This document shows positions 1 to 64,000 of a stretch of 64,000 nucleotides of DNA, piece after piece. The stretch is from positions 1-64,000 of the IMG/VR virus record IMGVR_UViG_3300037245_001361; one strand, 5' to 3'. Position 1 is the first letter of the stretch. Each line of letters opens with the position of its first letter. Below the pieces are notes generated by a model that did not search any database, was not told where the DNA came from, and worked only from the letters and a program-made list of their open reading frames with translations. Position numbers and translations under genes: made by a program. This stretch comes from a virus.

Positions 1-37
1 GTTATTGTGCTTGTTACACAGTTACGAAGTTAGTCGA

Positions 38-170
38 TTTGGATGACAATACAATAGAATTGATATGACAATGTGTCCTTGTGAGCGTGACAATTTGACG
101 ATATGAGTTGTAGTATAGATTGTAGGAGATAGTATGACAGAATGTCTTAAACTATGACAAATGATGTATT
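38..170. repeat. Degenerate iteron-like TGACAA repeats
   Basis: TGACAA occurs at 44-49, 66-71, 88-93 and 155-160, with TGACAG at 135-140. The first three are exactly 22 bp apart and the later ones fall roughly on the same 20-24 bp phase. Flanks are poorly conserved. Iterons of this length are typical of Rep-type plasmid origins, but clustered operators would look the same. Confidence 0.3.
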
Positions 171-620
171 TATCTCAATGTTCTTTGATGCTCATTGATA
201 TTATTAGTTTAATATCATTGCAGGTAATAGCTGAAATAAGCTATGTACGTCTGTACTTAACGGTAAACGGTTAGGTAGTAGTTATATAACACAGCACTTG
301 GTTATCCGATTAAGGATTATAAATATACACCAAATCTATTTCGAGGGATTAATCATCCCTCTTAATAGTACAGGAGTGATTCTCCTACTTACAAACCATC
401 CAATATTCAGCTTAGTTCCTCGATGTGTAGGAGAGTGTTTAAAATGTTGGAGTAGTCCGTTGTAAGTTTAAAGAATGATTCTACGCTACTTAGAGCGTAG
501 TAAAATAAGCACTAAGTAAGGTGGCTGATACCATAGTTTCAGTTAATGGACATAGAATGCGAATTGACGTGTACTTAATACCCAATTGTCCTAATCGTAG
601 AGTGAGGTTGTCTACGAACT

Positions 621-656
621 AAAGAGTAACATTGCAGACGTGCTTTGTTGCTCTTT
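621..656 (+). promoter_or_regulatory. Stem-loop of the early-arm hairpin family (outlying copy)
   Basis: AAAGAGTAACA pairs with TGTTGCTCTTT (one T-G pair). The 3' arm is nearly identical to that of the hairpin at 1243-1286. It lies about 190 bases upstream of the first small gene, unlike the other copies. Confidence 0.4.
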
Positions 657-846
657 GATTATAATTGTGTTGATTCACAAGCCGCTTGTCGGTCAGTAAA
701 CTCCATTGTGTGAGGTAAAGTGGAGTAAACCACATCTAAAATCATTATAATCATTGTTGTCAGCCCTTTGTGGTTCTACGTAAATGACATCTTCTCCTTA
801 TGGTAGTGCAGGGAGTTTATTTTACTAATCATTTAAATTATATATT

Positions 847-981
847 ATGCCTGAGTACAAGTACGAACATTTCAATCATCAAGTAGAACAAAGTAATAGA
901 GTTGGTAATCTCTTTGCTTATCTAATCATTGGTGCAATTGCTATCTTCTTTGGAGTAGCATTTATTAGTCAATTTATTTAA
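847..981 (+). CDS. Small single-pass membrane protein, 44 aa
   Basis: This 44-codon frame starts with ATG after an AT-rich leader and ends with TAA. Residues 1-20 are polar; residues 22-44 form one hydrophobic segment rich in Ile, Ala and Phe, so an inner-membrane peptide is likely. It is the first gene after the non-coding region and is followed by a family stem-loop. I do not recognise it; small early-phage membrane proteins are often host-takeover or superinfection factors, but nothing here shows which. Confidence 0.5.
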   Translation: MPEYKYEHFNHQVEQSNRVGNLFAYLIIGAIAIFFGVAFISQFI

Positions 982-982
982 T

Positions 983-1013
983 ATCAAGAGAGTCCTTTGT
1001 GGCTCTTTGATAT
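983..1013 (+). promoter_or_regulatory. Intergenic stem-loop of the early-arm family
   Basis: An imperfect hairpin (ATATCAAGAG side against CTCTTTGATAT, loop TTTGT) ends 19 nt before the ATG at 1033. There is no U-tract after it; the leader instead contains ATCCAAACTATT. Confidence 0.6.
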
Positions 1014-1032
1014 TAATTAAATCCAAACTATT

Positions 1033-1239
1033 ATGTCAAACGGTAAAAGAAAAAGAATTGTAAAAAAGCCTGTAAAGGTGTATTCAACAGCTAAAAAGTA
1101 TGTTGGTATTGTTGCTAAATACGCATTTGAGAAAGAGATTTCAATGATGAGATTAAGCAAACACGAAGTAATGAATCGTAGTGCTGCAAACATTATGCAG
1201 TTGGTTCAACGTGACTATCAACAGTTACAATTAACATAG
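1033..1239 (+). CDS. Small basic protein, 68 aa, unknown function
   Basis: The first 30 residues are strongly basic (KRKR, VKKPVK), followed by a mixed helical segment ending in a Gln-rich tail. Basic N-terminus and size fit a nucleic-acid-binding early protein, but no family is recognised. It stands alone between two family stem-loops, so it probably has its own transcript end or processing site on each side. Confidence 0.6.
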   Translation: MSNGKRKRIVKKPVKVYSTAKKYVGIVAKYAFEKEISMMRLSKHEVMNRSAANIMQLVQRDYQQLQLT

Positions 1240-1242
1240 TAT

Positions 1243-1286
1243 TATCAAGAGTAATAAAGGCGTTTGTTCTTTGTTGCTCTTTGGTA
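1243..1286 (+). promoter_or_regulatory. Long stem-loop of the early-arm family
   Basis: TATCAAGAGTAATAAAG pairs with CTTTGTTGCTCTTTGGTA, giving about 17 pairs with some G-T pairs and one bulge. It is farther from its downstream gene (ATG at 1342) than most copies. Confidence 0.5.
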
Positions 1287-1341
1287 TTAACGTGTTGTTA
1301 ATATTTAATCAAATTATTTATTTATTATTAAAATTTAAGTT

Positions 1342-1938
1342 ATGAAAGTATTAGAAAATTTAATGTCGGGTGCAAGTTTATTAGGAAACACTTCAGAAGC
1401 TACTAAAGTAGAAATGAAGAATGGTGTTGTAACATTGAAAGAAGTAGTTGCACATACTTCTAAGAAAGGACACAATTGTGCTAAGATAGTATTTCAAGAT
1501 GATTCAAGACCTACTGATAATTTAGCAGGACACGTTGAGTATTTATCTACTTCTGAGGGTAATAGATTTGTAAAAACTATTCAGAAGTTAGTTTACATCG
1601 TTAAGCATTCAGGTAATGAGGCTGCAAAAGTTGCATTTGGTGGGTTAGTTATTCCTATTGAAACTGTTAACGACCAAGCAGGAGTTCCATTAACATTTAA
1701 AACTATGGATGAATTGAAAGAGATTCAAGATTCTTATGGTGCTGATGTTACTTATGTATGGAATGAGAATGAGGCTAAGGATAGAACAGCTATTCGTATT
1801 AAAAATGGAGATGCATTTATTGCTCAATTCATTGCTATTATGAATCAGTTTGCAGGTTCTAAGTATTTCTTAGAAGTTAAACAAGATGCTGATAGAGGTT
1901 TTCAGCGTTTAGTTTCTATTAATGCACCTAAACTATAA
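1342..1938 (+). CDS. Unknown early protein, 198 aa
   Basis: A soluble, mixed alpha/beta-looking protein of 198 residues with no signal peptide or membrane segment and no motif I recognise. The ATG follows a long A/T-rich leader (TTATTATTAAAATTTAAGTT). A strong Rho-independent terminator follows directly, so it is probably well transcribed and closes its unit. Codon use resembles the neighbouring phage genes. Confidence 0.75.
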   Translation: MKVLENLMSGASLLGNTSEATKVEMKNGVVTLKEVVAHTSKKGHNCAKIVFQDDSRPTDNLAGHVEYLSTSEGNRFVKTIQKLVYIVKHSGNEAAKVAFGGLVIPIETVNDQAGVPLTFKTMDELKEIQDSYGADVTYVWNENEAKDRTAIRIKNGDAFIAQFIAIMNQFAGSKYFLEVKQDADRGFQRLVSINAPKL

Positions 1939-1940
1939 TA

Positions 1941-1982
1941 AAAAAATGAGGTTATCTATTTACTTAGATGACCTCTTTTTTT
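1941..1982 (+). terminator. Strong Rho-independent terminator
   Basis: Stem AAAAAATGAGGTTATCTA / TAGATGACCTCTTTTTTT with loop TTTACT and a run of seven T, immediately after the stop codon at 1938. The A-rich upstream arm means it could also work on the other strand. Confidence 0.85.
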
Positions 1983-2085
1983 CTGAATAGCTACTGAACG
2001 TTCCGCACGATCCATAGCTAAAAAAAGGTAGCTAATGTTAAATAAGGACTGAAAAGGTCTAAATATTAATTAAAAACTGAATAGA

Positions 2086-2379
2086 ATGTTGTGTATTATT
2101 ATTACATGTTGTGTATTTCTTGCTTTAGCATTGAGGTTTGTATACATAAATATCATTTGTAACGACTGGAACTACAAGCTTGGTTTCTACTTGAATTATT
2201 TGGAGATTATGACTGACTATGATGAGTTAGAGCAGGTAAAACTTTTAAACTATCACAGAGGGAAAGACTTAAACCCTCGTATTTATTGGCTTTCGTTTAA
2301 TAAATGGACAGTAAAAAGGATAATAAATGATGCGTTTGTATTTGATGACGTAAATAAGTATTTCAAGAGTATTAAATAA
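2086..2379 (+). CDS. Membrane-anchored unknown protein, 97 aa
   Basis: Residues 2-22 are hydrophobic and Cys/Ile-rich, a likely N-terminal membrane anchor. The remainder is soluble, acidic in the middle and basic and aromatic towards the C-terminus. Bases just before the start and just after the stop share the direct repeat AATAAGGACTGA (2041-2052 and 2377-2388). No family recognised. Confidence 0.55.
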   Translation: MLCIIITCCVFLALALRFVYINIICNDWNYKLGFYLNYLEIMTDYDELEQVKLLNYHRGKDLNPRIYWLSFNKWTVKRIINDAFVFDDVNKYFKSIK

Positions 2380-2402
2380 GGACTGATACTATTATATAAT
2401 TA

Positions 2403-2426
2403 ATCTGCAAGAATTATCTTGTAGAT
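2403..2426 (+). promoter_or_regulatory. Intergenic stem-loop upstream of the gene at 2450
   Basis: ATCTGCAAGA pairs with TCTTGTAGAT around an ATTA loop. It ends 23 nt before the ATG and is followed by AACCAAACTAAA, the leader shared with several other early genes. Confidence 0.6.
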
Positions 2427-2449
2427 AACCAAACTAAATCTGAAGGAAA

Positions 2450-2788
2450 ATGGCAAAGTTAGAGAGTATTTTAGCAAAAAGTGGTGTAGAATTGTTGGAA
2501 AAGACAGTTAAAAAAGCACCAAAAACTACAATTGGTAGAGAATTAATCAACAATTTGATGGAAAGAGTTCATCGAAGAGGAAATGTTGTAGTAGAAATGA
2601 ATGGTCATTATGTGGCCAAGGTAAGAATTGGATTATCATCTAATTTCTTTAATCCAGGAGAGAAGAATTTTAATGTAATGGTTAAGCCATTTGTTAGAGG
2701 GAAGCACTTGATGTTGGATTGGGAAGGAGTGATAATTAGAGCTTCGGACGTATTCGGAGATGGAATAAACAGAGTCAAACTACATTAA
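2450..2788 (+). CDS. Unknown early protein, 112 aa
   Basis: A basic, soluble protein with a Lys-rich helical N-terminus and a beta-rich C-terminal half (residues 46-112). No motif or homologous family is recognised. The leader has an A/G-rich stretch GAAGGAAA just before the ATG. Family stem-loops flank the gene on both sides. Confidence 0.65.
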   Translation: MAKLESILAKSGVELLEKTVKKAPKTTIGRELINNLMERVHRRGNVVVEMNGHYVAKVRIGLSSNFFNPGEKNFNVMVKPFVRGKHLMLDWEGVIIRASDVFGDGINRVKLH

Positions 2789-2796
2789 TATATTTG

Positions 2797-2814
2797 GAGA
2801 GCTTAGATGCTCTC
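2797..2814 (+). promoter_or_regulatory. Intergenic stem-loop of the early-arm family
   Basis: GAGAGC pairs with GCTCTC around the loop TTAGAT. It ends 29 nt before the ATG at 2844. An AT-only leader follows rather than a U-tract. Confidence 0.6.
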
Positions 2815-2843
2815 TGAATTTATTATTAACTAATTTATATATT

Positions 2844-3281
2844 ATGAAAACTAAGAACTTTATTGCAGTATTAAGTATGATATTAATTGCATCTGCTATC
2901 CTTGTAGGAAGCTGTAATGCACAAGAACAAATGAATTACATTAAGGTAAAAGGAGTGGTATTAAATGACCACAAAAGTGATGTAATGGTATTTATCTATG
3001 ATGAGGTAAATGACAAGTGGAACAAAGTTTCTACCAAAGAGAATAAATCTAAGTACAACTTAAGGTTGGCTACTGATAAAGACTACAAGATAGTATTTAT
3101 GAGTACATCTGGAGGAATGAAAACTATAAGTATTAAATCGGGGGATCCGGGAATGTTTGTAGAATATTTGGATATAGATTTCAGCAATGGTGAGAAATAT
3201 GCTTGTATGTATCAAAAGAATAGTTATAGGTATAATATTCAGACAGAAATTGAATTCGGTACGATTGCCAGTATTGAATAG
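2844..3281 (+). CDS. Putative secreted lipoprotein, 145 aa
   Basis: The N-terminus has a basic start (MKTKN), a hydrophobic core and a lipobox-like VGSC at about residues 21-24, so it is probably exported and lipidated on Cys24. The mature part looks beta-rich and may fold like a small envelope-associated beta-sandwich domain. A phage lipoprotein made early could block superinfection or alter the envelope, but this is inference. Cleavage at AQ after CNA is the alternative reading of the signal. Confidence 0.65.
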   Translation: MKTKNFIAVLSMILIASAILVGSCNAQEQMNYIKVKGVVLNDHKSDVMVFIYDEVNDKWNKVSTKENKSKYNLRLATDKDYKIVFMSTSGGMKTISIKSGDPGMFVEYLDIDFSNGEKYACMYQKNSYRYNIQTEIEFGTIASIE

Positions 3282-3288
3282 TTTGGTT

Positions 3289-3314
3289 ACAAGGAGTTCT
3301 TCGGAACTCTTTGT
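3289..3314 (+). promoter_or_regulatory. Stem-loop with TTCG loop
   Basis: ACAAGGAGTTC pairs with GAACTCTTTGT around TTCG (11 pairs, one G-T). It lies just after the lipoprotein gene and immediately upstream of a true terminator. Confidence 0.65.
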
Positions 3315-3324
3315 TAATTATAAC

Positions 3325-3389
3325 AAAGGTGCTCATAGGCAATTAAGCCGACAAAACTTCTTTATCTGAGTTATTGAGCACCTTTTTTT
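3325..3389 (+). terminator. Terminator-like hairpin with a large structured loop
   Basis: AAAGGTGCTCA (3325-3335) pairs with TGAGCACC (3375-3382), followed by seven T. The loop is 39 nt and contains its own small hairpin GGC-AATTAA-GCC. The large loop is unusual for an intrinsic terminator and could be a small structured RNA ending in a terminator. Confidence 0.65.
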
Positions 3390-3402
3390 AAACTTTTTAA
3401 CT

Positions 3403-3591
3403 ATGAAACTAATAATATTTTTACTAATAGCTTTTTTAATATCTTGTATTTTTACATTGAAACAAAGAGAGCAAAAAGCGATTGAAATAATAAAAGATAA
3501 AAACGAAATTATTTTACTTAAAGACAGTTTAATCTTAGAAATTCAAGAAAGTAATCGGTTGTATATTGATGCAGCCTTAAATAATAAATAG
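3403..3591 (+). CDS. Small membrane-anchored coiled-coil protein, 62 aa
   Basis: Residues 1-19 are strongly hydrophobic with an SC motif (LLIAFLISC), acting as a membrane anchor or lipoprotein signal. The rest is a charged amphipathic helix. This topology resembles small inner-membrane phage proteins, but the early position argues against a lysis role. Unknown function. Confidence 0.5.
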   Translation: MKLIIFLLIAFLISCIFTLKQREQKAIEIIKDKNEIILLKDSLILEIQESNRLYIDAALNNK

Positions 3592-3594
3592 ATT

Positions 3595-3906
3595 ATGGAA
3601 ACACCAATGCAAGAATTGATTAAATGGATTGATATGTCATTAGACAATTGTGATTTAGTTGATATGAAAGATTTAAAAGAACCTTTAGAAGCTACGCGAA
3701 AACAAGCTGAAAGGCTTTTAGAAAAAGAGAAGCAAGTTATTATTGAGGCTAAAAAAGAAGCTGTGCAAGATGTTAATAAATATATTTCATTAAAAAGATT
3801 TGATTTACAAGGTTTTAAAGGGAAAGGGAATAAGCAATTTATTTTAGGATATGAAACAGCTATGAATACAATGACTAAATATTTTAATAAAACATTTAAA
3901 CAATAA
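3595..3906 (+). CDS. Unknown helical protein, 103 aa
   Basis: A highly charged, predominantly helical protein with a Lys/Glu-rich stretch at residues 30-65 that could form a coiled coil. It starts 4 nt after the previous stop codon, so the two are probably co-translated. No family recognised. Confidence 0.6.
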   Translation: METPMQELIKWIDMSLDNCDLVDMKDLKEPLEATRKQAERLLEKEKQVIIEAKKEAVQDVNKYISLKRFDLQGFKGKGNKQFILGYETAMNTMTKYFNKTFKQ

Positions 3907-3921
3907 TTAAAACTAAAGAGG

Positions 3922-4032
3922 ATGAAGAAAGAAACAATAAAAATAATACTATCTGTTTTAGCTATAGCATTAATGATTGCTATTCATTCTATAAAAGAAA
4001 TGAGTTGGTTTAATGAGTTAATGAGTAAATAA
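3922..4032 (+). CDS. Small single-pass membrane peptide, 36 aa
   Basis: A 36-codon frame begins with ATG after AAAGAGG, a plausible ribosome binding site. A Lys-rich start is followed by a hydrophobic segment (residues 7-22) and a short polar tail. It is closely spaced within the run of genes from 3403 to 4732. Function unknown. Confidence 0.45.
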   Translation: MKKETIKIILSVLAIALMIAIHSIKEMSWFNELMSK

Positions 4033-4042
4033 ATAAATTGAT

Positions 4043-4444
4043 ATGAAAAGAGAGGAAATAATTAGAGAAGTAAAAGGAATAGCAATAAGGAAATGGAGCG
4101 GAGAGTTTTTGTCTTATAATGAAGATATGATTTTAGCTATATATGATAGGTGTAACACCCTCCAAAAAGAGAACGAACAGTTGAATGTAATAACTGACAA
4201 TTCAAAAGTTAATATAAATTTATTAAAACAGATTGAAATTCTAAAGGCAGAGAACGAAGAGTTGAGAAAGGATTTAGGTATTCAAACTAAATTTAAAGAG
4301 GCTTATTTATCCCATTGGCAAAACTCAAAAGAAGAAAAAACCAAGCTAAAAGAAGCGTTAAAAGATATTAGAAGCCAATTATTTGATGCAAAAAATTGTG
4401 AAACAATATTAACCAAGTCAATAGACGTATTACTAAAAGATTAA
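4043..4444 (+). CDS. Coiled-coil protein, 133 aa, unknown
   Basis: Almost wholly helical: residues 38-115 contain heptad-like Leu/Ile/Lys/Glu repeats (TLQKENEQLN, EILKAENEELRK). No catalytic motif is visible. It shares the leader ATAAATTGATATG with the next gene at 4460, so the two were probably built or are translated in the same way. Confidence 0.6.
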   Translation: MKREEIIREVKGIAIRKWSGEFLSYNEDMILAIYDRCNTLQKENEQLNVITDNSKVNINLLKQIEILKAENEELRKDLGIQTKFKEAYLSHWQNSKEEKTKLKEALKDIRSQLFDAKNCETILTKSIDVLLKD

Positions 4445-4459
4445 AATAAATAAATTGAT

Positions 4460-4732
4460 ATGGAAATAGATGACTTAGTAGAAAAGTTCACAATTAAGCC
4501 CATTGAAGATATTGAGCCGAATTTTAAACTCACTAAAAAATTAAATGTAGATGCAAGTAGCCATAAAGGTTGCTTTAATTGTAATGATACCTGTAACCAA
4601 ATGAGTTTAAAATCTGAGGCGTGGACAAGCGTACAGTATTGTTGGAAGTGTGAACACTTAAATGTGATATACCACCAAGACAGAATGGGAGGAACTTACA
4701 CAGATGTAATAAAATGTTACACAGACAAGTAA
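4460..4732 (+). CDS. Cys-rich, probably zinc-binding small protein, 90 aa
   Basis: The central part carries several cysteines (CFNCNDTC at about 38-45, then CWKC at about 61-64) plus histidines, which fits a single treble-clef or zinc-ribbon fold. It ends the 3403-4732 gene run and is followed by a family stem-loop. Small zinc-finger proteins are frequent in phage early regions as regulators, but no specific family is recognised. Confidence 0.6.
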   Translation: MEIDDLVEKFTIKPIEDIEPNFKLTKKLNVDASSHKGCFNCNDTCNQMSLKSEAWTSVQYCWKCEHLNVIYHQDRMGGTYTDVIKCYTDK

Positions 4733-4740
4733 TATAAAAT

Positions 4741-4794
4741 AGTTTGGAGAATCTTGGAGTGCCCTTTGGTGCTCCTTGATTTATAAACCAAACT
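4741..4794 (+). promoter_or_regulatory. Two-tier stem-loop upstream of the GHKL gene
   Basis: The inner hairpin GGAGTGCC / GGTGCTCC with loop CTTT lies within 4751-4780. An outer helix AGTTTGG (4741-4747) / CCAAACT (4788-4794) would enclose it. The outer 3' arm is the conserved leader element. The ATG is at 4802. Confidence 0.6.
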
Positions 4795-4801
4795 AAATTA
4801 T

Positions 4802-6088
4802 ATGAAGTATTTACAGATTAAGAATCAAGGAATGATTGAAGCACAAGCATTAACACTAATGGGTGCATCAAGTAAAGTTGGAGACAGCTCAAAAATAGGA
4901 ATGTTCGGTAGTGGAAACAAGTATGCAATTGCATTCTTTATTAGAAACAATATCGGATTAAAAGTATTTACAGGAAAGAAAGAAATTAAAATTACTACTG
5001 AAATTCAAGAGTTTAGAGAGCAATCTTTCTCAGTTATTTTAATTGATGGTCAAAAGACATCTATTACTACGACAATGGGTAAGGATTGGATTTTATGGCA
5101 AGCAATTAGAGAGATCTATTGTAATGCTTTAGATGAAGGTAGTGATGACATTAAGATAGTTGATGACATTTCTCCAATGGAAAATGAAACTCACTTCTAT
5201 ATTGAAATGACTACAGAAATAGAGCATTTCATGGGTAATTTTGATAACTATTTCACTAAAGACAAAACTATTGTTCAAGAAAATGAAGTAGGTCAAATAT
5301 TTACATGCTCTGATGCTCTTGTTAATGTATTTAGAAAAGGAATTAGATGTTGGGATAGTCATAAAACATCTGTTTATGATTACAATTTCAATGAAATGGA
5401 TATAAATGAATCAAGGGTTGTTAGATACCAGTGGGAAATTTATGAAAGTTTCTTTCAGTTACTTATTAGAAGTACTGATAATGAGGTAATGGACAGAATC
5501 TTTGGAGCAATGAGAGATAGATTGAATTTTGAATGTTTAGCTGGAATGTGTATTTCTTTACCAATAGATAAATCTTCTACTAAATTCAAAAACTATGTAT
5601 ACACTAACAAATTTGCTCCTTTAGAAATGGGTGGTTCATTAACTGAAAAAGAAGTTGAAGAGTTTACTATTGTTCCGCTAAGTGTTTATGAAGCTATAGA
5701 ACCCTTAATGAATGAGGATAATAAAGCTGAAGCATTTCGTAAATCAACGGGTGGAGAGTTCTTCTTTGAAATAGAAAATCTTTCTCAATTACAGCAAGTA
5801 ACTATGGATAGAGCTATGGAGTTCTTTAAAGAATGTAAGTATGACATCAATTATGAGATTGTACCTGTTCAATTCGTTAAGAAGCATATTTTAGGAATGG
5901 CTGAAAACAATAAGATTTATGTTTCTGACATAGCTATTGAAAAAGGTGTGCACGATCTATGCAACACTATTATTGAAGAGCAAATTCATTTGAAGTATGA
6001 AACTGAGGACCATTCAAGGTTATTTCAGACTTCTGCTATTAATGAGATGTTAACAGTAATGAAGCAAGCATACGCTTTTCCAATGTAA
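4802..6088 (+). CDS. GHKL-type ATPase-like phage protein, 428 aa
   Basis: Two GHKL (Bergerat) signatures are visible. KIGMFGSGNKYA at about residues 31-42 resembles the glycine-rich G2/lid motif of Hsp90, and REIYCNALDEG at 103-113 resembles the N-box (E104, N108, D111) that binds Mg-ATP. The order is the reverse of Hsp90, MutL or gyrase B, where the N-box comes first, so the fold may be circularly permuted. The C-terminal half lacks a recognisable domain but contains a charged EEQIHLKYETEDH stretch near residues 398-410. I recall similar proteins in phages and mobile elements of Bacteroidota; the role is unknown. It stands just upstream of the PRTRC cassette. Confidence 0.65.
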   Translation: MKYLQIKNQGMIEAQALTLMGASSKVGDSSKIGMFGSGNKYAIAFFIRNNIGLKVFTGKKEIKITTEIQEFREQSFSVILIDGQKTSITTTMGKDWILWQAIREIYCNALDEGSDDIKIVDDISPMENETHFYIEMTTEIEHFMGNFDNYFTKDKTIVQENEVGQIFTCSDALVNVFRKGIRCWDSHKTSVYDYNFNEMDINESRVVRYQWEIYESFFQLLIRSTDNEVMDRIFGAMRDRLNFECLAGMCISLPIDKSSTKFKNYVYTNKFAPLEMGGSLTEKEVEEFTIVPLSVYEAIEPLMNEDNKAEAFRKSTGGEFFFEIENLSQLQQVTMDRAMEFFKECKYDINYEIVPVQFVKKHILGMAENNKIYVSDIAIEKGVHDLCNTIIEEQIHLKYETEDHSRLFQTSAINEMLTVMKQAYAFPM

Positions 6089-6120
6089 TAACATAGGAGT
6101 CCTTCGGGGCTCCTTAGTTA
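6089..6120 (+). promoter_or_regulatory. Stem-loop with TTCG loop upstream of PRTRC E
   Basis: TAACATAGGAGTCC pairs with GGGCTCCTTAGTTA around TTCG, about 12 of 14 positions paired. It ends 20 nt before the ATG at 6141 and is followed by AACCAAACT. Confidence 0.7.
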
Positions 6121-6140
6121 TAAACCAAACTTTAAGAAAT

Positions 6141-6899
6141 ATGGAAGGATTTTCATTTAAATTATTAGAAGAGTATTTAGATAATACTAATTTAAACATT
6201 GTTATCGCTAAGAATGATGGTGTATTGAGTGTATCTGTATTACCTCAACCAAAATGTAAAGATGACGCATTAAAAACTCTTAAACCAATCCTATTAACAG
6301 GAACGGCAGCGGATATGGATGCGGAATTTCATCAAATAATACAGAAGCCATTAAGCATGGTTGCTGGAATAGTATCAAATGTAGCATCATTTGAAGAAAG
6401 TACTGAAAAGGCTGCTGCAGAAACTAAAGAAGCAACAGCCAAAAAAGATAAAGAGAAAAAGGATAAGGAAAAAGCTGAAAAGAAAGTAGAAAAAGCTAAA
6501 GAATATTTGGAAAAGAAAGATTTCGATAAGGCTATGTTCTCAACTAATGAGGCTCTTAAATTATCCCCAAATTTGTCTTCTGCTTTGAAAATAAAGACTG
6601 AAATTGAAGCTGCTCAGGCAGCAAATAATCAAGTTGATATGTTTGGAGGTGTTGAAGAACCAAAAGCTGAACCTACATCTATGAAAGAGGTAGGTGTTGA
6701 TGAGCAGCAAGAAGAAGAAAACACTACTGGTATCCACAATCCTATTGACGAGAAAGCTTATGAAGATATGGCTACATCGGCAGTAATGAATGCTTCTGAA
6801 AATGCAGTTCAAGAACCTGATGAGGATGAAGAAGAAGCTCGAAGAATGTATGAAGCTGAAAACAGTGGAATGAATAATAATCAAATAAATTTTATGTAA
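6141..6899 (+). CDS. PRTRC system protein E
   Basis: The first 75 residues match what I know of the PRTRC E family: a start of the form GFSFKLLEEYL, the VSVLPQPK strand, and PILLTGTAADMDAEFHQII. A long Lys/Glu-rich helix follows (residues 95-150; TPR-like DKAMFSTNEALKLSPN), then a low-complexity acidic tail. PRTRC (ParB-related, ThiF-related cassette) genes are usually plasmid-borne and the biochemical role of E is unknown. Its stop overlaps the start of PRTRC C (TAATG), indicating translational coupling. The C-terminal extension is longer than in the minimal family form as I recall it. Confidence 0.85.
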   Translation: MEGFSFKLLEEYLDNTNLNIVIAKNDGVLSVSVLPQPKCKDDALKTLKPILLTGTAADMDAEFHQIIQKPLSMVAGIVSNVASFEESTEKAAAETKEATAKKDKEKKDKEKAEKKVEKAKEYLEKKDFDKAMFSTNEALKLSPNLSSALKIKTEIEAAQAANNQVDMFGGVEEPKAEPTSMKEVGVDEQQEEENTTGIHNPIDEKAYEDMATSAVMNASENAVQEPDEDEEEARRMYEAENSGMNNNQINFM

Positions 6900-7108
6900 T
6901 GGCAGTAGATGTAGTAGAATTAAAGAGAGTATTTAAACATGGGAAACTTGAATTAGAAGACCCTGGAACAAATATGTCAAAGGAAAAAGTATTAGATTTT
7001 TATTCTAATCAGTATCCGGAACTTACAAATTCAAGTGTAACTGGTCCTAAAATAGAAAATGATAACCAAGTGTTTGAATTTTCCACATCAGTTGGAACTA
7101 AAGGATGA
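6899..7108 (+). CDS. PRTRC system protein C, ubiquitin-like (Prok_Ub)
   Basis: This 69-residue protein fits the PRTRC C family along its whole length: LKRVFKHGKLELEDPG, the YPELTNSSVTGP block, and a C-terminus ending VGTKG. The family is described as a prokaryotic ubiquitin-like fold (Pfam Prok_Ub). The exposed terminal Gly is the residue expected to be adenylated by an E1-like enzyme, here the ThiF protein at 10207. It overlaps PRTRC E upstream and the next gene downstream (ATGA), so it sits in the middle of a coupled operon. What it is attached to, if anything, is unknown. Confidence 0.9.
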   Translation: MAVDVVELKRVFKHGKLELEDPGTNMSKEKVLDFYSNQYPELTNSSVTGPKIENDNQVFEFSTSVGTKG

Positions 7109-7383
7109 GCAAGCATACAAAAGGAGAATGGTGTCCTGTAAATTATGCCGGCCAAATTAATATTCAATTAGGAGAGTATTATTGCGATTCTAATTTATTA
7201 GACATGGAAATGTTTGATGAAGAAGAGGTGATAGCTAATGGAAAATTAATGGCTGCTGCACCTATTTTGTTAAAAGAATTACAAAAAATACAGCTTGACA
7301 TTAAATTGGGTACAATTCCTATAAAAAAAGATTCTCCAATTGCACAAGGTATTGAAAATGCTATTGCGAAAGCAACAAAATAA
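7105..7383 (+). CDS. Phage small protein with N-x-K-L-x-AAAP-LL motif, 92 aa
   Basis: It starts SKHTKGEW and contains NGKLMAAAPILLKELQ at residues 46-61. This combination (TKGEW near the N-terminus, AAAP-x-LL later) is common in small proteins of many phages and mobile elements; their function is not established. It overlaps PRTRC C by 4 nt (ATGA), so it is translated with the cassette although it is not a standard PRTRC component. Confidence 0.7.
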   Translation: MSKHTKGEWCPVNYAGQINIQLGEYYCDSNLLDMEMFDEEEVIANGKLMAAAPILLKELQKIQLDIKLGTIPIKKDSPIAQGIENAIAKATK

Positions 7384-7385
7384 AC

Positions 7386-7409
7386 TCAGGGAGCTTAAAT
7401 GCTCCTTGA
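7386..7409 (+). promoter_or_regulatory. Intergenic stem-loop of the early-arm family
   Basis: TCAGGGAGC pairs with GCTCCTTGA (one G-T) around TTAAAT. It ends 17 nt before the ATG at 7427; the leader contains AACCTAAACT. Confidence 0.65.
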
Positions 7410-7426
7410 ATTTTAAAACCTAAACT

Positions 7427-7606
7427 ATGAACTCGTATAAATTAAATGGACAGGCAGGGCATCATTTTAGAACTGCTATTTGTAAATTCTTAGGAATACA
7501 TCATACTGAAATCTATAAAACAGTAAAAGATATAGACAGAAATGGTGTAATAGAATTAAAAGATGGAAGAAAGTTTAAAATTGTATTAGAAGAATTAAAA
7601 AACTAA
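7427..7606 (+). CDS. Unknown small protein, 59 aa
   Basis: The frame starts with ATG after the AACCTAAACT leader and ends with TAA. It is basic and looks alpha/beta (ELKDGRKFKIVLEEL at the C-terminus). It opens the second part of the PRTRC operon. Not recognised. Confidence 0.6.
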   Translation: MNSYKLNGQAGHHFRTAICKFLGIHHTEIYKTVKDIDRNGVIELKDGRKFKIVLEELKN

Positions 7607-7610
7607 ACTT

Positions 7611-7775
7611 ATGTATGTATCAATATTAAATTTCCGAGAAGGAGAAGTAGAAATTATAGAAGTGGATGATGTTACTATTACAGACGAACATGATATTCAA
7701 AAAAGGTTAGGTCATTCTGATTTTCATTATATGACTACCGAAACACTTAAATTGAAAGTAAATAATGAATGCTAA
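7611..7775 (+). CDS. Unknown small acidic protein, 54 aa
   Basis: Starts 4 nt after the previous stop and overlaps the following start by a few bases, so it is part of the same coupled run. It has an acidic beta-like N-terminal half (EVEIIEVDDVTITDE) and no known motif. Confidence 0.55.
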   Translation: MYVSILNFREGEVEIIEVDDVTITDEHDIQKRLGHSDFHYMTTETLKLKVNNEC

Positions 7776-7965
7776 CCAGTATTACGATTTGCTATGCAAA
7801 AAGAAAGCAACAGAAATAAAAGAGAAAAAGACACCATCAGTAAGTCTGCATGGCAAAATAGGGCATATAATAGCAATGGAAACAATGTCGGAGATACACT
7901 TGGGAGTTCAAGACGTAAAAGAACGAGTGTTGCCATCGGCAATATTTTTGGAGCCAATTGTGTAA
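7765..7965 (+). CDS. Candidate overlapping small protein, 66 aa
   Basis: An open frame of 66 codons begins at an ATG that overlaps the previous stop, as in other coupled genes here, and has ordinary protein-like composition (VKERVLPSAIFLEPIV at its end). It overlaps the first 57 codons of the PRTRC F frame in another frame. Either both are translated, or one start is wrong. I keep it as a low-confidence gene because its start position fits the operon better than that of F. Confidence 0.35.
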   Translation: MNANQYYDLLCKKKATEIKEKKTPSVSLHGKIGHIIAMETMSEIHLGVQDVKERVLPSAIFLEPIV

Positions 7966-8933
7966 TAAAAAATAAATCCTCTTTAGAGGTAGATCTGATT
8001 CTTAATCAAGGAATATTTTCAAAAAGTACTCCCGAAACTGTTATTAAAGATATTTTCCCAGAAGTAAAAGAAAATCTCAACCTTGAAGGCTTAGAATTTA
8101 GTGAAATAACAAGACCTATAGATTTTCTTGATGCAATATTAAAGGCTTACAAGCCATCAATTAAGCACGAGGAATGGGATTTGCATTATGATAAAGCATC
8201 AAGTAAGCATATAATATCTTGTATTCACGATATTGATAAAATACCAGTAAAAGGCTATTGCCCTCAGTTAGATTTCTTACCTATTTTAAGTAAGAATAAT
8301 CGTAATCTCTACGACTTGTTCATTGGCTTGTTTGGTTTGTTCAATAACACATTATATTCAACATTCTATTTTGATGACGATGAACTTGAATATGCTATTG
8401 AGTATGTTGAATCGGGAATTGAAGATGAGGATGAAGAAGATGTTAAAGCTTTATGCCAAGACTATGTAACAATGTATAAGTCAGGAAATGTAAAGGTAGT
8501 AGAGGATGAAATTAAATCCTCTAAAATTAAACTACCAATGCTTAAGAAAAGACTGAAATCATTTGTGCCAAACAATGATATTGAAAGTATTTGTGTGAAT
8601 TTCATTAAAGAATCGATAAAGCTATTTAGGTATAAAGACAATTTCTGCAATTACATACATTTTGTTGGAAAAGAATTAGAAGAAGGAACACCTATTAATC
8701 CAAATGTTTATGCTTCTTTAGAGTGGAATTTTTCTGAAGACAATCCAATAGCTCGGCATCAACAAATGCTAACTAATTCTAATTGGGGAGAATATGGAGA
8801 TGTACCTTTTAGGTATACAACTATAAATGGTAAAGAAAAGAAACCATCAAAATTCATCTTTGATTATGTGAAAATGTTAGAAACATTATGTGATATTTCT
8901 ATGTCAGTAAAAGATTCGGAGAGCTCTTGGTAG
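7794..8933 (+). CDS. Probable PRTRC system protein F, 379 aa
   Basis: Position between C and B, and size, match the PRTRC F gene of Bacteroidota cassettes. The body (residues 60-379) is a soluble, acidic alpha/beta protein with an aromatic-rich block (FIGLFGLFNNTLYSTFYFDDDELEYA) but no catalytic motif I know. The first 60 residues are Ser/Asn/Arg-rich and overlap another open frame, so the true start is uncertain; no other ATG is available nearby. The last codons lie inside a family stem-loop. Confidence 0.55.
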   Translation: MQKESNRNKREKDTISKSAWQNRAYNSNGNNVGDTLGSSRRKRTSVAIGNIFGANCVIKNKSSLEVDLILNQGIFSKSTPETVIKDIFPEVKENLNLEGLEFSEITRPIDFLDAILKAYKPSIKHEEWDLHYDKASSKHIISCIHDIDKIPVKGYCPQLDFLPILSKNNRNLYDLFIGLFGLFNNTLYSTFYFDDDELEYAIEYVESGIEDEDEEDVKALCQDYVTMYKSGNVKVVEDEIKSSKIKLPMLKKRLKSFVPNNDIESICVNFIKESIKLFRYKDNFCNYIHFVGKELEEGTPINPNVYASLEWNFSEDNPIARHQQMLTNSNWGEYGDVPFRYTTINGKEKKPSKFIFDYVKMLETLCDISMSVKDSESSW

Positions 8934-8943
8934 CTCTTTGAAT
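8914..8943 (+). promoter_or_regulatory. Stem-loop overlapping the end of PRTRC F, upstream of PRTRC B
   Basis: ATTCGGAGAGCT pairs with AGCTCTTTGAAT (12 pairs, two G-T) around CTTGGT. The 5' arm is coding and the TAG stop of F spans the loop/3' arm border. It ends 15 nt before the ATG at 8959; leader AACCAAACTAAA. Confidence 0.7.
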
Positions 8944-8958
8944 TTAAAACCAAACTAA

Positions 8959-9654
8959 ATGAATAATATTATACAACAAGACTTTAAGCCATTACAGGCA
9001 ATAATAGTCTATCAACAAAATTTATCAGGACATAATGGAGATAATTATTATTTAGAAACAAGGAGGATCCACAAGAATAAAATGATGGAAGGAACTCCAA
9101 TGACTAAATCAGCATTATCCAAAATAGTAGAAGAAATTAATACTAAAGAAATTGAACGTATTCATTGTGATGGCATACTGCCAAGTAACTTATTATATTG
9201 GGGAAAGAAAAACCTAAACGTTGAGTTAGTATGGTATGTTAAAAGTAGCTGGAAGTCGTTAAGTTTTTCAAAACATTTAGGAATTAAGGATGGAAAGATA
9301 ATTGCTCCTACCTTAGTATTCAAATTGTCAGGAAATACTTTATCTGTATTTGCAGTTAAAACAAAAACTCCTAAAGAAAATACCATACTTTATAAGGCCC
9401 CATTTCACAATGTAAATGAAGTAGGTCAAATATGTATGGGAACAGCTAAAGTTGTAAAGTCAAGTGAAATAAAAACAATTATGAAAAGCTATGAAGATGG
9501 CTTTTTTCAATCAAAATTTACCGAAATTCATGGAGGGGGAACACCAATAAAGGCAAACCTCAACATAATACTTAATGAATGTGTAAAGATGGGTGCAGCA
9601 GTACCTCATTCATTATTTAGAAGACAAGGTAAACTTGTAAAAGATTTAGTATGA
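8959..9654 (+). CDS. PRTRC system protein B, E2-like (Prok-E2 family D)
   Basis: Matches the PRTRC B family: an N-terminal beta-rich region (LQAIIVYQ), the block ILPSNLLYWG, and the signature FHNVNEVGQICMGT at about 149-162. The family is described as a prokaryotic relative of ubiquitin-conjugating (E2) enzymes; Cys159 in GQICMG is the natural candidate for the thioester-forming cysteine. It would receive the Ubl (PRTRC C) from the ThiF/E1-like protein encoded 550 bp downstream. It overlaps the next gene by ATGA, as do the three following genes. Confidence 0.85.
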   Translation: MNNIIQQDFKPLQAIIVYQQNLSGHNGDNYYLETRRIHKNKMMEGTPMTKSALSKIVEEINTKEIERIHCDGILPSNLLYWGKKNLNVELVWYVKSSWKSLSFSKHLGIKDGKIIAPTLVFKLSGNTLSVFAVKTKTPKENTILYKAPFHNVNEVGQICMGTAKVVKSSEIKTIMKSYEDGFFQSKFTEIHGGGTPIKANLNIILNECVKMGAAVPHSLFRRQGKLVKDLV

Positions 9655-10007
9655 TAGATGGATTTGAACAATATACAGAAGATGTAAAAGCAGAAGACTT
9701 ACCAACTATTAAGATGTTAGCAAAAGGATTAAACGCAAGAATAGGCGTTGATAATGCTATCACTAATAAAGATATTCGAGAAAGCTTTTTAGAAAAGAAA
9801 AATTTAAAGATTGGAGATCCTAAGCTTAGAAAATTCATTCAATTTATTAGAGCAAAAAGATATGTTAATAACCTATGTGCATCAAGCAAAGGTTACTATC
9901 GTGCTGAAACTAAAGAAGAATGGTTAGAGTATAGAGAGGGTTACCGAGGAAGAGTAAAGTCAATGCAATTTACATTGGCATGTATGGATAAAGAACAATT
10001 TGTATGA
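9651..10007 (+). CDS. Winged-helix-like phage protein, 118 aa
   Basis: The central part has the pattern of a small phage winged-helix domain: an ITNKDIRE helix, KLRKFIQFIRAKRYV as recognition-like helix, then a wing ending SKGYYRAETKEEW and a C-terminal helix. I recognise this layout from phage DNA-binding proteins but cannot name the family with certainty. It sits between PRTRC B and ThiF with ATGA overlaps on both sides, so it may regulate or target the cassette. Confidence 0.55.
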   Translation: MIDGFEQYTEDVKAEDLPTIKMLAKGLNARIGVDNAITNKDIRESFLEKKNLKIGDPKLRKFIQFIRAKRYVNNLCASSKGYYRAETKEEWLEYREGYRGRVKSMQFTLACMDKEQFV

Positions 10008-10210
10008 AAAAAGCAGAAAATAAAGACGTATTAAAAGGAATGGATTGGCATAAACACCTTATCAATTCTCAATTTAGCAGTAAAAAACAAGAGGAAATGT
10101 ATAATTGCACTCATAATTATGTTGCAATTTATCTTCTTGAAGGATATTACTTTGCTTTTGGAATAAGTAGAGGTTATAAAAATTTAGCATCACTTAAAAG
10201 ATTAGTATGA
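10004..10210 (+). CDS. Unknown small protein within PRTRC operon, 68 aa
   Basis: Encoded with 4-nt ATGA overlaps on both sides, so it is strictly coupled to its neighbours. It is basic and aromatic-rich (YVAIYLLEGYYFAFGISRGYK), without clear motifs. I do not recognise it in standard PRTRC cassettes. Confidence 0.55.
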   Translation: MKKAENKDVLKGMDWHKHLINSQFSSKKQEEMYNCTHNYVAIYLLEGYYFAFGISRGYKNLASLKRLV

Positions 10211-10959
10211 TTCATTTTGCACCAGAATACATAATGAACCCTACCCACCCAATTACTGTAACGGTAGTTGGTGTGGGAGGAAATGGAACCGAAGTGTTAA
10301 ACGCTTTGGCAAAAATGCACGTAAGTTTAATTGAATTAGGTCATCCGGGTTTACACGTTCAAGCAGTTGATGATGATATTGTAGAACAACCAAACATCGG
10401 TAGACAGAAATTCTCTCCTGCAGATTTAGGAAGATATAAAGCTGAGGTTATTATTACCCGAATAAACAGATTTTACGGTTTGAATTGGATGGCAATACCT
10501 GAGAAATTCAGTGATGAATGGAAAGGAACTAACCTTATTATATCTTGTGTTGACAATGTTAAAACTCGATTGGAAATTCAAAAAGAGTTCAACAAAGACA
10601 GAAGAAGTAAAACAGATTATACAGCTCAATGGTATTGGTTAGACTTTGGAAATGGTAAAGACTATGGACAATTTGTTTTAGGTTCCCATATTGTTTTACA
10701 ACCAGAATCAAAACACGAAACCACAGGTAACTTACCAAGTGTTATCGAAATGTTTCCAAATATGGTAGATAATGAGGAGCTTAGTGGACCAAGTTGTTCA
10801 ACAAGAGAAGCATTATTAAAACAAGACTTATTTATTAACGCAGTTCTTGTAGCTAATGGTATGAATCTCTTATGGAGATTATTGACTAAATTTAATATCG
10901 ACTATCATGGTGGATATGTAAATACAAGTACTGGAGTTACAAGACCAATAAAATTATAA
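10207..10959 (+). CDS. PRTRC system ThiF family protein, E1-like
   Basis: An E1/ThiF adenylyltransferase-like protein of 250 residues. The Rossmann nucleotide-binding loop VVGVGGNGTEVL is near the N-terminus (about 19-30), followed by DDDIVEQPNIGRQKF (acidic and Asn/Arg residues that bind ATP in E1 enzymes), ISCVDN, and GPSCSTREALLKQ with Cys197 as the likely catalytic or metal-region cysteine. PRTRC ThiF proteins are expected to adenylate the C-terminal Gly of PRTRC C. The usual JAB peptidase (A), ParM-like D and ParB partners of PRTRC are not seen in the window. Confidence 0.9.
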   Translation: MIHFAPEYIMNPTHPITVTVVGVGGNGTEVLNALAKMHVSLIELGHPGLHVQAVDDDIVEQPNIGRQKFSPADLGRYKAEVIITRINRFYGLNWMAIPEKFSDEWKGTNLIISCVDNVKTRLEIQKEFNKDRRSKTDYTAQWYWLDFGNGKDYGQFVLGSHIVLQPESKHETTGNLPSVIEMFPNMVDNEELSGPSCSTREALLKQDLFINAVLVANGMNLLWRLLTKFNIDYHGGYVNTSTGVTRPIKL

Positions 10960-10960
10960 T

Positions 10961-11203
10961 ATGCAATATCCGATTGTAATCTTAATGCAGAAATATGAGG
11001 AATTAGACAGAGAGCTTGAAAGGATTTCAAAAACTATGGGCCCAGGTAATCCGGGTAGAAATGTTCCGTTGGCAATAGTTAGAATAACTAAATATAAAAA
11101 TGATTTGTCAGATGCGATAAATCATCTTGAAGAATTGTCAACAGTAGATGAAAATCATCCTGCTCCAAAAAAAGGAGATGAAATAAAGTATAAAAAAGAA
11201 TAA
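10961..11203 (+). CDS. Coiled-coil small protein, 80 aa
   Basis: Starts one base after the ThiF stop. Helical N-terminal half (QKYEELDRELERISK), a Gly/Pro turn (GPGNPGRN), a second helix, and a Lys-rich tail: a probable helical hairpin. It ends the PRTRC operon; the family stem-loop follows. Unknown function. Confidence 0.6.
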   Translation: MQYPIVILMQKYEELDRELERISKTMGPGNPGRNVPLAIVRITKYKNDLSDAINHLEELSTVDENHPAPKKGDEIKYKKE

Positions 11204-11233
11204 ATTCAGGGGGGCTTTGCGGCTCCTTGAATT
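11203..11233 (+). promoter_or_regulatory. Intergenic stem-loop of the early-arm family
   Basis: AATTCAGGGGG pairs with CTCCTTGAATT including two G-T pairs; loop region around TTTGC. It ends 15 nt before the ATG at 11249 and overlaps the stop codon of the previous gene. Confidence 0.6.
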
Positions 11234-11248
11234 TAAAAATATATAATT

Positions 11249-11440
11249 ATGTACGATGTATTAAGTCCTGATGGTTTTTCCATCACAAGAGATGAAATCT
11301 ACAAAAGTGAAAAAGAAGCACAGACAGCTTTAAATAAGTTTGTCAAAAGATTTGAAAAACAAGGTCACTATAGTAGTGTAAGTAAAGGTCGAATCCACGT
11401 AAGTAAATTGGAATCGTATTGTAAAATTGTAAAAGTTTAA
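11249..11440 (+). CDS. Small LSPDGFSI-type protein, 63 aa
   Basis: Contains LSPDGFSI at residues 5-12, then RFEKQGHYSS, and ends in a Cys-containing strand. I recall this pattern in short proteins of Bacteroidota plasmids and mobile elements, often near ArdC-like genes as here. No function is established. Its presence next to PRTRC and ArdC supports a plasmid-derived block. Confidence 0.6.
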   Translation: MYDVLSPDGFSITRDEIYKSEKEAQTALNKFVKRFEKQGHYSSVSKGRIHVSKLESYCKIVKV

Positions 11441-11442
11441 TT

Positions 11443-11589
11443 ATGGCTTGAAATATTAGTTGTCCAAATTGCCACGAAGGATTTGGAAAAGATAAAGAAA
11501 ACCCAATAGAAATGTCTTGTGATAATTGTGGAGAAGAATTTCACAATGAATATGGTTATGGAACAGATGAACATGAAGAAGAAAACTAA
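11443..11589 (+). pseudogene. Zinc-ribbon frame interrupted by TGA at codon 3
   Basis: Reading from ATG at 11443 gives Met-Ala, then TGA (11449-11451), then an open frame of 45 codons with two CxxC pairs (SCPNC and SCDNC) and an acidic tail ending at 11589. The two CxxC knuckles are typical of a zinc ribbon. One base change (TGA to TGG) would restore a MAWNISCPNC start. It may be a broken gene, a sequencing error, read-through, or use of a non-standard start. TGA is clearly a stop in neighbouring ATGA-overlapping genes, so general recoding is unlikely. Confidence 0.5.
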
Positions 11590-12466
11590 AGAAAGAATAG
11601 ATCCGTATCAATTACTTACTGATAAAATTATCAGCAAATTAGAAGCAGGCGAAATCCCTTGGAAAAAGCCTTGGAAATCAGTTCAGTTTGGTTATCCTAA
11701 AAATATGGTTTCAAATAAAGTGTATAAAGGAGCTAATTTCTTTAACGCATTGTTTGAGGATAGAGAATCTCCGCATTGGCTTACATTTAAACAAGCTAAA
11801 GATATGGGAGGTTCAATTAAAAAAGGAGAATCTGGAATGCCTATTGTTTATTTTCAATTTTTAGAGAAAGTAGATGATAAAGGCAATGAATATGTAGTTC
11901 CTTTAGTTAAGAAATCAACAGTATTTAACATTGAACAATGTAAAGATATTGAAAACCCAACAGCAGCACAAAAAGAGGCTTGGAAACTTGAGAACTTAAC
12001 AGAATTTAACCCCATTGAGAGCTGCGAGAACCTACTATCTACATTTGTAGACAAAGTAGCACCTTTTGAAAATACATCTCATCCAAAGGCTTATTACAGA
12101 CCATCATCTGATACTATAAATATGCCAATGAAAGAGAGATTTATAACTCCAGAGGGATATTATGCTACTTTATTTCACGAAATAGGTCATTCAACAGGAA
12201 GCTCTAAGAGATTAGATAGAGATGGTATAACCGGAAACCATCAACATGGAAGTAAAGGTTATGCTAAAGAGGAATTAGTTGCAGAACTTACCTCAGCTTT
12301 CTTATGTTCTAAAGCAGGAATTGAAAATGATGTTGTAGATAATAATGCAGCATACATCAAAAGTTGGCTTGGAGCATTGAGAGATGATAAAATGTTAGTT
12401 TACGATGCAATGAAAGATGCATTTAAAGCTATCGAGTATTTAGGAATTATAGAAGCTGAAGCATGA
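11573..12466 (+). CDS. ArdC-like anti-restriction protein / zincin, 297 aa
   Basis: The N-terminal part (residues 8-110: DPYQLLTDKIISKLEAGEIP followed by WKKPW and KVYKGANFFNAL) matches the ArdC N-terminal ssDNA-binding domain. The C-terminal half has the zincin motif HEIGH at residues 202-206 plus a downstream acidic helix (KEELVAELTSAF) that supplies the third ligand. ArdC proteins on conjugative plasmids protect incoming DNA from restriction. I chose ATG 11573 because it begins MKKKTKERIDPYQLL; the longer frame from 11519 lies over the zinc-ribbon frame. The next gene overlaps by 4 nt. Confidence 0.85.
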   Translation: MKKKTKERIDPYQLLTDKIISKLEAGEIPWKKPWKSVQFGYPKNMVSNKVYKGANFFNALFEDRESPHWLTFKQAKDMGGSIKKGESGMPIVYFQFLEKVDDKGNEYVVPLVKKSTVFNIEQCKDIENPTAAQKEAWKLENLTEFNPIESCENLLSTFVDKVAPFENTSHPKAYYRPSSDTINMPMKERFITPEGYYATLFHEIGHSTGSSKRLDRDGITGNHQHGSKGYAKEELVAELTSAFLCSKAGIENDVVDNNAAYIKSWLGALRDDKMLVYDAMKDAFKAIEYLGIIEAEA

Positions 12467-12660
12467 AAATAAAGAAAACTAAAAAAGCATACGTTGAGTA
12501 CTTAAATGAATGCTGTTGTCCAGAACAAGGTTCAGAAGAATGGATTATTGGAGGAACAATTAGAATGGCTTATATGTGGAAACAAGATTACGGTACTGCA
12601 TTAAGAAAATATGACCCAATAGCATTTGAAGTTGGATTTAGAGAGTGGAAAACACAATAA
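12463..12660 (+). CDS. Unknown small protein, 65 aa
   Basis: Overlaps the ArdC-like gene by ATGA and ends just before a family stem-loop. It looks helical, with a CCCPEQGSEEW stretch at about residues 17-27 and an aromatic, Trp-containing C-terminus. Not recognised; possibly an accessory to the anti-restriction protein, given the coupling. Confidence 0.6.
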   Translation: MKIKKTKKAYVEYLNECCCPEQGSEEWIIGGTIRMAYMWKQDYGTALRKYDPIAFEVGFREWKTQ

Positions 12661-12661
12661 C

Positions 12662-12689
12662 AATATAGAGCCCTTAGTGGCTCTATGTT
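12662..12689 (+). promoter_or_regulatory. Intergenic stem-loop of the early-arm family
   Basis: AATATAGAGCC pairs with GGCTCTATGTT (11 pairs, one G-T) around CTTAGT. It ends 20 nt before the ATG at 12710; the leader contains ATCAAACTAAA. Confidence 0.65.
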
Positions 12690-12709
12690 ATTAATCAAAC
12701 TAAATAATT

Positions 12710-13036
12710 ATGACAATAGAAACAATAAATCAAGAACAGCTTGATAGGCTTTTAGAGATTCAGAAAGATCATGGGCTTTTGACTTTTCAAAATGATGGAT
12801 ATACTTATCCAAATAAAAATAGTTGGAGTGATGAAGATAATGCAGCTTTTAAAGAGGTTCAAAAAATGATAGGAGAACATATCAAAGGATTTCACAGTTT
12901 AAATCATTTTAGAATGTCAAGAAAGGGAGAGCTTCAATTAAGATTTCAATATGATTATGGAGCAGACAATAATAGTCATTCTTTTACAGGTGTTGGATAT
13001 ATTACACTTAGAGAATTAAGACATGGATTTGATTAA
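12710..13036 (+). CDS. Unknown protein, 108 aa
   Basis: An alpha/beta-looking small protein with a beta-rich, aromatic C-terminal half. Its stop overlaps the start of the methyltransferase by one base (TAATG), so the two are coupled. No family recognised; a role linked to the methyltransferase is possible but unsupported. Confidence 0.6.
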   Translation: MTIETINQEQLDRLLEIQKDHGLLTFQNDGYTYPNKNSWSDEDNAAFKEVQKMIGEHIKGFHSLNHFRMSRKGELQLRFQYDYGADNNSHSFTGVGYITLRELRHGFD

Positions 13037-13896
13037 TGGGTAAGATTTCCAAAGAAGAAATGAAACGTCATAGTAAAGCTATGGAGATATTGGAAAAAGA
13101 TGAATTATCTTTTGACGACAAAGTTTATGTTTTTGAAAATTACCATGAAGGAGCTACAAATATGAACAACTTGATAAGTGCTCATTTTACACCAATGCAA
13201 TTAGCTTGGTCAATGGAGCAAAATACAGGTTATACAAATTTTGTGGATCTATGCTCAGGAATTGGAATACTTTCTTGGTGTATGGTTCGTGGTTATCAAA
13301 TGGGGCACATGTCACATAAAAAAGACCAAATAGGTATCTGTATTGAATATTGTGAAGAATATTACAATATTGGCAGAAAATTACTTCCAGAACTTCATTG
13401 GATTAATGGTAGTATTTTTGACGAAAAGGTAATTGCTGAGGTTAAAGAAATAATGAAAGGAAAAACCTTCTCTATAATTTCTAATCCACCTTACGGAAAA
13501 CAAGTCAAAACTGATACTAAGCATTTATTGAAGTATAAAGGCTCTGAATTTGAATATAAAGCTATTGAGGTAGGTTCTATGATGGGAGCAAGTACTGGAA
13601 GCTTTCTAATACCACAAGGTTCTTGTAATTTTAAGATTACAGGAGTTAGTGGTTTTGAAAAAGTAGATGATAATTCCAAGTACAATAAGTTTGCTAAAGA
13701 ATCAGAATTAATTATGAGACCAAACAATGGCTATACTACTGAAATTACGGATGGAGACGGATGGAAAGATGTTTCTATTGTAACTGAGATAGCTATTTTT
13801 GACTATGAAGATGATAGATTGGAAACTCCTGAGATAATTAGTGATGAAGATTTTGATATTCATCCTGACGATAATGAACAATTAAGCTTATTTTAG
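13036..13896 (+). CDS. N6-adenine-type DNA methyltransferase, 286 aa
   Basis: A class I methyltransferase: the SAM-binding motif I FVDLCSGIG at residues 69-77 and the catalytic NPPY at 150-153, which is characteristic of N6-adenine and related exocyclic-amine methyltransferases. No restriction endonuclease partner or clear target-recognition domain is present, so it is an orphan enzyme, probably protecting phage DNA alongside the ArdC-like protein. Low-complexity acidic C-terminus. Confidence 0.85.
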   Translation: MGKISKEEMKRHSKAMEILEKDELSFDDKVYVFENYHEGATNMNNLISAHFTPMQLAWSMEQNTGYTNFVDLCSGIGILSWCMVRGYQMGHMSHKKDQIGICIEYCEEYYNIGRKLLPELHWINGSIFDEKVIAEVKEIMKGKTFSIISNPPYGKQVKTDTKHLLKYKGSEFEYKAIEVGSMMGASTGSFLIPQGSCNFKITGVSGFEKVDDNSKYNKFAKESELIMRPNNGYTTEITDGDGWKDVSIVTEIAIFDYEDDRLETPEIISDEDFDIHPDDNEQLSLF

Positions 13897-13898
13897 AG

Positions 13899-13928
13899 AA
13901 AGTGCCAAGGGTTTTGTCCTTTGGTGCT
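13899..13928 (+). promoter_or_regulatory. Intergenic stem-loop upstream of dnaB, terminator-like
   Basis: AAAGTGCCAAGG pairs with CCTTTGGTGCTTT (one bulge, two G-T). It is followed by TTGTTTTT, so this copy could terminate the methyltransferase message. It ends about 23 nt before the ATG at 13952. Confidence 0.6.
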
Positions 13929-13951
13929 TTTTGTTTTTAAAATTATATTAT

Positions 13952-15391
13952 ATGAAAAAAAATGACTTACAGCTTAACTTAATGTCAGAAAGTAGCTTTA
14001 TAGGACAGTCCAATATAGATATAGAGGAAATCGTTTTAGCTACTTTCGTAAATTACCCTGAATCATATTTTAAAGTTGCCGATCAATTAAGTGTAAGTGA
14101 GTTTTCTGTAACAGAAACCAAATATATTTATATGGCAATTAAAGAATTAGCAGAGGTTTCAAAAATAGATATAGCTACCGTTACAGATAAATTAATTCAA
14201 AAGAAATATACTGATATAATCTACAAGCAAAAGAAAGGTTTTGACCTTGTTGTTATGCTTAATGGAATATGCGAAAGGGTAGATAATGATTATCACTTAT
14301 TAGAACATTGTAAACTTTTAAATGGATATGCTAAGCGTAGAAAACTTACAGCTTTAGCAGATGACATTAAAAAGAAATGTAATGATATGGTTGACCCTAT
14401 GGAAGTTATTTCTGATGTAAGCACTACAGTTGTAGAGATACAAGAAATGGGAGATATTGAAGAGTTTGATTTAAATGCTGAAAATAAGAAAGTTCTAAAA
14501 GGATTAGACTCTAAGAAAGATGGAGAAACTGATGTTAGAACCCACATAGATGCTATGGATAAATTTCTATACTGCTTAGAACCTTCAGAATTAATTATTA
14601 TTGGAGCAGCACCATCAATGGGTAAAACTTCTCTTGCATTAGAAATATTCAAGAATCAAATTGTTAACGAAGTTCCTGCAGCTTTCTTTAGTTTAGAAAT
14701 GGGTGTAACTCAACTACTAAACAGAATGTATGCTGTAGAATCAGAAGTTCCTTTAAGCAATATGAGAACACGTAATCTTTCCCCATTAGAAAGGAAAAAG
14801 ATAAACGTCACTATCGGAGAGTTTGAAAGAAAGAAGAAATTCTTTATTGATGATCGTGCCAGGAAGATTTCTCATATAGCTAATAAGATTCGTAAATATG
14901 TAATAAGACATAAAGTGAAAATAGCAATTATTGACTATCTTCAATTAATGACTTGTGATATGGGAAGACCGAGCAATCGAGAACAAGAAATATCTATCAT
15001 ATCAAGAACCTTAAAAGAATTAGCTACTGAACTTGGTATTCCAATCATTGCATTATCTCAAATTAATAGAGGTATTCATTCAAGAGCAGAGAAAAGACCT
15101 ACTCTTGGAGATTTAAGAGAATCAGGTTCTATCGAGCAAGATGCTGATATGGTAATATTTGTCCATAGACCTGCATATTTTGAACTCGCACAAGGAATAC
15201 CCTATGTAGAGGAAGCCGAGCTGATAATAGCAAAAGGTAGGTCTACAGGTGTAGGTACAGTTTATGTTAAGTTTAAATCAAGTATGACTAAATTTATTTC
15301 AAATGAGCAAGAATTACAAACACACTCGGATAGTCAAGGAAGTTTCCCAGAAAACGGGAATATCGCCCCAAGTGGTGAGTTTGATAGTTAA
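13952..15391 (+). CDS. dnaB: Replicative DNA helicase, DnaB family, 479 aa
   Basis: The N-terminal DnaB-type helical domain covers about residues 15-110. The RecA-like motor has Walker A GAAPSMGKT at 218-226, Walker B IAIIDYLQLM, and LSQINRGIHSR plus GDLRESGSIEQDAD further on, all standard DnaB signatures. It unwinds the phage DNA as a hexamer ahead of the replisome. I use ATG 13952 (MKKNDLQ), not the in-frame TTG 21 bases upstream. The C-terminal 30 residues are a Ser/Gly-rich tail whose coding bases overlap the start of the HU-like gene. Confidence 0.95.
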   Translation: MKKNDLQLNLMSESSFIGQSNIDIEEIVLATFVNYPESYFKVADQLSVSEFSVTETKYIYMAIKELAEVSKIDIATVTDKLIQKKYTDIIYKQKKGFDLVVMLNGICERVDNDYHLLEHCKLLNGYAKRRKLTALADDIKKKCNDMVDPMEVISDVSTTVVEIQEMGDIEEFDLNAENKKVLKGLDSKKDGETDVRTHIDAMDKFLYCLEPSELIIIGAAPSMGKTSLALEIFKNQIVNEVPAAFFSLEMGVTQLLNRMYAVESEVPLSNMRTRNLSPLERKKINVTIGEFERKKKFFIDDRARKISHIANKIRKYVIRHKVKIAIIDYLQLMTCDMGRPSNREQEISIISRTLKELATELGIPIIALSQINRGIHSRAEKRPTLGDLRESGSIEQDADMVIFVHRPAYFELAQGIPYVEEAELIIAKGRSTGVGTVYVKFKSSMTKFISNEQELQTHSDSQGSFPENGNIAPSGEFDS

Positions 15392-15572
15392 ACACTTTTT
15401 TGCAAGTCTTAGAAGTTTAACCAAAAGGAATGAAGACATCAATATTCAAGGATTCTTCTCATTAAAGCTTTCGGGATATTATAAAAAGAAAATCAAGAAA
15501 GAGGGTAAAAACACCAACCTTAGAATAAGGAAGGATAAAAAACAATACTACGTTAAAAAAACTAAAAAATAA
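15303..15572 (+). CDS. HU/IHF-like DNA-binding protein, 89 aa
   Basis: The pattern IVKEVSQKTGISPQVVSLIV followed by an INIQGFFSLKL strand and a very basic arm and tail (KKKIKKEGK, LRIRKDKKQYYVKK) fits the HU/IHF fold, which bends DNA as a dimer. IHF-like subunits are recurrent in crAss-like phages. The start lies 89 bases inside dnaB in another frame; the overlapped part encodes the first helix, so the overlap is probably real. Confidence 0.8.
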   Translation: MSKNYKHTRIVKEVSQKTGISPQVVSLIVKHFFASLRSLTKRNEDINIQGFFSLKLSGYYKKKIKKEGKNTNLRIRKDKKQYYVKKTKK

Positions 15573-15582
15573 CACAATAATC

Positions 15583-15601
15583 AATGTATTTTTAGTACAT
15601 T
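15583..15601 (+). other. Short intergenic hairpin
   Basis: AATGTA pairs with TACATT around TTTTTAG in the 38-base gap before the gene at 15611. It lacks the GAG/CTC core of the early hairpin family. It could be an operator or nothing. Confidence 0.25.
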
Positions 15602-15610
15602 TACTACCCT

Positions 15611-15880
15611 ATGAAGCACGTTAATCAAAGAATATTGCTTATACCAAGTAATGTATTTAGAAATAAAAGCATCAAGAATGTTGCTCTGTTTTACGGTGAA
15701 CTATACTCTCAATTAAACAAAATTGACATTGATAAAAATGTCAAAGTTTGTTGTGAAGAGATTAGTTTAACCAATGGCAGAATAACAAGTCTCAAAAATC
15801 AATCAACTAAAGAATTTCACGAGTCCACTCTTTACAGAATGGAAAATCCAAATTCACATTTTCTAATTTTTAATAACTAA
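15611..15880 (+). CDS. Unknown protein, 89 aa
   Basis: A small basic mixed alpha/beta protein with no recognisable motif, lying between the HU-like gene and the Sak4-like ATPase and ending two bases before it. By position it belongs to the replication/recombination block. Its ATG follows a short hairpin and a TACCCT stretch. Confidence 0.55.
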   Translation: MKHVNQRILLIPSNVFRNKSIKNVALFYGELYSQLNKIDIDKNVKVCCEEISLTNGRITSLKNQSTKEFHESTLYRMENPNSHFLIFNN

Positions 15881-15882
15881 GA

Positions 15883-16575
15883 ATGAAACCAAACATTTTT
15901 ATTGTCGGGCCATCTGGTACCGGTAAATCAACATCTTTAAAAAATCTTAACCCCGAAACAACAATTGTGTTGAATACGGAGCAAAAAGCATTACCATTCA
16001 GAGGTGCAGGAAAGTTTAAATTAAATGTTCCTATAGCTGATATGAAAGCATTTCACATTGCCTTTGATAAAGCTCTTGCAAGTACAAAAGCTAAAGTAAT
16101 CGTAATTGAATCTTTTACTTCTTTAGTAGAACATCTTTATAGATATTCAAACTCAATGTTTTCAAACTTTGACGTATGGAACAACTACAAAGAAGAAGTT
16201 GGAACTATTTTGAATAAATCAAAAGGTACAGACAAGTACGTTGTGTTTACAGGTATTGACGAAACTATTGATGGAGCCAATGGTGTTGAACAGCGAATTA
16301 TTTCTGTTGAAGGAAAAGCTTGGAAAGGTAAAGTAGAAAAAGAATTTGTTATTAATTTATTCAGTGCAGTATCTCCAAAAGAAAGTGGAGGAATTACACA
16401 CGAATTTGTTACAAATAGGATTCAAGGTTATGAAAATTACCCTTGTAAATCCCCAGATGAAATGCTTCCTGAAAGAATGCCTAATGATTTAGCATTGGTA
16501 ATCAAATACGCAGAAGCATATTATAACGGAGAGGAAGTTCCGCAAACAGAAACAGCACCAACTAAAGAATCATAA
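15883..16575 (+). CDS. Sak4-like RecA/AAA ATPase, recombination, 230 aa
   Basis: A single P-loop NTPase domain: Walker A GPSGTGKS at residues 9-16, then a core strand VIVIESF that serves as Walker B, and a VEGKAWKGKVEKEF strand pair. This matches phage Sak4-type (AAA_24) ATPases that assist ssDNA annealing and recombination, normally with an SSB. The next gene encodes an SSB-like protein, which supports this. The C-terminal tail is acidic and polar. Confidence 0.8.
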   Translation: MKPNIFIVGPSGTGKSTSLKNLNPETTIVLNTEQKALPFRGAGKFKLNVPIADMKAFHIAFDKALASTKAKVIVIESFTSLVEHLYRYSNSMFSNFDVWNNYKEEVGTILNKSKGTDKYVVFTGIDETIDGANGVEQRIISVEGKAWKGKVEKEFVINLFSAVSPKESGGITHEFVTNRIQGYENYPCKSPDEMLPERMPNDLALVIKYAEAYYNGEEVPQTETAPTKES

Positions 16576-16600
16576 TTATTAATTATTAAAATTTAAAACA

Positions 16601-17215
16601 ATGAGTTTTGACCAAGAAATGAATGAAGTGGCTAAAGCAGAGTCTAAGCCAAATTATATATCAGTACCATGCGTAGCATTAGTAACTGTTAAGAAATATG
16701 AAATGTCTCCAAGTGATCATAAAGGAAGACCTTATATTGAATTTACATTTGAAACGTGTGATGATGCTAAGTCTGTAAATAATTCAAGACTATATAGAGC
16801 ATTGCCTACAGATTCAGAAGAAGTAAAAGGCTTTATGAATACTTCTATTAAAAGTTTACTTACAAATGCTGGAGCTAATTGGGATTTGAAAGGAGAAGAA
16901 ATTATTAAATCTGCTATTGGAAATAAAGTTAAAGCTTTATTTAAGCAGGAAGAGTATATTGGTGCTGATAAAAATGCAAACAATATGCCTGTAGTTAGAA
17001 CTTCTATAAAGTATTCTTTTAGTGGTTTACCTGATGCTGAATTGCAAGGTAATCAAACGTATTTTCACAAAAGGCTAAAAGAGGCTGACATTAAAAAGTT
17101 AGAGGGCCTTATGGATAAATGGAAAAGAGATAATCCAGACAGTCCACAAGCTAATCCTTCAACTGCACAAAGTGTTGAAGATGCACCTGCTACAGATGAT
17201 GATTTGCCATTTTAA
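16601..17215 (+). CDS. ssDNA-binding-like protein with DDDLPF tail, 204 aa
   Basis: A beta-rich core (residues 20-150: YISVPCVALVTVKKYEM, RPYIEFTFETCD, KVKALFKQEE), a Pro/Ser/Gln-rich linker, and an acidic C-terminal tip ending DDDLPF. The same kind of tip in bacterial SSB docks DNA repair and replication partners. The core resembles phage SSB-like proteins (DUF669 type) more than canonical SSB. It follows the Sak4-like ATPase, a frequent pair in phage recombination modules. Confidence 0.75.
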   Translation: MSFDQEMNEVAKAESKPNYISVPCVALVTVKKYEMSPSDHKGRPYIEFTFETCDDAKSVNNSRLYRALPTDSEEVKGFMNTSIKSLLTNAGANWDLKGEEIIKSAIGNKVKALFKQEEYIGADKNANNMPVVRTSIKYSFSGLPDAELQGNQTYFHKRLKEADIKKLEGLMDKWKRDNPDSPQANPSTAQSVEDAPATDDDLPF

Positions 17216-17222
17216 AATAAGT

Positions 17223-17248
17223 ACAGAGAGTTCTTCGGAGCTCTCTGT
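17223..17248 (+). promoter_or_regulatory. Stem-loop with TTCG loop
   Basis: ACAGAGAGTTC pairs with GAGCTCTCTGT (11 pairs, one G-T) around TTCG. It ends 16 nt before the ATG at 17265. No U-tract follows. Confidence 0.7.
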
Positions 17249-17264
17249 TATTTAAATTTGAATT

Positions 17265-17432
17265 ATGAAAGAAGAAATAAGAGATTTGATAGAAGAACTT
17301 GATTTAAGGCTTTGTTTTAAATTTATAGATTTTGAGCAAAAAATTATATCTCAAGCAATAAAGCAAATAGAAAACAATCCTTTTCTTTCATTTTGCGAAA
17401 AACAAAAATTAATAAAAGAATATTATGGTTAA
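17265..17432 (+). CDS. Unknown small helical protein, 55 aa
   Basis: The frame starts with ATG 16 nt after a family stem-loop and overlaps the next gene by 8 nt. It looks fully helical (EEIRDLIEELDLRL, EQKIISQAIKQIE). Not recognised. Confidence 0.6.
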   Translation: MKEEIRDLIEELDLRLCFKFIDFEQKIISQAIKQIENNPFLSFCEKQKLIKEYYG

Positions 17433-17862
17433 GAATTTAGATGGATTAAAACACTTAATGTCAAAACTTATAGCTCAGGCTACAAAAGAAAATGAAGAAG
17501 GACCACATACCTTTAAAGTAAGAGTAAATGGAAATTGGGAGCCTATAGATAATGATGTTAAAGAATCTATGATGGCTTTATTTTCTGGTTCATCTATGAT
17601 GTTGTCAGATTTGTTTGTAATATTTAATGGAGAATATACCATTATAGAATTAAGAAGCTATGATGTTCGTCATATTCTTTCTTATGTAAAGAGTTTAGAG
17701 GGAAAGATTGGTGATATTAAAACTAATGATTTTGCTATTAAAAGCCTTAATACTGCAATATCATTACTTGATGATTTCAATAATAACTTTGGAGAAGGTA
17801 AGTGGAATAAAACTGAAGAAATTACAAAGCTCGATGAAGCTATAAAAACTTTGAAAAATTAA
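17425..17862 (+). CDS. Unknown helical protein, 145 aa
   Basis: Soluble, with a central hydrophobic stretch around residues 47-75 (MMALFSGSSMMLSDLFVIF) that reads as buried core rather than membrane, followed by helices. It overlaps its upstream neighbour by 8 nt and ends two bases before the lipoprotein gene. No family recognised. Confidence 0.6.
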   Translation: MVKNLDGLKHLMSKLIAQATKENEEGPHTFKVRVNGNWEPIDNDVKESMMALFSGSSMMLSDLFVIFNGEYTIIELRSYDVRHILSYVKSLEGKIGDIKTNDFAIKSLNTAISLLDDFNNNFGEGKWNKTEEITKLDEAIKTLKN

Positions 17863-17864
17863 TT

Positions 17865-18074
17865 ATGAAAAAACTATTATTAGCTATTATTATAGCCGCA
17901 GCATTTACCTCGTGTAAAAAAGAATACACTTGTAGTTGCACAAGAACGCTTTCCGATGGAACACCAAACGGAACAAGTACTTATCAAGTAGACGATAAGC
18001 AAAGATGTGGAGCAGACGGACAATCAGTTCGTGTTGATGCTGCAGGAATAACTCACAATTGTAAAATACAATAA
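17865..18074 (+). CDS. Small Cys-rich lipoprotein, 69 aa
   Basis: MKK start, hydrophobic core and the lipobox FTSC followed by KK at about residues 14-20 are typical of Bacteroidota lipoproteins. Cys19 would be lipidated. The mature part has further cysteines (YTCSCTRT, QRCGAD, HNCKIQ) and is likely disulphide-bonded. Bacterial proteins with this start are common in Flavobacteriia. In an early phage region it may alter the cell surface; no direct evidence. Confidence 0.7.
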   Translation: MKKLLLAIIIAAAFTSCKKEYTCSCTRTLSDGTPNGTSTYQVDDKQRCGADGQSVRVDAAGITHNCKIQ

Positions 18075-18076
18075 TC

Positions 18077-18107
18077 AACTAAAAGGGTGCTTCGGTGCTC
18101 TTTAGTT
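18077..18107 (+). promoter_or_regulatory. Stem-loop with TTCG loop
   Basis: AACTAAAAGGGTGC pairs with GTGCTCTTTAGTT around TTCG with one bulged A and three G-T pairs. It ends 14 nt before the ATG at 18122. Confidence 0.65.
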
Positions 18108-18121
18108 TTAAAATAGATATT

Positions 18122-18706
18122 ATGACAGAATTTGATAGTAAAGAAGAACTTCATTTCTCCTGGTACTTAAATGAATTAAGAAATGCAGGATATATCAATA
18201 AATGGGATAAGTTTGAAAATGTAAATGACCCTTACCCACTTACTGAGGGATTGGCACATAAGTATATCAAGCCGATGAAAAGAGTTGAGGATAAGGAGTT
18301 ATATCAAACAATTCTTGCTCCATCAGTTTATACTCCTGATTTTAAAATATGGTGGACACCAAAAGCAAGAGGTATTTTTGTTACGGATCTGAATATTTAT
18401 TCAAAAGAAAAAATTACTACTCCTTTCATTTGTCAAGATGGTATTTCCATTGTTGAAACTAAAGGGACTTTCGATATGGGTAATATGACAAGATTGGCCA
18501 ATAATAACATTAAGTTTGTTTACCAAAAATTTGGAGTGTTTATCAACATGATTAAAGTTCCAACTATATTCAAGAATACATTTACACCAGACAGATATTT
18601 GTTAACATATAAATCATTCAAAGCACGTAAAATAAATTACGGAACTAAAAAGAAATATATTGGACCTCGAACTCTATCAGCATTTAAAAATCAGATACAG
18701 AAATAG
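18122..18706 (+). CDS. PD-(D/E)XK-type phage nuclease, 194 aa
   Basis: Two halves of a PD-(D/E)XK active site are visible: YTPDF in the middle (Asp as metal ligand) and IVETKG about 50 residues later (E-x-K). An early acidic helix (SKEELHFSWYLNEL) may supply another ligand. Spacing and the downstream FVYQKFG segment resemble DUF1064-like endonucleases of phages. A role in phage recombination or resolution of replication intermediates is likely. ATG 18122 is preferred over an upstream in-frame start. Confidence 0.65.
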   Translation: MTEFDSKEELHFSWYLNELRNAGYINKWDKFENVNDPYPLTEGLAHKYIKPMKRVEDKELYQTILAPSVYTPDFKIWWTPKARGIFVTDLNIYSKEKITTPFICQDGISIVETKGTFDMGNMTRLANNNIKFVYQKFGVFINMIKVPTIFKNTFTPDRYLLTYKSFKARKINYGTKKKYIGPRTLSAFKNQIQK

Positions 18707-19016
18707 TATCAAGCTTATTGATGACAATGGGCTAAAAGGTATTATACTATTCAATGAAACATCTAAAGAAATGAGAAAGATGTGGATTAAGTATAAATAC
18801 TCAAAATTTGGATATGTTAAGACAACTCAGATTGAATTAATAAAAAGTAATGGCGAAAGAATACCATTGAATAAGGAGATTTATGAGATTGATATTATTG
18901 AATTTGTTAAATACGCTTTAACAAGAGGATATGATTGGAAACTCTTTGGAGAACCTGATTGGAAAGCTATCGAGCCACAAAAGAAAAAGAAATTTATGAA
19001 ACCACGAAAACGATAA
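18660..19016 (+). CDS. Unknown basic protein, up to 118 aa, start uncertain
   Basis: The frame opens at a TTG overlapping the nuclease gene by 47 bases; the first ATG (18771) would drop a stretch that looks coding (KLIDDNGLKGIILFNETSKE). C-terminus is very basic (KKKKFMKPRKR), fitting nucleic-acid binding. It ends three bases before the exonuclease gene. No family recognised. Confidence 0.55.
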   Translation: MDLELYQHLKIRYRNSIKLIDDNGLKGIILFNETSKEMRKMWIKYKYSKFGYVKTTQIELIKSNGERIPLNKEIYEIDIIEFVKYALTRGYDWKLFGEPDWKAIEPQKKKKFMKPRKR

Positions 19017-19019
19017 AAT

Positions 19020-19880
19020 ATGTTTGTATCAAGCGATGAAGCAAAAGACTTTATGAAAGAACAAGAAACCTTTGACAAAAACAAAGGCAAAATTTTAGAT
19101 TGGACAGATGGTAAATACTATTCTGATACCAAATTTGTAACAAATTCTCATTTAGGTAAACTAATTGAGGGAGGTCCACAACACTTAAAAATGTACTACG
19201 AAAAAGGTGGTTCAGAAGATACTGATGCAATGATATTCGGTAGAGCAGCGCATTGTTTACTATTAGAAGAAGATTCTTTTGAAGGTAGATTCTATGCTAT
19301 AGATGATTCTGAAATATGCCTTAAAATTGGTGGTGCAAGACCAAGAACTACAAATAAATATAAAGAATGGATTGAGCCTTTAAAAGCTGAGAACGCTCAT
19401 AGACAGTTATTGTCTTTAGATGATATTACAACCATCAAAGATATGATTGACAGAGCTATGTCTTACAAGCAAGTAAGAGATATGGTTGAAGCTGCAAATC
19501 ATAGAGAAATTGTTTATCAAGGAGAACTTGAAGGTGTAGAATGCAAAATTAAAGTAGATGCTATCAATACAAGCAACTTTATTTTGGATTATAAAACTAT
19601 GAGGGATCCTGCAACTTTAAGAAATGCAGGGAAAGCATTAAGGCAAAGGCAATATGGAAGACAAGGTGCTTTCTATACCGATGTTTCAAAAGTTGATGAT
19701 TTTTGGTTTTTATTTCAAGAGAAGACTTATCCTTATACTGTATCTTTAGCTAAGCTATCTGATTTCAGCTATGAAGAAGGTCAGAAGCAGTATAAAGATG
19801 CTTTAGGAATTTACAAGCATCATTTCATTAGTAATGACCCAAAGAATATTGATAATTTCTTAGAGGTAGGACAAGTGTAA
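19020..19880 (+). CDS. RecE/ExoVIII-like PD-(D/E)XK exonuclease, 286 aa
   Basis: Phage exonuclease signatures: SHLGKLIEGGPQHLKMY, then MIFGRAAHCLLLE (the G-x-x-x-H-x-x-L-L-E helix of ExoVIII-like enzymes), then CKIKVDAI and NFILDYKTM, which provide the Asp and D-x-K of the nuclease core, and a YGRQGAFYTD helix. Such 5'-3' dsDNA exonucleases act with annealing proteins in phage recombination; the Sak4-like ATPase and SSB-like protein encoded upstream are plausible partners. Confidence 0.8.
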   Translation: MFVSSDEAKDFMKEQETFDKNKGKILDWTDGKYYSDTKFVTNSHLGKLIEGGPQHLKMYYEKGGSEDTDAMIFGRAAHCLLLEEDSFEGRFYAIDDSEICLKIGGARPRTTNKYKEWIEPLKAENAHRQLLSLDDITTIKDMIDRAMSYKQVRDMVEAANHREIVYQGELEGVECKIKVDAINTSNFILDYKTMRDPATLRNAGKALRQRQYGRQGAFYTDVSKVDDFWFLFQEKTYPYTVSLAKLSDFSYEEGQKQYKDALGIYKHHFISNDPKNIDNFLEVGQV

Positions 19881-19886
19881 AAAAAT

Positions 19887-19908
19887 CGGAGGGCTTTATT
19901 GCTCTCCG
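19887..19908 (+). promoter_or_regulatory. Intergenic stem-loop of the early-arm family
   Basis: CGGAGGGC pairs with GCTCTCCG (one G-T) around TTTATT. It ends 28 nt before the ATG at 19937; an AT-only leader follows. Confidence 0.6.
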
Positions 19909-19936
19909 TTATTAATAATTAATTAAATCTTAAATT

Positions 19937-20395
19937 ATGGCAAAAGTAAGAGAGTTTGAAATAGGACAAGCCTATGACCCAAGCTTATCAATTGGAGGTG
20001 CAGAAGCAGTTAAAGATACTATGGAAAGTATTGCTGACTCTGTAACCAATGAAAGTTTTACTAAAATCTTATCGGAAGACGAGATTATAGAAAAGCAAAA
20101 AGAATTATCTAAAGCTTGTATTCTAATCAATGAAATTGAAATTGAAAAGAAAGAAGTTATGGATGAGTTTAAGTTACAATTAAAGGAGCCAAATGCGGAA
20201 AAGGCTGAGTTATTACACGCAATCAAATACAAGTCTGAGGAAAGGGTAGGTAATCTTTACCATCTTGCTGACCAAGAGAATGGATTTATGTACATTTTCG
20301 ATGAAGGTGGAGTATGTGTAGATAGTAGACTACTAAAACCTACTGAAAGACAATTAAGTATTAAACATGCTAAAACTGGTACAGATGGAGAATGA
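19937..20395 (+). CDS. Unknown coiled-coil protein in recombination block, 152 aa
   Basis: Residues 45-80 form a long charged helix (DEIIEKQKELSKACILINEI) followed by a small beta-like region. It lies directly downstream of the RecE-like exonuclease and overlaps the next gene by 11 nt (from the preferred start). It may be an accessory recombination protein, but I see no motif that proves this. Confidence 0.6.
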   Translation: MAKVREFEIGQAYDPSLSIGGAEAVKDTMESIADSVTNESFTKILSEDEIIEKQKELSKACILINEIEIEKKEVMDEFKLQLKEPNAEKAELLHAIKYKSEERVGNLYHLADQENGFMYIFDEGGVCVDSRLLKPTERQLSIKHAKTGTDGE

Positions 20396-21125
20396 TGTAG
20401 TAAAAAAAGACAATGAAAAAACTGCTATCAAAATGATTGATAGAAATATCGAAGAAGTAGTAATTCGCAAAGGATATGCATTAACATTGCACCACCCAAA
20501 TAATGTTTCTATTGCAGGAACAATTTCTGCTCCAGGTAAATTTATTCTTGATAGACATGAAGATTTTGAAAAGAACAAAGCTTATTGTGCTGTTAAAAGA
20601 GAAGAAAAACAAATTCGATTAATTCTTAATGAGCAAAACCAACATGGACATTATGAAATTATTGGTAAAATTAAAGTAGGTTCTAAATTTACTGCTCTTG
20701 GAATTAATGATTCAAGTAAATCTTACTCTCCAATGGAGCTTTCTAAGAAGCTTAAAATGATGAGAAGCATATTTACAAGTAGAGCAGAACATGGTACTGT
20801 TGTAAATGCGCTTAGGCAGATTAAAGCTAAATTAAAGCAAGATATCGAAGCTAAAGATGATTCAAGAGGAAATGTTTCAGGTTCATTTGAGCAAACTTTA
20901 GAAAGCAATGTTCCAGAAAACTTTACTTTAGAACTTCCTTTACTTGAAGGAGAAAAGAAAGTGAAATTTAAAGTTGATGTTTGGATTGAAGGAAATTCTT
21001 ACAATGATTTAAGATGTTATTTGGAAAGTGTAGATGCTGCTGATATGATTGAAGAAGCTGTTGATAAACGTATCGATGAGGAAATTGATATTATCAAACC
21101 TCATGCAGTTGTTATTGAGTCTTAA
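20385..21125 (+). CDS. Unknown protein, possibly DUF2303-like, 246 aa
   Basis: The N-terminal third has strands around LTLHHPNNVSIAGTISAPGKF and CAVKREEKQIRLILNE; the C-terminal third is beta-rich (KVKFKVDVWIEGN) with an acidic end. Size and location beside an exonuclease recall DUF2303-type phage proteins, but I cannot confirm it by motif. I prefer ATG 20385 (MENDVV) over the in-frame ATG at 20367, because it lies next to the upstream TGA. Confidence 0.55.
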   Translation: MENDVVKKDNEKTAIKMIDRNIEEVVIRKGYALTLHHPNNVSIAGTISAPGKFILDRHEDFEKNKAYCAVKREEKQIRLILNEQNQHGHYEIIGKIKVGSKFTALGINDSSKSYSPMELSKKLKMMRSIFTSRAEHGTVVNALRQIKAKLKQDIEAKDDSRGNVSGSFEQTLESNVPENFTLELPLLEGEKKVKFKVDVWIEGNSYNDLRCYLESVDAADMIEEAVDKRIDEEIDIIKPHAVVIES

Positions 21126-21147
21126 TTAAGTAATAAATAAGTAATTT

Positions 21148-21171
21148 CAAAGAGGGCTTCGGTCCTCTTTG
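21148..21171 (+). promoter_or_regulatory. Stem-loop with TTCG loop
   Basis: CAAAGAGGGC pairs with GTCCTCTTTG (10 pairs, one G-T) around TTCG. It ends 19 nt before the ATG at 21191; leader AAACTAAATTATT. Confidence 0.7.
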
Positions 21172-21190
21172 TTATTTAAACTAAATTATT

Positions 21191-21448
21191 ATGAAAGAAA
21201 AAGACAGAATGAAAGCTGCAGAAGGAGGGCTTGTGATAGTTGTTGATACAGGTAATTATAAAGCTTCTTATTCTGAAGAAGTTCCTTTTACAGCAAACCT
21301 TTATAAAACTACAGACTATCCAACTTGTTGGGTAAGAAGTGTTGTAACCGGAAAAGAATATGAATTATATTCAAATCAAATACTTGAATTAATGGAAGAA
21401 AAAAATATTAAAAAATTAATAAACTTAAAGGAGTATGGAGAAAGTTGA
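21191..21448 (+). CDS. Unknown small protein, 85 aa
   Basis: Beta-rich N-terminal half (GGLVIVVDTGNYKASYSEE, VPFTANLYKTTDY) and a helical C-terminus. It overlaps the next gene by 14 nt. No motif recognised. First gene of a coupled run of five small genes ending at the convergent terminator. Confidence 0.6.
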   Translation: MKEKDRMKAAEGGLVIVVDTGNYKASYSEEVPFTANLYKTTDYPTCWVRSVVTGKEYELYSNQILELMEEKNIKKLINLKEYGES

Positions 21449-21674
21449 AGATATGTTTCCAGAATTAAGACCTCCGCTACCATTAGTTGAATATGTAGTT
21501 GGAGCTTGTTATTCAGTTCACGAGAAAACATTATATCTATCCGTATTTAATAAAACAGAAAATATGTTTCAACATGAAATAAAAGTATTTGTAACGGAAG
21601 AGCATTCTGCACCATTATTTGCAGAGCAAGTAGCTAAATATTTTAAAACAATTGTTTTGTATGAAAAGAATTAA
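21435..21674 (+). CDS. Unknown small protein, 79 aa
   Basis: Alpha/beta-looking, with a Pro-rich N-terminal stretch (PELRPPLPLVEYV) and alternating hydrophobic strands. It overlaps both neighbours by 14 nt. Function unknown. Confidence 0.55.
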   Translation: MEKVEDMFPELRPPLPLVEYVVGACYSVHEKTLYLSVFNKTENMFQHEIKVFVTEEHSAPLFAEQVAKYFKTIVLYEKN

Positions 21675-21822
21675 AACAAAAGAAATTCAACCAAAAAAAC
21701 TTATAGCCAAAATACCAATGAAACAAATAGTTATTGATGAAGAACATTCTTGTTTTATGTATTATATTGAAAACAACAAAGTAAAATACAGTTTAATAGC
21801 TCATTTGTTTAAAGAAGGATAA
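21661..21822 (+). CDS. Unknown small protein, 53 aa
   Basis: A 53-codon frame starting at an ATG inside the end of the previous gene and ending with TAA one base before the next gene. Lys-rich N-terminus and a beta-hairpin-like C-terminus (HSCFMYYIENNKVKYSLIAH). Tight packing with its neighbours is the main support. Confidence 0.5.
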   Translation: MKRIKTKEIQPKKLIAKIPMKQIVIDEEHSCFMYYIENNKVKYSLIAHLFKEG

Positions 21823-21823
21823 T

Positions 21824-22174
21824 ATGATAGTACTATACAAAAAAGAAAATAACCAATTTACAGCAAGTTTTGAGGATAGTCAAGGGTTTAAAACTCACTT
21901 TGGACCTTATCCAATAAAACTCAGCATGATTCTTTGTGTTCACGAACACTTTAAATATTCCAAAAAAGAAAAACCAATAATAATAGAGCAACCTTGGGAA
22001 TCATTAATGATTAATGGTATTGATTATGGTAAAAAACTATATGATGTAGCAAAAAGATTAAGACGAGAGGTTTATATGCTATCTATACAAGAGTATATGG
22101 ATGCTTGGAAAAATTGTGGGCTTATATTATATAATCCTATGGATGATTCTCAAATAATTAAAAAATATGATTGA
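21824..22174 (+). CDS. Unknown protein, 116 aa
   Basis: Beta-rich N-terminal region then helices (KKLYDVAKRLRREVYML, YMDAWKNCGL). It overlaps the next gene by 8 nt. No recognisable family. Confidence 0.6.
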   Translation: MIVLYKKENNQFTASFEDSQGFKTHFGPYPIKLSMILCVHEHFKYSKKEKPIIIEQPWESLMINGIDYGKKLYDVAKRLRREVYMLSIQEYMDAWKNCGLILYNPMDDSQIIKKYD

Positions 22175-22439
22175 TTTAAGAAAACCAATAATCAAAAGGT
22201 ACCACCAGTACCTTCTCGCAAAATCAAGAAGAATACAAGGTTCAATGAGCCTATCTCAAAGATTAATTCAAGATTGTGTTTTTGGAACTAACGAAGTTTT
22301 TACAAGCTATATTACCTATAATTACAAACCTATTTTAATGGAGATGTGGGAGTATGAGTTAAGGCAAAGAATGACAACAATAAAAATGAGAAATGGAACT
22401 TCAATTTCAATTCTGCCAAACCCATTATTTGATGAATAA
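22167..22439 (+). CDS. Unknown basic protein, 90 aa, last rightward gene
   Basis: Basic N-terminal region (KPIIKRYHQYLLAKSRRIQG) followed by aromatic helices. It is the last gene of the rightward arm; its stop is followed at once by the convergent terminator. Function unknown. Confidence 0.6.
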   Translation: MIDLRKPIIKRYHQYLLAKSRRIQGSMSLSQRLIQDCVFGTNEVFTSYITYNYKPILMEMWEYELRQRMTTIKMRNGTSISILPNPLFDE

Positions 22440-22440
22440 A

Positions 22441-22487
22441 AAAAGGAGAAACTAAGCGAACATTGTTCAAGTTTCTCCTTTTCTTTT
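22441..22487. terminator. Bidirectional terminator between the two arms
   Basis: AAAAGGAGAAACT (22441-22453) pairs perfectly with AGTTTCTCCTTTT (22470-22482), with T-runs on the plus side and A/T-rich sequence on the other. The loop itself contains GAAC-ATT-GTTC. It lies exactly where the rightward and leftward transcription units meet. Confidence 0.85.
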
Positions 22488-22518
22488 TAGACTTACACCT
22501 GGGGAGTGAAGTTTCTTC

Positions 22519-22764
22519 TTAAATATCTTTATTTTTTTGAGCTTGCTCAATTTTTCTTTTTAACATGTCGTAACTGCAATTAATCTTTGTAGCCTTAACG
22601 GATCCTTGGAAATAAACCATAGTTGATAAACCATCTTTACCTGTTCCTACTTCATCAGAATTTTCAACAAACCCTCTGTAACTATTTATATTATTGATGT
22701 TAATAGTATTCTTTACTAATTTACCACCCTTAACGAACATTTCTATTTCTATTTCCTGATACAT
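22519..22764 (-). CDS. Unknown small protein, 81 aa, end of late arm
   Basis: A beta-rich protein (IEIEMFVKGGKLVKNTINI, KDGLSTMVYFQGSVKATKI) with a helical end. It starts just after the stop of the upstream gene and is the last gene of the leftward arm. The fold may be a small beta-barrel or sandwich. Not recognised. Confidence 0.6.
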   Translation of the reverse strand: MYQEIEIEMFVKGGKLVKNTININNINSYRGFVENSDEVGTGKDGLSTMVYFQGSVKATKINCSYDMLKRKIEQAQKNKDI

Positions 22765-22765
22765 A

Positions 22766-23161
22766 TCACTTACTTAATAAAATTCCACAAACTAACCCAA
22801 TACCTAATCCACCTAACAAACTTGCCTTAGTCATTTTTCGACTACGAACCAAATTTAGAGATATTTTATTAATATTCTCATCTTTTTCAACGATTTGAAT
22901 GTCTTTATCTACAATGAGAGTCCTTAGATTCTCATCGATTTTACGAAAATTAAATATCTGTAATGATAAATTGGAAATTAAACTATCCTTTTTAGGAGAG
23001 TTAATAAGACATTCTAAGGCTCTTTTGTCTTGATTGTCAGTATAACATATACAAGAGTCTCTATCGTGGATTGAAGACTGCCCGTAAGCTATCTCTGTAT
23101 TCCCTATGAGAATCCCAAACAATAGCACTATCAATAGGTATTTCTTTCTGAAGTCTTTCAT
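22766..23161 (-). CDS. Exported spanin-like protein, 131 aa
   Basis: N-terminal signal peptide (basic MKDFRKK, hydrophobic LLIVLLFGILIG, AYGQ cleavage site), a Cys-containing segment, a long helical region (residues 65-108), and a C-terminal hydrophobic segment (LLGGLGIGLVCGILL). It overlaps the preceding i-spanin-like gene by 101 bases in another frame, an arrangement typical of Rz/Rz1 pairs. It lacks a lipobox cysteine, so it is not a canonical o-spanin. Confidence 0.55.
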   Translation of the reverse strand: MKDFRKKYLLIVLLFGILIGNTEIAYGQSSIHDRDSCICYTDNQDKRALECLINSPKKDSLISNLSLQIFNFRKIDENLRTLIVDKDIQIVEKDENINKISLNLVRSRKMTKASLLGGLGIGLVCGILLSK

Positions 23162-23369
23162 TGTCTTTTTCTATTACTTGATTTTCAATTCTTAATTTTT
23201 CGTTCTCAGTCAACAATTCCTTATGCTTTAATATTAGCTCTACTGCTTCTTTAGTGTAAGTTTTTTCTGATGGAAAAAACGAATCCTTTAACCCATTGAA
23301 AATACTCGAAACGGAACCCAACGCAAGGAAACCAACAACAACGTATATTAAAATTTTACTCTGTACCAT
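23061..23369 (-). CDS. i-spanin-like membrane protein, 102 aa
   Basis: From the ATG at 23369 the protein has an N-terminal transmembrane helix (residues 5-22: KILIYVVVGFLALGSVSS) then a long periplasmic coiled coil (KELLTENEKLRIENQVIEKD), the usual architecture of Rz-type inner-membrane spanins. A longer frame from 23426 exists but overlaps the holin-like gene further; the ATG at 23369 sits at its end. Its 3' end overlaps the next gene by 101 bases. It would help disrupt the outer membrane at lysis. Confidence 0.6.
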   Translation of the reverse strand: MVQSKILIYVVVGFLALGSVSSIFNGLKDSFFPSEKTYTKEAVELILKHKELLTENEKLRIENQVIEKDNERLQKEIPIDSAIVWDSHREYRDSLRAVFNPR

Positions 23370-23586
23370 CTTTCTTTTTGAACATTCCGCTAATAGCACG
23401 AAGACCCAACAAAGAGCAACCTGCAATCAACATTGAATTAAATAAGTCTTTATTTGCGGTATAGAAATCTAAACCGTCAAGAATAAAAGCAGAACAAACC
23501 AAAAGCATGATAAGAAAACCCCAAAATTTCTTTGAAGAATACTTACCACCCTTTTCGTCAGTAAACTGATCAGACCAAAAACTCAT
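23356..23586 (-). CDS. Holin-like two-helix membrane protein, 76 aa
   Basis: From ATG 23586: polar start (MSFWSDQF), two hydrophobic segments (FWGFLIMLLVCSAFILDGL; LFNSMLIAGCSLLGLRAI), and a charged KKKDGTE tail, as in class II-type phage holins. Its location directly before spanin-like genes in the late arm supports a lysis role. The longer frame starting at 23661 overlaps a separate small gene and is not used. Confidence 0.6.
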   Translation of the reverse strand: MSFWSDQFTDEKGGKYSSKKFWGFLIMLLVCSAFILDGLDFYTANKDLFNSMLIAGCSLLGLRAISGMFKKKDGTE

Positions 23587-23587
23587 A

Positions 23588-23722
23588 CTATTTAGGCTGA
23601 GGTCTAACGTAAGTTGAGTTCTTTCTTGAACTTGAATTAGTAGGTTTGATTTGAGTAGCACCAGTTTTACTATTAGTATTGTGAGCTCCTGACTTTAATG
23701 ATTTTCCTTTAGATGGTTTCAT
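23588..23722 (-). CDS. Small basic unknown protein, 44 aa
   Basis: A 44-codon frame with TAG stop, rich in Lys, Ser, Thr and Asn (KPSKGKSLKSGAHN...), low-complexity and probably disordered. It ends one base before the holin-like gene. Tight packing in the lysis cluster supports it being real; function unknown. Confidence 0.45.
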   Translation of the reverse strand: MKPSKGKSLKSGAHNTNSKTGATQIKPTNSSSRKNSTYVRPQPK

Positions 23723-23756
23723 AACTTATTATTATTTAATTAAAATTCAAATATAC

Positions 23757-24245
23757 TTAATTTTTACTATTTAATATCTGAGTAAGCATACCCTCTATTC
23801 GAGCATTTCCAGACTTAATCTCACTAATATTATTATTTATCGATTTAAACTCATCGTTAGTACTTACAGTTAATTCCTTAATTTCTTTTTGAGTACTATC
23901 AATTCTTGACCTTGTAGCTTCATCTTTTTCTTTAATGATTTCCATAAACTCAGCTTTCTGAGCTCTCTTACTACTTTTTACAGATATTAAATCTTCTCTT
24001 ATGTTTTTATTGTCTTTTTCAGATTCAAGTTTTAAAACATCAATTTTAGAATCATATTCTTTTTCAAGTGTCTTGAACCTTATATTATTTGCCTTTTCTT
24101 GTGCAGCCATATTAAGTCTTAAAGTTATAGCAGCTACAGTTACACCAACTATACCACCGCCAATAGTAATTAAATTTCCTAATGTAAATGTTACATCATT
24201 CATTCCATTTATAGCAGGTGCGGCATCTAATAAAACTCTAAGCAT
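23757..24245 (-). CDS. Membrane-anchored coiled-coil protein, 162 aa
   Basis: Residues 24-46 are hydrophobic and Gly-rich (LGNLITIGGGIVGVTVAAIT), a transmembrane helix with a short N-terminal outside part. The rest is a long coiled coil (residues 50-150). It could be a second spanin or a holin partner or tail-associated membrane protein; the context is the late lysis cluster. Confidence 0.55.
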   Translation of the reverse strand: MLRVLLDAAPAINGMNDVTFTLGNLITIGGGIVGVTVAAITLRLNMAAQEKANNIRFKTLEKEYDSKIDVLKLESEKDNKNIREDLISVKSSKRAQKAEFMEIIKEKDEATRSRIDSTQKEIKELTVSTNDEFKSINNNISEIKSGNARIEGMLTQILNSKN

Positions 24246-24253
24246 AATAATAA

Positions 24254-24586
24254 TTATTTTTGTTTTTTAACTTCTTCTAAATGTTCATCAAACGCAACAA
24301 TATCTCTGTGCATCATTCTCCAATTTTTTATCCTACAGTTATAAGCTACTAAAAATTCAGCATCTTCTAATTCTACAGTGTCTCCAACTTTAACATCTTC
24401 AATCTTTGAAATAACATTAAATCTTTCTTTCATTTCTGAAGTAGTAAACCCCTCTTTTGGTGGAGAGTTTAATCCAGTTAATAATAAGTCTAAAAAACCT
24501 AAGTTAACAATATCTCCCGTTGGATTTTCTTCAGTTACATTTCTTGATTCTGTAATTTCTGTTTTTCTGTTCTCAATTCTTTTCAT
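24254..24586 (-). CDS. Unknown soluble protein, 110 aa
   Basis: Polar N-terminal 35 residues followed by a small alpha/beta domain (residues 45-105: TTSEMKERFNVISKIED, KVGDTVELEDAEFLV). It overlaps the phospholipase-like gene by four bases. No known family recognised; possibly an accessory to that enzyme. Confidence 0.55.
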   Translation of the reverse strand: MKRIENRKTEITESRNVTEENPTGDIVNLGFLDLLLTGLNSPPKEGFTTSEMKERFNVISKIEDVKVGDTVELEDAEFLVAYNCRIKNWRMMHRDIVAFDEHLEEVKKQK

Positions 24587-24867
24587 TTTCCTTTGCTTTT
24601 ATAGTTAAAATATTTTTTACCAAATATACGTACTGATATGAAATAAACAATAGCCCAAGATTGATAATAACATTTTTTAAACCATCCGTTAATCTTAAAG
24701 GTGTCTTTTATCATGAATATGAAAAACTTTCCATCACACTCAAATCTTTTAGCTTCATCACCACCAATACCATAACCAATGTCGTGCTTATTGCAAGAAG
24801 CTTCAAAAAAGCTTTTGTAAGGAGGTTTTACCCAACTACCTTTTCCTCCACAACCATTAGTTTCCAT
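24583..24867 (-). CDS. Phospholipase A2-like small protein, 94 aa
   Basis: Secretory PLA2 hallmarks are present in order: CGGKG (residues 6-10, resembling the Ca-binding loop), C25-x-x-H28-D29-x-x-Y32 (the catalytic His-Asp pair with flanking Cys and Tyr), and C44-D45 after GGDEAKRFE. In PLA2 enzymes Ca2+ and the His-Asp dyad hydrolyse the sn-2 ester of phospholipids. A hydrophobic C-terminal helix (SWAIVYFISVRIF) could anchor it to membranes. It is encoded between tail-fibre and lysis genes, so roles in lysis, membrane entry or superinfection are possible. There is no signal peptide. Confidence 0.65.
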   Translation of the reverse strand: METNGCGGKGSWVKPPYKSFFEASCNKHDIGYGIGGDEAKRFECDGKFFIFMIKDTFKINGWFKKCYYQSWAIVYFISVRIFGKKYFNYKSKGK

Positions 24868-24870
24868 TGG

Positions 24871-25878
24871 TTAATATTCAATGTCTAAGATTCCTGTTAA
24901 AGTGTCTTTAAATATTTGTGTTTCTGAGGATGAGTTTATACCGTCAATAAGCAATTGTTTGTCTCCTTCAACATAAAGGCTCATTTCTGCACCATAGCTC
25001 CTCATAAAGCTCTTTCCAGCTTCTATACCTATTAGTTGAATTGCAGCTCCTTTAGCTTTATGAAGAAGTCTTTTTCTTGACTTTTCATTTGCTTCAAGCC
25101 CATCATCTAAATCAAGATATTTAACTAACTGCCGAGCAGCTATTGGAGTAACACCATCTACACCTATCCATTCAATATCAACAGAAATAGTTTCAGTTAT
25201 ACCTGTTACAGTATTTCTAATATAAACTCTTGTTTCTCTAACTTTTAAATTAGAGTAAAAACCTTCATTATAATCAGAATAATATTCTACCAAACTTCTA
25301 TCCCCAAAAGAATTTGTTGTTTTCTTTTTATGATAACCCTGTATAGTATAGTCAATATCTGTAATTGTAACAGGAACTATGTTAAAAAATTTATCAAAAT
25401 CAAGATAGTTAATATAGCCGCCTGGGTTTAAAAACTCTTGATACCTTATTGTTTCACTATACTTTTCTAAATTATCACCATCATTCCATATATCTGTAAA
25501 TATAGTATCATAAGTAGTTGTGGGAACATAGTTTTTCATATCCGCTTCTATGAATGTAACATTAGGTAAGTAAGGTTGCAGCATAGCAATTACTGTAGGA
25601 TCGTTGTCAATAATAGTTATACTCTTAACAGATGTTAAATCTTTTATTGGAAAAACACAAAATCCACAACCTGCTCCACAGATAAGTATATCACCTGAAA
25701 AATTATTCATGTTAGATTCATATATAGACTTGAGAGGTCTATTAACCATGTCATACATAATCACTTTATCATTATGAAACATGTATAGAGTGTTATACCC
25801 ATCTCTATCTAAGTGTTCAAACTTATAATCACCTTGTGTTTCTTCTGCAATTATACTTGCTAAATTTGGAAATATCAT
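24871..25878 (-). CDS. Spermidine-synthase/methyltransferase-like protein, 335 aa
   Basis: The N-terminal 200 residues resemble a spermidine-synthase-type Rossmann fold: a beta-hairpin N-terminal part, motif I ILICGAGCG (GAGCG at 68-72), an acidic SITIIDNDP at about 86-94, and TYDTIFTDIWND further on. The C-terminal third is not recognised. It lies among tail-fibre genes, an odd place for such an enzyme; it could modify polyamines, a surface component, or serve as a virion protein using the fold structurally. Confidence 0.6.
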   Translation of the reverse strand: MIFPNLASIIAEETQGDYKFEHLDRDGYNTLYMFHNDKVIMYDMVNRPLKSIYESNMNNFSGDILICGAGCGFCVFPIKDLTSVKSITIIDNDPTVIAMLQPYLPNVTFIEADMKNYVPTTTYDTIFTDIWNDGDNLEKYSETIRYQEFLNPGGYINYLDFDKFFNIVPVTITDIDYTIQGYHKKKTTNSFGDRSLVEYYSDYNEGFYSNLKVRETRVYIRNTVTGITETISVDIEWIGVDGVTPIAARQLVKYLDLDDGLEANEKSRKRLLHKAKGAAIQLIGIEAGKSFMRSYGAEMSLYVEGDKQLLIDGINSSSETQIFKDTLTGILDIEY

Positions 25879-25881
25879 ATC

Positions 25882-26343
25882 TTAATGTATTATAAGTGAA
25901 CTAATTCTTGCTGAATCTCCCATACCCCCACCAACTAAGAGTAACCTAACCTCGAAAAGAGCTGCGTTTAATGGAATGTTTGAAATAGCAACTAAATCTT
26001 GTATATTATCTATAGATGAATTAGTTACATTAGTAACCTCTGCTATTTGAAGTGAGTTTGTGACATCAAATATTTGAATAGACACACTTGTACCTCCAAA
26101 ATTCCAAACATTTGCTTTTATAATAGTAGGAATACCAAGAATAGAAGAGCCAGTATAAATAAACTTAGCTACAGAACTATAAGATGCACCGTTTTCTTGA
26201 AGAAAGTCATTATTATTTCTTGTAAAAGAAAATGATTGAGGTGTAGTTATTAATTGTGATGTTGGCACCTTTCCAGTTGCGCCTAATTGAGCAACGCCAT
26301 TGTTGGCTCCTAAATCATCATTTGTTAAATGTTTTAATCCCAT
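25882..26343 (-). CDS. Tail-fibre-type protein, 153 aa
   Basis: The N-terminus LTNDDLGANNGVAQLGATG-K-VPTSQL is of the form common in phage tail-fibre proteins, followed by a beta-rich domain ending in ARISSLIIH that looks like a jelly-roll receptor-binding head. It is likely a distal adhesin part. Starts after an ACATTAAGATATG leader shared with other late genes. Confidence 0.6.
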   Translation of the reverse strand: MGLKHLTNDDLGANNGVAQLGATGKVPTSQLITTPQSFSFTRNNNDFLQENGASYSSVAKFIYTGSSILGIPTIIKANVWNFGGTSVSIQIFDVTNSLQIAEVTNVTNSSIDNIQDLVAISNIPLNAALFEVRLLLVGGGMGDSARISSLIIH

Positions 26344-26353
26344 AATTATTTAT

Positions 26354-26626
26354 TTAAGACCAGTTTCCTGGGTATTTCTCTTCTAAAAGAACTTCTATTG
26401 TGTTTGATAAATCGGCATTTTTACTTGAAGATAATGCTGGTAAATCATACTTTTCAGTTTTCTGAACGTCATCATTATCACACTCTACATCATTATCATT
26501 ACAGGTGCATGTTCCTATAGTAAGAACTTTTTCATACTGCATAGCGTAAACCTTAACTTTAAAAGGCTGAGTGATCACATTGCCATTACTTAATCCATCT
26601 ACTGTTATTGTGTATTCTTTAATCAT
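26354..26626 (-). CDS. Small tail-associated protein, 90 aa
   Basis: Beta-rich N-terminal part (YTITVDGLSNGNVITQPFKV), then an acidic, Cys-containing loop (TCTCNDNDVECDND) and a C-terminal helix. Located between two fibre genes, so probably a fibre subunit, connector or assembly factor. Not recognised. Confidence 0.5.
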   Translation of the reverse strand: MIKEYTITVDGLSNGNVITQPFKVKVYAMQYEKVLTIGTCTCNDNDVECDNDDVQKTEKYDLPALSSSKNADLSNTIEVLLEEKYPGNWS

Positions 26627-26645
26627 AACTTAAATTGTTTTGTTA

Positions 26646-28907
26646 TTATGCTGCTTCAGTGTGTAAAACACCATTATCGGTATATATTCTATATCTTAAT
26701 CCGTTTGTTCTATCAAGAACAATTACACCATTAGAGCTTCCTAATGTTTCTACATCTCCATTTACTGTAGCCATAGATGTTATTCCTGAATTTGTTCCTA
26801 TACCTAATCCCCCAATATTATTAAACCAAGCATTTACATTTACTGCTCCGGTTTGTATTGCAAATCTTTGAGTTTGAACAGCTACATTATTTAGAGTCTC
26901 CATTTGGATTCCATCATTCGCATCATTAAAGGTTTCCCCTCCCTGAATTACTAATGGTCTAACCACGTCTCCTGTTATTTTTCTAACTTTTGAGAACTCT
27001 CCAGCTCTAATCTGAGCTGTTCCGGTACTTCCACTACTATCAATAAATTCAAATATATTATCTCTCGATTGAAACGTAAGTCCTTTATTGTGGGTTCCAT
27101 CATTTCGATCATAAATTTTAGAAGTTGTGGCATATCCAGAATTAAACTCTATACCAGCTTTTGTAACGCCAGTTCCTAATATAAGGTTTTGTTGAGCATT
27201 TGTAGGATTGACAAGTGTTAAAATAGCATTATCATCTGCTGTAAACCAAGGTGTTCCAATAGATCGCTCAAGAACTAAAGAGTTGCTTAAAGCGTCACCT
27301 TTAACGTGTAGTCTTGCAGTTGGTGCAGTAATTCCAACACCTAAATTCCCTGTACCTTCTAAAGTCATTAATCTTGTTAAAGAAGCACTCGTGCCATAAC
27401 CCCAAGTGAAATCAACCGAATTTAAGGCTACTATGTTTTGGAATAAACTTCCTTGAAATCCTATTCCGTGTTGATTTATACCTCCCGGTTCACTATATAG
27501 AGAAAATTTCATTCCTAAAGAACTATTTCCTCTTAACTCATTAGATACAACTTGATATTTAACCGAGTTGTTAATTCTAAAGTCTATAGTTTGAGCAGTT
27601 GCAGCATTTATAGCTGTTAATCCTGCTGAAGTTTGAAGGAAACCATAATTAGTTAGGCTGCTACCTATGTAACCCATAGTCGCAATTCCAGATTGAGTTT
27701 TAGCCTCCCAAACTCCAGCCTGTAATTTTCCTGTTCCAGAAACCGCTACTGTTTCGTTTCCTCCGAAAGTTAAACTGTTACCGTTTAGGTCTACAATTCT
27801 ATCTCCTAATAAAGAATCATCAGCAGTATAAATAGTATTACCACCTGTTATATCACTTAAATAAGCTATTGTTCCTGAAGCAGCTTGAAGTGTAGCTGTA
27901 AAGTCTGCCGCATTAGGTGTGTGAACTAATCTCATTTCACCAGTACCGCCAAGATTAAATCCTAAGCCATGGACATAAGCTGTATTAGCAGTTTTCACTA
28001 TCGTATCAGGCGCTCCTATTGCTGCTGTATTATAAATTCCTTGTTTATAAACTGCATAATTAGAGCCTATACTTATCGGTAAAGCTTCAGCACTTGCTGG
28101 ACCTCTTCCATCTGTATAATCTGCTATATTATTTTTAATAATTGCTATTGCTCCCCAACCTGCTCCATCAATATTGGAGTTTATATTTGTTGTAAAGCCT
28201 TGGTCGTTGTCTATTTCAAAGTTTGACTGAGTACCGTTATATGAAGCATCTCCACCAAAACCACCTACATTAATAGAAATATAAGTTCCTGATAAACTTA
28301 AATAGTTTTCAGACTTTATTATATTACTAAAGATGTCTGGCCCAGAATACATGTAAAAATTATCATCACCTACTTTCCATCTTTTGCCTTCTGCTTGATA
28401 TTTAGAAATAAAAGCACCTGTTAAAACACTAATGTCATTAGAAATTCCAGCCCATTGAATCTCTGTACTTCCCGTAAGAAAAGGACCTACACTTTGTACA
28501 GCAGTAACAGTATGAACACCATCATTAATACCTCCTGTTGTTCCAAACACTTCAATTTGAGAACCTATAGGGTAAGTGAATGTTTTGTTACCTGTCATTT
28601 CATAACACATGGTAGAACCAGGTATTATTGTTGAAAGTCTACCCTCATTTACAGAAGATGAACCACTATCTTTTTGTACTGCAGGGTCAGATACGTCTAC
28701 GTTAGGTTTAAATTCTAAACCATCAACTAATACACCTTTAACAATACTACTATTTGACATTTCAATATCACCAGTCTGCGTACCACCTGCCAAGGGCAAA
28801 TAAGCACCTAAATCAGTAATTGTAGCAAAAGGATTACTTGCAGAAGCAGAAGATGCTCCTAAAGCAGCGTTATATTCGTCTATCGGTAAAAATCTAAATA
28901 TATCCAT
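26646..28907 (-). CDS. Large tail fibre protein, 753 aa
   Basis: A long repetitive protein with Gly/Thr/Asn-rich beta content. The segment GNLGVGITAPTARLHVKGD at about residue 520 is the kind of sequence seen in phage tail fibres and fibre-tip proteins. N-terminus contains ITDLGAYLPLAGGTQTGD, another frequent fibre motif. No C-terminal S74 chaperone motif is evident. It is likely the main host-recognition fibre. Its start overlaps the stop of the upstream gene by one base. Confidence 0.8.
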   Translation of the reverse strand: MDIFRFLPIDEYNAALGASSASASNPFATITDLGAYLPLAGGTQTGDIEMSNSSIVKGVLVDGLEFKPNVDVSDPAVQKDSGSSSVNEGRLSTIIPGSTMCYEMTGNKTFTYPIGSQIEVFGTTGGINDGVHTVTAVQSVGPFLTGSTEIQWAGISNDISVLTGAFISKYQAEGKRWKVGDDNFYMYSGPDIFSNIIKSENYLSLSGTYISINVGGFGGDASYNGTQSNFEIDNDQGFTTNINSNIDGAGWGAIAIIKNNIADYTDGRGPASAEALPISIGSNYAVYKQGIYNTAAIGAPDTIVKTANTAYVHGLGFNLGGTGEMRLVHTPNAADFTATLQAASGTIAYLSDITGGNTIYTADDSLLGDRIVDLNGNSLTFGGNETVAVSGTGKLQAGVWEAKTQSGIATMGYIGSSLTNYGFLQTSAGLTAINAATAQTIDFRINNSVKYQVVSNELRGNSSLGMKFSLYSEPGGINQHGIGFQGSLFQNIVALNSVDFTWGYGTSASLTRLMTLEGTGNLGVGITAPTARLHVKGDALSNSLVLERSIGTPWFTADDNAILTLVNPTNAQQNLILGTGVTKAGIEFNSGYATTSKIYDRNDGTHNKGLTFQSRDNIFEFIDSSGSTGTAQIRAGEFSKVRKITGDVVRPLVIQGGETFNDANDGIQMETLNNVAVQTQRFAIQTGAVNVNAWFNNIGGLGIGTNSGITSMATVNGDVETLGSSNGVIVLDRTNGLRYRIYTDNGVLHTEAA

Positions 28908-29512
28908 TATCCAGCAGTTGTAATTGTTAATTCACTTGTTAAAGCATTATATGGAATAGCCGCATAAGTATCTCTATTGGCTAATTCAGGATATGTTATC
29001 CCTATCCCTTTTGATAAAACTGTTCCATTTACTGTTGCATCATTATTTCCAGTATTCATAAAAGAAACAGTTCTTTTTCCTGCCGAAACACTTGATGCAC
29101 CCGCTCCAGTAATAACATCTAATGTTGTTGCAACACTTGTTGATGGAGTTGCTAATGCTGTTGTATCTGCAAGAATTAATTGTAATACTGCTGACGGGTC
29201 TAAATATTCTAAAGGCCCAACCGGAACAACAACGTTTCCATTTACATCTTTATATATTACAACGGGAGTACCAGTTTCATAATTAGTTATTTGCTGTAAC
29301 ACTTTATCGCTATCTCCAGTATCTCTTACTAAGAGTATTTCAATATCTTGGTCAGAAGCTACAATTGCATTTAATACTGATAATAAGGTTGCCTCAGTAG
29401 CTCCTGCGGGACCACCAGAAGCAGCAACTAAATCTTCTAACTCAGAAAGTATAGCTACTCTTATTTTGTCCGATACCGAACTTTGTTTTATTAGATCTGA
29501 TTTTTTTGGCAT
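28907..29512 (-). CDS. Structural, probable tail/fibre-attachment protein, 201 aa
   Basis: Helical N-terminal region (KIRVAILSELEDLVAASG) followed by a Gly/Ser/Thr-rich beta domain (GASSVSAGKRTVSFMNTGNN). It directly precedes and overlaps the large fibre gene, so it may be the adaptor linking the fibre to the tail hub. Family not identified. Confidence 0.55.
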   Translation of the reverse strand: MPKKSDLIKQSSVSDKIRVAILSELEDLVAASGGPAGATEATLLSVLNAIVASDQDIEILLVRDTGDSDKVLQQITNYETGTPVVIYKDVNGNVVVPVGPLEYLDPSAVLQLILADTTALATPSTSVATTLDVITGAGASSVSAGKRTVSFMNTGNNDATVNGTVLSKGIGITYPELANRDTYAAIPYNALTSELTITTAG

Positions 29513-29528
29513 TATTTCTTAGTTTAAG

Positions 29529-30008
29529 TTATTTTCCTTCTTCAATATCTGTATACTGGATAGTTACTCTTTCCCCATCTAAAATAGCCTTAGCTATTCT
29601 TGGATAGATTCTTTTGTAAGCATCAACACTTGAACTACCCGTAAAGGTTTTTCTACTAACAGCATCGTTTAGTAATAAACAACCTGCAGTATGTTTTTCT
29701 GTATTTCCTGTATGTATAAGAATATACTGAAATTCCATTCCAGCATTTATAATCTTCCAATTTGGAGCATTATGAATACACAACATTCCCTTGTGAATAT
29801 CCTCGTATTTCTTAGAATATTTAGCGTGAAAACCGCCTTCTGACCTTAAACTGATACCATAAGTTCCATTTGGAACTCTTGTATCTCCTTTTACCTTAAC
29901 ACTTCTTTCTTCATCTTCTATTGTAAAAGTTTCAAATATACCATTGATATAGAGGATGCCCATCGAAGCATCCCCATTATCAGCAAATCTTTTTACAACT
30001 ATATTCAT
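29529..30008 (-). CDS. DUF5675-like, L,D-transpeptidase-type protein, 159 aa
   Basis: The pattern of early strand (VVKRFADN), then RVPNGTYGI, HKGMLCIHN, and H99-T-G-N-...-G-C110 (HTGNTEKHTAGC) fits DUF5675-type phage proteins, which have an L,D-transpeptidase-like catalytic Cys with an upstream His. They may act on peptidoglycan, as an endolysin or for entry. It overlaps the upstream gene by one base. It is the best candidate here for a cell-wall-active enzyme. Confidence 0.65.
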   Translation of the reverse strand: MNIVVKRFADNGDASMGILYINGIFETFTIEDEERSVKVKGDTRVPNGTYGISLRSEGGFHAKYSKKYEDIHKGMLCIHNAPNWKIINAGMEFQYILIHTGNTEKHTAGCLLLNDAVSRKTFTGSSSVDAYKRIYPRIAKAILDGERVTIQYTDIEEGK

Positions 30009-30490
30009 TATGCTTTCCTTAAATTTTGAGGATCTGATGCTTCATTTACCAAAAGGTCGATGAAAACTCCAATATTCTCGTTTCTTGCAAGATTAATATC
30101 TAAAGATTCAAAATCATTTTGCCAAATTTGATGTAATTCCATCTCAACTTCTTCATCCATGAACTTATTCATTTCTGCCTCAGCTTTCTTTGGCCCTTCT
30201 TTTTTATCTTTATAAACGTACTCCGGTTGAGCTCCTGCTTTAATTTCTTCTTCTGTAGGTTTAGTTAGAACATAGTTCAAATCTTTACCCTTACCTTCCA
30301 TCTTAACGTATTTGTCAAGAATTTCTTGTTGTTTTTCACCTTGTTGTTTCATAAAAGGCTTAATTCTTCCTTGATTCTTTGTAATTGCAAATGCAATCTT
30401 ACCTTTCATCGTTGGAGTACTGTGAGCCAATTCAAACATTGACCTTCCTAACAATACAATTTCACTTCTCTTTAAGCTTACTTTTTCCAT
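30008..30490 (-). CDS. Unknown helical protein, 160 aa
   Basis: A highly charged, mostly helical soluble protein with a Lys/Glu-rich middle (EEEIKAGAQPEYVYKDKKEG). It is coupled to the DUF5675-like gene through a one-base overlap. Could be an assembly chaperone or a regulator of that enzyme; no motif decides. Confidence 0.55.
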   Translation of the reverse strand: MEKVSLKRSEIVLLGRSMFELAHSTPTMKGKIAFAITKNQGRIKPFMKQQGEKQQEILDKYVKMEGKGKDLNYVLTKPTEEEIKAGAQPEYVYKDKKEGPKKAEAEMNKFMDEEVEMELHQIWQNDFESLDINLARNENIGVFIDLLVNEASDPQNLRKA

Positions 30491-30544
30491 TTCTTTTCTT
30501 TTATTAAAAGTTAATTATTAAAGTACTAAATTAATGTTTTATTT

Positions 30545-31762
30545 TTAATTCTGAACATTATAAAATATTCCTCCTGGTAAAGTTTTACCATTCCAAGTTT
30601 CAGGAGTTACCATTATACTTTTCAATTCACAAGTAACTAAATCTCCTGCTACAAAAGCTTGTAATGAAGAAACTCCAGAGAAGATATTCACATCTCCTGC
30701 AGTAGTTCCTGTTAAATCTAAAGTTTCCGTATGAAAAGAAACTCCATTTTTAAGGAAATCAACAGTAATGTCTTTTGCTCCTGCACCAACTTGGTCAATA
30801 ACTGTCTCAATACTCAATACAACACCAAAAGAAATGTCAGTCATATTTGTAGGAGCAGTCCAAGTAGTAGTTATGAAGTTATTTCCATAATCAAACTGAG
30901 GTAAAACTGAATCATTACTAAACTCTACAAGAACATCTGCAGGCCCACTAACTGAATCTGCATCTATAATCTGCTCAGTAATATTAGAAGCGTTGAATAA
31001 GCCATTTAATCCTGCAAGAGAACCTGTATATATATTTCCTGTTAAGTTCCAAGAACCACCAACTTTTAAATAGATGTTTCCAGTACCATTATCAAGATAG
31101 CTATCTCCATCATTTCCCGTAGAACCTGAAGGAACTCCTGCTCCTTGAATAAAACTAAATCCGTCTGATCCATCTGTTCCATTTGTTCCTGCAGCACCAT
31201 TACTTCCAATAGTTCCTTTTAAATCTAATCCGCTATCAGCCCAAACTCCACCAGACTTAGTATATAAATCTAAGTTGGGAGAAGATAAGTCTACGTAAGT
31301 ATCTCCATCGTTTCCTAAAGAAACTAAAGGAAGACCAACACCTTGTCTAAAACTAAGACCATCAGAACCTACACCACCATTAGTACCGTTAGTACCATTA
31401 GTTCCATTTGTACCCTTGATGTTAGCTACAACAGCACCCCAAGTTCCAGCAACCTTTTTATAAACATCACCGTTATCAGAGTTTAAATATAAATCTCCAT
31501 CATTATTGTTTGCATCATTCGGAACTCCCGAACCTACATACCATTCAGAACCATCTAAAGTTCCATCTTCTATTCCGGTATAGATGTCACACAATTGATT
31601 TGACAATAACGCTAAAACAACATTTAAGTTATCTCCTTCGTTTATTTGAAATTGAACACCACCACCAATAGTACAGATGAATTGAGTACCATCAAAAGTT
31701 ATTCCTCCCGTTAAAGAGGACGTGCATCCAGTACACGTTATATTATTACAAGTATCGCACAT
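30545..31762 (-). CDS. Collagen-like tail fibre protein, 405 aa
   Basis: A Cys-rich N-terminus (MCDTCNNITCTGC) is followed by a beta domain, two collagen-like Gly-X-Y tracts (GTNGTNGTNG and GAAGTNGTDGSDG) separated by repeats of the form GNDGD-Y-D, and a beta-rich C-terminal head (residues 250-405). Such trimers are typical of phage fibre or adhesin proteins. It shares the MCDT start with the next protein. Its GC content is a little higher at the Gly repeats. Confidence 0.75.
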   Translation of the reverse strand: MCDTCNNITCTGCTSSLTGGITFDGTQFICTIGGGVQFQINEGDNLNVVLALLSNQLCDIYTGIEDGTLDGSEWYVGSGVPNDANNNDGDLYLNSDNGDVYKKVAGTWGAVVANIKGTNGTNGTNGTNGGVGSDGLSFRQGVGLPLVSLGNDGDTYVDLSSPNLDLYTKSGGVWADSGLDLKGTIGSNGAAGTNGTDGSDGFSFIQGAGVPSGSTGNDGDSYLDNGTGNIYLKVGGSWNLTGNIYTGSLAGLNGLFNASNITEQIIDADSVSGPADVLVEFSNDSVLPQFDYGNNFITTTWTAPTNMTDISFGVVLSIETVIDQVGAGAKDITVDFLKNGVSFHTETLDLTGTTAGDVNIFSGVSSLQAFVAGDLVTCELKSIMVTPETWNGKTLPGGIFYNVQN

Positions 31763-31766
31763 AATT

Positions 31767-32366
31767 TTATTCTTTATTAATTAACATTGAAGAATCTAAA
31801 ACAAAAACTTGAGACGCTGAAGTTAATTTTTCATATCTCATTTCTATATCAGTACCCTCAGCTACATTTTCAGCCCTCCAAAAGAAACCTTCTGAATATC
31901 TACAAGTTTCACTACCCGCATCAGGCTCCTTAAATGTATCATATTCTTGAACTAATACATTATTAATGTATAGCCTTAAGTAAACTGTGTATGGTGTAGC
32001 ACCTATAAACCTTAATAGAGTTCCAAAATGAATCTGATAAGTTCCTGTTGTAGTAACAGTGTAGCTTAATCCGTTAAACGGTCTTTCTGCTTCATCAATC
32101 ATTTCTTCTCCACTTTCTGTACTGTTAAAAAAAGCAAAAATCATTCCTGATACAGTAGGAAGACTATCAACCTGAGCCTTAAGGCTACAAATGAAATCGA
32201 ATAGAGTTTTAAACAAAGAATTTAAAGACGTACAATTCTTTTTTATCACATTCAAACCACTACAAGATGGATTTTCTCCATCGTAAGTTAATTCAGAAGT
32301 GTACTTCTTAGAGTTACATTTATTTGATTTTTGATTACTGCTGCAACCACACGATGTATCACACAT
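31767..32366 (-). CDS. Cys-rich, C1q-like tail protein, 199 aa
   Basis: N-terminus MCDTSCGCSSNQ resembles that of the collagen-like protein downstream, and the following strand (SELTYDGENPSC) matches its ITFDGTQFIC. The C-terminal 120 residues look like a jelly-roll (C1q/TNF-like) head with strands such as TGTYQIHFGTLLRFI. Probably a short fibre or receptor-binding protein sharing an attachment module with its neighbour. Confidence 0.6.
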   Translation of the reverse strand: MCDTSCGCSSNQKSNKCNSKKYTSELTYDGENPSCSGLNVIKKNCTSLNSLFKTLFDFICSLKAQVDSLPTVSGMIFAFFNSTESGEEMIDEAERPFNGLSYTVTTTGTYQIHFGTLLRFIGATPYTVYLRLYINNVLVQEYDTFKEPDAGSETCRYSEGFFWRAENVAEGTDIEMRYEKLTSASQVFVLDSSMLINKE

Positions 32367-32367
32367 A

Positions 32368-32997
32368 TTATTTTATTTTATTATAAATACAATGAACTTT
32401 ATCTCCTTCATAGCAAGAATCTACGGAGTTGTTATAAACCCACATCAGATTACTAATCTTTAAATAAGAATCTTTTAATTTAACTATATTTCTTCCAACT
32501 TTAGAAAACTTAACTATTGAACAACCTATTTTAGCCATCTTAATTTTCATTTCAGAAGCTAATTTACTGAACAATTCAGTACAACAGTCTTTTTCATAAG
32601 ACTCGTGAATTATGCTTGTGTATGGAACTAAATCTCTAATATAATCTATCTGTACGATAGCACAATAAAGACCATCTTCCTTAAGATTTTCAAAAGTAGT
32701 AGTAACGTTTGGTTGTATTTCGGTAGAACAATATTCTATAATTTCTCCACAAGAAGAATGTCTTGCTAAATAAACATTTATTGTAAGATTATCCATGTTA
32801 ACATTTTCCAATTCTTGATAATCTGTAAAATCAAAAAGTTGTAAAGTGTCACAATCTTGTGTAGGCTTTAAAGCAAATACCGCATTGATAATATCAGAAA
32901 AAACAAGAACTCTTGAATCTTCAATAATTATTTCCGATGCAACTATCTGAGCTAAGTCAGCAATTAGATTAGGAGTATTTATATTTATAATTGGCAT
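32368..32997 (-). CDS. Cys-rich tail protein, 209 aa
   Basis: A beta-rich core (residues 20-140, with several cysteines) and a Lys-rich helical region followed by a Cys-containing C-terminus (SCYEGDKVHCIYNK). It is sandwiched between tail genes with one- to ten-base gaps. Its C-terminal organisation recalls that of the next upstream gene, suggesting related functions in the tail tip. Not recognised. Confidence 0.55.
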   Translation of the reverse strand: MPIININTPNLIADLAQIVASEIIIEDSRVLVFSDIINAVFALKPTQDCDTLQLFDFTDYQELENVNMDNLTINVYLARHSSCGEIIEYCSTEIQPNVTTTFENLKEDGLYCAIVQIDYIRDLVPYTSIIHESYEKDCCTELFSKLASEMKIKMAKIGCSIVKFSKVGRNIVKLKDSYLKISNLMWVYNNSVDSCYEGDKVHCIYNKIK

Positions 32998-33006
32998 ATC
33001 TTAATG

Positions 33007-33924
33007 TTAGCAGTCCAAACAAATTCCTTGAGCAAATTTATGAGCTCTAAGGATAGTATCATTAGCACAATCGTATTGGCAATTGTCCATAAGTACTTCT
33101 GCTTTCTCTAACATTAACCTTAATTCAATAAGTCGTTCATCAAATTTATCTGAACAACTACATTTTTCTTCGGCAGTAAGTAGTATTAATTTTCTTATAA
33201 TGCTTTTTATTCTACAAGTGAATAAAACAACATTTGTAACTCTATGTAATTCAGCACCAGCATCATCAAATAAAATGTATGTAATATGGTAAACACCATC
33301 AGCAAATTCATTACTGTTTGGACAATTTCCCGCACCATAAATATCATTAAGATCAAAAGTAACTGTATCTGTATTTCCATTAGCTCCAATCGTTCCTGCA
33401 GCGTAAGCAACAGGTATTGTAGCAACTATATCTCCACTAACTGTTATTGTTCCAATCTTTCCATTGTACTCAACACCAAACTCAATAGCTTCAAGAACTA
33501 TTGTGTCAGTAGTACCTTCTAATAAAGAAGCTTGCCACTTTGTTTGAGAAGCAAGAACATTAATGTTGTTTATCAATAAAGCTATTGTAGTATCTATATC
33601 GGTAACAAAATATTGTTGACCAATAATTACTCCATCTAAATCCACTATGATAACACCATTAGTTCCCGAAGAAACTACAAATTGAAACTTAGAACGAGTT
33701 CCAGGAGTCCAACCAAAATCAAGATTAAAAAACTCAGTGCCATCAGGCATTTGAATATGAAATTTTGTACTTCCTACATCATCTCTTGATATGTTACTGT
33801 CAACACCATAACCATCACAACAAGCATACTTGTCATAAAAATTAGGCATACAAGTAGTGTCAGTTAAGCTAACCACTTTACAGCAGTCACCTTGTTTTGT
33901 ATTAAAGCTTAGATTGAAGTTCAT
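33007..33924 (-). CDS. Cys-rich tail structural protein, 305 aa
   Basis: Contains an N-terminal Cys cluster (QGDCCKVVSL, YACCDGYG), a Thr/Val-rich beta region (residues 85-185), and a C-terminal helical domain with CSCSDK and a CQYDC pair. It looks like a virion protein with metal sites or disulphides. It begins a sub-cluster of four Cys-rich structural genes downstream of the polymerase and zincin genes. A promoter-like TATTTTTG lies just upstream. Confidence 0.6.
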   Translation of the reverse strand: MNFNLSFNTKQGDCCKVVSLTDTTCMPNFYDKYACCDGYGVDSNISRDDVGSTKFHIQMPDGTEFFNLDFGWTPGTRSKFQFVVSSGTNGVIIVDLDGVIIGQQYFVTDIDTTIALLINNINVLASQTKWQASLLEGTTDTIVLEAIEFGVEYNGKIGTITVSGDIVATIPVAYAAGTIGANGNTDTVTFDLNDIYGAGNCPNSNEFADGVYHITYILFDDAGAELHRVTNVVLFTCRIKSIIRKLILLTAEEKCSCSDKFDERLIELRLMLEKAEVLMDNCQYDCANDTILRAHKFAQGICLDC

Positions 33925-33931
33925 AACGTAA

Positions 33932-33939
33932 CAAAAATA
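33932..33939 (-). promoter_or_regulatory. Possible Bacteroidota-type -7 element
   Basis: TATTTTTG (minus strand) matches the Bacteroidota -7 consensus TAnnTTTG. It lies just seven bases before the start codon at 33924, which would give an almost leaderless message. No clear -33 box. Confidence 0.25.
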
Positions 33940-33963
33940 GTATTTATAAATTGATTATCATAA

Positions 33964-36900
33964 TTATTCGGAAACACGCTCAATTAATTTTTGAGTGTTA
34001 TTGACCAAAGTTAAAGGTAATCCTGTTAATTTAAATGTAACAGCGATAGCTTGCTTAGTTCCCCTACCAACATTGCCTTTAGCAAAATTTGCAACAGATT
34101 CACTACCCTCTTGAACTACGTGCTGAAAAGGGTCTTGTGCTGTTTGATACCAAGGATTACTATCTAACTGAGAGATAATGATGTTTAAAGCAGAGCCAAC
34201 ACCTTGAACTGAACCAAGAGTCGTTTTTAAAGAGCCTATAGCATACTTCTCAATCAATTGGTCTTCATCATCATCATCGAATCCATTAAGGACTGTATGA
34301 CGTAGTAAATCAATTGTCGTAAGCATTATAGAAGTAGTAAGGGCAGTATTAGTTATACGCTTAAACAACTTCATTCTATTTTCATTAGTAGGATTGTTAG
34401 CGTAATCAATAATGCCCTCAACAATAAGCATATTCATTTTCTGAGTAGCAGAACTAAACATTGTCAATCCACGAACAATAGGGTTGCTTGATTGTGATAA
34501 TCTCGTTCTATTTGTTTGGTCAAATGTAGGTTGAGTTTTATCTACGATTTCTTGTAGTCGAGCTATATTATGCTGAGTTACTTGTGCTTCACTCATATTC
34601 TTAAAGTCAGCTTCTCCCATTCTATCTTGCGTTTCTAACTTAACTGCATTATAAAGCCTTACAATAGTAAGCGTATCCATAATTGTTATACTTTGCATTA
34701 GCCTACTCTTAGTAACGTATTTGTTAGTAAAGGGAATTTTAATTTTATCCTCAGCAATCATTTTTCCCATAACAGCTTCACCAGTTTCTCTCGAAACAAC
34801 ACCCTCAAATCTTTCTCTAAATAATGGGTCTTTGATTAACTCTTGATAATCAGCATTATCAGTTAATTGTCTCCACTCAATAGGCATCATAGTTTGGTCA
34901 CCCGTACCCAACTGTTTTAATAGTTTCCAAGGATTTATAAAACTAACAGGCCCTAATGAACCTCCCGATTTTCTAATGTACTTAGAATTGATTACCTCTC
35001 CTGCAGTAATTAAAGATACTTGTTGTTTGAATACAACACCTAAATTCTTAGCAAGTAAAGCAACAGCAAAATTACCTTGAATCTTATTTATTAATTTACT
35101 TGCTTTCTGATCACCTTGTGTAGAAAATAATGTTCCGCTATCTTGAAGCTTGTCAATAGTACCTTGAAGTGCTTCAATATATTGTTGGTCATCTTTAGTA
35201 TTGTATTTTTTCTTTATAGAATTGATAGCTTTCTGAGCATTATGAATAGGAATAGCATAAGCAACATAAGAAGAATTGGAGAAGTTAATTCCAGATAATA
35301 CTTGAAATGTATCTTCAATCCTAACAGCCTTATCACTCTCCATTCTTAATCTTAAAGAGCGCATATCATCAATTACATTTTTCTTTTTAGCAACCTCTAA
35401 ATTTTCTGAACCATGAAATACGGGAAAGTAGTTTTCAATCTTCTCCATATCGTAACCCTCCATCATTCTAAACTTCTCATTAACCTTTTCATAATTGTAA
35501 TCCATAGCCATATCAATCTCTTTAACAAGAGTCATAGCTTCTGAATCATTCTCAATCATTGATTTAATATCAGCTAACTGCTTTAATGTAAGTTTGAATT
35601 TAGTATCTAAATCAAAATCTCTACCCGGAATTGTTTTAAGTTGTAGTCCATTCTTTTGCAGACCTTTCTCAGCACCCTCTTGTCTTAACATTAAATAGAC
35701 ATTAAGTAATTCAGCTTTAGTTAACTGAACAGAGCTTTCTGTATTGCTTGAATCTAACGTGAAATTAACCGTTTCCAATTCGCTAATATCTGTTTTAGGA
35801 TTATGGAAAATAGAACCAGCCATATAAGAGTTAGGGTTACTAACAAATATATCATTGAACCCTTGAGAGAAGGCTGCACGAACTCTTTTTGAATCATTCA
35901 GACCTTTGTATATAACTTTGGAGAACGCAGAGCTTTCGCTTCCTGATAAGTATTTAGCCCATAAACGAGTATTAGTTATGTAGCTAATGGCTTTACCCAT
36001 TGTCTTCATAATCTCTCTCATATATTTATTCTTAGATTTAAGATTATCCTTTCTCTTTTGGAAAGTTTCACTTAACTCCTTATCAATTTGATTGTTAATG
36101 TTTGATTCATCACTAATTTTACCATTAGATTCATCAATATAAGAACCATCTCTCATAGCTTTATACTCAACAGCAATACCCAATTTAATTAAAGTATCAT
36201 AAGCTTGTTGCTCTCTTTTGGTAAGTTCAATACTATTCGGTTTATCAGAGGCTAACTTTTCGCTTACCTTAGCCCAACTTTCTTTCTCAATAGCTTGAAA
36301 ATTATCAATGAAACTAATAAATGAAAAATCAATACCTGCATAATTATCTTTTCCCTCAGACAAAGCACCTGACAATTCTTTTAATCTCAGCCACCAAACA
36401 TCAAGAGTTTCCTCTTTTAAGTTTTGAGCAATCTCTTTTTGCTTAGAAACACTGTCTTTGAAAACAATTTTACTAAACCCATCAGAAATAGCTTTGTTAT
36501 GATCCGAAACTCCACCTTTTTTATATTGAGGTTGTGAGTCTTGATAATTATAAGCTTCATTTCCTCTACTTAATGGAACACCTAATCTTTCATTTTTAGC
36601 AAACGAATCAGTAAGTATATCAACCATACTTGGAGCACCAAAAGTTTGTCTAATCATTTTCCAAAAATCATTTAAGAATTTCTCAAAAGAACTTGACATT
36701 TTATTTCCTGCATATTTTCTACCAATGAAAGTAACAAGCGCTTCCTCTCCATATTTAGCTATAGCTTGTTGAACTAAAGGAGTGTTACGGTACATATCAA
36801 TATACTCGTGAGCAAACTCGTGTGGTACAGTTTCTAAATAAGAATCATTAGAATATGCTATTGCTGAGGTTATAGCACTCTTGTAGTGCATACCAACCTT

Positions 36901-37236
36901 TCCCGCAGGTATCTCTCTCCATTTTCCATCTTTATCAAACAGTCCATCTTTATAAATCTTCACATCAGGAAACAGTTTTTGCATCTCATCAATCATTTGA
37001 GCAGCAACTTCTGGATTCTTTTCTAAAGTATCTAAAGTAGATTTTGATTTAAAGAAATCTCCAACCAATCCAAACCCACTTTCAATAACAGACTTTCCTC
37101 TTTTAGATTTATTTACACCATCGGGAGATGGAATATCATAACCATTTTCAATATACTTTTTTATAGCACCTTCTGTTCCATGCTCCTTTACAAGAGCTTT
37201 CCAATCAGGGTGCGAAATATTAGGACACTTTGCCAT
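33964..37236 (-). CDS. Virion zincin-like protein, 1090 aa
   Basis: A zinc metallopeptidase motif HEFAH is at residues 139-143 (context VPHEFAHEYIDMY), as in the large internal virion proteins of crAss-like phages. The middle is a long helical region; a C-terminal part (about 950-990) contains a possible hydrophobic helix (ALTTSIMLTTIDLL). The N-terminus MAKCPNISHPDWKALVKEHG may be a small separate domain. It overlaps the giant RNA polymerase gene by 17 bases, and both carry HExxH, so the two are probably packaged and injected together. Confidence 0.75.
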   Translation of the reverse strand: MAKCPNISHPDWKALVKEHGTEGAIKKYIENGYDIPSPDGVNKSKRGKSVIESGFGLVGDFFKSKSTLDTLEKNPEVAAQMIDEMQKLFPDVKIYKDGLFDKDGKWREIPAGKVGMHYKSAITSAIAYSNDSYLETVPHEFAHEYIDMYRNTPLVQQAIAKYGEEALVTFIGRKYAGNKMSSSFEKFLNDFWKMIRQTFGAPSMVDILTDSFAKNERLGVPLSRGNEAYNYQDSQPQYKKGGVSDHNKAISDGFSKIVFKDSVSKQKEIAQNLKEETLDVWWLRLKELSGALSEGKDNYAGIDFSFISFIDNFQAIEKESWAKVSEKLASDKPNSIELTKREQQAYDTLIKLGIAVEYKAMRDGSYIDESNGKISDESNINNQIDKELSETFQKRKDNLKSKNKYMREIMKTMGKAISYITNTRLWAKYLSGSESSAFSKVIYKGLNDSKRVRAAFSQGFNDIFVSNPNSYMAGSIFHNPKTDISELETVNFTLDSSNTESSVQLTKAELLNVYLMLRQEGAEKGLQKNGLQLKTIPGRDFDLDTKFKLTLKQLADIKSMIENDSEAMTLVKEIDMAMDYNYEKVNEKFRMMEGYDMEKIENYFPVFHGSENLEVAKKKNVIDDMRSLRLRMESDKAVRIEDTFQVLSGINFSNSSYVAYAIPIHNAQKAINSIKKKYNTKDDQQYIEALQGTIDKLQDSGTLFSTQGDQKASKLINKIQGNFAVALLAKNLGVVFKQQVSLITAGEVINSKYIRKSGGSLGPVSFINPWKLLKQLGTGDQTMMPIEWRQLTDNADYQELIKDPLFRERFEGVVSRETGEAVMGKMIAEDKIKIPFTNKYVTKSRLMQSITIMDTLTIVRLYNAVKLETQDRMGEADFKNMSEAQVTQHNIARLQEIVDKTQPTFDQTNRTRLSQSSNPIVRGLTMFSSATQKMNMLIVEGIIDYANNPTNENRMKLFKRITNTALTTSIMLTTIDLLRHTVLNGFDDDDEDQLIEKYAIGSLKTTLGSVQGVGSALNIIISQLDSNPWYQTAQDPFQHVVQEGSESVANFAKGNVGRGTKQAIAVTFKLTGLPLTLVNNTQKLIERVSE

Positions 37237-40200
37237 TTATACATTTTTTAATTTCGTCAATTTCTTCTTGCGTAGAAGTATTTACATCTGCAATATTGTA
37301 TGACGTAAAGTTAGCATTACTTTCAAAACCAGGTAACTTAGTAAAAATATTTCTTCCTTTATGTTTATAAACAACATCTTCATAGTTAACGTAATCTTCT
37401 GTTATGTTAAGCTCTAAATCTCCATTAGGAAACATCTTAGAAATGTTTTTCTGATAAGTAATCTTCTTAATCAAATCAGCATTAGCACCTGCTAAATTAT
37501 CTCTTAATTGGTCTTTATACTTTTGATTGAAAGAACTTTCTTCCTCACGCTTCATTTCCATTATATCTCCCGTAATCGGGTCTATAAGTTCATCAGCTTC
37601 TTGCATAAGATTCATTTCAGAAATAGACTTCTTAATTTTAGTAGCTTCTAATAATGCTTTAGTACGAATATCCATTGGCAAACCATCAATGAAACTTCCA
37701 ATCTTATTGTTAGTACCGTATCTGTATAATTGGTAATCAATAATTTCTTTTGCAAGCTGTGGATCTAACTTCTGAATCTCTTTAAATCCTTCTTGAAAGT
37801 TCTTCATTGTTTCATCAGTAGCTTTGAATTTAGGACTTAAGCTAACAATAACTTCTTCACTACCTTTAGTTAATTCTCTGAACTCTAAATTCTCAAAGAA
37901 AGCATTGTCATTAAATTTATCAACCGATTGAGATTGATGAATTTTAATTCTCGCTTCTTCAATATCAGATTTTAATAAGTCAACCGTAGTATTGTAACCT
38001 TTAGCATTAGAATCTAAAATAGCTTCTTGTTCTTCAACAGTAGAAACATTATCTATTTGATTAATAAGATTCATTGTAGATTGAGAAACAGCAGAGTCAG
38101 ACTTACCTAAAACAACAGCATCATAAATAGACTTCATTCTATTAGAGAAATCTCCAATAAACTTTTCTACATTATCTCTTTGTTTAGAAACTTGCTTCTG
38201 AGCAATAGACATCATCATTTGCTCTTTAAATCTTTTCTTAAACTCGAAAGCATTAGTTGATTTTTCAGCCAACTTTTCTACAACATTGTTTATTTCTGGA
38301 TTAGCAGTTAATAAGTTTTGTTCATAAATAGACTTTTGCTTTTCAGCAACAGAAACTCTATACTGATTTGATGCTCTTTTAACAAGGCTATCAGTTGAGA
38401 AAGGTAACTCTCCGAACTCTTTTATACCTTGAAGTAATTGAGCGTTTAAATCAGCGTTATTTGGAAGACCTTTATCCAATTGAATATAGCTAATAACTTT
38501 AGCTAATCCATCAGAAACTTCTTTGAACTCTCTATATTTCTCTATTTCCTCAGAATGTTGAACATCAGCAGGATAGTTCTTTTTAAAGAATTGATTGAAA
38601 GATATTTTCTTACCATCCTTTAGGAGTAAATTCTGATTATCAAAAGCTTCAACCATTTCAAGAATTGGCTCACTTGTTAAAAACTCAATGATTGGTTTAT
38701 CATCTACACCTAATAAAAGCATAGCATTACCTACATCAATAGTAGTTCCATTAATTCCAGTCATAGGAAGTATTGGGTCATTACCAATATCAAGAGCAGC
38801 TTGTAAGAATACAGCCAATTTATCTAAAGAATTGTTATTAAATTCTTGAAGTTCTATAGCTTTTCCTTGGTCATCTACACCAAATTTAATAGGAGTATTC
38901 AATTTTTCTTTAGCTTGACTTAAATAAGCCATCATCTTTCCTGCAATAGCAAAACGACCTGTAGCATCAGCACCCATTTTCATCTTGGTAGCTATATCAA
39001 CCATATCATTTACGGTAGATAAAGAATAAGAACCACTATCCTCTCCTAAAACATCAGTAAGAACTTTTCTTAAATCTTTAAAATCAAGAGTATTCTCTAA
39101 TGAATTTTGAACAAACTGAGGTTTACTAATATTCTTATAGAACTCATTAAACAATCTTGTCTTAGGGCTAAATTTATTAAACGTTCCATCCTCATTGATT
39201 TCTTTTCGATAAACCATTGCTTTATCTCCATCGTGATCCGAATCAGAAATGTGAACGAATTTATCTGAAAGAGTAACAACACTTGCATCAGTATCTAAAA
39301 AGTATTTAACTTCTCCAGCGAACATACTCATTTCAGCAGAAGCAGGAATACGAACAACAGCAACCTCTAATTTCTTTCCGTTACGTTGAGCTTCTGCCAA
39401 CATTTCTTTAGCATCACTTAACTTGTCAGCAAACATCTTATAAGAAACAGCAACCTCAAACCCATGCAATTTGTTTTCTCCATTTTGCATATCAGGTAAT
39501 TGGTGCATAAAGTTTCCTGCCATATCCAACTTAATACCTTTCTTAGTCAGTCTACTTGAAACAAACTGTTCGTAAATCATTCTTAAACTTGGGTCATCAA
39601 AACTTTCAATAAGATTACCTGCATTAGATGGGTTATTGTTCCAAGCTTCAACAGCTTTCAATAACTCAGAAGTAGAAGTTTTTTCTCTATCTTCTAAATC
39701 TTTAACAAATTCTCTAATCGTAGAGTTGTAACTTAATAACTTCTCCATTGTTCTACTATTCCTTAGATTACTTTTAAGGTAGTTTACAACAGCATCGTCA
39801 TAAGAATCTATATCAGACTGAGAAGCGTTGTTAAATTGAATGTTAGCAGCTTGTGTTGAGAATATAGCACTCTGTTCACTTGGATGCTTTAAAGTCTTAT
39901 TAAGATTAAAAAGAACTCTATAGTTATCAAGTTTAACACTTTCAAAATTAGGTAAAGTTTGAGCTTCCCCTTGCTTCATTAATTCTTCAAGATTATATAC
40001 ATTAGATGGTTGCTCACTACCTTTGGTAGCACTATCATCCATTATCATTACGTAAGGAACAACACCATCTTTGGTGTGCTGTTTCTCAATATTCTTGATA
40101 AGTTTTGCAACATTTGCATAACCCTCACCCATACCATCTAAGTTAGTACCATTCTCAGTATTCATTACGTTCAAGGTACTTCGTTTAAGATATAAAGATT

Positions 40201-43200
40201 TTCCAGTTGTAGGATCTACTTGATAAACTTGGTCTTTAGAATTTATTCCCATTGGGTCTAAACTTCCCGACATCTCTTGTAGTTTCTTAGATAACTCAGT
40301 TCCATTAAAAGCAAATGAATCTCCAACGAAGTTATCACCATCAGGTTTACCACCATCATAATAAACCATCATTACAGGTCTATCTAATTCGATAATCTCT
40401 CCATTACTACTTGGACCACTTAATCTTTTTACTGCTTGTTCAACAGCACGCTTACTTGAATTAGGGTTAGAAAAATGCAAAGCAGAACCACCATAAATAT
40501 CATTTAAGTAAGTTCTATTCAATGCTTCTGTATAGAAGTAATCATCTACCATTTCATCAATCGTAGAATACTTTTTGCCTTTTCCAACTTTAGTTTGAGA
40601 GAAAGCATCAGTTAGTCCATTGTCAGATAACAAGTCTTTAATTTCTTGAATATCTCCCTCGTACTTTTTCTTTAATTGATTACCAGGAGTAACAATTCCA
40701 TTAGCATCTGCTTGATGAATATAAAGATTATTGAAATCCTTTCTCATCTGTTCTTTTTGCTCAGTTGTTAAGCCTTTCATCTTTTGCTTTAACAACTTTT
40801 CTAAAGAAGCAGCTTGTTTTTTATACTCAGTATCTAATTGAGTAGCAGTATAAGTAGGAACATCAAACATAAGAACACTATCTCTATTTGACATTACACC
40901 TAAAGTCTGCTTATAATATTCAGAAGCAGTATTTGTAGCAAACTTGAATAGTTGATTAAGACTATAATCGTTTTTATTTTGCTGAGAATACTCTGCATTT
41001 TCTAAAGTGTTAAGGTTCTTCATAGAATCATGCTTAACATAATTCACTTTACCTTTTTTCTTAAAGTACTCTAATACAGAATTATTCTCGTAAACAATAC
41101 TCTTTTGCATCGTTTCAATTCTCTTACTTTCTTTCTCGTTCTCAAACATTGAGTTGAGTTCACTTATCCAATGACCCGTTTGAGTAGATGAAACAGTATT
41201 TCCTGAGCCATTTAAGAAAGTATTCTGAACTAAAGATTCATCAGTAGCTCCCTCATAAATTTTAGTAGCCCATCCACTTATACCATCTTTTTTTCCAGAT
41301 GTTCCACTCCATACAGTTTCTTCTTTAGCTTGGTTTTGACCATTAAAATAAGATGAAAAAGAATGATACTTACCAGCTAAAGATGTAAAGAAATCTTCAT
41401 CTGAAGTTTTAGTAGCTGTTCCAAATGAATCGATTATACCATTGATATTTGTAGCGTTAATATCTAAGCCATAAAGCTTGCTTAACACTTCCATTAATGG
41501 CTTTAAATCAGCCATATCTCTACGCTTAATCTTAGCCTGATAACCTTTATCAAACATTTCAGAAAAGAATACACCATCTTGCGTTCCTTTCCAAGAATCA
41601 AAATTCAATTTAACTTGACCAAGATTTTTATCCTTATTCTTTAAATGATTAGTTAATCTGTAAGTATAACTTCCATCTTCATTTTCTTGTCTATAAATAT
41701 TACTACCCTCATATTGTACTTGAATAAGAGAAGACAATGTTTTTACAACACCAGCCTTTTGACCTTTATCCAACTTACTAATGATTGTAATTAATCTTTT
41801 AGCAATAATGTTATCTGCATCAGCATCAGCTTTCATTTGAACTGCAAGACCTCTTTGTTTGTAAGTCTTTTGAGAAGCATTAGAAATATACTGATAAATT
41901 AAATCAGCATTCATCTTATACCCATTAGCATCTACAATCATCCCAAGTATTGCACGAACAGAAGAATTAATTTTCTTACTTGCTTTTACAGAATTGTTTT
42001 CAGAATCGGGAGTTCCATCTACATCTTGATTTTGGTCCTCATTAATTTCCTCTTCACTGATTTCAAGATTAGTATTCATCATAGAATTAACTACTCTGTC
42101 TACAACTTGATAAATATCATTCTGATTCTTCTTTAAATTGTCAGCGAAAGAAAGAATATTTTCATAAGTCAAATCAGTATTACCCATATCAATACCATCG
42201 AAAACTAAGTCATCACTTACTTTCAAATTTCCTTCTTTCTCAGCATTGTATCTTTTCATCAATACACCAACTGAAGCAATAATTAAATCCTCCTTATTCT
42301 TTCTATCGAAATAGAACTTCTTGTCTGTTATATTATCTATCTGTTGTTTCATCAATGATGAACTAACAAGATCTACTGTCTTTAAAAATCGAGGATTTAC
42401 ATCGGCTTTTCTCTGATTTTTATTCATACCAGAAAGAGCAGCTATCCCAACAGAATAGGGTTTGTTCTTTAGTATTAATCCATCAGTTAATATTCCAACT
42501 ATATCTCTCGATTTTGATTTTGAAAAGAAACGTTTAATTTTATTCCAAAATCGTTTAGCAAACTCTTTAAACTTCTCTAAAGCAGAACCTTCAAATTTAA
42601 CCTTAAGTTTAGATAAAGAGTCTTGTGCCAATGCTTCTGTTAATGCTTCGTTTAATTGCTCCTTTCTCGTTTTATCAGGATATAAAGCAATAGCATCTAA
42701 ATCAAATTGAGTTCCCTCAATCATCTCGTAACCTGCTTTAACTAAAGGATGATTATCCCCTAATATTTCCAAATAAACGTGAGCGTATTCGTGTATTAAT
42801 GAAGACTGTATAGCTTCATTTTTATTAATTTCAATTCCTCCGTCAACAATTCTTGCTAAAATCTTAGCACCATATTTACTTCCTAAATCACTAACTTCTT
42901 TTACAGAAAGATTAGGGAATATTTTACCAAAATGATTTTTAATTTTAGTGTAAAGCTCTGGGTTATCTCTAACTAAAGAGTTGTCATATAACTCATCATT
43001 AGGCTTTTTCTCAGACCTTTCTCTTTGCTCAACATTAAATCCATCCAAGAAAGAAATTAAGTCAGTTTTCTTCTTTGATTCCTGCTCTGTAGAATTCTTC
43101 TCAGCAACTTCCGCACGTTTTACTTGCTCTGCTATTAATTCTGATTTACGAGCTTCTGTAACTTCTGTTTCAGCTAATTCCTCTTGAATATCTTCATTGG

Positions 43201-45604
43201 ATAATTCAGTAGATGGAATAGGAGTTTCCTCAACTTCTTCTGTAGTATTTGTTTTAGGAACAATAGTAGGCTCAGGTTTTCCAGTATCGTCAAAAGATAT
43301 ATCCGTTAAATCCTTACCATCATTTTCGTTTGACTCTAAAGCAGCTATTTCTGTATCATATTTATCGTTAATAACCTTTTCTAAACCTTCAAAAGTTCCG
43401 TCAGATTTATAGCCTTCAGCATAATAAATACTACCAATAGCGGTTTCTTTCGTATCTATTTTAGACAAATCTTCTTCTCTTCTTTTTTCTATATCAATTT
43501 CTTCTTTAGTTTTTAAAGGTTTTGTAGGCGACTTCTTTCTTAATTCAATTTCTTTTTCAATTGCAGAAACCTCAGTTTTTCTAAGTTCTTCTTGAACACT
43601 ACCTTCTACATCAGAATCTTTTCTACTTTCTAAAATCTCATCTAATTCAACATCTGTCAAATCTTTATAAGGTCTTTCTAAATCTTCTTTAGGAGATGGA
43701 GTTTCTTGTTGCTCAAATGTTTCATTATTCATTAAAGCACTGATACCTTCTTTATCTACACCATATTTCTCTTTAGCTTCCGCTAAGATTTTTTCTTTTG
43801 CAGCTTCATCTTTCTTAGCAGCAAATAATTTAGGAACAATATTCTGAACAATATCATCCTTATTCTCAATAGCGAAATCAGTTACAGTTCCACCATCTTT
43901 AGTCTTATATTCATTCCCAAATTCAGTAGCAGTTGGTTCAGCAGCCTTTTTAGAAGTTTCTTTTTTAGCTTGTTTCTCAGCTTTCTTTTGAGCAATCTCA
44001 GTAGGATTATAAATCTTATCTAATCTTGTATTAACTTCTTCCTCAGTAAGACCTTTCTCTTGAATATCTTTTGTAAGTTTTTCATACTCAGCAATCTTAT
44101 TCTCGAATTTAGTTTTGTTTTTACCCTCTGGCTTTTTACTTTCAAATAAAGCATCAAAGTTTTCTTGAACTCTTGCAGCAACTAAATCCATTTTAGATTT
44201 CTTTTCCTCAACAAATTTCTTAGTTGATTCATTTGCGTTCTCAGAAACCTGCTCACTTTCTTTAGCGGCATTAATATCTTTCTTAGTTCTGTCTAATTGA
44301 AATAATTGATATTCAGCCACACCATCATTGATGTCTGTAGCTTTCATATCTGTATGAAACTCAACTAAATTGTCAATATTACTATTGATATTAGCAGCTT
44401 GTTCTTCATTAATATCTCCCGATCCAAGCATTTCCTCAACAGAGGATTTCAACTTGTCAATATTTTCAGTCTTCTTAAGTTTTATAGAACTGTTAACATA
44501 TCCCGATAAGCTTTCCTCTGCTAAACTTTCTCCTTTTGAAGTTGCTCTATCTAAAGAAACACCCATACCACCACCTAACAGACCACCTATAGCCCCTGCA
44601 AATGTAGCTGAAACAAATGTTTCATAACTTGTAACATCTGTTCCAAAATGACCTTTATCTTCGCCCTCAGTAACAACATCATATAAATTCTTAGCACCCT
44701 CTTCAATGTAAGTTTGAGAGAACTCTTGTCCCATCTCGATACCCGCAGATTTTATACCCTTATTGAAGGCTCCACCAAACTGTTTTGAATAGTTCTTTAA
44801 GAATAATTTCTGTAGTGCTTTAGGGCTTTTCCCAGCAGCTTCTTTTAAAGTTTTCTTTGCAATCTGTCCTGCAACTCCAGCAGTTAAAGGTTTGGTAGCA
44901 ATCTTTCCGATACTCTCTAATGCAGCACCCTCAGTTAAAGAAACTAATCCCGAAACAGCCAATGCAAATCTTGCTGCATCAACATTATTTAATCCTGCTC
45001 TTTTTGCTTCTTTATCAATACCCGAATACATCATTGTAGTTCCCGTAAAGAAAGTTCCAATCTTAGATGCAGCATTAACCATCTTACCACTATTACCCAA
45101 AGATGAAGCAATTTTCCCTGCTCCTGCACCTCCAGCCATAATACCCGCAATAAATCCTAAACCTTGACCAATTCCTGTAGCAACGTGAGAAGAGTTAATA
45201 TCTCCAAACTCATTTATTTCCTGAGCATTAGAATCGCTATAAATCATTTTTTGATCATCGAAATAGCTTGAAACATTTTCTTTCCAAGAATTAACGAAAT
45301 CAAAATCAGCACCACTTGCCTGAGCAATGGTAGGAATTAAATTAGCAAGACCTTCTCCAGTATCTAAAACTAAACTATTAGCAAATGCAGAACCTAAATC
45401 AGAAAGAAAATTTTGTTCAAACTCAACATCTTCAACCTCATAATCTTCTTGAAGTCCAGTATCTTCTAATGGTACTTCCTTGCTCATCGTATAGTCTAAA
45501 TTAGACTTAAACGAATTAACATCAATACCATTATCAATTGCATACTTTCTTGCAGCTTCTACAGCTTCAGGTCTAACATTTCCTTTAGAATTTTCTTCTG
45601 GCAT
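37220..45604 (-). CDS. Giant virion RNA polymerase with zincin motif, 2794 aa
   Basis: The signature D2123-H-D2125-G-D2127 (context ISDSDHDGDKAMVYR) is the DxDGD metal-binding motif of double-psi beta-barrel RNA polymerases. The preceding VAVVRIPASAEMSMF resembles the R-x-P stretch of beta'-type barrels. A second motif, HEYAH at 938-942, is a zincin signature. Hydrophobic Gly/Ala-rich segments occur in the first 370 residues; residues 370-900 are highly charged. This matches crAss-like phage polymerases packaged in the virion and injected to transcribe early genes. Here it is one uninterrupted protein, longer than the split versions of some relatives. Confidence 0.92.
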   Translation of the reverse strand: MPEENSKGNVRPEAVEAARKYAIDNGIDVNSFKSNLDYTMSKEVPLEDTGLQEDYEVEDVEFEQNFLSDLGSAFANSLVLDTGEGLANLIPTIAQASGADFDFVNSWKENVSSYFDDQKMIYSDSNAQEINEFGDINSSHVATGIGQGLGFIAGIMAGGAGAGKIASSLGNSGKMVNAASKIGTFFTGTTMMYSGIDKEAKRAGLNNVDAARFALAVSGLVSLTEGAALESIGKIATKPLTAGVAGQIAKKTLKEAAGKSPKALQKLFLKNYSKQFGGAFNKGIKSAGIEMGQEFSQTYIEEGAKNLYDVVTEGEDKGHFGTDVTSYETFVSATFAGAIGGLLGGGMGVSLDRATSKGESLAEESLSGYVNSSIKLKKTENIDKLKSSVEEMLGSGDINEEQAANINSNIDNLVEFHTDMKATDINDGVAEYQLFQLDRTKKDINAAKESEQVSENANESTKKFVEEKKSKMDLVAARVQENFDALFESKKPEGKNKTKFENKIAEYEKLTKDIQEKGLTEEEVNTRLDKIYNPTEIAQKKAEKQAKKETSKKAAEPTATEFGNEYKTKDGGTVTDFAIENKDDIVQNIVPKLFAAKKDEAAKEKILAEAKEKYGVDKEGISALMNNETFEQQETPSPKEDLERPYKDLTDVELDEILESRKDSDVEGSVQEELRKTEVSAIEKEIELRKKSPTKPLKTKEEIDIEKRREEDLSKIDTKETAIGSIYYAEGYKSDGTFEGLEKVINDKYDTEIAALESNENDGKDLTDISFDDTGKPEPTIVPKTNTTEEVEETPIPSTELSNEDIQEELAETEVTEARKSELIAEQVKRAEVAEKNSTEQESKKKTDLISFLDGFNVEQRERSEKKPNDELYDNSLVRDNPELYTKIKNHFGKIFPNLSVKEVSDLGSKYGAKILARIVDGGIEINKNEAIQSSLIHEYAHVYLEILGDNHPLVKAGYEMIEGTQFDLDAIALYPDKTRKEQLNEALTEALAQDSLSKLKVKFEGSALEKFKEFAKRFWNKIKRFFSKSKSRDIVGILTDGLILKNKPYSVGIAALSGMNKNQRKADVNPRFLKTVDLVSSSLMKQQIDNITDKKFYFDRKNKEDLIIASVGVLMKRYNAEKEGNLKVSDDLVFDGIDMGNTDLTYENILSFADNLKKNQNDIYQVVDRVVNSMMNTNLEISEEEINEDQNQDVDGTPDSENNSVKASKKINSSVRAILGMIVDANGYKMNADLIYQYISNASQKTYKQRGLAVQMKADADADNIIAKRLITIISKLDKGQKAGVVKTLSSLIQVQYEGSNIYRQENEDGSYTYRLTNHLKNKDKNLGQVKLNFDSWKGTQDGVFFSEMFDKGYQAKIKRRDMADLKPLMEVLSKLYGLDINATNINGIIDSFGTATKTSDEDFFTSLAGKYHSFSSYFNGQNQAKEETVWSGTSGKKDGISGWATKIYEGATDESLVQNTFLNGSGNTVSSTQTGHWISELNSMFENEKESKRIETMQKSIVYENNSVLEYFKKKGKVNYVKHDSMKNLNTLENAEYSQQNKNDYSLNQLFKFATNTASEYYKQTLGVMSNRDSVLMFDVPTYTATQLDTEYKKQAASLEKLLKQKMKGLTTEQKEQMRKDFNNLYIHQADANGIVTPGNQLKKKYEGDIQEIKDLLSDNGLTDAFSQTKVGKGKKYSTIDEMVDDYFYTEALNRTYLNDIYGGSALHFSNPNSSKRAVEQAVKRLSGPSSNGEIIELDRPVMMVYYDGGKPDGDNFVGDSFAFNGTELSKKLQEMSGSLDPMGINSKDQVYQVDPTTGKSLYLKRSTLNVMNTENGTNLDGMGEGYANVAKLIKNIEKQHTKDGVVPYVMIMDDSATKGSEQPSNVYNLEELMKQGEAQTLPNFESVKLDNYRVLFNLNKTLKHPSEQSAIFSTQAANIQFNNASQSDIDSYDDAVVNYLKSNLRNSRTMEKLLSYNSTIREFVKDLEDREKTSTSELLKAVEAWNNNPSNAGNLIESFDDPSLRMIYEQFVSSRLTKKGIKLDMAGNFMHQLPDMQNGENKLHGFEVAVSYKMFADKLSDAKEMLAEAQRNGKKLEVAVVRIPASAEMSMFAGEVKYFLDTDASVVTLSDKFVHISDSDHDGDKAMVYRKEINEDGTFNKFSPKTRLFNEFYKNISKPQFVQNSLENTLDFKDLRKVLTDVLGEDSGSYSLSTVNDMVDIATKMKMGADATGRFAIAGKMMAYLSQAKEKLNTPIKFGVDDQGKAIELQEFNNNSLDKLAVFLQAALDIGNDPILPMTGINGTTIDVGNAMLLLGVDDKPIIEFLTSEPILEMVEAFDNQNLLLKDGKKISFNQFFKKNYPADVQHSEEIEKYREFKEVSDGLAKVISYIQLDKGLPNNADLNAQLLQGIKEFGELPFSTDSLVKRASNQYRVSVAEKQKSIYEQNLLTANPEINNVVEKLAEKSTNAFEFKKRFKEQMMMSIAQKQVSKQRDNVEKFIGDFSNRMKSIYDAVVLGKSDSAVSQSTMNLINQIDNVSTVEEQEAILDSNAKGYNTTVDLLKSDIEEARIKIHQSQSVDKFNDNAFFENLEFRELTKGSEEVIVSLSPKFKATDETMKNFQEGFKEIQKLDPQLAKEIIDYQLYRYGTNNKIGSFIDGLPMDIRTKALLEATKIKKSISEMNLMQEADELIDPITGDIMEMKREEESSFNQKYKDQLRDNLAGANADLIKKITYQKNISKMFPNGDLELNITEDYVNYEDVVYKHKGRNIFTKLPGFESNANFTSYNIADVNTSTQEEIDEIKKCINGKVS

Positions 45605-45619
45605 ATTTGTAAGTTCTAA

Positions 45620-47125
45620 TTATTCTGACAACCCAATCATAGCTTCTTGAATAGAAACTCCTGTTGCATCAGCAACTTGTTTAGCTTGCATGTATAAATT
45701 AATATGATAATCTTGCTCCGTTGCACTTGCAGCCGTAGCATCTTGCTTGTTGGTAATGTTTCTATATTTATTTACTTCATCTCTAATTAAAGGATCTTGA
45801 ATTTGTCTTTCGATAGGAATTAGAACTTCTCCACGATAAACATCTCGACCTTGTAATTCCTCACTTCTAATTCCAAAATCTTCTGCATTTCCATACTGCC
45901 ATTGATTTCCAGCATCCTTAGAAGTTTTATTAGAACCTAAAAATCCTTCGTCAATTGGAGTATTATCATCAGAATTATCAGCATCAAAAATTGCACTGGC
46001 TACAAGGTATCTTGTAGGTTTTCCATTCTTATCTTTTCGAGAAACATAACGATTCCCAATACTATAAGATAATGCTTTTGATAAATCATATTCTTTTCCA
46101 GTTTGAGCATCAATACCACCAAGAGAAAGTGGAGATTTTTCAATACCAGTCTTTTCATCAAAATTCATTCTTAAATTCTTCCTCCAAAAATCAGCATCTT
46201 TATTACCCATCGGCATTTCTTTCCCATCACCCAATCTTGTAAGCTGAGGTATTAACTGATTTAAAACCATTGTTCCACCAGAAGATTTACGACCACTCCC
46301 TTTGCCTTGTGCCGCAGCTACTTTAGCATCAAGTAAAGCTTTTTCTTCTTGAGATTTATTACCCCACTTCCAAGACTGTCCACCTGCATTAACTCTATCA
46401 ACATAAGAATCAGCTAAAGCGTTAGCCTGTTCCTCAGAAGCTCCGTTCTGCATAGCTTCAAATACCACATTGGATGCAGTAACAACATTGTCTTTTGAAT
46501 AAGGTTTGCTTGGGTCTTTAGGTCTTGCTAAGAATCTGAAAGGATCCATCTTAACTCTTTTCTCAGAACCATTGTAATTAATCTTACTTATTTTACCTGC
46601 TCTGAATAAAGCCATTTGGTCATCAAAAGTCATCTTTTGAATAGTCGTTGTAGGCTGTCCGTTTTCATCAACAGATGGAGCCTCAACACCAACCTTACTG
46701 AAGAATCTATCTCCTTTAGCTGCATCAGTTAAATATGCTTGAAGTTGAGCTTTATTATTAATAGACTGCTTAACTTCTTCCGAGTTTAATACTGCGTTTT
46801 TATACGCACCTAATTCGGTGATACCACCAGAACTCATATACCTTTTTAAATCTCCACCGTATTTTGCAATACCTTTAACAATGTTTGTTCGTGAATCTTT
46901 TTCTACTTGCTTAACTCTTTCTTGGTCTTCGGGAAGAACGTCCATGTTCTGCATATCCTCGAAGTACTTATTGATTTCAGCCTCAGCTTTCATAGATTGC
47001 TGTTGAGCAACCTCAGCATCGTTAGCATTAGCTTGTGCTATCTGCAAGTTCATAGCCTTATCTTGCCTACGTTGTTTCCAATTGTCGGTACCTCTTAAAG
47101 CACTATATAATCCCCAATCTGCCAT
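45620..47125 (-). CDS. Internal virion (cargo-like) protein, 501 aa
   Basis: A helical, charged N-terminal region (residues 15-60, Gln/Ala-rich: QIAQANANDAEVAQQQ) followed by a large alpha/beta part. No enzymatic motif. It is the gene directly upstream of the giant polymerase, in the position of cargo proteins in crAss-like phages. Function inferred from position only. Confidence 0.6.
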   Translation of the reverse strand: MADWGLYSALRGTDNWKQRRQDKAMNLQIAQANANDAEVAQQQSMKAEAEINKYFEDMQNMDVLPEDQERVKQVEKDSRTNIVKGIAKYGGDLKRYMSSGGITELGAYKNAVLNSEEVKQSINNKAQLQAYLTDAAKGDRFFSKVGVEAPSVDENGQPTTTIQKMTFDDQMALFRAGKISKINYNGSEKRVKMDPFRFLARPKDPSKPYSKDNVVTASNVVFEAMQNGASEEQANALADSYVDRVNAGGQSWKWGNKSQEEKALLDAKVAAAQGKGSGRKSSGGTMVLNQLIPQLTRLGDGKEMPMGNKDADFWRKNLRMNFDEKTGIEKSPLSLGGIDAQTGKEYDLSKALSYSIGNRYVSRKDKNGKPTRYLVASAIFDADNSDDNTPIDEGFLGSNKTSKDAGNQWQYGNAEDFGIRSEELQGRDVYRGEVLIPIERQIQDPLIRDEVNKYRNITNKQDATAASATEQDYHINLYMQAKQVADATGVSIQEAMIGLSE

Positions 47126-47142
47126 TGTGTAAATATATTAAA

Positions 47143-49176
47143 TTATAATTTTATACCGTCAAGTTCTGCTGATAGTTTATTAAACTCTGGATTATCAGGA
47201 TCCATTGCTTCCATTTTTCTTAAAATATCATCAGCTCTTTGTTTCTTAGAACTAACTTTAGGCTTCAATAAACTTTTTCTCTTTGGTTCTTCAACTAAAT
47301 CTGTAGTAGTACTTTTAAACGTAGAACTACCCTTATGTAATTTACCATCTTGATAAGTAGCTGTTCCTTGTTTTTCGGGAGAAACATCTGCATCTTTAAA
47401 TAAAGATTTTCTAACCTCCTTATCTTTATTAGTTCCTGTAGTTTCAATAGTTTCTCTATCAGCAATTCCTTTAGAAGCTTTATCTATTCTTGATTGAATC
47501 TCAGCTTTTTGGTCATAGACTCTACTTCGATTACCTTTCTCTAAATCGCGCATAATCATATTTTCTTTTCTGTCCAATGTCTTAGCTCTCTCATAATAAA
47601 GACTTCCTTTACCATATTGTTTTTCAAAATCTCCACGCTCACGAATGTTATTTATAGCATCTTGAACTAATCCTGCTCCTGCCTGTTTAGTCATTTCAGT
47701 TTGACGTAAATCATCTTGGAATATCTGACGATTAATTTGCTCATCTTGTAAAGCCATAGTTCTAAAAGCACCTTGATTTCCTCTACGAACAGCTTCATCT
47801 GTAGCAGCTATCTTTTCATACTCTCCTTGAAGTTGTCCAGTAGCTCTACCTAAGTTACCTAAAGCAACTCCTGCACTTCCTCCTGCTAATCTTCGGATAT
47901 TCTTAACATCGTAAGCATAACCTCTCTCAGCCATTCTTTTTCTAACATTAGTTTCATCTTCGGATAAACCATCATTCTTCATTCTTTGAGCATCACCCAT
48001 AGCTTCATTGAACATAGAACCTCTTGAATACTCAGGAATTTCTTCATTCGCACCAATCATTCCAACAATACCTCTACCTGCATCAATAAGATTATCCAAA
48101 CCATTACCACTACCCTCTCTATCGGGAGCATAGTCGTGAACAAATTGGTCTTGTTCTATATTTCTTAAATCATCCATTTCTTGATTGGCTTTCTTTAAGG
48201 CAAGGTCATAATCTTCTTCTTCTTTAGAAGTTCCACCAATAGGAGGCTGACCATCTGATTCAGATTTACCACCTCTATCTTCAACACCTGGAATAGTTTC
48301 TGTTTCAGTTCTCGATACACCACCACCATTAGGGTCTTCCATTGGATTGTATGGAGGTTGTTCGGGAAGATTGTTTTGTTCTTGATTTTTAACCTCGTCA
48401 TCCTTAGCTAAATATTCCCCTGCTTTTTTATTTAAAAAATCATAATCCCAATCATTTCGAGCCTCAAAGTCACCCCCCGATTTTGTCCCATCTTCATTTT
48501 CTGTAACCCTATTTCTGTAAGCATCGTATTTACCACTACGATTACTGAAATCAGCCCTTTCCTTATTAAATAAATCAGACTCTCCCTTTATTGACTTTAT
48601 TAATTCTAAATCTCTATTCTTAACAGCCTCGTCAAGCCTTCCTTTTATTTCAGAAGCTTTACCATCCTCTATTGATTTAACAATTACAAGTGACTGATTA
48701 TTTGTTTCCTTTTTCTTTCTTAGATAATCTGCATATTCTTTAGAATTTTTATCAGGGTCTTCATTTAAAAGCTCATATATTTCTATGTCTTTTTTGTTTT
48801 CTGAATATTTTTTCTTTAACAAATCTATTTTATCCGTTTTTGACATAACTCTTGTATTAGTATTGTAATTGACAGCTTTAGCAATATCTTTATTGCTACC
48901 TAAAGTCTTTTTATATTCTGAAACCAATGCCTTATCACTACTCTTTAAAATAGCATTAGAAGATAATTTAAGTTTATCTTTCTGTTTTTGTATTTTTTTA
49001 TTAATCTCTTTTTTATACGCAGCACTCTTTTCTGGAGTATCATATTTAGCTCTTGCAGAATTTAATTCAGCAGTTAATTTATCAAGCTCTTGTTTCTCTC
49101 TATATATCATAGAGATTTTGTTGGATCTCTCTATAGACTTTTTAGCTTCTAAATCCTCTTTACTTAACTCAGCCAT
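47143..49176 (-). CDS. Internal virion (cargo-like) protein, 677 aa
   Basis: N-terminal 250 residues are strongly helical and Lys/Glu-rich (coiled coil). The middle (about residues 265-340) is acidic, Pro/Gly-rich and likely disordered (EQPPYNPMEDPNGGGV). The C-terminal part is again helical. Such disordered, refoldable proteins fit the packaged and ejected cargo class. Function inferred from order between the muzzle gene and polymerase. Confidence 0.6.
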   Translation of the reverse strand: MAELSKEDLEAKKSIERSNKISMIYREKQELDKLTAELNSARAKYDTPEKSAAYKKEINKKIQKQKDKLKLSSNAILKSSDKALVSEYKKTLGSNKDIAKAVNYNTNTRVMSKTDKIDLLKKKYSENKKDIEIYELLNEDPDKNSKEYADYLRKKKETNNQSLVIVKSIEDGKASEIKGRLDEAVKNRDLELIKSIKGESDLFNKERADFSNRSGKYDAYRNRVTENEDGTKSGGDFEARNDWDYDFLNKKAGEYLAKDDEVKNQEQNNLPEQPPYNPMEDPNGGGVSRTETETIPGVEDRGGKSESDGQPPIGGTSKEEEDYDLALKKANQEMDDLRNIEQDQFVHDYAPDREGSGNGLDNLIDAGRGIVGMIGANEEIPEYSRGSMFNEAMGDAQRMKNDGLSEDETNVRKRMAERGYAYDVKNIRRLAGGSAGVALGNLGRATGQLQGEYEKIAATDEAVRRGNQGAFRTMALQDEQINRQIFQDDLRQTEMTKQAGAGLVQDAINNIRERGDFEKQYGKGSLYYERAKTLDRKENMIMRDLEKGNRSRVYDQKAEIQSRIDKASKGIADRETIETTGTNKDKEVRKSLFKDADVSPEKQGTATYQDGKLHKGSSTFKSTTTDLVEEPKRKSLLKPKVSSKKQRADDILRKMEAMDPDNPEFNKLSAELDGIKL

Positions 49177-49179
49177 ATC

Positions 49180-49953
49180 TTAATACAAATTTGAAATATT
49201 GTTATTGTTTTCTTTTCTTGTCATCAAGCTATTTCTTTTCTTTTTCAAGCCTTTATTATATTGGTCTTGACCTTGAACAACAGAAGCAATATCTCCTGCT
49301 ATAGCTAAACCTTGATTTGCTACACCAAGACCTTTAGAAAGACCTGCCATCTTACCTCCTTGTAAAAACCCCTTCTTCTGAGCAATGTCATTAACACCTC
49401 CTGCTGCACCCATAAAATCAGCCTCAGTAGAATAGTTATCAACGTCATCAACACCAAACTTCTCAACTGCATCTGACTTAGCTACAGAATCATCCAAAGC
49501 AGCACTTGCACTTTCCATTGCAGCACTATTACCTTGAACACCATCAACTAAAGCAGAACCAGTCTTCTCAAAAGCTTGTGTAGTACTAACAGCATCATTT
49601 ACTTTTTGAGCCTTACTAAACAGACCTGCGGCCTTAGTTCCTGCTCCGAATAATTTTCCTGCAGGAATTAAACTTGCAGCAGTTTTAACATTATTTAATG
49701 TGTTTGAAATCATCTGACCTCTCTGACTTTCAATAACTCCTGAAGCATCAGTATCTTTCGATAAGGCTTCTCCTGCAACGTGACTTAAAGGATTTAAAGC
49801 TAATGCGGGATTAAATTTACCCCAAGCATTTCTTGTACCATCAGAATTATACCCGATTGCTGACATCGCTCCTTTCTTCCAGCCAGTAACACCTTTAAAC
49901 ATTTTTGGTTGTAGTTGTGTATTCAGCTCTTGTTGTCTTTCAAATATTGCCAT
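49180..49953 (-). CDS. Internal virion protein, Ala/Gly-rich, 257 aa
   Basis: Rich in Ala, Gly and Ser with several amphipathic helical stretches (NNVKTAASLIPAGKLFGAG; GKMAGLSKGLGVANQGLAIAG). It could insert into membranes during ejection. It sits between the tail-stabilisation gene and cargo genes. No known family recognised beyond crAss-like order. Confidence 0.55.
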   Translation of the reverse strand: MAIFERQQELNTQLQPKMFKGVTGWKKGAMSAIGYNSDGTRNAWGKFNPALALNPLSHVAGEALSKDTDASGVIESQRGQMISNTLNNVKTAASLIPAGKLFGAGTKAAGLFSKAQKVNDAVSTTQAFEKTGSALVDGVQGNSAAMESASAALDDSVAKSDAVEKFGVDDVDNYSTEADFMGAAGGVNDIAQKKGFLQGGKMAGLSKGLGVANQGLAIAGDIASVVQGQDQYNKGLKKKRNSLMTRKENNNNISNLY

Positions 49954-49955
49954 AA

Positions 49956-52900
49956 TTACATTCTGTTTGATGGTCTGTAATGAGTTACTAAATTAGTAAT
50001 TCTATCATTATATTCCTGATTATTTTTTAATTCAAAGGTCATAAGCATGTGCTTACCTCTCATTCTATCTTTTTGAGTTTTAGACCTTAAAGGAAATCTT
50101 AAAATATCTTCTAAGTATTTCTTTCGGTTATCACTTGCCATATCAATAAAATGAAACTGAGAATCAGTATTCATTAAAAAAGTATTTAAGTGATCACTAA
50201 AATCTTTATTACAATTAACTCTTAAAGAATCAAATGCTTTCGCAATCATCTGAGCTTCATTTACCGAAATTTCTAAAACAGATTTGTTAGAGAAAGATGG
50301 GAAATCAGATTTCTTACCCATATCGTGAACAAGAATTTCATTGTCAGCAGAATATCCCGTATAAGAATCATTTGATAATACCAAAAACTTAGTACTTATA
50401 TAATGAGATGGCTTATAAGAATGAAACCCAGAAAAGAAATTTCCAATTTCACTATAAGTAATAGTATTTACTTCGGGAGTTACATCATTGTTTTCAACTT
50501 CTGCATAAGACCAAGCATCTTCAATACTGTGTCTCCAAAATTTATAATACTTTTCATTCTCTAAAGAAGCCAATAAAGTATTAACACCTGCATCGTGATT
50601 GAAAACATTAACATCTCCACCTTTAATTTTTAAATAGAAAATGAAGTTTTCGTTAACACCAATAGATTGATTTCCAACAGGAAGCAATATTCCATTATTA
50701 GGTTGCAAATCATAATCCCAAGCTATTATTGCTGTTTGATTATGCTCAACAACACCACTAACATAGGCTTTTCCTTGACCAGTTCTTGACCTTATGACAA
50801 TATCTGTATTTACATTTGGAGTAGATATTCTTCTATCTCTAACAAACGTAAACAAAGCTTCGTTATTTCCGTAATCAAAAGTTCCATGAATACCATTTCC
50901 ATTAGCAGGACTATCGTGGTCCTCAAACAATGGTAACTCATATTCTAAAAATTGATGAACACCTTTTATATCAGACAATGGATTTTTTCCATCTTGTGCA
51001 AACTTCATTATCTTTCTCTTGTTCACATCAATCCAATAAGCTGCGGTATCTGACTTGAATAAACTCCATTGATGTTGATTACCATATTCAGTAGAAACGT
51101 AATCTACACCATCTAATTTATCCCCTATACCCGTACTTAAAGTTCCTCCTTGTTGAGATTCAAGTAATGCTCTATCTGAAGCTCTTAATCTTCCAAATGC
51201 TCCAATCTGCCAAGAGTAAATTTGATTCATTAAATATAATGAACTTGTTATTTCTCCGTAGGATCCGTTCAAATCTTTAAAGTCATTTACTTGAAATAGT
51301 CTCCAATTATCTACAGTATCTCCATAAACTTTCTCTCTCGTATATCTCCATCTTACTGGATATAAAGTATTGTCAATAAAATTTAAAGGTTTAGGATTGA
51401 AAAACAATAACAGTTCTTCAAAAGCTAATACAGAATTTAAATCAAATTCCTCAACCAAAGAAGAAACACCACTATACAAACCTCTATTTAGATGACTGTA
51501 TTGAGCACCAAACCATTTAGGACCTATATTATCAAAAGTAGCAGAAGGCTTACTTGGTGCCTCTCTTAATGCGTGGTTAAACTCATATTCAAAAGGGAAT
51601 ACACAACCAACAGAGAAAGCATTTTTATCTTTATCTTCTGTATCTTCAGTGTACTGAGGATATAATCTTAAAAAACTATGGTAATCTAAATAACAATCTC
51701 CACCAAAAACTTCAATACCATTAAATATTAAATCACTTGGCATTCCTTGAGCATTAAAAGTTAAATTATTTATAGGCTGAAAATGTCCAGTACCTATAAA
51801 AATAGATTGCTCTAAAGAACTTAATGTTAATCCACCGTAAGGATTTGGATTTGGTCTTCTATAATTAGCTATAAAACTACCACCTCTACCAAATTGGTTA
51901 TTCATAGAACCACCATCATCATTAAAAGCTCTATTAGGACCAGATGAATTATAAAATGGAGCATAAACACCATTTGTAGGACTGTTTCTATTACCATTGA
52001 AATTACCGTGCTTTAGAAAAATAGAATTACTCTTTCCATGCGCATCTTGGTCTTCGCCTCCTGTTTGATTTTGAATCTGACAATTGTTATTTAATCGAGT
52101 AGTTAAATCCCAATCAGGAATAAAATCTCCTAAACCAACCTTGTCAGCAAAATCAATACTTCCCAACTCAGCCATATACTGAGGATAAGGATCTGCAGAA
52201 CCCGAAGCTTCATTAGTTAAATCTCCATTATGGAAATTATTCTTTGAATAATAAAACTTACTATAGTGTCTCCAAGAACCAATTGCTTTCCAAGCATCTT
52301 CATCCCAACAACCACCAACTAAAGTCATCTTATCTTGTGTCTGTAGAGATGGGAAGTTAGTACTGCCAAAATCAATAGCAGGTGCATAAAAAACAGAAAC
52401 ATTAGACCTCATCCTATATCTTTCATTAGGACTTGCGTGAGTTTCAAAAGGAATATCACCCCCTCCTGGCTTCTCAATGTTTGCTATTCCCGAAGTAGGA
52501 ATTGGAATGTGAGGATATGGTTGATTGAAATCAGCTATTCTCTGAGCAGTAGTAGGATTAGGCTCTATAATAGAACCATCTTTATCATCAACAATACTAA
52601 CACAAGGCATTATTAAACCCTGCAATAAAATACTTGAATCTCTTTTTACCCTTACAATTTTAAATCCTCCTGCCAAATTACCAAGAGATGAAAGGTCAAT
52701 ACCACTAAATTCTACTCCCATTATTTTAATATGGGAAACTTGTCTTAGATTCTCAGATTGAGAACCAGGAGTATTTCCAACATCTCCAACAAGAACTTTA
52801 TTATCTCTCAATGATACATCATTGAAATTATTAGTAGGCCAAGCTTTTTGAGGAAGAACACCGTTATCACTAACTATCCCCCCATCAGCCTTAACTCTAT

Positions 52901-54338
52901 TCCAACTGTAAATATCTTCTGATTGATTTGGGAAATTAAAATCACATAAATGAAATGCAAAGGATTCAAAGCCTAACTTATCATAAATAACTAAAGCATA
53001 CCTATATGTTTCCCCCCTAAAGTGAGCAGCATATAAATGGTCTATTTGAGTTCCTTTATAATTTACATAATCATTATTGATAGTATAATCCTCAACACCT
53101 CCAGCAGCATCGTGAAGCTTCATCTGAGTAATACCATTTCTCGGCTTCTGATTAGTTATAGGTAGTTTTTGTTTATTATCATTATTGTTGAGGTTTTCAT
53201 CAGACCTCATATCTTTAAAGATAGGCTTTACAACAAGATTTTGAAGTATAGGTTCTAAATCAGGAACACTAATAAAATTCTCTTTGACGTTTCCAAAATA
53301 TAATGTAGAATCTTTTATATTCAAAGTCTTAGCAGCTACAATACCACTAAACAATTCTGTAAGTTCTTCAGGAAGTAAAGGTTCTCCACTATTAGAAACG
53401 TGGTCAAACTCCATTACATCACTTGAAATATTAGTTTGAAGGAATATGTTTGTACTATTTATTGAAGTTGAATTTTTTGAGTAAGCATAAGCAACTCTAA
53501 TTCTATCAAATCTTTCATCAATTCCTTTTATCTGTATTCTGTTACCTTTAGAAGATTCTATTCCAGATCCTCCCATTTCGTAATCATTCCAATTTGTGTT
53601 ACTAACATCATCAGAAGAAACAAATACCCTTCTTGATAATGGATACCAAGGAGTATTATATCCCGATTCAGTTCCCAAACTGTAAGAATATTGATAGACA
53701 CCTGTTAAAAGACTTCCACCTACATTCATAACATACTTAATCAACCCCATACTAAACTCTGATTGAGTATTCATAGCGTGAACAGATATGTTGTCAGCAG
53801 AATAAGCGTTAACATCTGATTGAGGAAGTCCTAATGTTTCATCAAAAGAAAATGTAATAGTTCTTGGCTGATTACTATCAGGCTCAACACCATCTATCCA
53901 ATAACCTCTAATCATTTTAGGATTCTCAAATACGAACCTTGCCTCAATCTGATTATAAGTATGGAAATTTAATTTATCTCCATTCGGGTCATCTTGGTCA
54001 TTGAACAATGTTTTATACGAACCAACTCCAGCTTCATCAATAGATAGTAAACCTATTTCTGAATTTCCATTAAGTTCATCTGCAGAAAATAAAAGAACAA
54101 TATTATTGTTTCCGGTATTACCCATTGCAATATATTTATTCCCATCAGTTCCACCTCTTGCCTCAATCTTGAAAGATACTTTACTTCCATTTTCAGTTTG
54201 CCAAGAGTGAGTTCCATCTTTATTAAATATAGTTCTTCCATTCATAGAAAATCTATAAGTAGAAGCCCTGCTATTCAACACATCATTATCAAAAGTCATT
54301 CCCTCGTTAAAGGTATTTACGGTCTTGTTCCCTTGCAT
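49956..54338 (-). CDS. Tail stabilisation/muzzle-type protein, 1460 aa
   Basis: A very large beta-rich protein beginning NKTVNTFNEGMTFDNDVLN and YRFSMNGRTIFNKDG, which I recognise as the start of the crAss-like tail stabilisation family. It is directly downstream of the tail tubular gene, as expected. Cysteines are few and no enzymatic motif is seen. In related virions this protein forms the distal tail barrel (muzzle) closing the channel before ejection. Long for the class but consistent. Confidence 0.85.
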   Translation of the reverse strand: MQGNKTVNTFNEGMTFDNDVLNSRASTYRFSMNGRTIFNKDGTHSWQTENGSKVSFKIEARGGTDGNKYIAMGNTGNNNIVLLFSADELNGNSEIGLLSIDEAGVGSYKTLFNDQDDPNGDKLNFHTYNQIEARFVFENPKMIRGYWIDGVEPDSNQPRTITFSFDETLGLPQSDVNAYSADNISVHAMNTQSEFSMGLIKYVMNVGGSLLTGVYQYSYSLGTESGYNTPWYPLSRRVFVSSDDVSNTNWNDYEMGGSGIESSKGNRIQIKGIDERFDRIRVAYAYSKNSTSINSTNIFLQTNISSDVMEFDHVSNSGEPLLPEELTELFSGIVAAKTLNIKDSTLYFGNVKENFISVPDLEPILQNLVVKPIFKDMRSDENLNNNDNKQKLPITNQKPRNGITQMKLHDAAGGVEDYTINNDYVNYKGTQIDHLYAAHFRGETYRYALVIYDKLGFESFAFHLCDFNFPNQSEDIYSWNRVKADGGIVSDNGVLPQKAWPTNNFNDVSLRDNKVLVGDVGNTPGSQSENLRQVSHIKIMGVEFSGIDLSSLGNLAGGFKIVRVKRDSSILLQGLIMPCVSIVDDKDGSIIEPNPTTAQRIADFNQPYPHIPIPTSGIANIEKPGGGDIPFETHASPNERYRMRSNVSVFYAPAIDFGSTNFPSLQTQDKMTLVGGCWDEDAWKAIGSWRHYSKFYYSKNNFHNGDLTNEASGSADPYPQYMAELGSIDFADKVGLGDFIPDWDLTTRLNNNCQIQNQTGGEDQDAHGKSNSIFLKHGNFNGNRNSPTNGVYAPFYNSSGPNRAFNDDGGSMNNQFGRGGSFIANYRRPNPNPYGGLTLSSLEQSIFIGTGHFQPINNLTFNAQGMPSDLIFNGIEVFGGDCYLDYHSFLRLYPQYTEDTEDKDKNAFSVGCVFPFEYEFNHALREAPSKPSATFDNIGPKWFGAQYSHLNRGLYSGVSSLVEEFDLNSVLAFEELLLFFNPKPLNFIDNTLYPVRWRYTREKVYGDTVDNWRLFQVNDFKDLNGSYGEITSSLYLMNQIYSWQIGAFGRLRASDRALLESQQGGTLSTGIGDKLDGVDYVSTEYGNQHQWSLFKSDTAAYWIDVNKRKIMKFAQDGKNPLSDIKGVHQFLEYELPLFEDHDSPANGNGIHGTFDYGNNEALFTFVRDRRISTPNVNTDIVIRSRTGQGKAYVSGVVEHNQTAIIAWDYDLQPNNGILLPVGNQSIGVNENFIFYLKIKGGDVNVFNHDAGVNTLLASLENEKYYKFWRHSIEDAWSYAEVENNDVTPEVNTITYSEIGNFFSGFHSYKPSHYISTKFLVLSNDSYTGYSADNEILVHDMGKKSDFPSFSNKSVLEISVNEAQMIAKAFDSLRVNCNKDFSDHLNTFLMNTDSQFHFIDMASDNRKKYLEDILRFPLRSKTQKDRMRGKHMLMTFELKNNQEYNDRITNLVTHYRPSNRM

Positions 54339-54340
54339 AA

Positions 54341-55531
54341 TTAGAAAATTTCTTTAGTAGGTGGAGGCATCAATTGCATCCATCTATTTGATAAGTATTT
54401 TAATTCTTCGCTATTTGGCATTTCATCATCCCCACGAGCTTGACCACACAACCAGTACCATCTTTTTTCTAATTTATCATGGACATGTTGAGCCAATTTG
54501 CCTTCGTAATAAGATACAGACTTGTGCATAAACATAATGTAATGCGTAACAGCATCTTCGTGTTCAGCAGCAATCAAAGGCCAACCTTCTTCATCTAAAT
54601 CAATACCCATATAAGATATGGCAACCCTTTCGTTATCACGAACATTGAAGTTAATACAACCATTGTCTATAGAGAATACAGATTCGTTTGGAGCAAAATC
54701 ATAACCATAACCATAGCCATAACCATTAATAGTTCCCCCACCTCCTTGTGCATTTATTCCAGTATTAGATTTTGCTACACTTGAATCAGCCAAATTGTTA
54801 GAAGTAAGCCTTAAATTGTCAGTTGAAGAACCAACATTAATAGTGTCTTTTTTAGGTGGAACTCTTTTCTGAACAACACACTCACTAAGTGTTCCCGTTG
54901 CACTGTCAGTATATAGAGTAATGTTGAAATTAACATCAGGATTATCTCCCGTAACATTAAATCTTTGAGTTCCAAAATTTGAAGAGTAACCAATATTATT
55001 TATTGCATTGATCTGATTACTTATAGATTCTGCAATTGAATCAAGAGTGTCACCATTCTGAACAATATAGCTAAAACTATTTGTTGCAGTATTACCACAA
55101 TTATTAGATGTAAATGTTACAACGATAACATCTGTAGTAGCAAATACACCTCCAAGTAAAATATCAACAGATAATGGAACACCAGGACTACAAGTTTGAA
55201 CTTGACCTCCAATGAACCCACTACTAACAACTTCTTCTCCACCAAGCTTAGGGCCTTTATTAAACATTCTAAAAGAACGTTTAGTTACATCAATAGTTCT
55301 ATTCCCATACTTTAAAGCGTGTAAGTAAATGAAGTTTGGTGGTAGTGCGGCTTTTCGATTATGAATTACTAATTCACATTCATGTCTTTTATAAGATTGT
55401 TCTGAGCCAATTTTGTTTTCAGCCTCACAAGCCCAACGAGCGAAATCATCTTTAATGTTATTAGTATCAGTGATTCTAAGGTTTCCAATAACATTACCTA
55501 TAATTTGATTTAATGATACTTTATTTCCCAT
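54341..55531 (-). CDS. Tail tubular protein, P22 gp4-like, 396 aa
   Basis: N-terminal helical region with VSLNQIIGNVIGNLRI and WACEAENKIGSEQSY, typical of crAss-like tail tubular proteins, which share ancestry with P22 gp4-type head completion proteins. An inserted region of about residues 100-270 (Thr/Asn/Gly-rich, with a GYGYGYGYD repeat) may be a surface domain. The C-terminus is helical (YIMFMHKSVSYYEGKLAQH). It forms the tail ring attached below the portal and neck. Confidence 0.85.
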   Translation of the reverse strand: MGNKVSLNQIIGNVIGNLRITDTNNIKDDFARWACEAENKIGSEQSYKRHECELVIHNRKAALPPNFIYLHALKYGNRTIDVTKRSFRMFNKGPKLGGEEVVSSGFIGGQVQTCSPGVPLSVDILLGGVFATTDVIVVTFTSNNCGNTATNSFSYIVQNGDTLDSIAESISNQINAINNIGYSSNFGTQRFNVTGDNPDVNFNITLYTDSATGTLSECVVQKRVPPKKDTINVGSSTDNLRLTSNNLADSSVAKSNTGINAQGGGGTINGYGYGYGYDFAPNESVFSIDNGCINFNVRDNERVAISYMGIDLDEEGWPLIAAEHEDAVTHYIMFMHKSVSYYEGKLAQHVHDKLEKRWYWLCGQARGDDEMPNSEELKYLSNRWMQLMPPPTKEIF

Positions 55532-55532
55532 T

Positions 55533-56048
55533 TTATTTTATTTGATGTATGTATGTATTCGATGCGTTTCTTCCATAATCATTTAGAGAATAATCTAAAT
55601 AATCGAAGCCTTCACCTACCTTTACCATGTATTGAATCTTGTATTTTAAGTCAATATGAAATCTATACTGTCTTAACTTTTTTGGTGCATCCCAAAATAC
55701 AAAATACCAATAACCAAAACTTGTTTTTAACTTAATTTTTTTTCTAACTAACTCCCCTTGTTCGTCTTTATAAAAAGCAATTTTTGTAGGATTATATCTT
55801 ACACATTTTGTTTTTACAACATTAAGTATTCCAAATTTATTTAAAAGGGTAACACTATACCCATCAACTAACTCTTTGAAAGCAATAGTAAAATATGTTC
55901 TAATAACTTTACTAAAAACTCTCCAAGTAATTCTTTTCATCTTAGAAACTCCTATTGGAAATTCTTTCAATCCTTTATCAATCCCATCTTTCGATTCCTC
56001 AAATACACCATAAAGCGTATATCGACCATGATTATCTAAGCTTTTCAT
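55533..56048 (-). CDS. Neck/ring-region protein, 171 aa
   Basis: A basic, aromatic-rich, single-domain protein (GYWYFVFWDAPKKLRQYRFHI) that overlaps the upstream gene by 17 bases and ends two bases before the tail tubular gene. Conserved-size small proteins at this place in crAss-like phages belong to the neck or ring stack. Functional assignment rests on order. Confidence 0.6.
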   Translation of the reverse strand: MKSLDNHGRYTLYGVFEESKDGIDKGLKEFPIGVSKMKRITWRVFSKVIRTYFTIAFKELVDGYSVTLLNKFGILNVVKTKCVRYNPTKIAFYKDEQGELVRKKIKLKTSFGYWYFVFWDAPKKLRQYRFHIDLKYKIQYMVKVGEGFDYLDYSLNDYGRNASNTYIHQIK

Positions 56049-56733
56049 TATCCTTACGAGCGTTATTCATTTCATCATTTACAGCTTGCTCAGTCCAGCC
56101 TAACTCATTAGTAAGTATTTTCTTAAGCACGTATTCATATAACCTCGCAGGCATTGGATATGGAGTTGTTGCAGGGTCAAAACAAGTTGGTTCACAACCC
56201 TCTGATGAATATCCTACAACATCTTCAGGAGATTCAAATACTGCACGAATATTTACATACTCTAACATTATATCATTCCCAACAAGCATAAAATATAAAG
56301 TGTTTCCAATCAAATAACATCTACTTGACAATCCACCAAAACGAGTAGCAGCTTTATATTGTGCTACATTTGGATGATTAACAATTATTGAAGAAAGCTT
56401 ATCAATCTTTCCGACAAAGCCCAAAGCTCTTAAGTTTGGGAAATCAATTAACTTAGGTAATACAACTTTCTTAACAGTACAGCCCCATTCAACTTTAGGA
56501 CAATTGCTATCTGCCTTATCTACCTCAACCAAAGGAACAACACCTAAGTCTTGCATTAACTGAGGATCTATATCTTTTCCCCAATCAGTAGTTTCAAATA
56601 ATCCAGAAGCACGATAACCATTAATCCAAAATCTAATTTGCCTAATATTTAGCCTTTCATCATCAGAATTTCCTTGCCCTCCACGAGCAATATTTCTAAT
56701 GTTGTATGCGTAATGATTTAATGTATTTGCCAT
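56032..56733 (-). CDS. Neck/ring-region protein, 233 aa
   Basis: The N-terminal segment NTLNHYAYNIRNIARGGQGN followed by RQIRFWINGYRA resembles the start of conserved structural ring proteins of crAss-like phages. Contains several cysteines (CPKVEWGC; CEPTCFDP). It follows a terminator-like hairpin and leads the tail sub-operon. Function inferred from position and general pattern. Confidence 0.6.
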   Translation of the reverse strand: MANTLNHYAYNIRNIARGGQGNSDDERLNIRQIRFWINGYRASGLFETTDWGKDIDPQLMQDLGVVPLVEVDKADSNCPKVEWGCTVKKVVLPKLIDFPNLRALGFVGKIDKLSSIIVNHPNVAQYKAATRFGGLSSRCYLIGNTLYFMLVGNDIMLEYVNIRAVFESPEDVVGYSSEGCEPTCFDPATTPYPMPARLYEYVLKKILTNELGWTEQAVNDEMNNARKDNEKLR

Positions 56734-56747
56734 GATGTAAATTTAAT

Positions 56748-56782
56748 AAAAAAAGGGCAGCAGAAAATTCCACTGCCCTTTT
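56748..56782 (-). terminator. Terminator-like hairpin in the late arm
   Basis: On the minus strand AAAAGGGCAG pairs with CTGCCCTTTT and a run of T follows. It lies in the 68-base gap after the abundant structural gene at 56802-57491, so it may partly end transcription there. Confidence 0.7.
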
Positions 56783-56801
56783 AATGTTTTAAGACTATAT
56801 C

Positions 56802-57491
56802 TTAAGAGTTGATAAGTGTTGCTAAGTTAGCACCCTCACCAGCTGTTCCATACCAATACACCTCTTTACGAGTTGCACCAACAGAATCAATGAAAGGAAT
56901 TGCAGCCTCAGCATTGAAGTCAATTCTTACTGTATCGTAAGAAGCTAAGTTAATATCCTCAGCAGCTACACCTCTGTCAACTAAATCAGATGGCTGACCT
57001 TCTGAAACAACAGTAGAAGTTTGAACAGTAGCAACAGTACCAGCAGCACTATCAGTATATTCATATCCAACTAAAGCTCTTTTGTCATCACCTTTTTGAG
57101 TAACAGTTAATACACCTAAAGCACTTGTAGCCGAAGCATAAGGAGAAGTTGCTGAAACATCAGCACTTACTAATGCAGCAAATGCAGCAGCAATTGCAGT
57201 TACACTTGTAGCTCCTGCCTGAACAGTTAACTGATAAGATTTTCTCCATAATTGAGCAGACGTTCCATTAGAAGTCATTGTCAATCTGATTAAATCTCCA
57301 ACAGCATAAGTTCCTGCGAAAGTTGTTACTAATTTACCTGCAACACCAACTGCGGGTGCGATAAATAATGCTGAAATTAAATCAGCTTTTGCCACTTTGA
57401 AACTTGGTGATAAATCTACGATTCCACCTGTGTTTGCTGGAGTGTGACCCTCCGTTAAAATTGCAAAATAATTGCGTCCTGCTTTGTTCAT
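56802..57491 (-). CDS. Ala/Thr/Gly-rich structural protein, 229 aa
   Basis: Ala/Thr/Val-rich throughout (TSVTAIAAAFAALVSADVSAT), few charged residues, no membrane anchor: typical of an abundant virion beta protein such as head auxiliary or decoration protein. It has a promoter-like element upstream and a terminator downstream, both consistent with high expression. Specific role not proven. Confidence 0.6.
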   Translation of the reverse strand: MNKAGRNYFAILTEGHTPANTGGIVDLSPSFKVAKADLISALFIAPAVGVAGKLVTTFAGTYAVGDLIRLTMTSNGTSAQLWRKSYQLTVQAGATSVTAIAAAFAALVSADVSATSPYASATSALGVLTVTQKGDDKRALVGYEYTDSAAGTVATVQTSTVVSEGQPSDLVDRGVAAEDINLASYDTVRIDFNAEAAIPFIDSVGATRKEVYWYGTAGEGANLATLINS

Positions 57492-57515
57492 AATATAAAA
57501 ATTTGAAGGTTAATA

Positions 57516-57523
57516 CAAAATTA
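57516..57523 (-). promoter_or_regulatory. Possible Bacteroidota-type -7 element
   Basis: TAATTTTG followed by TATTAA (minus strand) matches TAnnTTTG, 24 bases before the ATG at 57491. The extended TTTGTATTAA recurs before the scaffold gene. No clear -33 box is seen. Confidence 0.35.
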
Positions 57524-57883
57524 TCTAAAAGTCATACGATTTCTCGTTTTGTTTCTACCTCTATGAAAAACAACCTTTTCAGACTTAGCTGGTTCTTCAT
57601 CATCATTTCCTTCATCATTAGAATCAGAATTATCCGTTTCATTTTTATCGGAATCATCTTCTTCTTCTGTAGTTTCATTTTCTATTGGAGCTTCCGCGCC
57701 ATTATCAATTACCTCTTCAATAGGCTCTATAGGATTTTCTTCTTGGAATTTAATCATAGCATCTATAATTTCTTCCTTCTTTAATCCTTTAGGATCTATC
57801 TTAGAATACAATTCAATTTTAGAAATATTAGGAACAGTTAAATCCATCAACTCTTCCTTTGTGTATATTTTATCTTTTGACAT
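57521..57883 (-). CDS. Acidic structural-region protein, 120 aa
   Basis: The first 50 residues form helices (KEELMDLTVPNISKIELYSKI, KKEEIIDAMIKFQEE) that resemble a SAP/HeH-type helix-extended-loop-helix, then a very acidic low-complexity tract (residues 60-100) and a basic end (RGRNKTRNR). Possibly a head assembly or DNA-contacting capsid protein. Not a known family to me. Confidence 0.5.
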   Translation of the reverse strand: MSKDKIYTKEELMDLTVPNISKIELYSKIDPKGLKKEEIIDAMIKFQEENPIEPIEEVIDNGAEAPIENETTEEEDDSDKNETDNSDSNDEGNDDEEPAKSEKVVFHRGRNKTRNRMTFR

Positions 57884-57888
57884 AATAA

Positions 57889-58527
57889 CTATTTTTGTTT
57901 ACTAATTTCGTTTTCCTGCATTTGATAATTTAACTGTTGTTCAGTTGTAGCCATCATTTTCCTAACTGCAATATTAACTATTTCTTCATGCGTAAATACT
58001 GGCATTTCAGAATTAACATTGTTTGAAGGATTTGATTCATCAAGCCTTACGTCTACGTGTCTTTTTAAGTACATTAGAACGTAGTTCAATGGAGCAGTGG
58101 TAGAAATTATAGAAGAAATATTATTCGTTCCATCATTCGTATCTGTATAAGAAGGAAATTCATTATCATTCAAATTGAATGGGTCTTTCTGATTTTCCGT
58201 AGTATCATCTAACTGAGTTGGAGGTATAGGATTCCATTCTGTTCCTGTTCCACATTTCTTAGGGAACTCTCCCTTTAAGCTAAGCGTGAACATATAGTCA
58301 GTGATGCTGCTTAAATTAACAACAGCACCACTTCCTATAGATTTTCTTACTAAAGGCTGTAAAGCCTTTCTTGACCTTTCGTTAACTTCAAAAGTCTCAT
58401 AGTAGTTTTCCTCGAACTCTGAATGGGCTAAATTCAAATACCTATCCTTTTGTTCTGAATTGAACCAAGGAGAATCAGCTTTATCTAAAAGCTCATCACA
58501 TAATTCGTGCATTTCTACTATATTCAT
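57889..58527 (-). CDS. Head-tail connector-like protein, 212 aa
   Basis: N-terminal helices (EMHELCDELLDKADSPWFNSEQ and KDRYLNLAHSEF) recall connector/adaptor proteins that begin with a two-helix packing domain, followed by a beta-rich part and a C-terminal helical tail (NIAVRKMMATTEQQLNYQMQ). Located between capsid and tail genes. Assignment is moderate and based on pattern and order. Confidence 0.55.
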   Translation of the reverse strand: MNIVEMHELCDELLDKADSPWFNSEQKDRYLNLAHSEFEENYYETFEVNERSRKALQPLVRKSIGSGAVVNLSSITDYMFTLSLKGEFPKKCGTGTEWNPIPPTQLDDTTENQKDPFNLNDNEFPSYTDTNDGTNNISSIISTTAPLNYVLMYLKRHVDVRLDESNPSNNVNSEMPVFTHEEIVNIAVRKMMATTEQQLNYQMQENEISKQK

Positions 58528-58530
58528 CTT

Positions 58531-59220
58531 TTACTTGTTAATCGTTTTCATCAAGTTAGGAATCATCTCATCATTCTCTTTCAGCCAAAGAACTGCAAAA
58601 GAAAAAGATGTTCCCATTAATTCACCATCATAGGTGTAACGTTTATTCTTACAAACAAATACTCCTTTTTCAACACCTTTTTTAATCAATGCTTTAATAT
58701 CTCTATCCTCATCTTCCCAAGCAGTTATTACCTCTTTTGGAGATACAGTAGCTTTCTCATAAAGAGAACGCTTAATAGATGATTCAGAAGAACCTGGCTT
58801 CACCGTAATCAATAAAACTCTTGCAAAATCTTTTGCTTCTTCAATTTTCAGTTTAGCGATAATTGCATCAGCAGTTGCAGCAAGTGTTCTTTTTTCTACG
58901 AAGTCATCAGCAGCTTCTTGATGGTCAACAATAATTAATGTAGGGTTGGCACCATCAACATATAAAGGGTGAAATTTTACTTGATTATAGAGAAGACGAT
59001 CACTCATCTCCTCCATATTCAAGTGTATTGTTCTTTGTACTCTTCTTACGATATGGTTTCCTTCCGCATCTACAAAAGGTCTTTTCTTACCGTTCTGTAA
59101 ATAATCTCGGACTACTATCGTTCCCGTTTTCTTAGGATTCTTAAGCCTAATTTCGACATGCCCTTTTGTTGGGGCACCCATTGCTAATTCCTTAACTTGT
59201 GTTTTATTCAAAGCTTCCAT
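58531..59220 (-). CDS. Structural protein downstream of capsid gene, 229 aa
   Basis: An alpha/beta protein with N-terminal strands (GHVEIRLKNPKKTGTIVVRD) and helical, Lys-rich C-terminus. It is the first gene after the major capsid gene in the late operon and may be a head accessory protein. No catalytic or known signature. Confidence 0.55.
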   Translation of the reverse strand: MEALNKTQVKELAMGAPTKGHVEIRLKNPKKTGTIVVRDYLQNGKKRPFVDAEGNHIVRRVQRTIHLNMEEMSDRLLYNQVKFHPLYVDGANPTLIIVDHQEAADDFVEKRTLAATADAIIAKLKIEEAKDFARVLLITVKPGSSESSIKRSLYEKATVSPKEVITAWEDEDRDIKALIKKGVEKGVFVCKNKRYTYDGELMGTSFSFAVLWLKENDEMIPNLMKTINK

Positions 59221-59260
59221 TTCTTTTTCTTTTTATCTAAGGGTTTATATAAATTTTAAT

Positions 59261-60634
59261 TTATGCGAATACTAATTGTCCACAAGACAATGGGTTTCTC
59301 ACTACAAGACAAGACTCACAAAGAATCTCACAAGTGAAAGCATCACGTCCGTTAGCAGCATTCATTGACTTTTGGTCAAATGGGTTAACCATACCAGCGA
59401 TATACTTAACAATCATTCCTCTGTCAATTCCTCCTGCTCCTTTAACTTTTCTTTCAATGTTAGAAACACCGTCAGTTGTTCCCATATCTAAGAAAACCAT
59501 TCTGAATGATTCTTTAGGGAAACCACTAATAGGGTCAATATCATTTCCATGTAAGTTCGGATCATCAAAGATTGATGTCTTAACTAATGTTAATCTATGA
59601 CCTAAAGCGTTATAAGAAGTAAAGTGAACTCCGATTTCAGTTTCAGCTCCAACTTTAGCATCATATACTAAGTTACCTGCTGGATAAACTAAATCTTTCA
59701 TTGCTTCGTGGAAAGCAACTTGTCCACCCGTACCTGTGAATACCATCCAATGTGCATTCTTGTGTCCAGTATTCAAAGCTAATTGTGCTAAGAAATCAGT
59801 TAACCTTTTTTCAGTTAATTGACCGTTGTAAGTATCAACGTTAGCAGCATCAATTTGTCTTAAGATACCATCTCCAGTTACAATAGGCTTACCATCAACA
59901 TCAAGAACAGTAGAGTTACCGTTAGCATCCATTGTAGAAACAGAATACCAATCGTTTAATTCTTTCTGATACATGAACTCATCACGCATTAATTTCTCAT
60001 CAGTAAAGAACCAAAGTCTTTGACCTCCATTTTCAATCCAAGTAATATCAGTTAAAGCTGAACCTGTAATAGATTTAGATTTTCTTGAGATAGTCAAGTG
60101 ATTGATATACCAATCTGGATAAACGTGGTTTTCATAACCTCTATCAGAACCTTCAGGGAAAGCATTACCAACAGTATTAGCAGTAATTCCTGCAGCAACA
60201 TTTCCTGCAACGATAGCTGCATTAACATCAGTTGTTTGTAATTTGAATTGGAAAGTATACCCACCTGCAGTACCTTGTGCACCACCAATAGCAATACCTT
60301 GTAATCCACCTTTAAACTTAACAATGTCATTTGGATTGATGTAGTTTTCTTCAAACTCTACAGAGAATTGAGAATTTCCTACTCCTGTTCCCGTAAATGT
60401 ACCAGTACAAGTAGATGGTCTGTTCAATCTACCTAAGATTGGCCATCTGAAAGCGTTTTCACCTACTAAATCTTCTTTGGCGAAACGAGAAGTTCCATCA
60501 ATGAAATAGTTTAAAGAATATTGCGGATATTGACGAATTAACGTTTTAGCAATTTCTGGGTATTTTAATAAATTTGTTGTAAGAGAATTTGATTCGATGG
60601 TCTCTTTACCATAAGTTCCACTATGAAATTTCAT
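59261..60634 (-). CDS. Major capsid protein, crAss-like, 457 aa
   Basis: Start MKFHSGTYGKETIESNSLTT and the block YPQYSLNYFIDGTSRFA-K are recognisable features of crAss-like major capsid proteins, with the HK97-type fold known for this group. Gly-rich and Thr-rich beta regions follow and RKSKSI lies mid-protein. It assembles into the icosahedral head. Its place between scaffold-like and head-accessory genes fits the usual order. Confidence 0.85.
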   Translation of the reverse strand: MKFHSGTYGKETIESNSLTTNLLKYPEIAKTLIRQYPQYSLNYFIDGTSRFAKEDLVGENAFRWPILGRLNRPSTCTGTFTGTGVGNSQFSVEFEENYINPNDIVKFKGGLQGIAIGGAQGTAGGYTFQFKLQTTDVNAAIVAGNVAAGITANTVGNAFPEGSDRGYENHVYPDWYINHLTISRKSKSITGSALTDITWIENGGQRLWFFTDEKLMRDEFMYQKELNDWYSVSTMDANGNSTVLDVDGKPIVTGDGILRQIDAANVDTYNGQLTEKRLTDFLAQLALNTGHKNAHWMVFTGTGGQVAFHEAMKDLVYPAGNLVYDAKVGAETEIGVHFTSYNALGHRLTLVKTSIFDDPNLHGNDIDPISGFPKESFRMVFLDMGTTDGVSNIERKVKGAGGIDRGMIVKYIAGMVNPFDQKSMNAANGRDAFTCEILCESCLVVRNPLSCGQLVFA

Positions 60635-60659
60635 AATAAATAATTTAAAAGTTTATAAT

Positions 60660-61787
60660 TTAATTACCTGTTAGAAACGCTGAAGCATCAAAAGACTCAT
60701 CGCCTTGAGGTGTTCCAAATCGTTTCGTTTCTGAAACTTCGGGATTCTGAATATCATCCAAAATCTCTTTTCTCCCCTGTTGTATTCCTTTGTTCCCTAA
60801 CGCCTTTAAGATTGTGTCTTTGTTTTTCCACAACCAAGCAGCATCGCTAAGGTTCTTACTGTCGGCATATATTTCTTCATGGAATTTACCACTCGTAATA
60901 TAGTCCTTATGATCTTTTCTAACCTGCTTAAGACTTTCTTCGTCTTTAGCCATCTTGAAGCCGAACTTTGTATCTTCTTCGTCAATGTGTTTAGAAAGTT
61001 GTGCTACATCATCATCATATTGTTTCTGAAGCTTTGCCTCTTCCGCTTTATTAGATTCTATAACCGTATTCTGTTCATTACTAATTGCTCTATCTATTTG
61101 CTTCTTGATTTTTAAAGCTTCGATTTTAACCGTTCCATTATTAGTGTAAACGTCCATCGCTTCATCAACCTCTTCAGCACTTAAACCTTGTTTCTCTAAA
61201 TCCAAACGAAGTAAAGAGTCATCATCTTTCTTTTTTAATTCGTTTAATCTACTTATCCTATCATTCTCAACAGTACTTGTTGACTGACTTCTTAATCTCT
61301 CATTTTCCGCTTCAAGCTCTTTAAGTTGCTCTACAAACTCTTCCTTAGTTTCAGCAGCAATTCCCATCTCTTTTGCAAATGTAGCAAATTGGTCACTACC
61401 ACTTGAACCATCTTCCTCACCACCTTTAGAACCATCATCACCTTGTTCTGCAGCAGCTTTTTTATCAGCTTCTTGTTGAGCTAAAAATTCTTTCTCTTTA
61501 GCTTCTTTCTGCTCATCAGTTAAAGTATCGTCAGAGATATTGTCATCCCCTCCTTTATCTTCATCATCATTCTTTGCTGCATCAACACTATCCCAAGTAA
61601 AACCATCATCACCATCATCGTCTGAGTTATCTGCACCTGCATTGTCAACGACCTCGCTCTTTTCTTTTGGAGCACTTTCCGAATTAAATGCGCTTGCATC
61701 AAACTCTTGTGATTCTTGTTGGTTATTTTCTTGTTCTGCACCTTTGTTTTCCTCTCCCTGAGTATTTTCTTGATTTTCTTGTTCCAT
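60660..61787 (-). CDS. Scaffold-like acidic head protein, 375 aa
   Basis: Residues 1-140 are extremely acidic and Gln/Asn-rich, without hydrophobic core (disordered), followed by coiled-coil helices (residues 155-320) and a short C-terminal tail containing FDASAFLTGN, which echoes FDASAFNSES near the N-terminus. This architecture, with the position between portal and capsid genes, is typical of head scaffolding proteins that template the shell and are later removed. Confidence 0.75.
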   Translation of the reverse strand: MEQENQENTQGEENKGAEQENNQQESQEFDASAFNSESAPKEKSEVVDNAGADNSDDDGDDGFTWDSVDAAKNDDEDKGGDDNISDDTLTDEQKEAKEKEFLAQQEADKKAAAEQGDDGSKGGEEDGSSGSDQFATFAKEMGIAAETKEEFVEQLKELEAENERLRSQSTSTVENDRISRLNELKKKDDDSLLRLDLEKQGLSAEEVDEAMDVYTNNGTVKIEALKIKKQIDRAISNEQNTVIESNKAEEAKLQKQYDDDVAQLSKHIDEEDTKFGFKMAKDEESLKQVRKDHKDYITSGKFHEEIYADSKNLSDAAWLWKNKDTILKALGNKGIQQGRKEILDDIQNPEVSETKRFGTPQGDESFDASAFLTGN

Positions 61788-61807
61788 AACTTTTCCTTTT
61801 ATTAATA

Positions 61808-61815
61808 CAAATATA
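61808..61815 (-). promoter_or_regulatory. Possible Bacteroidota-type -7 element
   Basis: TATATTTG then TATTAA on the minus strand matches TAnnTTTG, 20 bases upstream of the scaffold-like gene start. The extended TTTGTATTAA is shared with the element before 57491. Confidence 0.35.
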
Positions 61816-61817
61816 TA

Positions 61818-64000
61818 TTATTTTTCATTACCATTTCCGTTTCCCTCTTGCTCTTGGAGCATTATACTATCTAATCCCGCAACCCTTTCTTCTTGTTGCA
61901 TATCTTCTTTGTGCATTAAATCAGTTTCTTGTTGCTGAATCTTTCCCGTAATCTCCATCTCTTTAACTTGAATGTCAGTCTCAGAATTAATCTTAGCAAC
62001 CTCCAATGGCACCTCGATTTTTCTTGCATCAATCTCATTCTTAGCTTCCATCGCAGCAGTTTCTCTTTCTTTCAGTTGATTCGTTACTGCCTCAACAGCT
62101 TCTAATCCAGTTATCAATATAGATTCAACCTCAGAAGAACTTTCAGCGTTAACTGCTTTAATCGCAGATTTAGGATCAAAGTTTCCAGTTGAAGCATATC
62201 TTTCTAACAACATCATTAAGTCTTGCTTACGCTTAACTTCTTTTCCACTATTCTCAACAAAAATTCCCATCTCAGCTAAGCAAGATGCTTTGTTAATTTT
62301 GAATGTTTGCATTCCGGTATCTCCGAAAATGTTAGCCATTCTACCTTCTTTACCCCAAGCAGGCCCCATAAGACTTGCTAAAGAATTGAAGACATCTCCA
62401 ACTAAAGAATAGTGAATATCAAATAATGGAGCAGTAATTAATGTAGATTGCATTACGCTTCTCTCATTAGTTCCAACAGCATCACTTGTTTTGTTTATAC
62501 CTGCACGAGAAGCACTAATTCCTGTCAACTTATCAGCAGTATCTTCAAGCATCATCTTTAAGTTAATCATCTGAGAAACTGATTGAGATAATGTGAAATC
62601 TACTTGCGTGAATTGATTGAAATTACTTGACTGCATTCCCTCTTGCTTACCATTAATAAGGATAAGCCCAGTATTTTTAGCGTGGTAGAATACATCTTCC
62701 AACTCAATACCTTTAGGTTTCTGAGATACATCATACACCATTGCTTTACCACCTGCCCTTGACATAGCAAGTTCAATTTGGTACATAACAATATTATATA
62801 GTATCTGAATATTTTTAAGAGCATCTACAACAGAAAGCGTACTTCCATTAAAGTTGTTTCTGATAATACCATGGAAATCCAATGATGTATCAGCATAGTT
62901 CTCTTCAAATCTCATTTGATTAGGCTTAAGCCCCCACCCAACAAGAATTTCGTGACCAATTTTAGTAGCCTTTCTTATTTCTGTTAAAGGTCGCTCAATA
63001 ATCTTTTCTCCTTTTTTAGCCTTATAAGTGTCTGCCACTTTTTTGTAGTGAGGGTTTTCACTATCATAAGGATTTGGAGATACCTTATATTTAATCATTC
63101 TGATACTTCTCCATTGAAGCTCAACAACTCTTACTTTAAGCTGCTTACTTCCAACGTCTGAATAACTATCGTAATTAGTAGAATCCATTCCACTAAGTCC
63201 AGAAGATTGTAATTTTTCTAAATTGGTAATATCTGTTTTCGTAAGCTCAGGTCCAAACCTATCTACAATCTCATTTACTGTGTACCAATTATCTGTTCCT
63301 GCATATTTAGAATCCTTTAAAGATTCCTTGTCAGAATCAATATCGTATATCATAGAACGAGGGTCAAGTCTTTCAACGAAAGGATCCCCATTCTTTATAT
63401 AAGTTTTGTAAAATTCTTTTCCGGTAATTCCTAAATCATAGAAACCTCTTTTGAATATATCCTTAAGCTTATGCTTTTGAATACAATAAGTTAAGCCAAT
63501 ATGAACTTCCTCTTCAATAGCATTTCTAAATTTCAGTTTAGAATATCTTTCTATATCTTCAGGAACTTCTTGTCCAACATCTTCATCTGGAATAGGCATT
63601 CCTAAAACAGACTCTATCTCTCTACGTATAGGTCGAAGTAAAACCTCAGAAGCTAAAGTTATCTTTTCTTCATTCTTCTTTCTTACATTGTTTCTGCCTA
63701 CAACATTTACAGAAAACTGTAATGGTTGACTAATTAATTCACCCGCCAATAAGTCAAGCTTAGGCATCATCATAGGAAAGTTAACCAATCTTGCAGGAGA
63801 TGTTAATCCGTACATATCAGTAACATACTCAAACTGCTTATGGTCAAATTCTCCAGCTACGAGTAAATAATTCTCGTGGTCTTTCTTTCTTGAATCAATA
63901 AATGGTTGGTGTCCTTTATGGTGAGTTAATACAGCATTGACATTACCCATGTGCCATTCCTTATCCTTTTTTACTAAAGGAATATTCTGTATTGGAAAAT
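61818..64000 (-). CDS. Portal protein, crAss-like, runs off the window
   Basis: The long helical and acidic protein fits crAss-like portal proteins, with HKQFEYVTDMYGLTSPARL and RLDPRSMIYDIDSD characteristic. A Gln/Glu-rich helical barrel-like C-terminus (about residues 640-700) is present. The first ATG in the window is at 63950, but the frame continues open through 64000 (reading ...NIPLVKKDKEWHMGN), so the true start probably lies beyond the window. The portal is the 12-mer through which DNA enters and leaves the head; terminase would be the next gene. Confidence 0.85.
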   Translation of the reverse strand, partial: FPIQNIPLVKKDKEWHMGNVNAVLTHHKGHQPFIDSRKKDHENYLLVAGEFDHKQFEYVTDMYGLTSPARLVNFPMMMPKLDLLAGELISQPLQFSVNVVGRNNVRKKNEEKITLASEVLLRPIRREIESVLGMPIPDEDVGQEVPEDIERYSKLKFRNAIEEEVHIGLTYCIQKHKLKDIFKRGFYDLGITGKEFYKTYIKNGDPFVERLDPRSMIYDIDSDKESLKDSKYAGTDNWYTVNEIVDRFGPELTKTDITNLEKLQSSGLSGMDSTNYDSYSDVGSKQLKVRVVELQWRSIRMIKYKVSPNPYDSENPHYKKVADTYKAKKGEKIIERPLTEIRKATKIGHEILVGWGLKPNQMRFEENYADTSLDFHGIIRNNFNGSTLSVVDALKNIQILYNIVMYQIELAMSRAGGKAMVYDVSQKPKGIELEDVFYHAKNTGLILINGKQEGMQSSNFNQFTQVDFTLSQSVSQMINLKMMLEDTADKLTGISASRAGINKTSDAVGTNERSVMQSTLITAPLFDIHYSLVGDVFNSLASLMGPAWGKEGRMANIFGDTGMQTFKINKASCLAEMGIFVENSGKEVKRKQDLMMLLERYASTGNFDPKSAIKAVNAESSSEVESILITGLEAVEAVTNQLKERETAAMEAKNEIDARKIEVPLEVAKINSETDIQVKEMEITGKIQQQETDLMHKEDMQQEERVAGLDSIMLQEQEGNGNGNEK

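Follow-up and report, generated by a model that had tools for sequence, protein, structure and literature searches.

It is noted that PRTRC cassettes have been annotated for years, and that in the searchable literature we found neither a function for PRTRC nor biochemistry on any PRTRC protein. The closest described relatives of the locus studied here are the cassettes of Bacteroidota, e.g., those of the Parabacteroides distasonis plasmid NZ_OY725769 and of a Tunicatimonas pelagia plasmid, which have the gene order E-C-(F)-B-ThiF; the Bacteroidota plasmids and chromosomes carry no PRTRC_A, have no adjacent ParB annotated and encode a protein C ending in GTKG or GIKG. In B. thetaiotaomicron the PRTRC genes BT2645-2649 are located among genes of a conjugative transposon (PMC10434189). 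The cultured Burkholderia phage BgVeeders33 (OK665841) also encodes PRTRC E, C, F, B and ThiF, the cassette being unannotated as PRTRC in its record. A similar way of working is found in Bil (BilABCD), CBASS Cap2/Cap3 and the related E1/E2 antiphage systems, where an E1 activates the C-terminus of a ubiquitin-like protein (Ubl) or target and an E2-type cysteine carries out the transfer. The Bil defence system tags tail proteins, and the tagging of a sliding clamp is known in human cells.

The locus lies on the plus strand of the window, i.e., the whole stretch of 64,000 nucleotides that was analysed (Table 1). As judged from its genes, the cassette is of the Bacteroidota PRTRC type, in the order E-C-orf66/F-B-ThiF, with neither a JAB peptidase nor ParB. 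No JAB (PRTRC_A) was found in this record or in the crAss-lineage loci, and no ParB match was found among the scanned window proteins; because both are missing, as they are next to the annotated Bacteroidota cassettes examined, the membership in PRTRC holds for the Bacteroidota subtype only. The Bacteroidota ThiF is about 42% identical to that of the phage. The phage cassette differs from the Bacteroidota ones in being core and kept by vertical descent, at a place upstream of DnaB, and in having small phage genes inserted in the C-F and B-ThiF gaps, the latter holding two non-PRTRC genes. Short reading frames are present in the C-F gap. By contrast, BgVeeders33 has PRTRC_A (JAB), a protein C with a 62-residue tail and structural genes that are Mu-like, not crAss-like. 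Compared with Bil and CBASS, the phage cassette belongs to other sequence families, has separate small E1 and E2 proteins and no JAB, and is carried by a phage and not known as defence.

Table 1. Coordinates of the cassette genes, the leaders and the neighbouring genes in the window.
Feature	Position	Strand	Remarks
Leader hairpin before E	6096..6116	+	one of six early-arm leaders
PRTRC system protein E	6141..6899	+	252 aa; Pfam PF19556 PRTRC_E 8.8e-27, TIGR03741 4.3e-12
PRTRC protein C, ubiquitin-like	6899..7108	+	69 aa; Pfam Prok_Ub 3.1e-24, TIGR03738 8.8e-21
Small phage protein, not PRTRC	7105..7383	+	phrog_1273
Leader hairpin between C and F	7390..7408	+	one of six early-arm leaders
orf66, putative hidden small gene, 66 aa	7765..7965	+	overlaps the F start in another frame
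PRTRC F-like protein	7794..8933	+	379 aa ORF; iterated profile and synteny
Leader hairpin before B	8918..8940	+	one of six early-arm leaders
PRTRC protein B, E2-like conjugating enzyme	8959..9654	+	Pfam Prok-E2_D 2.3e-26
Small phage protein	9651..10007	+	phrog_2113; an insertion in this clade, between B and ThiF
Small ORF	10004..10210	+	between B and ThiF
PRTRC ThiF, E1-like activating enzyme	10207..10959	+	TIGR03736 3.6e-75
ArdC-type antirestriction protein, outside the cassette	11519..12466	+	Pfam ArdcN, MPTase-PolyVal; phrog_7245
DnaB replicative helicase, marker of the syntenic replication module	13931..15391	+	Pfam DnaB_C 6.6e-79

With the Pfam and TIGR HMMs, E, C, B and ThiF were assigned at the expected coordinates. 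Thus, the four proteins that the initial annotation had called recognisable are indeed matched, and the lack of any HMM match for C, B and ThiF, which it had named as an argument against itself, was not what was found. Proteins C (TIGR03738) and E (TIGR03741) score over the cut-offs of these models and also over the Pfam cut-offs; ThiF reaches 252.4 bits with TIGR03736 (cut-off 144.75); B reaches 93 bits with Pfam Prok-E2_D (cut-off 25) and, with TIGR03737, 101.7 bits (3.6e-29), which is under that model's own cut-off of 131. In protein E the N-terminal part is conserved, a TPR-like stretch lies at residues ~118-144 and the C-terminal tail is acidic; its stop codon is overlapped by the ATG of C. 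The same annotation had called F probable. Here the identification stands on other grounds than a library match: none was found directly with Pfam or TIGR, and a profile iterated from plasmid F proteins as seeds, which gave no match in the first pass, reached the protein at 1.3e-30. Together with the position of F, conserved in more than 100 loci, this supports its assignment as a probable PRTRC F. The folded part begins at about residue 57 (nt 7962) and is mostly helical, and no PDB relative was found by fold at a significant level.

ThiF has the GVGGNG loop at residues 22-27, D55/D57, R66, K78 and D116, and the presumed catalytic Cys197 in P-S-C-S, the loop and the cysteine both having been pointed out before. 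Among 174 ThiF sequences the GxGGxG, D, R, K and D residues and C197 are invariant or nearly so, with C197 kept in 174 of 174. The ThiF profile matches the adenylation domains of Uba1, UBA6, UBA5, the SUMO E1 and Cap2. As the alignments of ThiF to PDB entries stop near residue 134, the presumed role of C197 as the E1 cysteine is drawn from the motif and the invariance.

Protein B has Cys159 (nt 9433-9435) in GQICMG, as had been read from the sequence, within a motif N-x6-IC-x-G of which N151 and C159 are invariant in 70 of 70 aligned sequences. No credible PDB relative of B was found by sequence, and Foldseek by itself found no E2 at a significant level. The predicted model (pLDDT 91.7) has an E2 fold, and in the VIA-align comparison the 48 best rows are all E2 enzymes, UBC9 giving Z 5.2 over 118 residues, where a Z of about 5 is under the level that the tool regards as safe. 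Based on the model, we infer that B has an E2 (UBC) fold with C159 as the putative active-site cysteine.

Protein C ends in ...SVGTKG, in agreement with the ...VGTKG noted earlier; it has no tail, i.e., it is encoded in the mature form, and no credible PDB relative was found by sequence. All 10 tailed C proteins have PRTRC_A alongside, and an eleventh, in Xanthomonas, makes 11 of 11, while in the JAB-less cassettes 136 of 136 C proteins are untailed, with glycine (or alanine) as the last residue; this association is partly one phylogenetic contrast. In 12 further crAss-lineage loci C is likewise untailed. The stricter rule that a JAB is present if and only if C has a tail was dropped, as four JAB-bearing proteobacterial plasmid cassettes have a C with no tail or one of 3 residues only. 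The surviving rule is one-way: a long C tail occurs only together with a JAB. The untailed C of a JAB-less cassette is as would be expected of a working Ubl, and the rule gives comparative evidence that C may be a true one, with an exposed C-terminal Gly for putative target lysines. It is also predicted from the -KG ending that trypsin would leave a single-glycine remnant, so that standard diGly searches would overlook such adducts.

The TerL and MCP of the phage have their best matches in crAss-like phages (about 24%), and a late protein of 2794 aa contains DSDHDGD, which was compared, at the level of the motif only, with the DxDxD of the large late RNA polymerase of crAss phages. Since the general TerL model phrog_2 misses crAss TerL, the phage's own TerL was taken as the query. 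Most TerL contigs are short and uninformative, and the prevalence was therefore counted on contigs found by DnaB, independently of the cassette: 11 of these reach beyond about 3 kb on the upstream side of DnaB, and the cassette is present in all 11. The synteny is identical in clades I and II and is shared by some 30 contigs, and six records hold the cassette together with the lineage's crAss-like TerL. A plasmid-phage chimera, i.e., the misassembly with a plasmid contig that had been named as a danger, is ruled out by these syntenic contigs and six records. The ThiF proteins of the lineage group together (SH-aLRT 94 for clades I and II, 75 with all clades), and dN/dS is 0.14-0.23 (NG86). From the records having both TerL and cassette and from the presence of the cassette in every informative DnaB contig, it follows that the cassette is core; it is under purifying selection, is inherited beside the replication genes and is fixed in the early arm of this lineage of crAss-like phages, whose genomes are of roughly 70 kb. 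The E1-E2-Ubl-like set is thus genuinely phage-borne, as initially annotated. The accompanying statement that PRTRC is mainly from plasmids needs correction, because the chromosomes of Bacteroidota often carry the cassette, many contigs of their phages do so too, and BgVeeders33 has it complete. What had been an orphan plasmid annotation is here shown to be core in the early arm of a crAss-like lineage and to be common in phages of Bacteroidota.

The stem-loop leaders that had been described as common to the early arm were also recovered. Six leaders of the hairpin plus AAACCAAACT-type are present in the plus arm (at 1002, 4771, 6109, 7401, 8933 and 11222), with none in shuffled sequences and none in the late arm, and no match to Rfam.

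We favour, with somewhat better than even confidence, the reading that this core early module is a working PRTRC conjugation cassette whose tag acts in phage replication, the clamp being the best candidate target. ThiF would adenylate the C-terminal glycine of C and then take C onto Cys197; C would move to Cys159 of B, as the E2 fold and the invariant N151/C159 suggest; and B would hand it to lysines of the target, with E and F as helpers that perhaps select the target. C would skip maturation because it is encoded without a tail, and, with no JAB peptidase found in the phage that could take the tag off, the latter would not be processed and would persist for long, barring the action of a host enzyme. 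The target is most likely a replisome component, of which the beta sliding clamp is the best candidate. In phages with a clamp gene beside the cassette this would be their own clamp; in this phage it would be the host's, because the lineage's records yielded neither a clamp nor a polymerase of family A or B (PolA, PolB).

The clamp is suggested by its linkage to PRTRC elsewhere. Where non-redundant PRTRC loci have a sliding-clamp gene nearby, in 22 of 26 it is a direct neighbour of the cassette or sits within it, even between C and F, while 63 of 85 non-redundant loci, this phage among them, have no adjacent clamp. The linkage has 10 changes on the ThiF tree and the linked clamps are polyphyletic; a lysine specific to them was sought and not found. 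Other PRTRC loci have DnaB or Lin1244-type genes downstream. With the core status and the recurrent joining of clamps, protein tagging in the replication of phages becomes a model open to test. It is a tentative and rather doubtful further suggestion that PRTRC is a prokaryotic counterpart of the ubiquitylation and SUMOylation of PCNA, with mobile elements and phages tagging their own clamp, or the host's in these crAss-like phages, so that the fork is handed to the element; the eukaryotic system would be a functional analogue if the clamp is the target, a likeness that comes from genomic linkage. Note also, against the clamp, that in phage early arms replication genes are grouped together in any case.

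An action against defence was also raised initially. Here a host defence or regulatory protein would be tagged early, and the linkage to replication would mean shared early timing. The early arm with its common leaders, the ArdC gene, which in most of clade I lies two genes further downstream, and the carriage of the cassette by conjugative plasmids too are in its favour. However, anti-defence genes are usually patchy, while no informative contig of this divergent lineage lacks the cassette, and the recurrent clamp linkage, the insertion of a clamp gene between C and F included, is left unexplained; the genomic linkage to DnaB and the sliding clamp points instead to replication, and we consider counter-defence unlikely. 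The neighbouring ArdC is also compatible with an anti-defence neighbourhood. Quite improbable is superinfection exclusion or a Bil-style action against competitors, with proteins of other phages or plasmids being tagged. The cassette resembles E1/E2 antiphage systems in its working and ThiF weakly matches the E1-E2 models of PADLOC, but E, C, F and B match no PADLOC model, the JAB of Bil and CBASS is missing, so that the cassette does not belong to that type, and it is core and beside replication genes, not in an accessory region.

Even less probable is plasmid-like maintenance, in which the cassette would help the phage genome to be partitioned or to be carried stably outside the chromosome. 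The name PRTRC comes from the association with ParB, and a PRTRC ParB lies alongside in pPRO1 and many of the proteobacterial plasmid loci retrieved. This idea, also raised before, is weakened: no ParB was recognised among the scanned window proteins or is annotated beside the examined Bacteroidota cassettes, the lineage keeps the cassette as a core and not an accessory element, and its structural arms are those of an ordinary phage, with no partition module seen. That ThiF and C are a ThiS/MoaD-like sulfur-transfer pair for cofactor chemistry, not protein tagging, is hardly probable at all: ThiF is of the ThiF superfamily and has adenylation motifs in common with ThiF and MoeB, but an E2-like partner with an invariant Cys nearly always accompanies ThiF and C, the CxxC motifs of MoeB-type enzymes occur in just 4 of 174 ThiF, and C ends in KG, not GG.

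Finally, we note that a −1 frameshift fusing orf66 to F was considered because the frame of orf66 relative to F is constant in about 100 loci; it is unsupported: inspection by eye showed no conserved slippery site, and in plasmid F an LPIAADY start of its own is found close to the orf66 stop. The orf66 family spans these phages to Bacteroides cassettes, and its frame is conserved better than the overlapping frame of F.

The PRTRC cassette, composed of E, C (ubiquitin-like, Ubl), an F-like gene, B (E2-like) and ThiF (E1-like), is carried by a crAss-like phage. The best GenBank matches of the major capsid protein and of the terminase TerL, the latter located just past the window end (L007), are crAss-like phages with identities of only about 24%, and thus the lineage is divergent. 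The full IMG/VR record has 71,213 bases, of which the window covers bases 1-64000; 69-71 kb is the size of the lineage's longest records (G000, G016, G073 and G075), which is below that of usual crAss-like genomes. The large late protein is probably the crAss-type RNA polymerase, judged from the motif only, which fits the DxDxD of crAss RNA polymerases. It is noted that misassembly with a plasmid contig, named in the initial annotation as a refutation of a phage-borne cassette, is ruled out by the gene order common to independent contigs, GHKL-like / E / C / F / B / ThiF / (ArdC) / DnaB / HU / ATPase / SSB-like, and by six records (G000, G006, G016, G027, G073 and G075) where the cassette and the lineage TerL (62-100%) are present together.

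Moreover, the cassette is core to the lineage and not accessory. With DnaB of the window phage used as an independent bait for lineage contigs, ThiF was present in 11/11 new contigs that share the replication module and extend beyond about 3 kb 5' of DnaB, including distant relatives with ThiF identity of only 34-38%, and no cassette-free informative contig was seen among those reaching this far (contigs with shorter upstream sequence, e.g. L223-L226, were left out of the count). The lineage ThiF proteins group together on the tree (SH-aLRT 94, clades I and II), and when all clades are added they lie on one side of a branch with SH-aLRT of only 75, which is consistent with a single acquisition. 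The dN/dS values of E, C, B and ThiF relative to the compared stretch L012 are 0.14-0.23 (NG86).

The coordinates and residues given initially for the cassette are correct, with E, C, B and ThiF being strongly recognised by Pfam and NCBIfam. The gene called probable F matches no model of these libraries; an iterated profile started from F proteins of plasmids reaches it at 1.3e-30 (no hit in the first pass), and its position is kept in more than 100 loci, so that it stands as F-like on profile and position. PHROGs gave no good match for the five proteins, the best being 3e-4 (ThiF). The stem-loop leaders described as common to the early arm are borne out by six hairpins, with none in shuffles or in the late arm; they have no Rfam match. 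The GHKL-like protein is retained in relatives at 35-66%.

Features located in the window
Feature	Position	Strand	Remark
GHKL-like protein	4802-6088		5' of E; phrog_8203, 4.5e-86 (phrog of unknown function)
PRTRC E, C, F-like, B, ThiF	6141-10959	+	HMM for E, C, B, ThiF; iterated profile and position for F
orf66 (66-codon frame)	7765-7965		overlaps F start out of frame
Leader hairpins	1002, 4771, 6109, 7401, 8933, 11222		early arm; GGAG...GCTCC type, then AAACCAAACT-like sequence just 5' of start codons
2794-aa late protein	37220-45604		contains DSDHDGD

It is very likely that the cassette has conjugation activity. Across 174 ThiF sequences, C197 never varies, GxGGxG, D55, R66, K78 and D116 never or hardly ever do, and MoeB-type CxxC motifs are very rare. 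The family profile matches the adenylation domains of Uba1, UBA6, UBA3, UBA5, SUMO E1 and Cap2, with the alignments stopping before C197. The cysteine motif of E1 enzymes is P-x-C-T, which C197 in P-S-C-S presumably resembles. The AlphaFold model of B has a mean pLDDT of 91.7; Foldseek alone returned nothing significant for it, and after realignment of the Foldseek candidates the 48 best rows are E2 enzymes or E2 complexes, with UBC9 giving Z 5.2 (rmsd 4.4, 118 residues) versus Z of at most 3.5 for unrelated rows. N151 and C159 of B are invariant (70 sequences), and the motif N-x6-[IV]C-x-G is also present in distant crAss clades. C belongs to Pfam Prok_Ub and ends in KG; no relative of solved structure was found for it. 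From about residue 57, F has a confidently predicted, mostly helical fold with no PDB match, while E has an acidic tail and a TPR-like stretch.

The C terminus also speaks for a real Ubl. PRTRC_A has a JAB/JAMM-type motif, HSHG...S..DD..D. In the first locus set, C extends 48-97 residues past the GTKG position in 10/10 loci with PRTRC_A and ends at that position in 136/136 loci without it. In the wider plasmid sample, one further long-tailed C again occurs with JAB (Xanthomonas), and in four cassettes that have JAB the tail is absent or only three residues long. Because of these four, the rule holds in one direction: every long-tailed C is accompanied by JAB, as expected if the terminal glycine must be exposed. 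The crAss-like phages encode C in already mature form, and those with the cassette have no recognisable JAB. The Burkholderia phage BgVeeders33 (OK665841.1; L005 16177-20663) is a cultured phage already carrying the cassette, with a complete E-C-F-B-A-ThiF set unannotated as PRTRC, JAB being present and C having a 62-residue tail. Near its PRTRC cassette, a Tunicatimonas plasmid has another ubiquitin-like set, made up of a multiubiquitin domain, ThiF and DUF6527 (L008 15059-17112).

PRTRC ThiF is present in IMG/VR contigs (at least 159 stretches, the best 80 retained), in many Bacteroidota genomes and in 369 PLSDB plasmids; a general TerL was found in 19 of 50 tested IMG/VR records with it. 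The gene of the DNA polymerase III beta sliding clamp lies directly 5' of E in 7/9 tested non-crAss phage contigs. Among 85 non-redundant loci with enough flank, it adjoins or lies inside the cassette in 22 and lies elsewhere in the flank in only 4, and in two stretches it is located between C and F (L043 6317-7420, L099 4317-5420). The cassette-linked clamps are polyphyletic, and on the ThiF tree the linkage label switches 10 times, with well-supported branches forcing no fewer than three of these switches. Further contigs have DnaB or Lin1244-type replication genes 3' of ThiF, and in individual plasmids ssb, topA or the clamp gene lies near the cassette.

The simplest interpretation is that the cassette tags proteins in the service of DNA replication of mobile elements. 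We consider action in replication somewhat probable; the leading candidate target is the sliding clamp or a protein bound to it, although the clamp itself is rather unlikely. Counter-defence is the main rival, favoured by ArdC close 3' of the cassette and by the early position of the cassette genes. Under the replication reading, the target in the window phage would be the host replisome: neither a clamp nor a match to family A or B DNA polymerases was found in this phage or in the lineage's other records, and G000, G016, G073 and G075 likewise lack PolA and PolB matches. This agrees with the few crAss-like phages without polymerase outside the human gut (PMC7886860). In the crAss-lineage relative L238, a clamp-like ORF (2-868) about 4 kb 5' of E is reached at 3e-70 by a profile built for this analysis and missed by PF02767. 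In a non-exhaustive literature search, PRTRC was nowhere joined in substance with phages or ubiquitin-like conjugation, and a large crAss-like survey leaves it unmentioned.

Finally, we note that orf66 is an apparently unannotated gene, with no Pfam match. Members of its family occur at about 100 loci, ranging from these phages to cassettes of Bacteroides, with a constant frame relative to F and both frames open in every compared case. In the overlap, where F is predicted to be disordered, identity is 44.5% in the orf66 frame versus 29.5% in the F frame in clade I, and 48.6% versus 32.8% in Bacteroides-type loci.
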